A DNA stretch of 39,174 nt. Origin: Bacteroidales bacterium. GTDB taxonomy: Bacteria; Bacteroidota; Bacteroidia; Bacteroidales; JAAUTT01. Numbering within the stretch: the first letter of the stretch is position 1; every line of letters begins with the position of its first letter. The stretch covers positions 1 through 39,174 of the forward strand of contig JANYAP010000174.1 of the NCBI GenBank assembly GCA_025361285.1, in the 5' to 3' direction. The notes under the pieces were generated by a model. That model was given only the letters and a program-made list of their open reading frames with translations, had not been told where the DNA came from and made no database searches. Below, piece by piece: positions 1 through 39,174 of this stretch. Both the position numbers and the translations under genes were made by a program.

Positions 1-2
1 TA

Positions 3-272
3 CACACCATTGTATCGCTAGCTGGCGCCGACACACTTTCGGAAGTGCAAACATCGAAAGGTCGTATCGATTGCCTCATTAAAACTCCTAAACAGTTATA
101 TATTGTCGAATTTAAAATTGGCACTCCCGAAACAGCCTTGCGGCAAATTGAACAAAACCAGTATTTTAAGCAATTTATGAACGACGCTCGACCAGTGTAT
201 TTAGTGGGCGTAGGCTTCGATTTAGATAAAAAAGCTATTGGCGGCTGGTTGAGTAAAGTAGTTGAACAATAA
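3..272 (+). CDS. PD-(D/E)XK nuclease-superfamily protein, C-terminal part (5' end outside window)
   Basis: The frame is open from the left edge to a TAA at 270-272, giving the last 89 residues. A GTG at 45 lies inside this frame and is not a believable start, because the sequence before it reads on as plausible protein. The segment GRIDCLI followed by IVEFKI places an Asp and an E-x-K about a dozen residues apart. This is the D...(E/Q)xK signature of PD-(D/E)XK restriction-like folds, as in the C-terminal domain of Bacteroidota AAA-ATPase-like/DUF1703 proteins. In that family the domain follows an N-terminal ATPase-like region, which would lie outside the window. The family's role is not settled, so no function is asserted beyond the fold. 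Confidence 0.72.
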   Translation, partial: HTIVSLAGADTLSEVQTSKGRIDCLIKTPKQLYIVEFKIGTPETALRQIEQNQYFKQFMNDARPVYLVGVGFDLDKKAIGGWLSKVVEQ

Positions 273-284
273 GAACTTAAAACA

Positions 285-292
285 TATATTTG
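285..292 (+). promoter_or_regulatory. Candidate Bacteroidota -7 box (TATATTTG)
   Basis: The box fits TAnnTTTG exactly and lies 77 bases before the ATG at 370 of the nitroreductase gene. No convincing TTTG -33 element is seen at the usual spacing. Confidence 0.35.
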
Positions 293-369
293 GTGTACGT
301 TTTAGGTGATAACTAATATACTATGAATACAATTTGGTCTATAAAACATCAATTTTACAAACTTTTGGC

Positions 370-885
370 ATGAACTTTTTAGAAATAGCAAAAGCACGGT
401 ATTCGTGCCGAAGCTTCAAGCCCGATACTATTGGTAGCAGTACAATTGAGCTATTATTTGAAGCCGTGCGAGTGGCTCCGTCGGCGGTAAACTACCAGCC
501 ATGGCATTTTATTGTGGTTGCCACTCCCGAAAATAAGTCGAAAATACTAGAAGCATACCCACGCGAGTGGTTTAAAACTGCACCTGTTTACATAGTTGCC
601 TGCGGCGATAAAACAAAATCGTGGAAACGTGGCGATGGTAAAGATTATATCGACGTTGATTTGAGTATAGCTATCGACCATTTAACCATGCAAGCTACCG
701 AACTTGGATTGGCTACGTGTTGGGTTTGCAACTTTAATGCACAAATACTGCGCAACAATTTGCAATTGCCCGATATTTTGGAGCCTGTGGCAATAATACC
801 TATTGGATATCATAACGACGAAGCCGATACCAACCGCCACATATTGAAGCGAAAGCCGCTTAACGAAATTTTTTCGTGGAAATAG
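370..885 (+). CDS. Nitroreductase-family FMN oxidoreductase
   Basis: This is a short (171-residue) nitroreductase-fold protein. Members use FMN and NAD(P)H to reduce nitro groups, quinones or similar acceptors in the cytosol. The N-terminus has the FMN-phosphate-binding pattern RYSCRSF (residues 10-16), followed by APSAVNYQPW (about 36-45) and GLATCWVCNF, all typical of the family. I chose the ATG at 370. A longer frame starts with TTG at 334, but that adds 12 residues with no family match. The physiological substrate cannot be told from sequence. It is transcribed away from the upstream nuclease-like gene and convergent with the giant PKD gene; a hairpin terminator lies between the two. Confidence 0.85.
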   Translation: MNFLEIAKARYSCRSFKPDTIGSSTIELLFEAVRVAPSAVNYQPWHFIVVATPENKSKILEAYPREWFKTAPVYIVACGDKTKSWKRGDGKDYIDVDLSIAIDHLTMQATELGLATCWVCNFNAQILRNNLQLPDILEPVAIIPIGYHNDEADTNRHILKRKPLNEIFSWK

Positions 886-896
886 TTTAACGCCAG

Positions 897-916
897 ATTC
901 CGACCTTCGTCGGAAT
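897..916. repeat. Short palindromic intergenic repeat (ATTCCGAC-CTTC-GTCGGAAT)
   Basis: A perfect 8-bp stem with a 4-nt loop lies just after the nitroreductase stop codon. Its right arm plus flank, CGTCGGAATGACA (908-920), recurs exactly at 26167-26179, so it belongs to a dispersed intergenic motif. Confidence 0.6.
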
Positions 917-1002
917 GACAGCATACTTTTAAGGATTGCCAATGTGGAGGGTTTTTCCGTTCATGTAAATGCACGACTTCTTTTATTACAAAGCCTAAAT
1001 AA

Positions 1003-1034
1003 AAAGACCATCAGCTATACAGCCGATGGTCTTT
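1003..1034. terminator. Bidirectional intrinsic terminator between convergent genes
   Basis: The arms AAAGACCATC and GATGGTCTTT are a perfect 10-bp inverted repeat. The stem can continue through GCT/AGC after one mismatch and has an ATAC loop. A-rich sequence on the left and T-rich sequence on the right give a U-run in either direction. It sits between the nitroreductase gene (plus) and the PKD gene (minus). Confidence 0.8.
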
Positions 1035-1058
1035 CTATTAAATATTACTTGTTAGTGG

Positions 1059-4000
1059 CTACTCCGATTTTATAAGAATTATGGTTTTTACGGTAACGTT
1101 TTTGTTTTTCAATTGTACGAAGTATGTACCGCTGCTTATAGCCAATCCATCGATTGTTTCGGTATAAACACCACTGGATTTTGTTCCCTTGGCAACCGAT
1201 TTTACTATGCGTCCATAAATATCTGTTACAACAAGCTCATAATAGCCATTTTCGGTTATAGTGTAACTAACTGTTACACTGGTTGTAAATGGCAATGGGT
1301 AAGCTACAAGTTGAACGTTGCTGCCATTGATTGAGTTAACACCTGTAGGGCCTGCAATTATCATTTGACAATACTGGTTTGACTGACCTGTTACGGGGTC
1401 GGACACAGTTACGCAAGCATTATATGAACCTACTTCAGCGTAGTTGTGTGTTGGCGAATTTGTTGTGGAATCCTTCGAGCCATCGCCGAAATCCCAAACA
1501 TATTTTGCGCCTCCATCGTTAGTAACACCTGTAAAGGTAACTGGATATTGGCCTCCGCCTTTAAGTTTTGTTGTATCTAATCCAACGCTGAAAACAACCT
1601 TTAGACCTGGAACATCCGCAACATTGATAAGTTTAACCGTGGCCTTTGTGCAACCACTTGTTTGGTTTTTAACTACCAATTTTACAGCGTAATAACCATC
1701 TTTTGAGTAAACGTGCGTAGGATTTTGGTCGGTCGATGTTACCTCATCGCCAAAATTCCAGAACCATTTATTAACACCGCCTGCCGACTTATCGGTAAGC
1801 TGTATTGTTCTCGAAAGGGTATCGACATTGAAATCGAAATCGGCAACGCAATCGGCATTAGCCTGGGGTGCTACCTTTACCATTTTACACTGTGTGTTCT
1901 GCACTCCATTTTCGGCATATACAGTAAGACAAACATTGTAATATCCACCAACATTATAAGTGTGGGTTGGATTGGCACTGGCTTCGGGGGCAGTTTGGTC
2001 GCCAAAATTCCAGTTGTATTGCAACGCTTTTCCGTTGGAATTGTCGTAGAATTTTACCGCTTTGTTAACATCGTCAACCAAATACTGAAAGTCGGCTTGG
2101 CAATCGATACCTTCGCGACCTATTAGAATTATCTTATCGTAATAATTCATGCATCCGTTTAACCGATTGTAGGTGTTTAAGCCAACCTTGTAATATCCTG
2201 GCGCTGCATATTTATGAACAGGATCCGAGTCGGTAGCTGTGCTTCCATCGCCAAACAACCATAAGTACTTGGTAGCCGAGCCAATTGCCTTATTTTTGAA
2301 ACTGGCCACGCTGGTTGCCGAATCGGCATAGTAATCGAAATCGGCACTACAATTAATTGTACCTACCTGTATAGCTTGCGAATAGAAATCTCTACATGTT
2401 CCGTCATCGCTGCTGGCTACTAAGTTAACACGATACAAACCTGCCTCGGCATATTTATATGGAATCGGATTTTCGTCCATCGATGTGGAATAATCGCCTA
2501 AGTTCCAGAAATACTTACCCACATTACCTGTTGAGGTATTTTTTAACGTAAGCTCGTTCAACGACATATCGACACTGTAATCGTATGAAGCCTTGCAGTT
2601 TACATCGCCAACTTGTATAATATCGCCAAAAAAGCCTGTGCAATGTTTAATCGTATCGATAACCGAAAGGCTTATCATGTAATAGCCTGGTTTCGAATAC
2701 TTATGCTCGGGAGCTTTATTGTACGAGGTGGAACCATCGCCAAACTTCCAGAACCATTTTTGTGCGTTTCCAACAGAGTTGTCGCTCATATAAACAGTTA
2801 ACAGTTTTGCATCGATAAACAGACTGTAACCAGCTGTTAAATTGCAAGGTTCCTGCCCAACGGTTATTTGTTCGCATTTTTCGTCGAAATCGCCATTTGC
2901 TGATAATATAGTGTGACAAACTTTATATACACCAGGTTTTGAATACTTATGCGATGCGTCTTTTGCTTTTAGGAACGATCCGTCGCCAAAAGTCCAATAC
3001 CATTTATTTGGGTCGCCCATCGATTTATCGGTAAGTACAATTTTGCTACTATCAATTATCATGTAATATGTAAAATCCGACGCAAAACGTACCAACTTAG
3101 ACGTGTCGTTAATTACACCTATTGTTTTACAAATGCTCGATTTACAATTAGTTATCGGATTGTATGCATGTAAACATACATTGTAATCGCCATTTGCAGT
3201 GTAAACGAATTTGGCATTCTCGGAGGTATCCGATTTTCCTGCACCGTTTTCCCAATAGAACCGTTTGAAATCGCCACGCGATGCATTCTGCAACGATATT
3301 GTTCTACTTAAAGCATCAACCTGATAAGCAAACTCGGCTTCGCACAATACATTACCTACCTGAATTTCCTTACAAATGTCCGACACACAATTAGTTACCA
3401 TGCCTTTTATTGTTTGGCAAATATTGTAAGTGCCAGCTTTCTGGTAGGTATGTGTTGGGTTTTTCTGATTAGAAAAACTTCCGTCGCCAAAATCCCAGAA
3501 ATAAGTAGATGAATCGGCAACCGACTGATCGGTAAACTGAACCGTTTTTGTTGCACCATCCACAAAATTTGTGAAGTTAGCCTTGCAAGCGAGCGTACCT
3601 AGCTGAATTTCCTTGCATTCCGAAGCTTTACAGCCTGCAGAATCGACAATAGACTTACAAACTTTGTAAACTCCTGCTCGAGAGTATTTTACAACGGCGT
3701 CCTTGTTGTTGCTAAATTGTCCGTTGCCAAAATCCCAGTATTGATCCCTTATTTGTGGCGACGACATATCAATCATTTTAACAGATAATCCATCGGGATT
3801 TACAATGAAGTTGAAATTGGCATTACAAGCTAACGAGCTAATATTTACATTTTTACATTGCTCGGCAACGTGTTTCATACTGTCGGCAACAAATACGCAA
3901 ACTCTATACGAACCAGCTTTTGCATAAACGTGTGTTGGACTTGCTGTTGTATCGCTGGTCCCATCGCCAAAATTCCAATAATAACGTTTTATTTTACCTA

Positions 4001-7000
4001 CCGATTTGTCGTTAAACTGAACTGTTTTGGTTGCGTTGTTCGCAAGGAAAGCAAAATCGGCACTTAATGCAACTGTACCAGTTTCCGATGTAAGATTAAT
4101 ACTTACACAGCTGTTTTCGGTACACTTATTTTTAGGATTATAAACCGTTAAGCATGCCTGATACAGCCCATAATTAGTGTACTGATGAACAGGATTTGCC
4201 ACCGAGGCTATCGATCCATCGCCAAAATTCCATTGCGTTAAAATACCACTATCGGGTTTTGCAACGAATTTTATCGTTTTTGTTTGCTGATCGACAATAA
4301 AGTTAAATGCAGCACTACAGTATTGCTCTCCTATTTGAATGTCGAGATATTTATCGGAGTGGCATTGAGTTATAGTATCCTTAATAGAGTGAACAACAGT
4401 ATATCTACCACCCGATTTGTAAGTGTTCGACGGATCGGTAGTATTTGCACTCTGCCCATCGCCAAAATTCCAGAAATATATTAGATTGCTACCCAAATCG
4501 TTCTGCGAGAATTTCACCTGATTATTTGTAGGATCGATAAAGTACGTAAAGTCGGCGTTACAAGCTACCATACCCACTTGAATATCCTTGCAAATAACCG
4601 ACTGGCAACCTGCTGAATCCATTATGCTTCCGCACACTTTGTACAATCCCGGCTTAGCATATTTGTGAATTGGGTTTTCGTCGAATGCTTGGAAACCATC
4701 GCCAAAACTCCAATTTCCTTTAGCTATTTTACCTAGCGATTCGTTCTTAAACCTTACCTCTAAAGTAGTTTGATCGACAAAGTACGAATACTCGGCCTTG
4801 CAATATTTAGCCGAATCGATTCGACCTACCGAAATAACTTGGCATTTCTGACTTTGGCATTTATTGTCTCGATCGGATATTGACAAACAAACTTCGTAAA
4901 TACCAGCACTAGCAAACTGATGACGTGGGTTGCTAATAATATCGGTTTTACCATCCTGAAACATCCACGACCATTTGGCAGCATTTACCGATTTGTCGAA
5001 GAAATCGACCGTATTGGTTGTGCTGTTTATAGCAAAGTTGAAATTGGCGTTACACAAAATATCGCCAACTTGCACATCCATACACATTTGGTTGGAGCAG
5101 CCAGTTGTAACATCGTAAACCGACAGGCAAATTTTATACAGCCCTGCTTTAGCGAATGTATGGGTTGCATTACGCGACGAATCAATTACGCCATCGCTAA
5201 AATTCCACGAATAGTTTGTATATGAACCAACTGAGTTGTTCATAAACATTACAGGTGTGTTTGGAATAATTTTAGCCGAATCGGGTTTAACTATGTAGAA
5301 TTTCGCACTTAGGTTACATTGGTCGTATTTACCACCAATTTGAATAAAGCGATCGCCCGTATTACTTCCGCAACCATTTGTAACAGTAAGTTTTACATTG
5401 TAACCACCAATATAGTTATAAACATGAACAGGCATTTTAAGCGTTGACGTTGTTCCATCGCCAAAATTCCATAAGTATTTATTATTTATATCGTTATCGC
5501 TTCCGCTCCAATATTTGAAGCGAAGAGTATCGCCTTTCGACATACTATTATTTACAATATCGAAATTTGCCGATGGTTTTGCCGAATTACCAATGGTTAC
5601 AACGGTTATCATGGTATCAATTCTTCCACAAGCATTTGTAGCAATGGCTTTTGCAAAGTATTTACCCATGTTAGCGTACGTGTGATAAACCACCGCACCA
5701 TTCATCACAGGCAATCCATCGCCAAAATCCCACTTGCAATTTTTACCACCAGCAAGCATAAATTTAACTTTGTCGCCAGGGCAGCCTGTTTGATCCATAT
5801 TATTGTTATTGCCTTTATCCTCGAACGAGGTATACTGTTTTGAAGAAATAGCATCGGCTCTTGGTTGGCAATTGTCGTATATCATATTTAATATAAGCTT
5901 GTCGCCAATTACATTAAACTTAAATGAGCCATTTGTTCCGCATTTCATATCGTTAAACATAATGGTATCGCCCATAATATTACTTCCGCCTTGCGAAACC
6001 TGCATTGAATTTTGCGAATTCATAATGTCCGATGCTTGATTAAGCTCATACGACCCTTCGTGAATACGGAGTATATAATAATTGCCATCAGCAATTTTAA
6101 AACTCCAGTTTCCTTGAGCATTTGGCGTACAAACCCCATTGAAAGCATCTGAAGCAAACACAATACCTGGAGAATAGAGCGCACCAATATCAACGGTACC
6201 AGAAGGTATAACCTTTATCGATTTTACAGGTTGAATATCTTTAATTGCAGTAGTCATAGCATTGGGCATACCGTTGGTTTGCTTATGATTGCAGTACCAA
6301 CCTACCACCAAGCCAACGCTATCAGCATTCATAACATCGAAAGGTACGTAAGCTATAATGGTATCGACACCATTAGAGATGATGTTTTTCATTTTCTTGC
6401 TAACCATACCTGCCGGATCTCCAGCTGCATCTGGGTTTGCTGGATCGAATTGTCTCCAGAAGAAGAATGCGGTTAGCGTTGAGTCGATTCCAGGCCATGT
6501 GTCCCAACGAACTGGAATAACAAATCGCGAATCGAAAGGCATACGCCGAACCGACCAATCGGCTGTTTTATCGCCTTTATCCTCGGCTACTGTGGAATTA
6601 TTTAGATAATAAAAAGGTGTTTTTGCCGCATTGGTTGAAACGTTGAATTGACCCATAATGGAATCGGCATTGCCACAAGTGTTTACGGCTTTAAATTTAT
6701 AGTTGTATATGCCTGCTGTTGGGTATAAATGCGTTGCAAGCGTTTTAAACAGCGTATCGGTATTACCCTTTATGTTATCGGCCTGAGTTCCATCACCAAA
6801 ATTGATAAAATAAGTATAGCGAGGATTGTCGGAATTGCTTCCATCCTCGAAGAAAAAGGCTTTTTCACTAGGGCAAAAATCCTTAGGAATAGCTTTTAAA
6901 TTTACTATTGGCTTAATTTGGTTGCTAACAATTACAAGCTTATAAGCCACAGTACTAACTTTACAATTATTTGTAAGTGTGAGTTTTACAAAATGGTTTC

Positions 7001-8294
7001 CTGGCATTGTAAATTGATGTTCGCCGTTTCGCACGTTATAAACGGAGCCATCGCCCATTTCCCAGCGGTATGCAGCGCCATCGTCCATACCCTCATTTCT
7101 GAAGGTAATTTTTTCGCTAGGGCACACTCTAAGCGTGTCCATGCCCATATTATTACCATCGTTGTTGTTATAATCATATGGAGTAGCAAGGAATATATTA
7201 GGTTGTGGAGGCATTTTGCTTTGATCGGCAAAAATTTTAACATCGTTAGACCATGTATTGCTGTTTCCGCAACCATTTGTAAGAACCAATGTAACCTTAT
7301 ACGAACCCGTATCGGCATAAGTATTTGTTGGGTTTCGCTGGTTGGAAGTTCCGCCATCGCCAAACGACCAATTATATTGTCCGATACCGTTTGCGTTAAA
7401 ATGTATAGGCGAGTTAGGACATGAGTTTTGCTCAATCCAATAGTTAAACTGTGCCTGAGCAGGCAGATTATTGGTTGCATTTATATATGTAGTGTCTATA
7501 CCAACGCCGTTGCAAATATTTGTAGCAGTTAAAGTTACTGGGTAGTTTTGCATTTCTGAGTAGGCATGCGTTGGTTTTGGTAAGTTCGATGTTGTTCCGT
7601 CTCCAAATCTCCACGAGTATTGTTTGTACGCAATTCGCGTTTCAAACATAATTTCGTCGTTTATACATACTTGCCCGCCACCCGAAGTTTGTATCATTAC
7701 CGTTGGCTTGGCATCAGGTCGAATATCAATATTTTGTTGTAGTGTATCCGATCCGCATGGGCTGTCAAATATAACCTTAACCTGATATACCTTACCTACA
7801 GTATATCTATGTTTATTATCGAAATTAGTTGATGGTCCATCGCCAAAATCCCAAACTAAGTTCGAAATATTACCGTGTATCTCAAACATTACTTCTTCGC
7901 CAGGGCAAAACTGAGCGTTATTCGACGGAAGAAACTCTGTTGGTTTTCCATTCACATTAAAGCCTTTGTTATTGATGCCTTTATAAAAGCCTAAACTATC
8001 GGCCTCTACCCTTATACTATGGAATCCTTTCTGAAACAGCATTGGCTGAGGAACATAGCCAACGAAGAACGGCATAGTGCCATTATCCACAAACCACTTA
8101 TATTTAATACTAGTAGTGTCATAAAGGTTACTGCTTTTGTTGAAAAACGACACCATAGCAGGCGCGCAGACATTTCCACCCGGAATATAGACATCGATAT
8201 CTGGCACTTTTTGTTGAGCTAATGCCGGATTAAAGAATCCAGCAAATAATAGAAAAACGATAAGCCAGAAGACCAGAAAGATTAGTTTTTTCAT
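1059..8294 (-). CDS. Giant secreted PKD-repeat protein with T9SS C-terminal sorting domain
   Basis: A 2411-residue protein that begins with a Sec signal peptide (hydrophobic stretch to about residue 26, ending ALAQQ). I count about 23 PKD-like beta-sandwich modules by the W-x-F-G-D-G core followed by P-x-H-x-Y and a closing strand. The first five lie at about residues 120-550. A non-PKD segment fills about 555-850, two more modules follow, and then an unbroken run of about 16 occupies 990-2310. The later modules carry a regular four-cysteine pattern. The last 85 or so residues, with PLPF near their start, a DIYGRIV strand and a final IILIKSE, match a type A sorting domain of the type IX secretion system. 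It is probably exported and surface-attached or released, and may act in adhesion, gliding or scaffolding. No catalytic domain is recognised. The stop codon is next to the bidirectional terminator. Confidence 0.93.
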   Translation of the reverse strand: MKKLIFLVFWLIVFLLFAGFFNPALAQQKVPDIDVYIPGGNVCAPAMVSFFNKSSNLYDTTSIKYKWFVDNGTMPFFVGYVPQPMLFQKGFHSIRVEADSLGFYKGINNKGFNVNGKPTEFLPSNNAQFCPGEEVMFEIHGNISNLVWDFGDGPSTNFDNKHRYTVGKVYQVKVIFDSPCGSDTLQQNIDIRPDAKPTVMIQTSGGGQVCINDEIMFETRIAYKQYSWRFGDGTTSNLPKPTHAYSEMQNYPVTLTATNICNGVGIDTTYINATNNLPAQAQFNYWIEQNSCPNSPIHFNANGIGQYNWSFGDGGTSNQRNPTNTYADTGSYKVTLVLTNGCGNSNTWSNDVKIFADQSKMPPQPNIFLATPYDYNNNDGNNMGMDTLRVCPSEKITFRNEGMDDGAAYRWEMGDGSVYNVRNGEHQFTMPGNHFVKLTLTNNCKVSTVAYKLVIVSNQIKPIVNLKAIPKDFCPSEKAFFFEDGSNSDNPRYTYFINFGDGTQADNIKGNTDTLFKTLATHLYPTAGIYNYKFKAVNTCGNADSIMGQFNVSTNAAKTPFYYLNNSTVAEDKGDKTADWSVRRMPFDSRFVIPVRWDTWPGIDSTLTAFFFWRQFDPANPDAAGDPAGMVSKKMKNIISNGVDTIIAYVPFDVMNADSVGLVVGWYCNHKQTNGMPNAMTTAIKDIQPVKSIKVIPSGTVDIGALYSPGIVFASDAFNGVCTPNAQGNWSFKIADGNYYILRIHEGSYELNQASDIMNSQNSMQVSQGGSNIMGDTIMFNDMKCGTNGSFKFNVIGDKLILNMIYDNCQPRADAISSKQYTSFEDKGNNNNMDQTGCPGDKVKFMLAGGKNCKWDFGDGLPVMNGAVVYHTYANMGKYFAKAIATNACGRIDTMITVVTIGNSAKPSANFDIVNNSMSKGDTLRFKYWSGSDNDINNKYLWNFGDGTTSTLKMPVHVYNYIGGYNVKLTVTNGCGSNTGDRFIQIGGKYDQCNLSAKFYIVKPDSAKIIPNTPVMFMNNSVGSYTNYSWNFSDGVIDSSRNATHTFAKAGLYKICLSVYDVTTGCSNQMCMDVQVGDILCNANFNFAINSTTNTVDFFDKSVNAAKWSWMFQDGKTDIISNPRHQFASAGIYEVCLSISDRDNKCQSQKCQVISVGRIDSAKYCKAEYSYFVDQTTLEVRFKNESLGKIAKGNWSFGDGFQAFDENPIHKYAKPGLYKVCGSIMDSAGCQSVICKDIQVGMVACNADFTYFIDPTNNQVKFSQNDLGSNLIYFWNFGDGQSANTTDPSNTYKSGGRYTVVHSIKDTITQCHSDKYLDIQIGEQYCSAAFNFIVDQQTKTIKFVAKPDSGILTQWNFGDGSIASVANPVHQYTNYGLYQACLTVYNPKNKCTENSCVSINLTSETGTVALSADFAFLANNATKTVQFNDKSVGKIKRYYWNFGDGTSDTTASPTHVYAKAGSYRVCVFVADSMKHVAEQCKNVNISSLACNANFNFIVNPDGLSVKMIDMSSPQIRDQYWDFGNGQFSNNKDAVVKYSRAGVYKVCKSIVDSAGCKASECKEIQLGTLACKANFTNFVDGATKTVQFTDQSVADSSTYFWDFGDGSFSNQKNPTHTYQKAGTYNICQTIKGMVTNCVSDICKEIQVGNVLCEAEFAYQVDALSRTISLQNASRGDFKRFYWENGAGKSDTSENAKFVYTANGDYNVCLHAYNPITNCKSSICKTIGVINDTSKLVRFASDFTYYMIIDSSKIVLTDKSMGDPNKWYWTFGDGSFLKAKDASHKYSKPGVYKVCHTILSANGDFDEKCEQITVGQEPCNLTAGYSLFIDAKLLTVYMSDNSVGNAQKWFWKFGDGSTSYNKAPEHKYSKPGYYMISLSVIDTIKHCTGFFGDIIQVGDVNCKASYDYSVDMSLNELTLKNTSTGNVGKYFWNLGDYSTSMDENPIPYKYAEAGLYRVNLVASSDDGTCRDFYSQAIQVGTINCSADFDYYADSATSVASFKNKAIGSATKYLWLFGDGSTATDSDPVHKYAAPGYYKVGLNTYNRLNGCMNYYDKIILIGREGIDCQADFQYLVDDVNKAVKFYDNSNGKALQYNWNFGDQTAPEASANPTHTYNVGGYYNVCLTVYAENGVQNTQCKMVKVAPQANADCVADFDFNVDTLSRTIQLTDKSAGGVNKWFWNFGDEVTSTDQNPTHVYSKDGYYAVKLVVKNQTSGCTKATVKLINVADVPGLKVVFSVGLDTTKLKGGGQYPVTFTGVTNDGGAKYVWDFGDGSKDSTTNSPTHNYAEVGSYNACVTVSDPVTGQSNQYCQMIIAGPTGVNSINGSNVQLVAYPLPFTTSVTVSYTITENGYYELVVTDIYGRIVKSVAKGTKSSGVYTETIDGLAISSGTYFVQLKNKNVTVKTIILIKSE

Positions 8295-8738
8295 AATACT
8301 TAATTTTTGTGAATAGTTAATCCGTTGAGCGTGTTAAATAATACCTTTCAAACTTTTCAAATTAAACTGAATAGCTAATTTAGTGCGGCATTTAGCGAAA
8401 GTCAATATTTTTTAGATGAGATGAATCACCTATAAACAGCAATTAAAATTACCTTCTAAATATTGTTTTGAATCGAAAAAAAAGGTACATTTAAAGAATA
8501 CTTAGGTAAGCTTTTTGGTGATTTTTGGTGACTTGGTGATTTATTCGTTTCACTCATGAGAAAAGTTGGTAGCTATTACATAATTTTCTGACACAAAACC
8601 GCAAAAACACCAAATTGCACTAATACATGTTACGAACTTAAATATAAAGTTTACCGAACTATTGTTTAAAGAGAATTGAAAGTCGAAATATTAAGTTTTA
8701 GGCAATTAAACCTATCTTTGCATACTCAAAAATAAAAG
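8295..8738. other. 444-bp divergent intergenic region
   Basis: It separates the divergent PKD and transglycosylase genes and holds no credible ORF. At 8512-8539 there is a short tandem array: two copies of TTTTTGGTGA and a partial third. At 8650-8664 the word TTTACCGAACTATTG recurs exactly at 30228-30242 and partly in the element at 38911-39000. A plus-strand promoter box is listed separately. I found no clear TAnnTTTG box for the minus-strand PKD gene. Confidence 0.6.
8713..8720 (+). promoter_or_regulatory. Bacteroidota -7 box (TATCTTTG) for the transglycosylase gene
   Basis: An exact TAnnTTTG match followed by C, 18 bases before the ATG at 8739. That implies a very short leader. A weak TTTTAG at about 8695 stands near where a -33 element would be. 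Confidence 0.55.
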
Positions 8739-10688
8739 ATGCTGCATAATCGATATATTAAATTAATTATCATACTGTTAGCCGTTTTCACGGTATCGTA
8801 TTTTGGCGGTCGAAATTACGTTCTCAATAAGCTATTGCACAGATTGACAGCAAAAGCCGAACAAAACTTTCGTCTAAAAACTGAATATTCCAAGGCTGGC
8901 TTTGTAGGATTTAAGACTTTATATATAAGCAATTTAACTCTTGTTTCCGAAACCAACGATACTATTATTAGTGTCGATTCGTTATTGGCAACGCCAAAAC
9001 TGTTACCACTTCTTTTTGGCAGGAAAAGACTTTCGAAACTATTTGTAAATAACGCAAATGCAAGTTTCAACGTACAACTTCTGCGGCAATTTAAAAATAG
9101 GTTCAAAACATCGCCCATCGACACCACAATACAACCTAAAACAGCCAGCTATGCTAATATCTTAAATTCGATGCAAGGCCTGTTGTTTAGAGTCTTTCCT
9201 AACGAAATTACCATACTAAATTCGGGTATTACATACAAACGCGACAACATTTTTGCATCGGTTTATTGCGAAAACTTCTCGTATTATAAAAGTAAGTTTA
9301 TTGGCAATCTTCTTTTATCCGATAACTCATTTACAGAACGATGCATGGTGCAAGGCGTACTCGATAATAGCAATAGGGACATTACAGCTACAGTAAACCA
9401 CTCGAACACCGACATTGTAAAATTGCCTTATATTGGGCCACGGTGGCATGCCCTGTTTGGCTTCGACACGGTTCACTTTTCGGCAAATTTCGAAGAAATA
9501 GACGATAACAACCTCAATATTAAAGGAATCGCCTCGGCAACACATCTTACACTTCAACATAAACGCATAGGAATTGATTCGATGGTAACAGATTATGCTC
9601 AAATAGATTTCGACTTTCACGTAGGTGCTAAGTTTATTGAGCTCGACAGCATATCGCAGGTGCATATTAATAAATTCTCGTTCTCGCCTTATGCGAAGTT
9701 CGAAAAGGATACTGCTAAAAAGCTTACACTTGGGTTCATGTATAAAGAATTCGACGCCAACGAGTTATTCGAATCGTTGCCAAGAGGCTTTTTTACTAAT
9801 TTCGACGGCATAAAAACCGAAGGAAGGCTTGCTTACCAAATGTTTACATCGGTGGACTTTAGTTTGCCCGATAGCGTTAAATTCGTATCTAAGCTCGAAA
9901 ACAAAGGCTTTAAGATAAGAAAGTACGGCGTAACCGATTTTCGAGTTATGAATGGCGCATTCGTTCAGGAAGTATTTGATAACGACCGCTTTGTTAAATC
10001 GATACTAGTAAGCCCAAACAACCCTGATTTTGTGCCGCTAAATCAGATTTCGAACTATTTAAAATCGTGTATTTTAACCGCCGAAGATGGTGATTTCTTT
10101 TATCACCGCGGTTTTAACGAACGGGCTTTTAGGGAATCGATAGCTACAAATCTTAAAGAACATAGGTTTGCCCGAGGCGGAAGTACTATTTCGATGCAAC
10201 TTGTTAAAAATGTGTTTCTTAGCAGAAATAAAACTATTTCACGCAAAGTAGAAGAAGCCTTAATTGTTTGGTTGATTGAAAACCAACGACTTACATCGAA
10301 AGAGCGTATGTTCGAAGTTTATCTTAATATAATAGAATGGGCACCAGGAATTTACGGCATAAAACCTGCGTCGAAGTTTTATTTTAATAAATTACCATCG
10401 GCACTTACTTTATCCGAAAGTATATATTTATCGAGCCTAGTGCCGCGCCCTAAAGCATTTCGCTATACATTTGTAACAAATGGCGTATTACGCGACTATT
10501 TTAAGGGGTATTATAAATTGCTGAGCAGTATAATGTTACGCAGAAACCAAATTACTCCAACTGACACTATAAATTTAAGCCCAAATATTCAATTAGTTGG
10601 CGATGCAAAGAATTTTCTTGCAAAGCCCGACACTATTGCAGTTGAGGATTCGCTGTATTTTGCCAATCCAATTCCTGAGCCAATATAA
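8739..10688 (+). CDS. GT51 peptidoglycan transglycosylase with large AsmA-like N-terminal region
   Basis: A 649-residue protein. One membrane segment (about residues 8-25) is followed by roughly 400 residues of beta-rich, periplasmic-looking sequence resembling AsmA/DUF748-type domains. Next comes a GT51 transglycosylase domain (about 430-600). The first GT51 motif is visible as E449-D-G-D-F-F-Y-H456-R-G, with the catalytic Glu at 449. The second, GGSTISMQLVKN, and the EVYLNIIEWAPGIYGI block are also intact. GT51 enzymes polymerise lipid II into glycan strands. No penicillin-binding transpeptidase domain follows, so it is monofunctional, but far longer than ordinary MtgA (about 240 residues). 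The N-terminal half is the unusual part. The next gene starts 9 bp downstream, suggesting an operon. Confidence 0.88.
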   Translation: MLHNRYIKLIIILLAVFTVSYFGGRNYVLNKLLHRLTAKAEQNFRLKTEYSKAGFVGFKTLYISNLTLVSETNDTIISVDSLLATPKLLPLLFGRKRLSKLFVNNANASFNVQLLRQFKNRFKTSPIDTTIQPKTASYANILNSMQGLLFRVFPNEITILNSGITYKRDNIFASVYCENFSYYKSKFIGNLLLSDNSFTERCMVQGVLDNSNRDITATVNHSNTDIVKLPYIGPRWHALFGFDTVHFSANFEEIDDNNLNIKGIASATHLTLQHKRIGIDSMVTDYAQIDFDFHVGAKFIELDSISQVHINKFSFSPYAKFEKDTAKKLTLGFMYKEFDANELFESLPRGFFTNFDGIKTEGRLAYQMFTSVDFSLPDSVKFVSKLENKGFKIRKYGVTDFRVMNGAFVQEVFDNDRFVKSILVSPNNPDFVPLNQISNYLKSCILTAEDGDFFYHRGFNERAFRESIATNLKEHRFARGGSTISMQLVKNVFLSRNKTISRKVEEALIVWLIENQRLTSKERMFEVYLNIIEWAPGIYGIKPASKFYFNKLPSALTLSESIYLSSLVPRPKAFRYTFVTNGVLRDYFKGYYKLLSSIMLRRNQITPTDTINLSPNIQLVGDAKNFLAKPDTIAVEDSLYFANPIPEPI

Positions 10689-10697
10689 AATTACAAA

Positions 10698-11453
10698 ATG
10701 AAAAAACAACCCATAAGTGCCGTTATTATTACTTTTAACTGTGGCGAGATACTTAAAAAAACATTACAATCGGTATCGTGGTGCGATGAAATACTTATTG
10801 TTGACTCGGGCAGCACCGACCAAACACTCGAAATATGCCAGCAACATAACTGCACCATTCACCACCGTACTTTCGATGGATATGGAACTCAGAAGCAATA
10901 TGCCGTTAATTGGGCTAAAAACCATTGGATACTTTCCATTGATGGCGATGAGGTGATTACCAAAGAATTAAAAGCCGAAATTGAAAATCGATTATCCACC
11001 GAAACTGTTCATTATAAAGGTTTTTACATTCCTATTACTTTGGTATTTTTCAACCGGGTTTTTAATTATGGTAACGAAAACAAGAAGTTGCACTTACGCC
11101 TATTTAATCGAAATTTCGGAAACTTTAATGAAGTAACTGTTCATGAGTCGATTATAATAACGGGTGAAACTTGCAAACTAAGAAACGAAATACTACATTA
11201 TAGCTATTTGAACGTTCATCATTATTTCGAGAAATTCAACAAATACACCACGTTTTTTGTTAATGATGCATCGAAAAAATGTAAAAAAGCTAACTTGTTG
11301 AAAATTACGATAAGGCTTCCGTTCGATTTTATAAAATATTACTTCCTGAACAGAAATTTTTTAAATGGATATGCAGGGTTTGTATGGTCGGTATTTTCGT
11401 CGTGGTATTCTTTCGTAAAATATATTAAACTGTTTGAATATCAAAAGAAATAG
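10698..11453 (+). CDS. Family 2 glycosyltransferase (LPS-core WaaE/LgtF-like)
   Basis: A 251-residue GT-A-fold transferase. ISAVIITFNCG is the nucleotide-sugar-binding first strand. DSGSTD (36-41) is followed by a metal-binding D82-G-D-E85. The size and the tract GYGTQKQYAVNWAKN match the WaaE/LgtF-type branch, which adds hexoses or heptoses to lipopolysaccharide core. A hydrophobic C-terminus (about 223-247, rich in Phe, Tyr and Trp) would hold it on the inner face of the membrane. It starts 9 bp after the transglycosylase and is followed 1 bp after its stop by the deacetylase, so the three are probably co-transcribed for envelope glycan work. Donor and acceptor sugars cannot be predicted. 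Confidence 0.87.
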   Translation: MKKQPISAVIITFNCGEILKKTLQSVSWCDEILIVDSGSTDQTLEICQQHNCTIHHRTFDGYGTQKQYAVNWAKNHWILSIDGDEVITKELKAEIENRLSTETVHYKGFYIPITLVFFNRVFNYGNENKKLHLRLFNRNFGNFNEVTVHESIIITGETCKLRNEILHYSYLNVHHYFEKFNKYTTFFVNDASKKCKKANLLKITIRLPFDFIKYYFLNRNFLNGYAGFVWSVFSSWYSFVKYIKLFEYQKK

Positions 11454-11454
11454 T

Positions 11455-12249
11455 ATGCTTTTACCTCTTCTTTTTATTGCGTTTTTAGTTGCTTTATTAG
11501 TATTTTTAGCTGTCCAATACAGTATTTTTATTCCTGAGGTTAAAGGAATTGCGATACTTATGTATCATCAAGTTAATCCACTAGTTAATAATCGGTTATG
11601 TATCGATCCCGAAAAACTTGAGCAACAGTTTCGATATTTAATTGATAACGGATACACATGCCATATGCTTGAAAATATGCTTGATAGCACTACAGTATTC
11701 CCTAAGCGCTCATTTATTTTAACTTTCGACGATGGCTATGTAAATAATCTTGAATATCTATATCCTTTACTTATTAAGTATAACTTGCATGCAACCATTA
11801 TGTTGCCAGTTAAATTTCTTGGTAAAGAAAACGAATGGGACGGAAGCGGCGAAAAAATAATGAGCATCGAACAGCTTAAATCGATGGATAGTAAATATAT
11901 AAGTTTTGGACTGCATACATATAGTCATCAGCATCTTAGAAATGCGTCAACAGAAACAGTGCAATCAGAAATTCAAGAGTCGATAATGGTTTTACGACGG
12001 AATAACTTGCAGTTTCTACCAGTTTTGGCATACCCTTATGGAGGCTTCCCCCGCGAAAAGGAGCAAATGGTTAGTTTCTTTAATATCTTGAATAATAATA
12101 ATATAGAGTTAGGCTTACGCATTGGCAATCGTATTAACAAATGGCCAATTTCAAATAAATTTCTTGTAAAGCGCATCGATATTAGAGGCATCGATACCTT
12201 TTGGGAGTTTAAAACCAAGGTAAAAAAGGGACGAGTAAAAATGTTTTGA
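11455..12249 (+). CDS. Membrane-anchored polysaccharide deacetylase (CE4/NodB fold)
   Basis: A 264-residue protein with an N-terminal membrane anchor (about residues 2-22) and a NodB-homology domain facing the periplasm. The first motif is T90-F-D-D-G94, with the catalytic and metal Asp pair. H154 and H158 in LHTYSHQHL supply the zinc His pair of motif 2, and AYPYGGF gives the third motif. These enzymes remove N- or O-acetyl groups from glycans. I chose the ATG at 11455. A TTG at 11434 is in frame, but it would overlap the upstream gene and put charged residues before the anchor. It completes the transglycosylase-glycosyltransferase-deacetylase unit. Its substrate could be peptidoglycan, LPS or an exopolysaccharide. 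Confidence 0.87.
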   Translation: MLLPLLFIAFLVALLVFLAVQYSIFIPEVKGIAILMYHQVNPLVNNRLCIDPEKLEQQFRYLIDNGYTCHMLENMLDSTTVFPKRSFILTFDDGYVNNLEYLYPLLIKYNLHATIMLPVKFLGKENEWDGSGEKIMSIEQLKSMDSKYISFGLHTYSHQHLRNASTETVQSEIQESIMVLRRNNLQFLPVLAYPYGGFPREKEQMVSFFNILNNNNIELGLRIGNRINKWPISNKFLVKRIDIRGIDTFWEFKTKVKKGRVKMF

Positions 12250-12431
12250 GCATTACCAATATAGCATCGTTTAATGTTTTTTATACTTTAATGAACGTTT
12301 TAAGTCGCATTATTATTAAACATATACTTTATTATCGATTTTCTACGAAATCTTCTTTATAATTATACATTTTCGGTATAATATCATTATAAATTAACTA
12401 AAAAGTACTATATAAGTCATTATCGACTCGT

Positions 12432-12439
12432 TACTTTTG
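12432..12439 (+). promoter_or_regulatory. Bacteroidota -7 box (TACTTTTG) before the first ceramidase-family gene
   Basis: An exact TAnnTTTG match, 50 bases before the ATG at 12490, in an AT-rich 240-bp gap. No -33 TTTG is seen at the expected distance. The paralogous gene downstream has its own box in a similar place. Confidence 0.45.
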
Positions 12440-12489
12440 AATCACTTAGTTTTTAAGTAAAATAGATATAAACTTAATTTTCATTTATT

Positions 12490-13929
12490 ATGAATAAGGT
12501 GATTAGTACAACATTACTATTTTCGTTTGCTGTTGCACTGTTTTATTCGTGTTCAAGTGGCGATGGGAAAAAAGAGGCGGGATCTATAATGATTGGTATT
12601 GCCGAAGTAAACTATACACCTAGGGTTGGTTTTGATTTAGCAGGTAATTATCGCGGAAACGATTATGCATCGCGTGGTATTCACGATTCGCTTTTTTGCA
12701 GAGCAATTGTTGCATCTAATGGAATTGAAAAGGCTGCTATTGTAACTATTGATATTTGTTTTTTAAAGAAAAATGCGGTGAATTTTATGCGTGCAAACAT
12801 TGCCGCAAAAACCGACATAAAGCCCGAAAACATAATGATTACCTGTTCGCATACACATAGTGGACCAAAACCTATAATTGACGATGCCGAAGGTAAAGAT
12901 GTTGAAGCTAAAGCATTCCTATTAAAGGCTTCTACGGCTGCAATTATAGCTAATGAACGCCTAAAACCAACAACAATTGCCGTTGGTAAAAGCACCGAGA
13001 ACCGTATATCGCACAACCGCCGTATTAAATGCAAAGACGGTTCAACGCACATGTGCTGGGAAAAGTACGAGCCAGGTTTTGCCATCGGTCCGCTTGGTCC
13101 TATCGATCCCGAGGTTATTACAATGTCGTTTACACAGGATGGCAAGCAAGTAGGAGCATTGGTTAATTTTGCGTGCCACGCTACTACACTAACCGGTAAT
13201 AATTGGTTGTATTCAGCTGATTATCCTGGATATATGGTTGAGACTTTAAAAAAACTTAAGGGGAAAGATTATATGCCAATGTTTATAAATGGCGTTAGTG
13301 GCAATCTTACTCAGGTTGATTATCGAGTTGGTTTCCCCGATACCTATCAAGAATGTCAGCGTATTGGTTATATGTTAGGAGTTGCCGCTGCCGCTGCCAT
13401 AAATAACGAACAGGTTATTAGCGGCAATGAAATTGCTGTTTCGCGCGAGATGGTACCACTTAGCAACCTAGATATTACGGACGAGCAATTTGAATGGGCT
13501 CAAATGATAATAAAAAAAGTAGAGAAAGAAGGTATGCCACCAATTCAAGCCAACGGTATCCCCGATGCTGCTTATGCTAAAAATTGGATTTCGATGAGAG
13601 CTAAACAGGATCTGGTAGACAGCCTCGAACTTATGGTTGTTCGTATTGGCGATATTGCTATTGTAGGTTTTCCCGGTGAAATGTTTACCGAGTTCGGTTT
13701 AGATATTAAAGCAAAATCGGCCTTCAAGAATACTATTGTTGCCGGAATAACCAACGATTCAAGAGCCTATTTCCCTACCAAAGTTTCGTTTACCGAAGGT
13801 CTTAAAGGTTTTACCCCTATGATTAAAGGCTACGAAACAACACCTGGTTCAACTTATTTCGACATTGGTTCTGGCGAAAAATTATCGGAATCTGCTTTAA
13901 ATCAATTAAAAAAGCTATTTAATAAATAA
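12490..13929 (+). CDS. Ceramidase-family hydrolase lipoprotein, copy 1
   Basis: A 479-residue protein matching the N-terminal catalytic domain of neutral/alkaline non-lysosomal ceramidases, which are zinc amidases that cleave N-acyl bonds. The C-terminal immunoglobulin-like domain of true ceramidases (about 650-750 residues) is missing. A signal peptide ends in LFYSC (Cys21) followed by SSGDG, which fits a Bacteroidota surface lipoprotein, though the lipobox is atypical. Zinc-site residues are visible as H121-T-H123-SGP and H230 in NFACHATTLTG, plus ADYPG at 243-247. Where characterised ceramidases have the catalytic Ser in G-N-L-S-P-N or G-D-V-S-P-N, this protein reads G271-N-L-T274-Q. An N-acyl amide of a sugar or lipid is a likelier guess than ceramide itself. 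Confidence 0.8.
   Translation: MNKVISTTLLFSFAVALFYSCSSGDGKKEAGSIMIGIAEVNYTPRVGFDLAGNYRGNDYASRGIHDSLFCRAIVASNGIEKAAIVTIDICFLKKNAVNFMRANIAAKTDIKPENIMITCSHTHSGPKPIIDDAEGKDVEAKAFLLKASTAAIIANERLKPTTIAVGKSTENRISHNRRIKCKDGSTHMCWEKYEPGFAIGPLGPIDPEVITMSFTQDGKQVGALVNFACHATTLTGNNWLYSADYPGYMVETLKKLKGKDYMPMFINGVSGNLTQVDYRVGFPDTYQECQRIGYMLGVAAAAAINNEQVISGNEIAVSREMVPLSNLDITDEQFEWAQMIIKKVEKEGMPPIQANGIPDAAYAKNWISMRAKQDLVDSLELMVVRIGDIAIVGFPGEMFTEFGLDIKAKSAFKNTIVAGITNDSRAYFPTKVSFTEGLKGFTPMIKGYETTPGSTYFDIGSGEKLSESALNQLKKLFNK
12510..12575 (+). repeat. 66-bp exact repeat shared with 14035-14100
   Basis: The signal-peptide coding stretch of ceramidase-family copy 1 is identical, base for base, to 14035-14100 in copy 2, although the codons on either side have diverged at synonymous sites. 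Confidence 0.85.
12955..13085 (+). repeat. 131-bp near-identical tract shared with 14465-14595
   Basis: This stretch in copy 1 matches copy 2 with one difference (A at 13035, G in copy 2). It encodes the segment around the conserved ENRISHNRRIKC sequence. Flanking regions differ at many third positions, so the two genes are mosaic in identity. Confidence 0.85.
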
Positions 13930-13971
13930 CTCTAAAGCGTTCGTCTGAATTTACTCATGCCGAATTATCGA

Positions 13972-13979
13972 TACCTTTG
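13972..13979 (+). promoter_or_regulatory. Bacteroidota -7 box (TACCTTTG) before the second ceramidase-family gene
   Basis: An exact TAnnTTTG match, 35 bases before the ATG at 14015, inside the 85-bp gap between the tandem paralogues. The second copy may therefore be transcribed on its own. Confidence 0.45.
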
Positions 13980-14014
13980 AATACTATTTTGTATTAACTT
14001 AAATCTTTTATAAA

Positions 14015-15439
14015 ATGAATAAGCTTATTAGTAGAACATTACTATTTTCGTTTGCTGTTGCACTGTTTTATTCGTGTTCAAGTGGCGATGGGAAAAAAGA
14101 AGCTGGATTGCTAATGATTGGTATTGCCGAAGTTAACTACACTCCGCCAATAGGAACTGATTTGGAAGGAAATTACCGCGGAAGCGATTATGCATCGCGT
14201 GGCGTACACGATTCGCTATTTTGCAGAGCAATTGTTGCATCAAATGGAATTGAAAAAGTAGCTATTTTAACTATCGACATTTGTTATTTAAAGAAAAACG
14301 CTGTAAACGCAATGCGAGCCAACATTACCGAAAAAACTGGTATTAAGGCCCAAAACATTATGGTTAGCTGCTCACATACACATAGCGGACCAAAAGCTGA
14401 GATTGAAGATTCCAAAGCCAAGGAATTTCTTTTAAAAGCATCGACCGCTGCAATTATAGCTAACGAACGCCTAAAACCAACAACAATTGCCGTTGGTAAA
14501 AGCACCGAGAACCGTATATCGCACAACCGCCGTATTAAATGCAAGGACGGTTCAACGCACATGTGCTGGGAAAAGTACGAGCCAGGTTTTGCCATTGGCC
14601 CGCTTGGCCCTATCGACCCCGAAGTTATTACAATGTCGTTTACACAAGATGGCAAACAAATAGGAGCATTGGTAAATTTTGCATGCCACGCCACAACACT
14701 TACTGGAAACAACTGGCTATATACAGCCGATTATCCAGGTTATATGGTCGAATCCATTAAAAAACTTAAGGGGAAAGATTATTTGGCAATGTTTATGAAT
14801 GGCACTTGCGGAAACATTACTCAAGTTGATTATCGCGTTGGTTTCCCCGATACATATCAGGAATGTCAACGCATTGGTTATATGCTTGGCGTTTCGGCTG
14901 TTGAAGCCATTAACAACGAACAGGTTATAGGAGGCAACGAAATAGCTGTTTCGCACGAAATGGTGCCAATTGGCTTACTCGACATTTCCGACGAGCAATT
15001 GGAATGGGCAAAAATGATAATGAAAAAGGTAGAAAAAGAAGGCATGCCACCTATTCAAGCCGACGGAATACCCGATGCTGTTTATGCAAAAGATTGGATT
15101 GAAATGCGCGCAAAACAAGATCAGATTGATAGCCTTGAAGTTATGGTTGTTCGTATTGGCGATGCTGCGTTTGTTGCCCTCCCAGGCGAAATGTTTACCG
15201 AATTTGGCTTATATATAAAAGAAAAATCGCCTTGTAAAAACACTATTGTTACCGGTTTAAGTAACGATAGTCGCGAATATTTCCCAACCAAAGTTGCGTT
15301 TACCGAAGGTTTACCAGGCTTTACACCAATGATAAAAGGTTACGAAACAACACCAGGTTCAACTCGTTACGATATTGGTGCAGGCGAAACATTATCGGAA
15401 TCGGCTTTAAATCAATTAAATAAACTTTTTTCCAAATAA
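14015..15439 (+). CDS. Ceramidase-family hydrolase lipoprotein, copy 2
   Basis: A 474-residue tandem paralogue of the gene upstream, with the same signal peptide and Cys21 start of the mature protein. It keeps H121-T-H123-SGP, H225 in NFACHATTLTG and TADYPG. The position of the ceramidase nucleophile is again Thr (T269 in GNITQ), and the residue before the glycine is Cys (NGTCGN) where copy 1 has Ser. It lacks a five-residue stretch after HTHSGP present in copy 1 and differs around TPPIGTDLEG, so the substrate pocket may differ. It probably acts at the cell surface or in the periplasm. Fully cytosolic enzymes follow, beginning 45 bp downstream with the aminotransferase. Confidence 0.8.
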   Translation: MNKLISRTLLFSFAVALFYSCSSGDGKKEAGLLMIGIAEVNYTPPIGTDLEGNYRGSDYASRGVHDSLFCRAIVASNGIEKVAILTIDICYLKKNAVNAMRANITEKTGIKAQNIMVSCSHTHSGPKAEIEDSKAKEFLLKASTAAIIANERLKPTTIAVGKSTENRISHNRRIKCKDGSTHMCWEKYEPGFAIGPLGPIDPEVITMSFTQDGKQIGALVNFACHATTLTGNNWLYTADYPGYMVESIKKLKGKDYLAMFMNGTCGNITQVDYRVGFPDTYQECQRIGYMLGVSAVEAINNEQVIGGNEIAVSHEMVPIGLLDISDEQLEWAKMIMKKVEKEGMPPIQADGIPDAVYAKDWIEMRAKQDQIDSLEVMVVRIGDAAFVALPGEMFTEFGLYIKEKSPCKNTIVTGLSNDSREYFPTKVAFTEGLPGFTPMIKGYETTPGSTRYDIGAGETLSESALNQLNKLFSK

Positions 15440-15484
15440 TTTATAATTCATAACTTATCATTCATAATTTATAATTCAATTAAT

Positions 15485-16759
15485 ATGTCAGAAAAATTAG
15501 CAATTCACGGAGGATCAAAAGCGGTAACACTTCCAAAAATCAATTGGCCACAGTTCGACGAAAACACTATCAAAGCAGTTGAAAATGTACTTCGTTCGGG
15601 TAAAGTAAACTACTGGACTGGTAACAAAGGGCAAGAGTTCGAGAAAAAATTTGCCGAATGGCAAGGTAGTAAATATGCAGTTAGCGTTGCAAATGGTACA
15701 GCTGCACTGCACGTTAGCTTGGTTGCTTTAGGAATAGGTCCCGGCGACGAAGTTATTGTTCCTAGCTACACATTCATCGCTACAAGCTTCTCGGTTCTTC
15801 AAGCTGGTGCAATTCCTCGTTTTGCCGATGTAAACCGCGACGACCACTGTATTAGCATCGAATCTGCTGAGAAACTTGTAAATTCGCGCACAAAAGCTAT
15901 TATGCCTGTTCACCTTTACGGAAACGTAGCAGATATGGACAAAGTAAACGCTTTTGCTAAAAAACACAACCTTTTTGTAATTGAAGACAACGCCGAAGCA
16001 TTTGGCGGTTCGTACAAAGGTAAAAAAACAGGTACTTTAGGTACAATTGCTGGTTGCAGTTTCTGCCAAAGCAAAACCTTTACAACGGGTGGCGAAGGAG
16101 GTATGATTACTACCGATGACGAAAACCTATTTTGGTTAGCTAAATCGTTTAAAGATCACGGATACGATGTTCGCGAGCGCTTAAACCTTTTGGAAATGGA
16201 ACAAAAACTTAACTACGTTCACAACATGGTTGGTTTTAACTTCCGTATGACCGAAATGCAAGCAGCAATGGGTATTTGCGAATTGGAGCGTTTCGACACT
16301 TGGAACATGCCACGTCGTAAAAAGAATGCTCATATTATTATGGATAAAGTAAAAGACTTGAAACAAGTACTTTATGCTCCAATTGACACAAAAGAGCGCG
16401 AAAACGGTTGGTTCGTAATGGCTTTCACACTCGATATCGAAAACATGAATTGCACTATCAAAGAATTTGTTGATGCTGCAGTTGCCGAAGGAGCTCCAGT
16501 TTGGAAAGTTTTCTGGCCACAATGCCACGCCGAGCAAGCATATCAAACCAAAAATGGTTTCGGTAAAGTTGGTTTTCCATTCAATTCTAAAGAATATACC
16601 GATCCGAAAAGTGTTGATTACTCGAACGTTGAAGTTCCTAATGCTAAATGGCACGAAGAACATACATTTACTTGTTTCGCTTACCCAACTTACACTCCCG
16701 AAAATTGCGAACAAATTGGCGATGCATTACGCAAGGTTATTTTAGCATTCTCTAAATAA
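15485..16759 (+). CDS. DegT/DnrJ/EryC1/StrS-family PLP sugar or cyclitol aminotransferase
   Basis: A 424-residue fold-type I PLP enzyme. The opening LAIHGGSKAV is typical of the branch that includes scyllo-inosose aminotransferases and sugar 3- or 4-aminotransferases. VANGTAALH binds the cofactor phosphate, D168 in IEDNAEA contacts the pyridine nitrogen, and K197 in CQSKTFTTGGEGG is the Schiff-base lysine. The family transfers an amino group between an amino acid and a keto-sugar or keto-cyclitol, and the reaction is reversible. The neighbouring Gfo/Idh dehydrogenase starts 8 bp later and could make or use the keto compound. An AT-rich leader with repeated ATAATTCATAA words precedes the start. 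Biosynthetic or catabolic direction cannot be decided from sequence. Confidence 0.9.
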   Translation: MSEKLAIHGGSKAVTLPKINWPQFDENTIKAVENVLRSGKVNYWTGNKGQEFEKKFAEWQGSKYAVSVANGTAALHVSLVALGIGPGDEVIVPSYTFIATSFSVLQAGAIPRFADVNRDDHCISIESAEKLVNSRTKAIMPVHLYGNVADMDKVNAFAKKHNLFVIEDNAEAFGGSYKGKKTGTLGTIAGCSFCQSKTFTTGGEGGMITTDDENLFWLAKSFKDHGYDVRERLNLLEMEQKLNYVHNMVGFNFRMTEMQAAMGICELERFDTWNMPRRKKNAHIIMDKVKDLKQVLYAPIDTKERENGWFVMAFTLDIENMNCTIKEFVDAAVAEGAPVWKVFWPQCHAEQAYQTKNGFGKVGFPFNSKEYTDPKSVDYSNVEVPNAKWHEEHTFTCFAYPTYTPENCEQIGDALRKVILAFSK

Positions 16760-16767
16760 TTTCAGTA

Positions 16768-17814
16768 ATGTCAGAAACCAAAATAAAATGGGGTGTTATC
16801 GGCTCAGGCGGTATTGCCCAACGCAGAACAATCCCCGAAGGGATTGTTCTTGCTAAAAATGCCCAATTAGTTGCAGTATTCGATGTTAACGCAGATGTGA
16901 ACAATGCCGTTGCAACAAAATTTAATGCAAAAGCAGTTAAAAGTATCGACGAATTATTGAAGTCCGATATCGACGCTGTATATATTGCTTCGCCAGTAAA
17001 CCTGCACCTCGAACACACTGTTGCTTGCGCGAAAGCAAAAAAACACGTTTTCTGCGAAAAGCCTCTTGGAATGACCGTTGCCGATGCCGAACAAATGATA
17101 AAAGTTTGTAAGCACGAAAGCGTTGTTTTAGGTACTGGTCTTATGATGCGCTTCTTAGCTCAACATCAGGCGGCTTTAAAGCTTATTAAAGACGGTAAAT
17201 TAGGTAAACCAGTTTATGGCAGGGCTCAATTATCGTGCTGGTATCCACCAATTCCAGGTGCATTCCGTCAGGATCCTGCATTAGGTGGCGGAGGTTCGCT
17301 TATGGATATGGGCAGCCATTGTATCGACTTGCTTGAGATGTTCTTCGGCGAAGTAGAATCAGTTAGCTGTTTCATTAACAACACTGTACACGCATACAAA
17401 TCGGAAGATAGCGCGGTAGTTTCGTTGAGATTTAAGAATGGAGCACTTGCCACCGTCGATTCGTATTTCTGCATTCCCGATAATAGTAGCAAGAATATTC
17501 TTGAACTTTATGGTTCAATGGGAAGCATTTTGGCTAAAGGTACTATCGGACAAGGTATTGCTGGCGAAATGACAGCATTTTTAGAAGGCGACACTGCTGG
17601 ATATGATGCTAATCAAGCACGAACTGCTGACAATGGATTAGTAATAAATCCCACTCCGGTTAATATGTATTTAGCTGAAATTGAAGAGTTTAGTAGTGCT
17701 TTGCTCGAAAAGCGTGAGCCAACGAACAGTGCTGCTATAGGCTTACAAAGCCAAAAAGTACTTACAGCTTGCTATCAATCGGCTAAAACCGGAAATATTG
17801 TAAAATTGGATTAA
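16768..17814 (+). CDS. Gfo/Idh/MocA-family NAD(P)-dependent oxidoreductase
   Basis: A 348-residue two-domain dehydrogenase. G12-S-G-G-I-A is the Rossmann dinucleotide loop, C96-E-K98-P carries the catalytic Lys, and GGGGSLMDMGSHCIDLL gives D180 and H184 of the active site. The family oxidises a ring hydroxyl of a sugar, sugar phosphate or inositol to a ketone, or the reverse. Pairing with the DegT aminotransferase immediately upstream (8-bp gap) resembles dehydrogenase/aminotransferase pairs such as those for kanosamine or amino-inositol chemistry, but that is an analogy only. The protein is cytosolic, without a Tat signal. The next gene follows after 10 bp. Confidence 0.9.
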   Translation: MSETKIKWGVIGSGGIAQRRTIPEGIVLAKNAQLVAVFDVNADVNNAVATKFNAKAVKSIDELLKSDIDAVYIASPVNLHLEHTVACAKAKKHVFCEKPLGMTVADAEQMIKVCKHESVVLGTGLMMRFLAQHQAALKLIKDGKLGKPVYGRAQLSCWYPPIPGAFRQDPALGGGGSLMDMGSHCIDLLEMFFGEVESVSCFINNTVHAYKSEDSAVVSLRFKNGALATVDSYFCIPDNSSKNILELYGSMGSILAKGTIGQGIAGEMTAFLEGDTAGYDANQARTADNGLVINPTPVNMYLAEIEEFSSALLEKREPTNSAAIGLQSQKVLTACYQSAKTGNIVKLD

Positions 17815-17824
17815 CTTTTTCTTT

Positions 17825-18577
17825 ATGGAAAAAACTGTATTAGGTATCTGTGCACACCCCGACGATGTTGAGATTTTGTGCGCAGGTACCCTTTCGTTGT
17901 TTAAAAAAGCTGGTTGGAATGTTCACATTGCAACAATGGCTCCAGGCGATAAAGGAACGGCCGAATATAACATCGAGGAAATAAGCCGAATACGTAAAGC
18001 CGAAGCTGCCGAAGCTGCTAAGTTAATCGGTGCAACATATCACTGTCTCGAATTTGCCGATGTGTATATTATGTACACCCCCGATTCGATAAACCGCACA
18101 ACATCGCTGATACGTAATATTCGCCCATCGGTAGTTTTTACGCACAGTCCGAACGATTATATGATAGATCACGAAACAACCAGTAAAATAGTACAAACGG
18201 CCTGTTTTTGTACTGGAGTAAAAAATTTGGAAATATCCGAACCAATATACGAGCCTGCTCCATACCTCTATTATTGCGATCCTATGGAGGCCAAGGATAT
18301 TTTTGGAACTCCAATTATTGCATCTATGTTTGTTGATATTTCTACCGAAATTTCTACCAAAGAAAAAATGCTCGCTTGCCACGCTAGTCAACGTAACTGG
18401 TTGATGACGCACCATAAAATGGACGAATATATTCATTCGATGCAACGTTTTAGCGAATCGCGTGGGAAAGAAATAAACACAAAATATGCCGAAGGTTTCC
18501 GTCAACATTTAGGACACGGCTTTTCGCAAAATAATGCTTTGAAAGAGATTTTGGGCGAATTGGTAGTAGTGAAATAG
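17825..18577 (+). CDS. PIG-L (LmbE)-family N-deacetylase
   Basis: A 250-residue zinc deacetylase of the PIG-L/LmbE fold. The hallmark A10-H-P-D-D-V-E16 holds two zinc ligands and the general base, and SPNDYMID-H116 supplies the third zinc ligand. Known members remove acetyl from GlcNAc joined to inositol, malate or lipid, as in GPI anchor, mycothiol and bacillithiol synthesis. No signal peptide is present, so it is cytosolic. It is spaced 10 bp from the oxidoreductase and 49 bp from the NagB-like gene. In many Bacteroidota a PIG-L domain is fused to NagB; here the two are separate, adjacent genes, which supports a joint role on one amino sugar. Confidence 0.88.
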   Translation: MEKTVLGICAHPDDVEILCAGTLSLFKKAGWNVHIATMAPGDKGTAEYNIEEISRIRKAEAAEAAKLIGATYHCLEFADVYIMYTPDSINRTTSLIRNIRPSVVFTHSPNDYMIDHETTSKIVQTACFCTGVKNLEISEPIYEPAPYLYYCDPMEAKDIFGTPIIASMFVDISTEISTKEKMLACHASQRNWLMTHHKMDEYIHSMQRFSESRGKEINTKYAEGFRQHLGHGFSQNNALKEILGELVVVK

Positions 18578-18626
18578 ATAAAACGCCAACACATTAATAA
18601 TAACCTATTTAAACAACACAAAACCT

Positions 18627-19559
18627 ATGGCACGTAAAATAAGCATGTTAGCCGCCGATTGGTGGGATTTTACAACACTCGACGACAAAATTTTAAGCGA
18701 AGCCGCAAAGCTTACCCCGAAGGATATGCTAAAGCTATCACGACCAGGGTTTAAAGTGGTTTTTTACGATACACTCGAAGATTTTTATTTAGCCGAAGCA
18801 CTTGAGTACATAACCGCTTGGAAACAAGCAACAGCAAACAATCCAGTAGGTATATGCGGTCCAATAGGCCCTACCGAGCAACTGCCATTAGTGGCTAGGT
18901 TAGTGAACGAATTGCAGTTAAGTTTAAAAAACTGTCATTTTTGGGGAATGGACGAGTGGTATGTTAATGGCAAAGAAATGGACAGTTCGCATCCACTATC
19001 GTTCGAAAAAGCCGATAAAGATTTGTGCTTTAATAGAATAGATAAAAAACTTCGTATGCCAGAGGAGAACATGCATTTCCCAAAGGCCGATTTAAAAACA
19101 TATATAAATAGTTGGGATGCTGGTGTGCGTTGTGCCGTAATACAAGGCGGACAAGGCGATACCAAACACTGGGCTTTTAACGACCCCTTAAAACGCGAAG
19201 GAAAGTACAAAGACAACCCACCAACACCCGAAGAATACCGTAAGCTATCAACCCGAGTTGTTGATTTACATCCTGTTACATGTATGCAAAATGCTCGTAC
19301 CAGTGCAGGTGGCGTGGTTACTGGAATACCTACTACAGCGCTAACAGTAGGCCCAGTACAAACTTGGAAAGCCGAAAAGGTGTCGATATGGCAAGCCGGA
19401 ATGCACGACAACCCATTTGGGCAAAGACTTACTGCTTATATGATTAGCAACAAAATAATGGACAGCTCTGTACCTATGTCGTTATTAGCCGACCACCCAA
19501 ATGTTCAGTTTAACTATTATAGAAGTGGCATTGGTGTTTGCGAAACCGAAATGCATTGA
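18627..19559 (+). CDS. Divergent NagB-like (glucosamine-6-phosphate isomerase/deaminase fold) protein
   Basis: A 310-residue protein of the NagB/6-phosphogluconolactonase fold. It retains M108-D109-E-W-Y, equivalent to the MDEY that carries the enolisation Asp of NagB, and the loop G174-G-Q-G-D-T-K-H181-W-A-F-N-D-P. In E. coli NagB the matching loop is G-N-D-G-H-I-A-F-N-E-P with Asp141, His143 and Glu148. Here His is kept, the Asp position is Thr179 with an Asp one residue earlier, and the Glu is Asp186. It is also longer than NagB (about 266). It may therefore isomerise or deaminate a different amino sugar, possibly unphosphorylated. It closes the cytosolic gene run that an inserted toxin-antitoxin unit now separates from the CBM9-like gene. 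Confidence 0.78.
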
Positions 19560-19678
19560 TTTTAGTTAGGCATTAAGTTAGTTTTCTAGCAATAGATTAT
19601 ACACATAACTTTATTAGATTGTTAGTGCCAATGCAACAGAAAATTCTACATGCAATTACCAATATGGGAAATGTTATT

Positions 19679-19686
19679 TATCTTTG
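19679..19686 (+). promoter_or_regulatory. Bacteroidota -7 box (TATCTTTG) for the fused higBA gene
   Basis: An exact TAnnTTTG match 12 bases before the GTG start, so the transcript would be nearly leaderless. It lies inside the proposed cassette, giving the toxin-antitoxin gene its own promoter. Confidence 0.5.
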
Positions 19687-19698
19687 TAAACAAAAACT

Positions 19699-20355
19699 GT
19701 GAGAGTAATTGCAAAAAGTACATTGCGAGAATTTTGGATAATTCACAAAGACTGCGAGGAACAATTAAAATCTTGGTATGACGAGGCTGAGAAATCAAAT
19801 TGGATTTCGCCAAATAACCTAAAATTTGAATATCCCTCTGCTAGTATTTTGCAAGGAAATCGAGTAGTTTTCAATGTCAAAGGGAATGCTTATCGATTGA
19901 TTGTAAAGATAAATTACAAATATGGAATTATATGGATCCGCTTCATTGGTACTCATGGCGATTATGACAAGATAAATGCTGAAAATGATATAATTATTAT
20001 GGAACATAAGGTAATAAAAACAGAAGAGGAATATAAATTGGCTTTAAAAAGGCTTGAGGTTATATTTGATGCGGAATTTGGCTCTATGGAAGGCGAAGAA
20101 TTGGATCTATTATCATTATTGATAGATAGCTATGAAAAAATACATTATCCTATTGATTTACCAGACCCAATTGAGGCTATTAAATTTAGAATGGAACAGA
20201 TGAATTACAAACCCAAGGATTTAGCTGATGTAATTGGTTTTAGAAGTCGAGTAACTGAAATATTAGGGAAAAAGAGAAAATTATCATTAGAAATGATTCG
20301 AAAGATTAATAAACGAATGCATATTTCAACTGATGTGTTAATTCAAGAATACTAA
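19699..20355 (+). CDS. higBA: HigB toxin - HigA antitoxin fused in one reading frame
   Basis: A 218-residue ORF starting with GTG. Residues 1-96 match a HigB-type mRNA interferase: RVIAKSTLREFW at the start, YPSASIL, RVVFNVKGNAYRLIVKIN and a closing RFIGTHGDYDKINA. Residues 101-218 match a HigA-type antitoxin: an acidic helical start (MEHKVIKTEEEY) and a C-terminal helix-turn-helix region (about 170-218) with KPKDLADVIGFRSRVTEILGKKRKLS. The two are normally separate genes, and HigB normally stops right after the GTHxxYDKI tract. Here four residues (NDII or so) bridge into the antitoxin without a stop. The antitoxin's own ATG at 19999 is preserved and could give free HigA by internal initiation. 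A one-base change near 19981-19998, real or a sequencing error, would restore two genes. Confidence 0.85.
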   Translation: MRVIAKSTLREFWIIHKDCEEQLKSWYDEAEKSNWISPNNLKFEYPSASILQGNRVVFNVKGNAYRLIVKINYKYGIIWIRFIGTHGDYDKINAENDIIIMEHKVIKTEEEYKLALKRLEVIFDAEFGSMEGEELDLLSLLIDSYEKIHYPIDLPDPIEAIKFRMEQMNYKPKDLADVIGFRSRVTEILGKKRKLSLEMIRKINKRMHISTDVLIQEY

Positions 20356-20360
20356 ACATA

Positions 20361-20484
20361 GGCACTAACATCAGCTCAAATTTAATGCGGGTTTTATCGT
20401 AGTTTGCGTGTTTCGGCTGTCTACTCACAAGCGTTGCTTGTTGAAAATAAATCGCTTTGTTCGTCCCGCACTAAAATATAGCTG
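20361..20484 (+). repeat. attC-like imperfect inverted repeat
   Basis: The outer arms, from about AACATCAGCT at 20366 to the TAGCTGTAG around 20480-20487, agree at roughly 16 of 25 positions. An uninterrupted TGCGGG/CCCGCA stem lies inside. The loop of about 75 nt holds a small hairpin, ACAAGC-GTT-GCTTGT. Size and layout fit an integron attC site that becomes complete only on circularisation with TTAGTGCC from the left boundary. Confidence 0.45.
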
Positions 20485-20537
20485 TAGCGGTATGGCAATA
20501 GTATTATAACAACTTTAACAATAATAACCTTATATCC

Positions 20538-21290
20538 ATGGCATTAAAAACAATATTCGTTCTAAATGTACTAACTGCTTTATTGTTATCTAGTTGTTCA
20601 TCATCAAAACATCCAAATTCTGCTAATTCGCCAACCTATTTGGTAACTCGCCTTACTTCTCCTATGTCTATCGATGGTAATTGGGATAAGCCACAGTGGC
20701 AGAATGCTAAAATTATTGAACCTAAATATTTTATGGGCGACACTCCAAAATACATCCCCCAAACCCGAGCAAAGGTGATGTATAACGATAGCAACCTTTT
20801 TGTAATTTTTAAAGTGCAGGAGCAATTTGTAAAGTGCGTAATGCAAAATATTAACGACGATGTTTGCAGCGATCCTACCGTTGAATTCTTCTTTGCCCCC
20901 GACGCCAAAGAGCCTCTAAAATATTTTAATCTTGAAATTAATTGTGGCGGAGTGCCATTAATGTATTATGTTACGGAGGCTCGAAAGGTATTTAAACCCC
21001 TTACCAATAAAGAAATTGAAAGTGTTGAAATATTCCATTCTTTTCCTAAAAGTATTGAGAAGGAAATACCCGATACTACAACATGGGTAATTGAGTACAG
21101 GTTGCCATTAAGTATTCTTAAAAAATATTCAAAAATTACCCAACCTCAAAAAGGAGTTGTTTGGAAAGCTAATTTTTATAAAATAGCCTTTAGAACAACG
21201 AACCCGCATTTTATTACATGGTCGTTTGTTGACAATCCAGAGCCCGATTTTCATTTACCACAATTTTTTGGAACACTCATCTTTCAATAA
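20538..21290 (+). CDS. CBM9-like carbohydrate-binding lipoprotein
   Basis: A 250-residue protein with a lipoprotein signal (lipobox LSSC, Cys20) followed by Ser-rich linker. The body resembles the 'carbohydrate-binding family 9-like' (CBM9/DOMON-like) beta-sandwich: SIDGNWDKPQWQNA at the start, an inner VMYNDSNLFVIFKVQ strand pair, DPTVEFFFAP, the central ...YFNLEINCGG and a late WKANFYKIAF. Such domains bind sugars or heme-like ligands at the cell surface. No catalytic residues are recognised. It starts 53 bp after the proposed cassette end and 12 bp before the third ceramidase-family gene, so it is probably a substrate-capture partner of that hydrolase. Confidence 0.8.
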   Translation: MALKTIFVLNVLTALLLSSCSSSKHPNSANSPTYLVTRLTSPMSIDGNWDKPQWQNAKIIEPKYFMGDTPKYIPQTRAKVMYNDSNLFVIFKVQEQFVKCVMQNINDDVCSDPTVEFFFAPDAKEPLKYFNLEINCGGVPLMYYVTEARKVFKPLTNKEIESVEIFHSFPKSIEKEIPDTTTWVIEYRLPLSILKKYSKITQPQKGVVWKANFYKIAFRTTNPHFITWSFVDNPEPDFHLPQFFGTLIFQ

Positions 21291-21302
21291 TACTTTTTAA
21301 TT

Positions 21303-22673
21303 ATGAAATCATCAGTAATTCAGTTTGTTATTGTTTTGTATTGTTCGCTTTTATCCGTTTTAGGAATGGCACAAACACCGCCTCTGGAAATGGGCGTTGG
21401 ATATGTCGACATTTCAGGCGATAGTGCAGTAATACTTGATACTTTGCACGTTAAAGCGGTAGTTTTTCGACAAGGAGCTATCGAATTTGCATTGGTTGAG
21501 TGCGATATTGCAAAAGTAGGTAGCGATATTACTGTACCGGCCCGAGAAAAAGCATCGTTAAGTACCGGCATACCATACAGTAATATATGTGTAGCTGCAA
21601 CACATACACACATGTATTTGCCTCATAAAGATATAGTTATAGCTGTTGAACAGGCCGTTGTGAAAGCAAAAAGGGCACTTAAACCAGTAACCATAAAATC
21701 GGGTATTGGTCAGGAGTTTAACGTAGCCTTCAATAGAAGATATTTTATGAAAGATGGCTCGGTGGTTTTTAACCCAATGTTTTTAAACCCCGAAATTGTG
21801 CGCCCTGCGGGAACAATAGATGCAGAAGTAGGAGTGGTGATGTTTTATAATGCCAATCAACAAAAACCTGTTGCTTCCATTTCAAATTATGCTTTGCATT
21901 TAGACATTGTAAAGGAGTATGGTGCTGTATATCAAAAAGGTGGCGATGGCTCACGTAATTCGGTTAGTGCCGATTACCCATACTGGATTGAAACGGCTTT
22001 ACGAAAAGATTTTGGTAATGAGTTTAATTCGATATTTTTAACGGGTTGTTGTGGAAATATTAATCATTGGGATTTTTCGAAGCCTGGTCCGCAAAGTGGT
22101 CATAAAACCAAATCGAAACAAGTTGGCGACTCGCTGTATTGTGCCATTAAGCGCATAATACCCAAGTTAAAGTTCGAAACACCTAGTTTAGCCACTCGAT
22201 CGCGAGTTTTGTCGATTCCTCTTCAATCATTTACGGAAGCCGATTTGACATGGGCAAAACAAATTCAAAAGGCCAGTCTTTCCTCCAGAAGTGAAGAACC
22301 TAAAGAGCGTCAACAGTTTCTCGACAACGTAAAGACAAGAAGAATTTTATGGCTCAACGAGAAAAAGCTAAATGGAATTACAAGCATACCTATTGATGTT
22401 CAGGTTTTTAGATTAAGTAGTAATACTGCAATTGTTACTTTACCAGGCGAAATGTTTGTAGAACATGGGTTGACAATTAAAAATAATTCGCCATTTGAAA
22501 ACACAATTATTGTGGAATTAGCTAACAACGACATTAATTATGTTCCAAACAAAAAAGCATTTCCGCAAGGTGGTTATGAGGTCGAAAATTCGCGTATTAT
22601 TCCCGGAGGTGGCGAAATGCTGGTAGATGCGGCTATTCAGTTGCTGAAGGAATTGAAAAATGATGTAAAATAA
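21303..22673 (+). CDS. Ceramidase-family hydrolase, divergent third member
   Basis: A 456-residue periplasmic or secreted protein with a cleavable signal peptide (to about residue 24, GMAQ) and no lipobox. It shares the ceramidase N-terminal fold with the two paralogues at 12490-15439 but is clearly more distant. Zinc residues appear as H101-T-H103 and H199 in NYALHLDIV, with SADYPYW kept. The nucleophile motif reads G251-N-I-N254-H-W, so Asn stands where ceramidases have Ser and the paralogues have Thr. The MFVEHGL and GEM segments near the C-terminus are shared with the paralogues (GEMFTEFGL). It follows the CBM9-like gene by 12 bp and precedes the permease by 28 bp. It may cleave a related N-acyl bond after outer-membrane passage. 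Confidence 0.78.
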   Translation: MKSSVIQFVIVLYCSLLSVLGMAQTPPLEMGVGYVDISGDSAVILDTLHVKAVVFRQGAIEFALVECDIAKVGSDITVPAREKASLSTGIPYSNICVAATHTHMYLPHKDIVIAVEQAVVKAKRALKPVTIKSGIGQEFNVAFNRRYFMKDGSVVFNPMFLNPEIVRPAGTIDAEVGVVMFYNANQQKPVASISNYALHLDIVKEYGAVYQKGGDGSRNSVSADYPYWIETALRKDFGNEFNSIFLTGCCGNINHWDFSKPGPQSGHKTKSKQVGDSLYCAIKRIIPKLKFETPSLATRSRVLSIPLQSFTEADLTWAKQIQKASLSSRSEEPKERQQFLDNVKTRRILWLNEKKLNGITSIPIDVQVFRLSSNTAIVTLPGEMFVEHGLTIKNNSPFENTIIVELANNDINYVPNKKAFPQGGYEVENSRIIPGGGEMLVDAAIQLLKELKNDVK

Positions 22674-22701
22674 TAACTACAACTAATTAATAATCAAATT
22701 A

Positions 22702-24117
22702 ATGGCTTCTGAAACAAGTAATGCATCAATAACCGAACCGCAATCGAATCGGAAACTTGGCTTGTGGGATTTAGTTTTCTACGGAATAGTATTAAATCAG
22801 CCTGTTGCAGCTGTTGGTCTATTTGGTTTGGTATCTATCTTGTCGGGTGGACACATGGTTACTACATTGCTAATGAGTATGGTAGCTATGCTTTTAACAG
22901 CAGTAAGTTACGGACGTATGGCTGCGTTGTTCCCTTCGGCAGGTTCGGCATATACTTACGTTGGTCGTGGTATTAATTCCCACTTGGGTTTTATGGCCGG
23001 TTGGACTATGATTTTGTGCTATCTTATTATTCCGATTATCAATACTGTTTTTTGTGTTCTCTCGTTTCAACGATTGGTACCAGCTATGCCATATTCGGTT
23101 GGTGTTGTTGCGTTTATACTAATAATAACCTTTTTAAACTTGCTTGGAGTTAAATCGAGTATGACGGCGAATAAAATAATGCTATATGTAATGTTAGTAA
23201 TTATTGGAGCTTTTATTATATTCGCTATCAAGTATATAGCTCATACATTAGGTTGGGTTGGGTTGATTGACACTAAACCTTTTTACAACGCTCAAACCTT
23301 TAACTTTGCAGCTATCGCTTCTGGAACTGCTTTAGTTGCTTTAACTTATGTAGGTTTCGATGGTATTACAACATTAGCAGAAGATGTAAAAAATCCTACA
23401 CGCAATGTTTTACTGGCAATAATTATAGTGTGCTTATTTACTGGAATTTTTAGCGCCTTGCAAATGTATTTAGCTCAGCAATCGGCTGTTACAATGTGGC
23501 TAAGCAACACTTTTACCTCCGAAACACCATTTTACAATCGAATTCCAGCTGAACATGTCGAAACTGCATTTATGACAGTTTGTGCGCAAGTTGGCGGTTC
23601 GGTATTGTTTAATTCCATTATTATTACCATGATTATTGCTTGCATAGGAAGCGGCATAGCAGGTCAATTGGGTGCTGCAAAACTTCTTTACGGAATGGGA
23701 AAAGACAATGTTTTACCACGTAAATTTTTTGGTTATACCGATAAAAAAAGTAACTCGCCAATATATAACATTCTATTAATAGCCGTATTAGCTGGCATTG
23801 GTGCATTAATATTAAATTACCAGAAAACCGCCGAACTTATTAATTTTGCAGCACTTATAGCATTTATGGGAGTTAATTTGGCTGCTATTAATCAGCTGTT
23901 CTTTAAGTCCTCTCAGAAAAAGAACCTAAAAAACATTATTACCGACTTATTAGTTCCTGCCACAGGGTTTCTTTTCTGCCTTTGGATTTGGATAAAGCTT
24001 CCAAGTGGCTCGATATTATTAGGAGGAATTTGGTTACTAATAGGCATTGTTTACCTAGCAATAAGCACCAAAGGCTTTAAAGTTAAACCTGCCGAACTCG
24101 ATTTTAAAGACGTTTAA
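22702..24117 (+). CDS. APC-superfamily permease
   Basis: A 471-residue integral membrane protein with about 12 hydrophobic segments, starting at the first LGLWDLVFYGIVLNQPVAA helix. This opening and the SYGRMAALFPSAGSAYTYVGRGIN stretch after helix 2 are hallmarks of the amino acid-polyamine-organocation family, nearest to putrescine or amino-acid importers. TYVGFDGITTLAEDVKNPTRN is the conserved loop before a middle helix. It would import a cationic amine or amino acid by proton coupling. As the only transporter in the 12490-25473 locus, it is a candidate for uptake of the amine-bearing product of the hydrolases, although APC proteins rarely carry sugars. Confidence 0.86.
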   Translation: MASETSNASITEPQSNRKLGLWDLVFYGIVLNQPVAAVGLFGLVSILSGGHMVTTLLMSMVAMLLTAVSYGRMAALFPSAGSAYTYVGRGINSHLGFMAGWTMILCYLIIPIINTVFCVLSFQRLVPAMPYSVGVVAFILIITFLNLLGVKSSMTANKIMLYVMLVIIGAFIIFAIKYIAHTLGWVGLIDTKPFYNAQTFNFAAIASGTALVALTYVGFDGITTLAEDVKNPTRNVLLAIIIVCLFTGIFSALQMYLAQQSAVTMWLSNTFTSETPFYNRIPAEHVETAFMTVCAQVGGSVLFNSIIITMIIACIGSGIAGQLGAAKLLYGMGKDNVLPRKFFGYTDKKSNSPIYNILLIAVLAGIGALILNYQKTAELINFAALIAFMGVNLAAINQLFFKSSQKKNLKNIITDLLVPATGFLFCLWIWIKLPSGSILLGGIWLLIGIVYLAISTKGFKVKPAELDFKDV

Positions 24118-24132
24118 TAAATTTACTATTTC

Positions 24133-24160
24133 TAATTACTCAGTACTAATTACTTAGTAC
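24133..24160. repeat. 14-bp tandem duplication upstream of the phosphofructokinase gene
   Basis: TAATTACTCAGTAC is followed directly by TAATTACTTAGTAC, one base different. Each unit contains a small palindrome (TACTNAGTA). It lies between the permease stop and the phosphofructokinase start, where it could be an operator or simple slippage. Confidence 0.6.
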
Positions 24161-24172
24161 TTAAAACAATAT

Positions 24173-24178
24173 AGGAGG
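24173..24178 (+). promoter_or_regulatory. Strong Shine-Dalgarno AGGAGG
   Basis: AGGAGG stands 8 bases before the ATG at 24187. Most genes in this window show no recognisable SD, as is usual in Bacteroidota, so this perfect site is an exception and fixes the start. Confidence 0.7.
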
Positions 24179-24186
24179 CATTCAAA

Positions 24187-25473
24187 ATGGTTAAAAATGT
24201 ATTAGTTGCACAATCGGGCGGCCCATCGCCTGTTATTAACAATTCGTTACGCGGTGTTATTGAAGCTTGTAGAGTAAACCCAAATGTTTTTGGTAAAGTT
24301 TATGGCGGTTGGCATGGTATCGAAGGTGTTTTGCAAGAAGAACTTATCGACATTTCGGCGCAAGATCAAAAAGAGATTGATTTACTGGCTTTTACACCAT
24401 CGGCTGGAGCTATAGGCACTTGCCGTTATAAATTAAAAGACAATCAAACGGAAGATTTTGAGCGTATTATTGATGTATTTAAAGCTCATAACATTGGTTA
24501 TTTCTTCTATATTGGTGGAAACGATTCGATGGATACCGCTAACAAAATTTCGATTTTAGCTAAGGAGCGTAACCTCGAGCTTACAGTTGTTGGTGTGCCA
24601 AAAACTATCGATAACGACCTTGGTGATCAGGATTTTAAACTACTTGACCACACTCCAGGCTACGGATCTACTGCTCGCTACTGGGCATTAACAATTCAAA
24701 ACGCCAACCAGGAGAGCCTAGGTTGTTGCACCCACAACCCAGTAATTGTGCTTCAAGGCATGGGGCGTAAAACTGGTTTTATTCCCGCAGCAGCACGCTT
24801 AGGCGATCCAAACCGAGAAATGCCTTTGCAAATATATTTACCCGAGTCGGGTCTTAATCTTCAGGATATGGCCGATAATGTTAGCGATGAACTAAAACGC
24901 AGCCGTCGTTGTATCGTGGTGGTTAGCGAGGGCTTTGATGTTGGTTCGCTTGGTGAGCGACACGATAGATTCGGACACATTGACTATAATGCTTCGGAAA
25001 CAACAGTAAGTCAAATAGTTATTAATTATTTGAACACAAAGAAATTATCGAAATACGGTCCTGTTTGGGGAAATGTATCGGGACTTGAACAACGTATGGT
25101 TTCATTGCAGTCGTCAACAGTCGATCACGAGGAGGCGTTCGAAGTTGCGCAACATGCAGTTGAATTAGCTATAAACGGCGATAATGGATACATGAGTACC
25201 ATTCTGCGTAAGCCAGGCGCAAAATACGAAGCCTATTACGATAAGGTAAAGCTCGATATTGTTGCTAATGCCGATCGTCAAATTCACCCAACATGGTTAG
25301 CAGCCAATAAATACGACTTAACCGACGAGTATATTAAATACGCACAACCGCTTATTGGAACCGAATGGGTTAAAGTGCCCCTCGAAAACGGACTGCAACG
25401 ATTTGCTAAATTTAAGATGATACTAGCCGATAAGAAGTGTAAACCTTATGTGCCTGAAACATATAGGAGTTAG
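24187..25473 (+). CDS. 6-phosphofructokinase-family protein, PPi-type signature
   Basis: A 428-residue phosphofructokinase-fold enzyme. ATP-dependent bacterial PFKs carry GGDGS and PGTIDND. Here the motifs are G110-G-N-D-S114 and P138-K139-T-I-D-N-D144. The Lys139 and the Asp in GGND match the pyrophosphate-using branch, so diphosphate is the likely phosphoryl donor. GSTARYWALT and MGRKTG, which contact the sugar phosphate, are intact. The enzyme would make fructose 1,6-bisphosphate in the cytosol, or act on a related sugar phosphate. It lies 69 bp after the APC permease on the same strand and has its own strong SD. It could be a general glycolytic gene or the exit step of the upstream amino-sugar locus. 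Confidence 0.88.
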   Translation: MVKNVLVAQSGGPSPVINNSLRGVIEACRVNPNVFGKVYGGWHGIEGVLQEELIDISAQDQKEIDLLAFTPSAGAIGTCRYKLKDNQTEDFERIIDVFKAHNIGYFFYIGGNDSMDTANKISILAKERNLELTVVGVPKTIDNDLGDQDFKLLDHTPGYGSTARYWALTIQNANQESLGCCTHNPVIVLQGMGRKTGFIPAAARLGDPNREMPLQIYLPESGLNLQDMADNVSDELKRSRRCIVVVSEGFDVGSLGERHDRFGHIDYNASETTVSQIVINYLNTKKLSKYGPVWGNVSGLEQRMVSLQSSTVDHEEAFEVAQHAVELAINGDNGYMSTILRKPGAKYEAYYDKVKLDIVANADRQIHPTWLAANKYDLTDEYIKYAQPLIGTEWVKVPLENGLQRFAKFKMILADKKCKPYVPETYRS

Positions 25474-25611
25474 TTTGAGGAGGTATTATTAATAAGGAAA
25501 GGGCAAAATGCGAAGTTTAATAGTTGAATCGGCTTCGAATGCGTGCGAGCGCAAACGTAACCAACCTACTAAAACCTCTATATTTTATGTGCGGTGATAT
25601 GGGTTGGTAAT

Positions 25612-26066
25612 TTATAGATTTTCGCCCGTCAAATACGATTGAAAAAGATATTCAGGGCTTTCGTAATAAATGCTACTGTTAAAATCTTCTATTTTTCGGG
25701 ACAACCACAAACTGTAAACTTCTATAAGAGCTTCTATCAATGGCTTATTTTCCTTTTTGCTAACATCAATAATTAAACGTTTATACACTTTCCCAATATC
25801 CCAATGAGTAGGTATTGAATATTTCGCATTTGTGATATTGTCGAATACTCCGTCCTTAATATTATGTTTTTCGACAAGTTCAAATGTTAGTTTATCTATA
25901 TTTTCGTTGTGGTAAATATCTGCTAAGTTCAAAATATGGTTTAAATCATTTTTCCGATAGCATTAACAATCACATTACGATGATTTTTTGTTTTTCTGCC
26001 AATATATTCAATCAAAGAGCAGAGAAAAAACAGATTGTTTGCAACTTTATCTTCTCTGCCTGTCAT
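25612..26066 (-). pseudogene. Small conserved-looking gene broken by a -1 frameshift in a poly-A tract
   Basis: Reading the minus strand, an ATG at 26066 opens 41 codons (MTGREDKVANNLFF ... NVIVNAIGKMI) that stop at 25941-25943. A second frame then continues from about 25932 for 106 codons (LADIYHNENIDKL ... YLFQSYLTGENL). Adding one A to the A5 run at 25949-25953 (T5 on the plus strand) joins both parts into one protein of about 148 residues (NAIGKNDLNHILNLADIYHN). The joined sequence looks like an intact small soluble protein. I do not recognise the family and assign no function. Either the gene is inactivated or the base is missing through a sequencing error. Confidence 0.65.
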
Positions 26067-26166
26067 AATTACTTATAGTTTTAGATTTTGCAAATTGTAT
26101 AGTTTTCAATGCTTTGTCGCTACAAAAACAGACTTGGTGGGTTGGGTGTTTAAATTTAGCTAAAAT

Positions 26167-26179
26167 CGTCGGAATGACA
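26167..26179 (+). repeat. Second copy of the CGTCGGAATGACA intergenic word
   Basis: It is identical to 908-920 beside the palindromic repeat after the nitroreductase gene, but here the left palindrome arm is missing. It lies in the 191-bp gap between the broken small gene and the GNAT-like gene. Confidence 0.5.
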
Positions 26180-26257
26180 CTTCTGCTCAAAAGTACTTTT
26201 CGGGGTATAGTTAAAGCAACTAACTTTTAAACTTTTCATTTTCGATATAAATGGCAA

Positions 26258-27379
26258 TCAATCAATCGTTTTCTGATAAACTCTATATCGTTTAATTAAA
26301 AAAGCACCGTACCTTTTCATTTCGGCCATCATATCGTTATTGTTTTCCATAACTACGTGAGTGTCAACGCTAGTCATTTTTGCCTTTTTTGCCGAATTTA
26401 TTGTTGTTAACGACAGAAAAATATCGAGCCCCTGCTTTTGATACGATGGCTTAACCGCTCCCAGCATTGTATTGCAGGTTTTAGCTGTTTTCATAGCTCG
26501 CAGAATATGAATTATACCAAATGGCAAAAGGCGACCTTTAGCTTTTTGTAACCCTTTGTATAAATTAGGCATACTTATAAGAAAAGCCACAACCTCATCG
26601 TCTTTCATCACTATTTTTACAAATCGTGGGTCGAGAATTGGCATATATCGTTTGGCAAGCTCCATCATTTCTTTTTCGTCCATAGGAATAAATCCATAAA
26701 TGTCTTTGAACGATTCGTTTACCAAGTTTAAAACTGGTATTATTAATGGTTTTAGCTGCTTACGCGATGTGAACTCCATAAATTTTAAATCCTTTTTGGA
26801 GGTAACTCTAGCATAAACCTTCTGGTATATTTCGGGTAGCTCGGTGGCTAATGGAAAGCGAAAAATTACACAGTCGAGTTCTTTTGTATAACCTTGGTTT
26901 TCAATAAGTGCTGGTAAATATGCAGGGTTTGTGGCGCTATCAACAACCGGTTCGTAATCGAACCCTTCAATTAACACCCCTTGAATATCTCTATCTGAAA
27001 AACCGTACGGGCCAATAATTTTGTCCATGCCTTTGCTTTTTGCCCATTTTTCAATGTCCTTAACAAGGACTGTCGCAACTTCCTTATCGTTAATGCATTC
27101 TAAAAATCCAAATCGTCCATTTTTTATATTGAACAATTGGTTATGTTCGTGCTGAATAATGCCCATAATACGCCCAACAGCTTTACCATCCTTATATGCA
27201 ATTACTTGCTTATAATCAATATTTCGGAACGACAAATTTTTTGATGGATCGAAATAGCTTTTTTCATCGAGATAAAGAGGTTGCAACCAAGTATTATCTC
27301 CCTTACGAATAGTTTCCGGAAAGTATATAAACTCTTTACGATCGCTTTTGGTTAGCACTTCTTTTAGAATTATCGACAT
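26258..27379 (-). CDS. GNAT-like acyltransferase-fold protein (YghO-like)
   Basis: A 373-residue soluble protein. The N-terminal half (about 45-180) looks like a GNAT acyl-CoA fold, with KDGKAVGRIMGIIQHEHNQL giving a typical beta-hairpin and GRFGFLECINDKEVATVLVKDIEKWAKSKGMDKIIGP resembling the next strand-helix pair. A second half (about 200-370) ends in a GNAT-like VKPSYQKQGLDIFL and THVVMENN. The layout resembles the uncharacterised YghO type. Some bacterial ceramide-synthesis acyltransferases are annotated as GNAT proteins, but I cannot confirm membership here. The PAP2 gene lies 74 bp upstream on the same strand. The donor and acceptor are unknown. Confidence 0.62.
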   Translation of the reverse strand: MSIILKEVLTKSDRKEFIYFPETIRKGDNTWLQPLYLDEKSYFDPSKNLSFRNIDYKQVIAYKDGKAVGRIMGIIQHEHNQLFNIKNGRFGFLECINDKEVATVLVKDIEKWAKSKGMDKIIGPYGFSDRDIQGVLIEGFDYEPVVDSATNPAYLPALIENQGYTKELDCVIFRFPLATELPEIYQKVYARVTSKKDLKFMEFTSRKQLKPLIIPVLNLVNESFKDIYGFIPMDEKEMMELAKRYMPILDPRFVKIVMKDDEVVAFLISMPNLYKGLQKAKGRLLPFGIIHILRAMKTAKTCNTMLGAVKPSYQKQGLDIFLSLTTINSAKKAKMTSVDTHVVMENNNDMMAEMKRYGAFLIKRYRVYQKTID

Positions 27380-27453
27380 ATTTTATTGATATTAGTGTTA
27401 ATAGTAGTTAGTTAAGTAAAGCAAATTGTTCAGTAATTGCCTTCGCAAGATAA

Positions 27454-28407
27454 TTATTTTTTTAACGTTTTTATTCGGATGCGTTTTATTAAGGATAAAA
27501 GTTTTTGGTATAACGTTAACGTATTCGCCTCGTTATTAATACCTTGCGTTAGTGTTTGGTATGTATGCTTGCTAACCCAGTACATTGTTGGTATCGACAA
27601 AAATCCGCCAATTACATCGATAACATAATGTGCTTTTATATAAACAGTTGACATAATAAGCAGAATTCCGCCCAAAACAAACCATTTTAGGAGCTTTGGC
27701 GCATACTTGTAAGCAAGATATATCATAAGAACCATTACGCCAACATGCGAACTCGGAAAAGCGGCCGTAGGGCCTTCCCCAAACTCATGTACAAACTTTA
27801 CAAGATCTCTAAAAAAATAGGCGTCGGGAAGCAAATTGTCGGGTGGCGACAGGTAAAACTGGGGACCTGCAACAGGAAATAGTATGAATAGTATGTAGTA
27901 CATATAGAATGACATACATATAATAAACATTGTTTCCTGAAAATGCTGACGCGCGTTTCTGTATATCCAATAGCATAAACCAAAAATGAAGATGTAAAAG
28001 GAAAAATAGCTAAGGTTCATTAGGTCGTTGAACCATTTCCAAGGCATATAATGCGAAAACCAAACGCTTGGATGCCCGCCGAAAATTGTAATTTCCAAGT
28101 TAGATACCGCTGGATCGAAATTTGGAAAAATTACATTGTTTAAATAATCGGTTTCCGGATAAAAATAGCTTAGCAAAGCCAATGGATAAAAGCTTCTTAG
28201 AAAATGCAAGCTCGCATTATTAACCGAATAGTTAAGGAATATTAAGATGCCAATAGCTCCTAAAAAAACAAGCCTAATAATCAAATGACTAACAAAATTG
28301 TCGAGTACTGCCGCTCCTAAAACAATGTAAACGCTTGTAATAGTAATGTAAGCAACTGTAATGATATCAATTGGGTAAATGTGATGCAAAAATTTTCGTA
28401 AAGGCAT
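27454..28407 (-). CDS. PAP2-superfamily membrane phosphatase/phosphotransferase (AUR1-like)
   Basis: A 317-residue polytopic protein with about seven membrane segments. The two catalytic PAP2 motifs are clear: A216-F-P-S-S-H221-V-G, and H260-Y-V-I-D264-V-I-G with the nucleophile His. The spacing of the motifs near the C-terminus and the aromatic-rich first half match the PAP2_3/AUR1-like branch, whose members dephosphorylate lipid phosphates or move phospho-headgroups onto ceramide. The active site would face the periplasm. I chose the ATG at 28407; an earlier start at 28464 would overlap the histidine-kinase coding end and adds residues before the first helix that look non-native. The kinase gene ends 10 bp upstream. 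Confidence 0.82.
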   Translation of the reverse strand: MPLRKFLHHIYPIDIITVAYITITSVYIVLGAAVLDNFVSHLIIRLVFLGAIGILIFLNYSVNNASLHFLRSFYPLALLSYFYPETDYLNNVIFPNFDPAVSNLEITIFGGHPSVWFSHYMPWKWFNDLMNLSYFSFYIFIFGLCYWIYRNARQHFQETMFIICMSFYMYYILFILFPVAGPQFYLSPPDNLLPDAYFFRDLVKFVHEFGEGPTAAFPSSHVGVMVLMIYLAYKYAPKLLKWFVLGGILLIMSTVYIKAHYVIDVIGGFLSIPTMYWVSKHTYQTLTQGINNEANTLTLYQKLLSLIKRIRIKTLKK

Positions 28408-28417
28408 ATTATAATCT

Positions 28418-29875
28418 TCAAAGTGTAGCGGGTAAAGGTAACGATAAAATGAAAGTAGAACCATGCACTACCTCACTTTTTACAGTAATATTACCTCCGT
28501 TTTGACGGGCAAATTCTATGCATAGTATTAATCCTAAGCCTGTTCCAGATTCGCCACTTGTACCTTTCATAATTTCTTTATCTTTCGAAAAAAGTTTTCT
28601 TATTTGCTCCCCATTCATACCAATACCGCTATCGGCAATAGAAATGTAAGCATTTTTTGCATCGATAGTTGTTGAAATACGTATCTCCCCGTTTTTATTA
28701 GTAAACTTTATGGCGTTAGTAACTAGGTTTCGCAATATAGCGGCAACCATATTTGTATCGGCGTATACATTTAAACTAGTTGACGCTTCGTTAATTACAA
28801 CAATATTTTTTAGTTTTGCACTTACTTCCAGAAAATCAATTACCTCACTTATTTGGTCGCCAATATTTAAAACAACTGGGCGGCAAGGAATAGCACTTGA
28901 TTGCGCCTTTGCCCAAAACAACATGTTTTCGAGTAACGAATATGCCGATATCGACGAGCTGTTAATGATACGAAGCATCTCAAGCTGTTTTGGCTGCATA
29001 GTATCTGCAAACTTCATAATTAGCAGTTCCGAAAAATTAATAATTGCATTAAATGGGTTCTTCAAATCGTGAGCGATAATTGATATAAATTTGTCCTTAG
29101 TATCGTTCGATTTCTGTAATTCATTGTTTAAATCCTTGAGACTTCCAGCCTGCATCGTCAATTCTTCGGCTTGTTGCTGAATATGTTCGTGTCGTTCTTC
29201 TAGTAAAGCATTAACCTCTTGTAGATTAATAGATTGAGCTATTATCTCTTTCTGAGCTTCTTTTAACTTTGTAATATTTCGTCCTATTCCTATTATGCCC
29301 TTAACATTTCCATATTCGTCAATCCATGGCACTTTAGTGGTAGAAACAACTATTGGATTGTTGTTGGCATCTAATCCAAATTCTTCTTGGTTAATAAGTG
29401 GTACTTTCTTTTTTATGATATCTTGCTCATCGTCAAAAAATTTCTGAGCCATATCTTTAGGGTAATAGTCGAAATCGGATTTCCCAATAAGGTCTTTTGG
29501 GTTCGCAACTCTAACTATATCAGCTAGATACTTATTTGCAATAATAAATTTACTTTCGGTATCTTTAATATAAATGAAATCGGGCATATTGTCAATCAAA
29601 AGATGAAGCAAGCCAGTATCGATTTTTGCTTGTGAACCTTGGCTTTTTTTTATTCTCTTAATTTTTAGCAATAAAAACACTACGGCAGTAGCCATAATAA
29701 TTACAACAAAAACTAATATGTACATTGCAATATGTAAATGAGAAATAGCTGTATATGAGATAGTTGTTGCCTTCGCAATTATATTACTTGAAAGTAATTG
29801 CAATATAAGCAATATGCACATAACTAGTGCTCTTTGTTTTGTATGGCTATGCTTCTTGAAATATTTTATAAACAT
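28418..29875 (-). CDS. PAS-domain membrane sensor histidine kinase
   Basis: A 485-residue kinase. Two hydrophobic segments (about 15-30 and 50-72) bracket a very short periplasmic loop, so it probably senses something in the membrane or cytosol. A PAS domain (about 90-205; LIDNMPDFIYIKD ... GIIGIGRNIT) and a coiled-coil linker follow. Next come a HisKA domain with H269 in IIAHDLKNPF and a HATPase with NLVTNAIKF, ADSGIGM and GTGLGL. All boxes are intact. I chose the ATG at 29875 over a TTG 18 bases earlier. No response regulator gene is in the window, so it is an orphan. It is followed 10 bp later by the PAP2 gene, which may be co-transcribed. Confidence 0.9.
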   Translation of the reverse strand: MFIKYFKKHSHTKQRALVMCILLILQLLSSNIIAKATTISYTAISHLHIAMYILVFVVIIMATAVVFLLLKIKRIKKSQGSQAKIDTGLLHLLIDNMPDFIYIKDTESKFIIANKYLADIVRVANPKDLIGKSDFDYYPKDMAQKFFDDEQDIIKKKVPLINQEEFGLDANNNPIVVSTTKVPWIDEYGNVKGIIGIGRNITKLKEAQKEIIAQSINLQEVNALLEERHEHIQQQAEELTMQAGSLKDLNNELQKSNDTKDKFISIIAHDLKNPFNAIINFSELLIMKFADTMQPKQLEMLRIINSSSISAYSLLENMLFWAKAQSSAIPCRPVVLNIGDQISEVIDFLEVSAKLKNIVVINEASTSLNVYADTNMVAAILRNLVTNAIKFTNKNGEIRISTTIDAKNAYISIADSGIGMNGEQIRKLFSKDKEIMKGTSGESGTGLGLILCIEFARQNGGNITVKSEVVHGSTFILSLPLPATL

Positions 29876-29971
29876 GTTGGCTATTACTAACAAATTTTGA
29901 TTCTTCCATTATGGAACTTGACTGAAAGATAGTAAAAAATTGAATACAATGTTCTGTTTTATTAATAAAAA

Positions 29972-30006
29972 ACTAAAGGCTATCCCAAAAAGAAATAGCC
30001 TTTAGT
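29972..30006 (-). terminator. Intrinsic terminator downstream of the MFS gene
   Basis: A perfect 12-bp stem, ACTAAAGGCTAT/ATAGCCTTTAGT, with an 11-nt A-rich loop. On the minus strand it is followed by TTTTTTATTAAT. It would end transcripts from the kdgK-KDPG aldolase-MFS unit about 280 bp after the last stop and protect the kinase gene from readthrough. Confidence 0.8.
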
Positions 30007-30156
30007 TAGTAAATTTGCCTGTTAACCAGTTAACTATCGGATTTTGGACTATGTTTAGGCACAAAAGCTTTCATTTTTATATACATATCTATGCGGATAA
30101 AACTGTTTATATTTTTGTAACTTGTTAATTATGAACAAGTTGAAATACATAGAAAC

Positions 30157-30250
30157 AAGTTGAAATATTTTTATATTTCTATGTATTGCAACGTATTACA
30201 AATACGTGGAAATGGAATAATCAGAAATTTACCGAACTATTGAAGTATAA
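30157..30250 (+). repeat. Dispersed intergenic element, copy A
   Basis: About 90 bp aligns with the reverse complement of 38911-39000. Shared words include TTGAAATATTTTTAT, CAACGTATTACAA, TGGAAATG and TTTACCGAAC, with an 11-bp insertion (about 30172-30182) in this copy. The word at 30228-30242 also occurs exactly at 8650-8664. Confidence 0.6.
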
Positions 30251-30287
30251 AAACGCATTTTAGGTATAACACCAAATACTCATTTTT

Positions 30288-31826
30288 TTAATAATCGGAA
30301 ACTTCTTTGAATTTTGGAACTAACGACTTCATAATGAACCATGCTAATAAATATGCAATAGCACAATATCCAAAAACCCATGCATATGCAATTGAAATTT
30401 CGCCTTGAATAATTGAAACTTGTAAAGCTTTCATCTGTTCGAAACCATTTGGGTCAACAGCTTGAATCTTATTAACCAAATCCTTAGAAAGGCTAGCTAG
30501 TTCAACCCTATTAAGATCTATAATTTCGCCATTTTTATTTACTAGAGTTATTGCTTTAATTTTCTCTGCAAAATCGGCAAGGTTTGAGGCTTGTGCTTCT
30601 GCCCACGATTTTGCTATACCAGCTGCACGGTATGCATCGAACATCCATCCAGCTGCCTTACTTATAACTATGCCTCCTAAACCTCCTGCCATTCCTCCGA
30701 TACCTATTACCGAGGCAACGGATTTTTTAGGGAACATATCCGAAACAGTAGTGAAAATATTGGCCGACCATGCCTGATGAGCCGCTGTACCGATACCAAT
30801 TACAATTATGGGTAACCAATAGCTATAACTACCTAGGAATTGCGCACTTAGTACAATCAGTGGAAATAAAGCAATGGTAAACATAGCTTTCATTCGACCT
30901 GAGTAAGGATTGTATCCTTTATTGATAAAATACATAGGGAACCAACCTCCTGTAATGCTTCCAACTGTAGACATAGTATAAAGTACCGCAAGAGGCAAAG
31001 CAACCTGCGTACCCGTCATGCCATATTGTGCTTTTAAGTATGCTGGCAGCCAAAACAAGAAAAACCACCATACCCCGTCAGTCAAAAATTTACCAATGCT
31101 AAAAGCCCATGTTTGCCTATATTTAAGAAGTTTAAACCAGGAGTTTTTTGTATTTTTTTCGTCGGAAACGGAGTTTTGAACATCGGCATCGGTATCGCTG
31201 TTGATATAATCGAATTCCGATTTTTTTAGTTTTTTACAAAGTTGCGGTTTTTCGTAGAGAAAAAACCAGAAAATAAGCCAGAAAAAGCCAACGCCACCAA
31301 TTATTAAAAATGCTGCTTCCCAGCCATAATGGTCGGCAATCCAAGGTACTGTAAGAGGTGCTATAATAGCTCCCACATTTGCTCCGGAATTAAAAATACC
31401 AGTAGCTAAGGCTCGTTCTTTTTTGGGAAACCATTCAGCAACGGTTTTAATTGCAGCAGGAAAGTTGCCTGATTCTCCAAAACCTAGTACACCACGAGCA
31501 AACATAAAACCACCAGTACCTTTTGCAAGCGCATGCACCATTGCTCCAATGGACCAAACTATTAGCCCCCAAGCATACCCCCATTTTGTTCCTAACCAGT
31601 CAATCAATCGTCCAGCAAAAAGCATCGAAATGGCGTATACAAACTGGAATACAGAAACAATGTTTGCATAATCGCTATCGCTCCAATTGAATTGCACTTC
31701 GAGGCGGTCTTTCAATAAGCTAAGTACTTGACGATCAAGATAGTTAACTGTAGTAGCGAAAAATACTAGAGCACAAATTGTCCATCTGTATTTACCAATT
31801 TTCTCATTTAATTCATTAGGTTTCAT
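30288..31826 (-). CDS. MFS transporter, hexuronate (ExuT)-type
   Basis: A 512-residue, 12-helix major facilitator protein of the anion:cation symporter branch that includes ExuT. Signs are RWTICALVFFATTVNYLDRQVLS at helix 1, the helix 2-3 loop AGRLIDWLGTKWGY, FARGVLGFGESGNFPAAIKTVAEWFPKKERALA after helix 4, and a helix 5 with FNSGANVGAIIAP. It is longer than ordinary ExuT (about 430-470) because of a charged insert at about residues 400-475 between late helices, mostly soluble in character. It would import a hexuronate or its lactone by proton symport. The gene lies 32 bp downstream of the KDPG aldolase, so substrate uptake and breakdown are in one operon. Confidence 0.87.
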   Translation of the reverse strand: MKPNELNEKIGKYRWTICALVFFATTVNYLDRQVLSLLKDRLEVQFNWSDSDYANIVSVFQFVYAISMLFAGRLIDWLGTKWGYAWGLIVWSIGAMVHALAKGTGGFMFARGVLGFGESGNFPAAIKTVAEWFPKKERALATGIFNSGANVGAIIAPLTVPWIADHYGWEAAFLIIGGVGFFWLIFWFFLYEKPQLCKKLKKSEFDYINSDTDADVQNSVSDEKNTKNSWFKLLKYRQTWAFSIGKFLTDGVWWFFLFWLPAYLKAQYGMTGTQVALPLAVLYTMSTVGSITGGWFPMYFINKGYNPYSGRMKAMFTIALFPLIVLSAQFLGSYSYWLPIIVIGIGTAAHQAWSANIFTTVSDMFPKKSVASVIGIGGMAGGLGGIVISKAAGWMFDAYRAAGIAKSWAEAQASNLADFAEKIKAITLVNKNGEIIDLNRVELASLSKDLVNKIQAVDPNGFEQMKALQVSIIQGEISIAYAWVFGYCAIAYLLAWFIMKSLVPKFKEVSDY

Positions 31827-31858
31827 TTAGTTGGCTTGTTACAATGTTTAAAACTTAT

Positions 31859-32530
31859 TTACTTTTTATGCTTTTTAATTATTTCTAGTGCTTTCCTGCA
31901 CTCATCGGTAAGTTTTTGATAATCGCCATTTTTAATAATATCGGTAGTAAGTAGCTGCGAGCCCATGCCAACGCAAGTAACGCCAGCTTTAAACCATGCC
32001 GCTAGGTTTTCCTCCGAAGTGTCGACGCCACCAGTGGGCATAATGCTTGTCCATGGAAAAGGACCCTTAACGGCTTCAATAAATTTTGGACCGCCAACTT
32101 GCGAACCTGGAAATATTTTAACTATTTCGGCGCCAAGCTCTTCGGCCTTTGATATTTCGGTAACCGATCCGCAGCCAGGCGACCACGATATTTTCCGTCG
32201 GTTACATACCTTTGCCATATCTTCGTTCAATATTGGCGATACTATAAAATTAGTGCCTAGTTGAATGTAAAGCGACGTAGTACCTGCATCTACAACCGAA
32301 CCAACGCCGAGTATCATGTCGGGTAATTCCTGCGCTACGTATTTGTTTAGTTCGGTAAATACTTCGTGTGCATAATCGCCTCGGTTGGTAAATTCAAATA
32401 CCCTAATACCGCCGTCGTAACAGGCTTTCAGTACTTTTTTACATAGTTCGGCGTTCTTGTTATAAAATACCGGAATCAGCCCTGTTTCGTGCATCTTCAA
32501 TGCTACTTGTATTCTTGTAAAGCGTGCCAT
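31859..32530 (-). CDS. kdgA: 2-keto-3-deoxy-6-phosphogluconate (KDPG) aldolase
   Basis: A 223-residue class I aldolase of the KDPG/KHG family, which splits 2-keto-3-deoxy-6-phosphogluconate to pyruvate and glyceraldehyde 3-phosphate in the cytosol. E46 in GIRVFEFTNRG is the proton-relay Glu. K138 in EIVKIFPGSQVGGPKF is the Schiff-base Lys. GVGSVV and MPTGGVD form the phosphate site, and SPGCGS is conserved. It is slightly longer than E. coli Eda (213). It lies between kdgK (84 bp upstream) and the MFS transporter (32 bp downstream), giving the last two cytosolic steps of uronate degradation. Confidence 0.93.
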   Translation of the reverse strand: MARFTRIQVALKMHETGLIPVFYNKNAELCKKVLKACYDGGIRVFEFTNRGDYAHEVFTELNKYVAQELPDMILGVGSVVDAGTTSLYIQLGTNFIVSPILNEDMAKVCNRRKISWSPGCGSVTEISKAEELGAEIVKIFPGSQVGGPKFIEAVKGPFPWTSIMPTGGVDTSEENLAAWFKAGVTCVGMGSQLLTTDIIKNGDYQKLTDECRKALEIIKKHKK

Positions 32531-32614
32531 TTTCTTTATTTTTTATTTTTGATTACTGCAACTACTTATTTTACTGTTAATTTTAATAAAAAATAGACAT
32601 TAATAAATTAAAAA

Positions 32615-33652
32615 TCAACGTGATACTCGTCCCGATGCATCGCCACCCATTAGTTTTTCAACTTCATCTACCGTAACTAGGTTGAAATCGCCTGGTATAG
32701 TATGCTTTAGACACGATGCTGCTACGGCAAAGTTTAACGCCTTTTGGTCGTTGCCGGTATATGTTATCAAGCCGTAAATAAGGCCTCCCATAAACGAATC
32801 GCCTCCTCCTACGCGGTCAACTATATGTGTTATATTGTATTCGGGAGCTTGGTAAAGTGTGGTGCCATTCCAAAGCACGCCCGACCATGTATTATGGTTA
32901 GCGTTTATCGATCCTCGAAGGGTAACAATCACTTTTTTTGCACGGGGGAAACGCTTAACCAATTGACGGCAAACCGATTCGTATGCAGCAGCTTCTACAT
33001 GACCTTTGGTAACATCAACACCTTCGGGCTTAATACCAAAAACCATTTCGGCATCTTCTTCATTACCAAGTATTACATCGCAACCTTCAACCAATTTGGG
33101 CATCACTTCCAAGGCTTTTTTACCGTATTTCCAAAGGTTTTTGCGAAAGTTGAGGTCCGTTGAAACGGTAATGCCTTTTTTATTGGCTACACTTATGGCT
33201 TCGCTGCATACTTTGGCAGCACTTTCCGATATAGCTGGGGTTATTCCTGTCCAATGAAACCACGTAACGCCCTCAAAAACTTTGTCCCAGTCGATCATTC
33301 CAATTTCGATTGTTGAGATTGACGAGAAAGCTCTGTCGTATATCACTTTACTGGCTCGCGCAACGGCTCCGGTTTCGAGAAAATAAATACCTAAACGCTC
33401 GCCACCCCATGCAACGTGGTTTGTGCCAACACTATATTTGCGCAATGCCATTGCACTAGCATCTCCTATGTCGTTTTTTGGCAAACGACTTACAAACTCC
33501 ACAGGAACACCAAAATTAGCAAGCGAAACAGCCACATTAGCTTCGCCACCACCGTAATTTACATCGAATTGAGTTGCTTGAGAAAATCGTCCGTATCCCT
33601 GAGTACTCAGGCGGAGCATAATCTCACCGAAGGTTACTACTTTGTTATTCAT
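32615..33652 (-). CDS. kdgK: 2-keto-3-deoxygluconate kinase (PfkB family)
   Basis: A 345-residue ribokinase-fold kinase. FGEIMLRLS at the start, YGGGEANVAVSLANFG (substrate glycines) and V281-G-G-G-D285-SFMGGLIYGL are the PfkB signatures, with D285 as the catalytic base. The usual DTxGAGD reads DRVGGGD here, a change often seen in KDG kinases of Bacteroidota. It phosphorylates 2-keto-3-deoxygluconate, feeding KDPG to the aldolase gene that follows. Earlier uronate steps (uronate isomerase, mannonate or altronate dehydratase) are not in the window. It starts the three-gene minus-strand operon. The upstream gap has no clear TAnnTTTG box. Confidence 0.92.
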   Translation of the reverse strand: MNNKVVTFGEIMLRLSTQGYGRFSQATQFDVNYGGGEANVAVSLANFGVPVEFVSRLPKNDIGDASAMALRKYSVGTNHVAWGGERLGIYFLETGAVARASKVIYDRAFSSISTIEIGMIDWDKVFEGVTWFHWTGITPAISESAAKVCSEAISVANKKGITVSTDLNFRKNLWKYGKKALEVMPKLVEGCDVILGNEEDAEMVFGIKPEGVDVTKGHVEAAAYESVCRQLVKRFPRAKKVIVTLRGSINANHNTWSGVLWNGTTLYQAPEYNITHIVDRVGGGDSFMGGLIYGLITYTGNDQKALNFAVAASCLKHTIPGDFNLVTVDEVEKLMGGDASGRVSR

Positions 33653-33688
33653 AATAAAACAAAATATGATAATTAAATGTAATAATTC

Positions 33689-33790
33689 AGGCTGTAGGCT
33701 AGAGACTGAAGGTTAGAGGCTGTAGACTAGAGACTGTAGGCTGTAGCTCAATTATAATAGGTTGTAATGAAGTTCCTTCAGCCTTCAGCC
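33689..33790. repeat. Low-complexity GGCTGTAG/AGAGACTG repeat with an inverted partner
   Basis: Degenerate units of GGCTGTAGGCTAGAGACTG fill 33689-33747. At 33777-33790 TTCAGCCTTCAGCC is the reverse of GGCTGAAGGCTGAA, so the array can fold on itself. It lies between the DUF5606 terminator and kdgK. The origin is unknown. Confidence 0.65.
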
Positions 33791-33849
33791 TAAATTTAAA
33801 TTTACAAAATAAATTCGAAATTGCCCATTTGCGCTATCGATTGCATAAA

Positions 33850-33897
33850 ATTAAAAACAAAAAAGGTACTGCAATATACAAGTTACTGTAATACCTT
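33850..33897 (-). terminator. Intrinsic terminator of the nusB-DUF5606 operon
   Basis: The outer stem AAGGTA/TACCTT (33863-33868 with 33892-33897) is followed on the minus strand by TTTTTTG and TTTTT. The inner loop is long and imperfectly paired. Position just after the DUF5606 stop supports it. Confidence 0.5.
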
Positions 33898-33908
33898 AAT
33901 AATGAATA

Positions 33909-34358
33909 TTATTCTTTTATTTCGCCCAATGTTTCGGCAGGAACTTCAGCAGTTTCAGCAGTTTCCGCATCTTCTTCTAAATCAATTATATTGTTACTTA
34001 ATAGTAAGCCATACCAAGTTAGAACCTTTTTTATATCAGACGGATACACTTTTTCGCGATTGTATTCGGGAAGAATTTTCTCGAAATATTTTTTTAATTG
34101 ATCGGGTGTCGATTTAGGATCGATAGTTGGACCGCCGTTTTCTTTTTGAAATATTGAGCGAAGTATCACTTTTAGAGGCACTTCCTTGTCATCGGTAAAA
34201 ATAGCTATGTCGTCTAACGCGCTAACTCGCGAAGAGCCTGATGCGGTCATACGCTTTTTATCAATTAATCCTTCCACAATAACTCCACCACGCCCTTGCG
34301 AAACAAAACGAAACAATCCGCTATAACCCGAGATTGCCATGATATCTTTGAGATTCAT
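33909..34358 (-). CDS. DUF5606-family protein (Bacteroidota-specific)
   Basis: A 149-residue soluble protein. The start NLKDIMAISGYSGLFRFVSQGRGGVIVEGL and SSRVSALDDIAIFTDD are the recognisable core of the Bacteroidota protein family annotated DUF5606. The C-terminus is an acidic, low-complexity tail (about 125-149, Glu/Ala-rich). Its biochemical role is unknown. It is the last gene of the nusB-to-DUF5606 run, 43 bp after the TerB/DnaJ gene, and is followed by a terminator. Confidence 0.85.
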   Translation of the reverse strand: MNLKDIMAISGYSGLFRFVSQGRGGVIVEGLIDKKRMTASGSSRVSALDDIAIFTDDKEVPLKVILRSIFQKENGGPTIDPKSTPDQLKKYFEKILPEYNREKVYPSDIKKVLTWYGLLLSNNIIDLEEDAETAETAEVPAETLGEIKE

Positions 34359-34401
34359 ATTTTAAAAACTTTTTTATTAACGATGCGAAATTAAGAAAAC
34401 T

Positions 34402-35118
34402 CTATACTATTCCACGTTCTTTTTTAATTTTTTCGTATGCTTCGTTAAGTTTTTGAAACTTTTCGTTAGCTCCCTTTTTCATATCTTCGCCCAAATAAGC
34501 TACCTTGTCGGGGTGATATTTCATTGCCATTGAGCGATACGATTTTTTTAACTCGTCGTTAGTGGCTGTGCTATCAACTTCAAGTATCTTATAATAATCC
34601 TCGAAGGTATTTTTAAACATTGAGCGGATTGATTCCTTATCCTTTGTTGTTAAACCTAATTTAATGGATATTAGCTCCAAAAGTCGTTCTTCGGCTACGT
34701 CTAAGTGTCCATCGGAATTAGCCAAACCATACAGAAAATGCATAAGCTGAAGACGCGATGAATAATCGACATGCGCCGATATTTGATCGCAAACGGCCTC
34801 TACTGGTATTTCCTGCTTTAAGAGGTCGCGTAACATCTGCAATGCCTCTTGCGCTCCATCGGCGCCAAAACTATGAATAAGAAACTTTTTCACGTAATCG
34901 AGTTCGGCTTTTACCACCTTGCCATCAGCTTTCATTAATGCCGCCATTAGCACTAATAAACTCATGGCATAGTCGCCCGATGTAGTTGTTCCTAGCCTAT
35001 TTGGTGATGTTTCGATGCCATCGACTACCGATCCTAGAAAAAAACCAAATAACCCTCCAATTGGTCCCAGAAAAGCAAATCCAAGGCCTCCCCCAATCCA
35101 TTTTGCAAATTTTCCCAT
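34402..35118 (-). CDS. TerB-like plus C-terminal J-domain protein (DjlA-like co-chaperone)
   Basis: A 238-residue protein. The first 30 or so residues are Gly/Phe-rich and hydrophobic, able to associate with the membrane. A TerB-like helical domain (about 48-160) follows, with MKADGKVVKAELDYVKKFL and NSDGHLDVAEERLLELI as its two halves. A J-domain (about 174-236) carries YYKILEV and the HPD tripeptide (202-204) needed to stimulate DnaK. This order matches DjlA-type co-chaperones. It lies 1 bp downstream of coaE, so the two are almost certainly co-translated. Confidence 0.87.
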   Translation of the reverse strand: MGKFAKWIGGGLGFAFLGPIGGLFGFFLGSVVDGIETSPNRLGTTTSGDYAMSLLVLMAALMKADGKVVKAELDYVKKFLIHSFGADGAQEALQMLRDLLKQEIPVEAVCDQISAHVDYSSRLQLMHFLYGLANSDGHLDVAEERLLELISIKLGLTTKDKESIRSMFKNTFEDYYKILEVDSTATNDELKKSYRSMAMKYHPDKVAYLGEDMKKGANEKFQKLNEAYEKIKKERGIV

Positions 35119-35119
35119 T

Positions 35120-35710
35120 CTATATACTTCTTGTAATTAATATGCTGTGTAGTTTGTTAACTTGTTCTATCACACTTTGTTGCTCGTTATTATATATTAC
35201 ATAATCGGAGCGTTTAACCTTATCGCTTTCAGGCAATTGATTATTTATTCGGTTCATTATCTGATCTATGGAAATGTTATCGCGATTTACAACTCGCTCT
35301 ATACGTAAGTTTTCGGGTGCAAATACGGTAACCATAACATCCATAAGTTTATATGCATTGCTTTCGAAAAGAAGAGCCGCTTCTTTAATTACGTATAAAT
35401 TGGTGTAATGAAGCTTGCACCAATCATCAAAATCGGTATTTACTGCCGGATGAACTACCGAATTAACATATTCGAGTGCTTTTTTGTCATTAAAAATTAT
35501 CTCAGCCAGATATTGCTTGTCGAGCTGGTTATTTATATATAGTTTTTCGCCCCACCGATTAGAAAGAGCTTGTTTTAATGTTAAGTTATTATTCATTAGC
35601 CATTTAGCTCTAATATCGGCGTTGTAAACGCTTATTCCAAGGTGCGTTAACATTTCGCAAACAATCGATTTTCCGCTGCCAATTCCCCCAGTGATGCCTA
35701 CTTTAATCAT
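35120..35710 (-). CDS. coaE: Dephospho-CoA kinase
   Basis: A 196-residue P-loop kinase catalysing the last step of coenzyme A synthesis, phosphorylating dephospho-CoA at the ribose 3'-hydroxyl. G8-G-I-G-S-G-K-S15 is the Walker A loop. YNADIRAKWLM is the family's dephospho-CoA-binding block. NSVVHPAVNTDF and KEAALLFESNAYKLMDVMVTV are also diagnostic. The start overlaps the stop of ybbR by four bases (ATGA), and the stop is 1 bp from the next gene. Confidence 0.94.
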   Translation of the reverse strand: MIKVGITGGIGSGKSIVCEMLTHLGISVYNADIRAKWLMNNNLTLKQALSNRWGEKLYINNQLDKQYLAEIIFNDKKALEYVNSVVHPAVNTDFDDWCKLHYTNLYVIKEAALLFESNAYKLMDVMVTVFAPENLRIERVVNRDNISIDQIMNRINNQLPESDKVKRSDYVIYNNEQQSVIEQVNKLHSILITRSI

Positions 35711-36705
35711 TTTTCGATAATGTATTCTACACTTTTAGGTTGAAAGGTAATGTTATTTACCATGAAAGGTATTTTTGCGAGTTTAATCTTAACTTTGTTT
35801 GAATAGTTAGTCTTCAGTATGTTATAATCGATTGTTGCCCGAAACATAAACGGGGTCATTTTACTGTAATCGGAAAGTCCCACCCAACATGAAAGGGTAA
35901 TGTATGAAGGGAATGTTTTCAATTTTAGGCTGTCGGGCAAATTTTCGGGCTCGATAGGTATATTTAAAACCATTTCGGTATATTTTACAACCGGAATAGT
36001 TGCAACAACTGTGGTTGTGGTAAATATAAATTTCGGTATTGATAAAAGCGTAACTTCTTTGCTAACTGTGTCTTTTATTTCATTTAGCGTTAACATGTTA
36101 GTAGATACATATTTTAATGTATCCAATATTACTTGCGGACCACTAACTATAACGCTATCGGGGCGGATAATTATCTTACCATGTGGCATAAACTGCTTAG
36201 CGTAACTAAGGTTCGATACCAATTGCACGGGAACTTTTTTGTCAACAATGTCGGTAAAGTTAAAAAAAAGTGTATCGGGCAATATCGAAATTACTTGAAT
36301 TTCGGCATCTAATTGATTACTAATCCACTCCTTTGTGTTTTGACTTAGTAAGTAATATAAGTACCGATTTCCCGTTTGCTTAATTTCGGCACCAAATATA
36401 CTGATAGACAGTTTTATGGGATTGATATACGAAAAGAGTTTCGTTTTCAAAATAGTAAACCCAAATCCCTTAACCTTTATATTAAGCTTTTCGGGAGGAG
36501 TCAACGCAAGAACTTTCCCCTTTGGTAAACTCTGATATACAACAGGATAACTTATAATAGTAGTATATTCCTTACTTAATGCAATAAGATACCAGCAAAT
36601 TATAGATACAACAAAAAATAACAGATAGATTAAAGGATTTCTTTTATTTTTAACCTGTTCTCTATCTGTTACATTAGATAATTTGTTCTTAAGTTCGGAT
36701 TCCAT
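35707..36705 (-). CDS. YbbR-like domain protein (CdaR-like)
   Basis: A 332-residue protein anchored by one N-terminal membrane segment (about 27-46) with the rest outside the cytosol. The body has YbbR-type beta-strand repeats: an early YPVVYQSLPKGKVLALTPPEKLNIKVKG, a middle KVPVQLVSNLSY...PDSVIVSGPQVILDTL and a later VLNIPIEPENLP. In Firmicutes such proteins bind and modulate the diadenylate cyclase CdaA. No cyclase is in this window. In Bacteroidota the gene often stands next to coaE and yajC, as here. Confidence 0.85.
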   Translation of the reverse strand: MESELKNKLSNVTDREQVKNKRNPLIYLLFFVVSIICWYLIALSKEYTTIISYPVVYQSLPKGKVLALTPPEKLNIKVKGFGFTILKTKLFSYINPIKLSISIFGAEIKQTGNRYLYYLLSQNTKEWISNQLDAEIQVISILPDTLFFNFTDIVDKKVPVQLVSNLSYAKQFMPHGKIIIRPDSVIVSGPQVILDTLKYVSTNMLTLNEIKDTVSKEVTLLSIPKFIFTTTTVVATIPVVKYTEMVLNIPIEPENLPDSLKLKTFPSYITLSCWVGLSDYSKMTPFMFRATIDYNILKTNYSNKVKIKLAKIPFMVNNITFQPKSVEYIIEK

Positions 36706-36740
36706 AATGGAACGAATTATTTCGTTACCAAAGCAACAAT

Positions 36741-37064
36741 TTATTTCTGAGCATTCAGGTCGGAAGGATCTCTAAGAACGGCACTTTTGTCGACTTTAAT
36801 GTTCACGTTGTTATCTACTTCTAATACAAGTGTTTGATCGGTTACCTCCGAAATTTTACCATAAATGCCACCAGTAGTAATTACTTTGTCGCCTTTTTTA
36901 AGCGAGCTACGGTAAGTAACAAGGTCTTTTTGGCGTTTCATTTGTGGGCGAATCATAAAGAAATAAAATACTACAATAATAAGCAGTAATGGAAGAAGCG
37001 ACATTAATGGGTTTGAACCAGGAGCCGATGGAGCCATTAGCATGATGTTTGATAATACTGTCAT
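36741..37064 (-). CDS. yajC: Preprotein translocase subunit YajC
   Basis: A 107-residue Sec-accessory protein. One transmembrane helix (about 19-38, rich in Leu/Ile/Phe) is followed by the family's RPQMKRQKD signature and the YRSSLKKGDKVITTGGIYGKI block typical of YajC. It associates with SecDF in the inner membrane and assists protein export. It sits between ybbR (35 bp) and the DUF1573 gene (15 bp). Confidence 0.94.
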   Translation of the reverse strand: MTVLSNIMLMAPSAPGSNPLMSLLPLLLIIVVFYFFMIRPQMKRQKDLVTYRSSLKKGDKVITTGGIYGKISEVTDQTLVLEVDNNVNIKVDKSAVLRDPSDLNAQK

Positions 37065-37079
37065 AAAAATATATTTAAT

Positions 37080-37502
37080 TTATTTTGGTGAAACAACTTC
37101 GCATTTTAGCATTAAAATTTTTGAACTTGGAGTAGCATTCGACTCTACTGTTATGTTTTTACTTTGCAAGCCCATTTTACCTTTACTATCGAATACAACT
37201 TCAATTGTACTCGACTGTTTGGCGGGAATGGGTTTGTTACTCCATTTTGCGGCGGTGCAGCCACAACTGGCGGTTACCGATACAATAATTAAATCGTTTT
37301 TGCCTCTATTTTCGAAGGTAAAATTGTGAACTACCTTTTCACCTTGAGTAATTTTTCCTGCATCGAACACATTATCAGTAAAATACATAAATGCCGAATT
37401 AGCAGTACTGTCGTTAAAGTTTTTAGCGCCTTCCTTTTGCGTGCTACTATTGCATCCTGCAAAGATACCAATAACCGCAATGATAAGACCTATTTTTTTC
37501 AT
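37080..37502 (-). CDS. DUF1573-family lipoprotein
   Basis: A 140-residue lipoprotein. The signal peptide ends at IFAGC (Cys17), giving a lipid-anchored mature protein. The DUF1573 immunoglobulin-like domain is recognised by FDAGKITQGEKVVHNFTFEN, VTASCGCTAA (Cys80, Cys82) and SKGKMGLQSKNITVESN. The ATG at 37502 is chosen because it starts the signal peptide; an upstream in-frame ATG at 37595 would add 31 residues that spoil it. The function of the family is not established. The position between nusB and yajC is conserved in Bacteroidota. Confidence 0.9.
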   Translation of the reverse strand: MKKIGLIIAVIGIFAGCNSSTQKEGAKNFNDSTANSAFMYFTDNVFDAGKITQGEKVVHNFTFENRGKNDLIIVSVTASCGCTAAKWSNKPIPAKQSSTIEVVFDSKGKMGLQSKNITVESNATPSSKILMLKCEVVSPK

Positions 37503-37656
37503 CTGTACAACAGTGTTTTTTAAAGGTGCGATGCCGCCCACATGATGATTCTGTTTATGCAAGTTTGTGTTTTGAGAAAAACATGCTCGGTTCATATTTC
37601 AATTTTAAAACAATTAACAAATTAAACGTATTTTTTTTATTCGAGCAAGCAAAAAC

Positions 37657-38610
37657 CTAACCTTTTGTTTCGCTTATAAGTCCACGCCCAGTTTTAGTAA
37701 TTTTATTTTCCTTATACAAGTCGGCAAGTATCTTATCTAGGATACCATTTATAAATTCGTTACTTTTTAAATTGGAGTAATATTTGGCAATTTCGAGATA
37801 CTCGTTTATGGTAACCTTTACCGGAATGCTAGGAAACTCGGTTAATTCGGCAATAGCAACTTCCATAATTACAATATCCATTAAAGCAATACGATCTAAA
37901 TCCCAATTTTTAGTGTATTTTTCAACCCTTTTGCGGTTTTCCTTTTTGCTTAGGAGGGTTTTCCTTAAAAGTATTTTTCCAAATTCCTCATCGTCAGCGT
38001 TTTTATAAAGTTCCATTAACGATGGATTGTTTTTTGTTTCCTTAAATTTTTCGATAGTTTTAACAATCATGTTAACAACAAATTCGATATCATCGTTCCA
38101 GTAAATGCTTTGTTCCTCAAGTATTTGGTACAGAAGTTCCCAATCTTCGAATTCGTTTACGAATACGTCTATAACAAATTGTTTATCATCGTTATAAGTA
38201 CACGATGGATTTTCTACGTATTGTTTGTAATAGCTCGAATCGAGCATTTTCTGGCAAAGCCGCTTTACTAGTTCGGGATATTCGGAGGAAGGTAGTTTAA
38301 AAGATTTTATATACTTTATAAATTGGTCGTTATTACGCAATTGTGCAATAACCTTATTGTCGATAATGCGGGTATTGGGGTTTAAATCGGTTTGGGTAGG
38401 AAGTATTTTATTACGAGCTATTTCGTTGCGGTCGGCAATATAATCAATTGTTTGTATCAGAAGAAGAATAAGATAGTGATATAAATCGTAAGTTTTTCGA
38501 ACACTTAATTGCAACTCTTTTTCCGATTTGTCAATGGAGAAACTTTCGCCAGTTAAATTTGCGTATAGAACCTGAACGATTTTTGTTCGAATTAATCTTC
38601 TGCTAATCAT
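37657..38610 (-). CDS. nusB: Transcription antitermination factor NusB (long Bacteroidota form)
   Basis: A 317-residue protein, about twice the length of E. coli NusB (139). The start SRRLIRTKIVQVLYA matches the RNA-binding Arg-rich helix 1. The C-terminal third holds the main family block: WDLDRIALMDIVIMEVAIAEL, then IPVKVTINEYLEIAKYYS and SNEFINGILDKI. The middle (about 60-225) is helical, charged and specific to Bacteroidota-type NusB. NusB with NusE binds boxA RNA during rRNA transcription. It is the first gene of the operon. Confidence 0.92.
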   Translation of the reverse strand: MISRRLIRTKIVQVLYANLTGESFSIDKSEKELQLSVRKTYDLYHYLILLLIQTIDYIADRNEIARNKILPTQTDLNPNTRIIDNKVIAQLRNNDQFIKYIKSFKLPSSEYPELVKRLCQKMLDSSYYKQYVENPSCTYNDDKQFVIDVFVNEFEDWELLYQILEEQSIYWNDDIEFVVNMIVKTIEKFKETKNNPSLMELYKNADDEEFGKILLRKTLLSKKENRKRVEKYTKNWDLDRIALMDIVIMEVAIAELTEFPSIPVKVTINEYLEIAKYYSNLKSNEFINGILDKILADLYKENKITKTGRGLISETKG

Positions 38611-38814
38611 TACTTAAAGAACTTAATTTTTTGTACCTAAAACACGAACTTACAAAAAGGCTATTAACTTGTATATCAAACAATATAAATATTTGAATTT
38701 TACATGCACGTGAGATTTTTTTATATATGCCTTATAATCACGCATATGCTAAAATCATTGAATATGCAAATATTTATTGTTTTATAAAGTTCGTCCGTTT
38801 CTTCAAACAGGGTG

Positions 38815-38822
38815 CAAAATTA
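38815..38822 (-). promoter_or_regulatory. Candidate -7 box (TAATTTTG on minus) upstream of nusB
   Basis: Plus-strand CAAAATTA is the reverse complement of TAnnTTTG, and G before it gives TTTGC. It lies 205 bases upstream of the nusB ATG, so the leader would be long. No -33 element was seen. Confidence 0.3.
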
Positions 38823-38910
38823 GCAAAAAAATCGAAGCTTTTATGAGGTTTTGATACGAAACTAAATATATTTAATTTAACAAGTGGGACAGGAGATTCG
38901 TCATTGTAAA

Positions 38911-39000
38911 TTTCATAATTCAAAGGTTCGGTAAACTTATAATTTTTCATTTCCAAGTACTTGTAATACGTTGAAATAAAAATATTTCAAGTTGAAAAAT
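38911..39000 (-). repeat. Dispersed intergenic element, copy B
   Basis: Its reverse complement aligns over about 85 bp with 30157-30250. It contains a perfect short hairpin TTGAAATA-AAA-ATATTTCAA-like (38971-38990) and the word TTTACCGAAC shared with both other copies. Confidence 0.6.
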
Positions 39001-39130
39001 GTACCTAAGTATTGAATAAAGTATCCATATTGTAACGGAACTTCATATTTAAAACCCTGTATTTATCCTTGTAACAAATTGGTATAAAATTACTTACGCG
39101 TGGTTGTTAGTTTTTTGTAGGTGACCACAT

Positions 39131-39157
39131 CTACTTTTTTGTCGGGTAAAAAAGTAG
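39131..39157 (+). repeat. Perfect 10-bp hairpin CTACTTTTTT/AAAAAAGTAG
   Basis: A seven-base loop GTCGGGT separates the arms, and GTATTTTTAC follows. It may be a terminator or leader structure of a gene beyond the edge. Confidence 0.45.
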
Positions 39158-39174
39158 GTATTTTTACATCAATT

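Follow-up and report, generated by a model that had tools for sequence, protein, structure and literature searches.

Glucosamine-6-phosphate (GlcN6P) deaminases of the NagB type (TIGR00502) are the closest described relatives of the protein considered here, and those of Escherichia coli (1dea) and Bacillus subtilis (2bkv) are available as solved structures. In the E. coli enzyme, we take Asp72 to be the general base and His143 to be the residue involved in ring opening, and we likewise assume that Arg172 is a ligand of the phosphate group and Lys208 a further ligand residue. NagB also occurs in fused form, in reading frames of 632-652 amino acids whose second domain is presumably a PIG-L deacetylase. 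The 6-phosphogluconolactonases (TIGR01198) belong to the same superfamily and share its fold. According to section 19 of one published account (PMC4281351), the start of a helix in NagB holds the phosphate of the substrate. The present analysis concerns a stretch of 39,174 nucleotides from a Bacteroidales bacterium (contig JANYAP010000174.1; hereafter, the window), in which an open reading frame at 18627-19559 of the forward strand, running from ATG to TGA, encodes a NagB-like protein of 310 amino acids, named P0001. Our preferred reading, held tentatively and at close to evenly balanced confidence, is that the branch to which P0001 belongs acts on a 2-amino sugar without a phosphate at C6, most likely glucosamine or galactosamine, which it isomerises and deaminates in a step placed between PIG-L deacetylation and ketose phosphorylation. 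In the literature searched, in which subscription journals are weakly represented, we found no experiment on the P0001 family and no deaminase of non-phosphorylated hexosamines with a NagB fold.

P0001 carries [17 protein letters not shown] and exceeds E. coli NagB (266 amino acids) by 44 residues, in agreement with the difference of about 45 residues given by a first-pass annotation of the same DNA. This extra length is mostly N-terminal, since the structural alignment starts at about residue 42. Within the resulting extension of about 41 residues, which NagB does not have, W12, W13, D14, T16 and T17 are unvaried in the 81 aligned members of the family. The longest antisense reading frame overlapping the gene has 158 amino acids and a TTG start. 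An AlphaFold2 model built from the 81 family members reached a mean pLDDT of 89.7 and a pTM of 0.88 (an earlier model from four sequences, with a pLDDT of 53.8, was set aside). The predicted structure is clearly of the NagB fold: it aligns with B. subtilis NagB at a Z score of 25.3 (rmsd 2.1, 231 residues) and with E. coli NagB at 24.5 (238 residues), in both cases with an identity of 21-22%, and its best Foldseek match is again a NagB (7lqn, E 5.5e-15). Structures of 6-phosphogluconolactonases (Z up to 19.7) and sugar-binding domains of the SorC/DeoR type (Z up to 10.1) match the model more weakly. These matches allow for P0001 being no amino-sugar enzyme at all, acting instead as a lactonase similar to 6-phosphogluconolactonase or as a sugar-binding regulator of the same fold. 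Such a role is very improbable. P0001 keeps the MDE motif, the catalytic His and an acidic residue where NagB has Glu148, whereas the four lactonase rows compared have DER or DEK for MDE and nothing acidic in the Glu148 column; P0001 groups nearer to NagB than to these lactonases, its N-terminal extension is short, and the PIG-L gene found beside it argues for amino sugars.

Although the fold is shared with NagB, P0001 scores 29.8 bits against TIGR00502, for which the curated NCBIfam cut-off is 236.9, and it matches no Pfam family. A search with PF01182 (gathering cut-off 27 bits) at E values up to 10, in which the HMMER filters drop most weak matches, returned no match for P0001, L057 or L104; with the same profile E. 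coli NagB scored 81.2 bits, and two proteins of a sister branch, from Vibrio and Haloarcula, scored 29.5 and 22.7 bits, respectively. The first-pass annotation had proposed a phylogeny as a check, and this phylogeny places P0001 on a separate branch and not inside NagB. The tree comprises 52 proteins, with few characterised rows, some long comparison rows and a bootstrap that is not fully settled; the underlying alignment holds 15 family rows, 11 rows of the sister branch and 26 other rows, 22 of them NagB-type (one of these, L132, groups with the lactonases). All 15 family rows fall into a single clade (100/100), which together with the 11 sister rows, named here after their "PVGP" loop, makes a larger clade (100/100). 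Six NagB rows and seven fused NagB rows form clades of their own (100/99 in each case), the lactonases form another, and the family and its sister branch lie outside all of them. Support is weak (81/63) for the node that joins the family and sister clade to the NagB rows. The stem of the family amounts to 2.53 changes per column, and its members differ little among themselves.

The catalytic loop of P0001, [14 protein letters not shown] (residues 174-187; 19146-19187, forward strand), was the feature on which the first-pass annotation had based its case, and alignment with E. coli NagB bears out its description. The Asp of NagB is displaced by one residue, with Thr179 at the Asp141 position and Asp178 just before it; Asp186 stands at the Glu148 position; His181 corresponds to His143; and the MDE motif is retained as M108-D109-E110 (18948-18956, forward strand; invariant in 81/81 members), with Asp109 at the Asp72 position. 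Both Asp109 and His181 are present in every one of the 81 members. The loop reads GGQG[D/E][I/T/V/A]KHWAFNDP in 81/81 members, a count that is biased because the patterns used to gather these members included KHWAFND; the same loop appears in 24/24 Planctomycetota members found by a profile search that had no exact seed, though its profile had been built from the pattern-gathered members. Judged from these alignments, the change in the loop is not due to chance. In addition, the residue just before the catalytic His (the Gly142 position of NagB) is a lysine, Lys180, in all 81 members and in 15/15 family rows, and in 0/37 comparison rows.

From the loss of the Asp and the Glu the first-pass annotation concluded that the protein is probably not a plain GlcN6P deaminase. 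That conclusion is probably right, being favoured by the bit score, the tree, the phosphate loop and the presence of NagB in eight other member genomes; the two reasons given for it are weaker than this evidence. The position of Asp141 carries Asp in only 9 of the 22 other NagB-type rows, and forms close to the solved GlcN6P deaminase of B. subtilis, which has Asn there, are among the remaining 13. The position of Glu148 is likewise without Glu in 8 of the 22 rows (Glu in 14/22). Fused NagB proteins resemble P0001 in the first respect, all seven rows having Thr, Asn or Ser in place of Asp141. The catalytic loop was therefore rejected as the sole diagnostic of an altered function, given the 13 rows without Asp141 and the Asn of B. 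subtilis NagB.

A second alteration concerns the loop that precedes the phosphate-binding helix. NagB has TGGTP or a close form in this place (PTGGTP with the preceding proline), and P0001 has C77-G-P-I-G-P-T83 (18855-18875, forward strand), which is two residues shorter and lacks the Ser/Thr before the proline. Residues 77-79 and 81-83 are invariant in the 81 members, and residue 80 is Ile in 80 of them and Val in one; T83 is replaced by Val in 3 of the 24 further, profile-found members from Planctomycetota. The Thr/Ser-Gly-x-Ser/Thr-Pro loop is absent from the family, all 15 rows of which read IG--P, and the 11 sister rows (PVG--P in 11/11) show the same shortening by two and the same lack of Ser/Thr before the proline. 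Both positions are gapped in none of the 26 other rows, and the second alone is gapped in four. Unlike P0001, the fused NagB proteins keep a phosphate loop of the TGSTP type (TGVSP in L003) together with Lys208 in 7/7 rows. The column of Lys208 itself holds Lys in 26/26 other rows, 1/11 sister rows and 0/15 family rows, in which it is Q, M or I and is followed by Arg (15/15). In P0001 it falls on Gln266 of the segment F264-G-Q-R267 (19416-19427, forward strand; Q in 50 and M in 31 of the 81 members). The loop supports a substrate without a phosphate group, and this column may do so as well. A complete loss of the Lys208 ligand, suggested by a gapless reading by eye that pointed to Asp261, became less certain when the alignments with the sister branch led to Gln266, next to a conserved basic residue. 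This residue, Arg267, is Arg in 80 members and Lys in one. Moreover, Arg224 of the segment N222-A223-R224 (19290-19298, forward strand) aligns with Arg172 of E. coli NagB and is present in 81/81 members, and Arg190 is conserved as well. Given Arg224 and the Arg or Lys at position 267 throughout the 81 members, an anionic group could still bind, and the two arginines, as read from the alignments, weigh against the view that the capacity to bind anions has simply gone.

The genomes that contain the family bear on whether it replaces NagB. Eight of nine member genomes also encode a NagB above the cut-off, five unfused and three in frames of 638-652 amino acids, so that in these genomes a protein of the P0001 type is not a replacement for NagB. 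This argument fails for the ninth, the genome of the window, because a NagB above the cut-off is absent there. Apart from P0001 it has only a divergent NagB domain of 73 bits in a frame of 784 amino acids (L115), which in the alignment retains Lys208 and a phosphate loop of the form TGKTP. No match to 6-phosphogluconolactonase was found in the same genome, which has five PfkB-family matches, one of them a gene of the window resembling 2-keto-3-deoxygluconate (KDG) kinase, and two GH20 matches, both outside the window. It might be thought that P0001 is a divergent and otherwise ordinary deaminase of GlcN6P, or of galactosamine-6-phosphate, which binds the phosphate in another way. The retained fold, the residues at the Asp72 and His143 positions and the alignment of Arg224 with Arg172 agree with this, as do the lone, divergent NagB match of the window genome and the occurrence of the Asp141 and Glu148 changes in other NagB-type proteins, the former also in the solved B. 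subtilis enzyme. Nevertheless, we consider it rather unlikely in view of the phosphate loop, shortened in every family row compared, the long stem of the separate branch and the eight genomes that have a NagB of their own.

A scan of a genome collection confirmed at least 570 of 585 matched stretches as relatives, and the 80 loci that were kept are, among the matches listed, 71-83% identical over the full length. Their record titles place them in Bacteroidota, Planctomycetota, Verrucomicrobiota, Balneolota, Kiritimatiellota, Chloroflexota, Omnitrophota and Poribacteria. By sequence scores the family is discrete: in Planctomycetota, members score at least 506 bits and occur in 24 of 294 genomes, counting the centre genome, and the best of the remaining relatives do not exceed 99 bits. 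Within the phylum of the window, members occur in 3 of 395 genomes, counting that of the window; none of four genomes of the same genus has one, and one other was found among the 41 relatives searched. The patchy spread, together with nine changes of phylum label in the family tree against a least possible number of seven, suggests some lateral transfer, though it proves little. Viral contigs yielded no confirmed relative, and plasmids yielded distant relatives only, in four plasmid records.

In the window the gene lies within a run of forward-strand genes that begins with a tandem pair of neutral-ceramidase-like proteins. The first (12490-13929) was grouped by similarity with the second (14015-15439; PF04734, 63.5 bits), which probably belongs to the same operon and has an equivalent at the same place in L041. 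They are followed by genes assigned by Pfam to a DegT/DnrJ/EryC1 aminotransferase (15485-16759) and, 8 nt downstream, to a Gfo/Idh/MocA oxidoreductase (16768-17814), which ends 10 nt upstream of a PIG-L family deacetylase gene (17825-18577). The latter lies 49 nt upstream of the NagB-like gene. Its product scores 94.6 bits against PF02585 (gathering cut-off 28.2) and contains AHPDD, which includes what we take to be the deacetylase motif of PIG-L, HPDD; it is BshB1-like, with 126.2 bits against TIGR04001, under the cut-off of 182.5. Downstream of the NagB-like gene come a HigB-domain frame, a CBM9-domain protein (20538-21290; PF16011, 115.8 bits) whose equivalents in L041, L042 and L046 directly follow the NagB-like gene, a third ceramidase-like protein (21303-22673), a transporter of the amino acid permease family (22702-24117; assigned by Pfam, with an equivalent in L041) and, as the last gene of the run, a diphosphate--fructose-6-phosphate 1-phosphotransferase (24187-25473; NF010675, 374.6 bits, cut-off 273). 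The third ceramidase-like copy was placed by similarity, is itself without a Pfam match at E 0.001, and is more distant than the very similar pair at the head of the operon.

The PIG-L gene is the most regular partner of the family. The counts that follow leave out the window and L002, L006, L007 and L096, which are short stretches (L006 and L085 share a contig, as do L007 and L096; A2 is without L051, whose reading frame is split, L085 and L096). An adjacent PIG-L gene, on the same strand and within 300 nt, is found in 48 of the 63 loci flanked on either side by 1.2 kb or more; five of the other 15 have one further off on the same strand, and ten have none in the available stretch. Within 6.5 kb on the same strand it occurs in 34 of the 35 loci whose flanks measure 5 kb or more on each side, which are related to one another, so that these counts and those below are not independent. 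A PIG-L gene is seen in 14 of the 24 profile-found Planctomycetota members, whose flanks do not exceed 1.5 kb. The adjacency favours an amino sugar as the substrate, and the loci and short-flank members that show no such gene weigh against the preferred reading. Between the window and 11 chosen loci, the NagB-like protein is better conserved than its partner (72-81% against 33-76% identity). Fused NagB would have the same pairing in one chain, if its second domain is a PIG-L.

The other neighbours vary. In the same 35 related loci, Gfo/Idh genes are near 13 members, mannitol-1-phosphate-dehydrogenase-like genes 11, PfkB kinases 11, DUF4432 proteins 9, xylose-isomerase-like proteins 8, FAD-oxidoreductases 8, DegT aminotransferases 2 and GH20 enzymes 2. 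Six Planctomycetota loci (L057, L059, L071, L072, L082 and L087) share genes for an FAD-oxidoreductase, a xylose-isomerase-like protein, PIG-L, the NagB-like protein, PfkB, DUF4432 and a mannitol-1-phosphate-dehydrogenase-like protein in one run, and of each gene group one member was checked; this run agrees with a free ketose as product. The xylose-isomerase-like and dehydrogenase-like proteins checked lie under their curated cut-offs, which counts against this reading: the xylose-isomerase-like protein of L075 matches solved xylose isomerases at E 1e-52 and reaches 212 of the 447 bits required, and the dehydrogenase-like proteins of L070 and L041 reach 94 and 245 bits against a cut-off of 368 for mannitol-1-phosphate dehydrogenase. 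The nearby sugar kinases are diverse, which is in keeping with a ketose phosphorylated last. When either of two PfkB groups is scored against the profile of the other, the result is only about 7-15 bits among the matches listed; L048 has an XylB-like FGGY kinase (315 bits, cut-off 380), and a galactokinase-like gene lies within the run of L035. On the other side, no PfkB gene is near 24 of the 35 loci, and none is in the operon of the window, which ends in a pyrophosphate-dependent phosphofructokinase. A single kinase family for all loci was considered and rejected: the two PfkB groups barely recognise each other, and a kinase from Haloarcula, described below, scores about -3 to 0 bits against both PfkB profiles and belongs to a Pfam ketohexokinase family. 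The NagB-like gene of Segetibacter koreensis is preceded by PIG-L and followed first by a NagP-like transporter (367 bits; cut-off 625) and then by GH20. By analogy, the last two genes point to N-acetylhexosamines as the input and favour plain amino sugars. The presumed GH20 proteins of L092 and L109 were grouped by similarity with the S. koreensis protein, the only one that was matched to GH20; that of L109 has no NCBIfam match.

The DegT, Gfo/Idh and ceramidase-like genes have no place in a scheme of this kind, and they have to be set against it. They might be accommodated if P0001 acted on a larger or modified amino sugar tied to the chemistry of PIG-L, Gfo/Idh and DegT, for instance a glucosaminide of the bacillithiol type or a sugar with a 3-keto or 3-amino group. 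For this one could cite the similarity of the window PIG-L to BshB1, the same-strand Gfo/Idh genes near 13 of the 35 loci, and the DegT and ceramidase-like genes within the window operon. It seems quite unlikely, however: the PIG-L protein stays under the BshB1 cut-off, DegT is near only 2 of the 35 loci, and the GH20 enzyme and NagP-like transporter of S. koreensis fit plain N-acetylhexosamines.

An acidic sugar deserves consideration too. On this account, P0001 would deaminate an anionic amino sugar other than GlcN6P, for example a 2-amino-2-deoxyuronate, to a product resembling fructuronate or tagaturonate, and Arg224, Arg267 and Lys180 would bind the carboxylate. The conservation of these residues and of Arg190 is in its favour, and the window holds a set of hexonate/hexuronate type on the reverse strand (30288-33652), consisting of an MFS transporter whose best match is a D-galactonate transporter (under the cut-off), a KDPG aldolase that passes its cut-off and a PfkB protein resembling KDG kinase. 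This set, however, begins about 5 kb beyond the operon and on the opposite strand. The dehydrogenases near some members fall within the mannitol dehydrogenase family, of which fructuronate reductase is also a member; yet that of L070 scores 30 bits against fructuronate reductase and 94 against mannitol-1-phosphate dehydrogenase, and that of L041, with its 245 bits against the latter, has no fructuronate-reductase match. The xylose-isomerase-like and ketohexokinase neighbours also point to neutral ketoses. Altogether, we regard an acidic substrate as unlikely, though it is to be taken seriously.

The sister branch extends the comparison to Haloarcula, Vibrio nigripulchritudo and paralogues from Planctomycetota. 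Its proteins are 24-33% identical to P0001 in the plasmid search and are annotated as hypothetical or as 6-phosphogluconolactonase. Apart from the shortened loop, they differ from the family in keeping the Gly before the catalytic His and in having no Arg at the Arg172 column, both in 11/11 rows. The lack of an aligned Arg, which also tells against a common reading of the two groups, means that they may differ in substrate. Two Haloarcula plasmids carry a pair of sister proteins beside GlpR, a ketohexokinase and an aldolase annotated as fructose-1,6-bisphosphate aldolase, the kinase being assigned to the Pfam family "Prokaryotic ketohexokinase" (PF25270) with 458.5 and 464.1 bits. Ketohexokinase acts on free ketohexoses, and therefore a free ketohexose is the likely product of the Haloarcula pair, as judged by analogy; this supports the reading of P0001 that we prefer. 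On the conjugative plasmid NZ_AP027051.1 of V. nigripulchritudo, the sister gene (L140, 8827-9723; annotated as hypothetical) is part of a set for nucleoside salvage, together with a nucleoside hydrolase, adenosylhomocysteinase, adenosine deaminase, ribokinase and a NupC/NupG transporter. An amino-sugar nucleoside could be the source of the substrate there, and this set, with its ribokinase, suggests that the sister branch may serve several free sugars. Two of the six sister paralogues (L165 and L169, from Planctomycetota) adjoin PIG-L genes, so that the pairing with PIG-L is either older than the P0001 family or has arisen more than once.

The loss of part of the phosphate loop and the usual PIG-L neighbour make a non-phosphorylated amino sugar the most likely substrate of P0001, and from this we infer the order of steps as follows. 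The PIG-L enzyme would first remove the N-acetyl group from an amino sugar. The NagB-like protein would then release ammonia from the free hexosamine and isomerise it to a free ketohexose, with chemistry similar to that of NagB, in which Asp109 would be the general base and His181 and a neighbouring carboxylate would take part in ring opening. Finally, a sugar kinase of the PfkB, FGGY or ketohexokinase type, encoded in the operon or elsewhere, would phosphorylate the ketose. More broadly, and with somewhat greater reserve, we put forward that this order, reversed with respect to the textbook one (PIG-L deacetylation, phosphate-independent deamination and isomerisation of the NagB type, and a ketose kinase at the end), is a widespread route, and that the family and the "PVGP" branch are enzymes of the NagB fold for non-phosphorylated amino sugars in Bacteroidota, Planctomycetota, Verrucomicrobiota and haloarchaea. 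If so, many polysaccharide degraders of Planctomycetota, Verrucomicrobiota and Bacteroidota would metabolise amino sugars through a pathway overlooked by annotation, because P0001 has no Pfam match and lies far below the NCBIfam cut-off for NagB. The choice of substrate within the NagB fold would then be tied to one readable feature, the phosphate loop, and a function would be assigned to a family for which a single genome collection yielded at least 570 confirmed matches.

Two further observations concern the window itself. Between the NagB-like and CBM9 genes, a frame of 218 amino acids with a GTG start (19699-20355, forward strand) contains a HigB-type toxin domain (PF09907, residues 20-92) and, read by eye, continues in frame without a stop into a stretch resembling a HigA-type antitoxin. 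Elsewhere in the window, the reverse strand encodes a protein of 2411 amino acids (1059-8294), in which many PKD-like repeats and a C-terminal sorting tail were recognised by eye.
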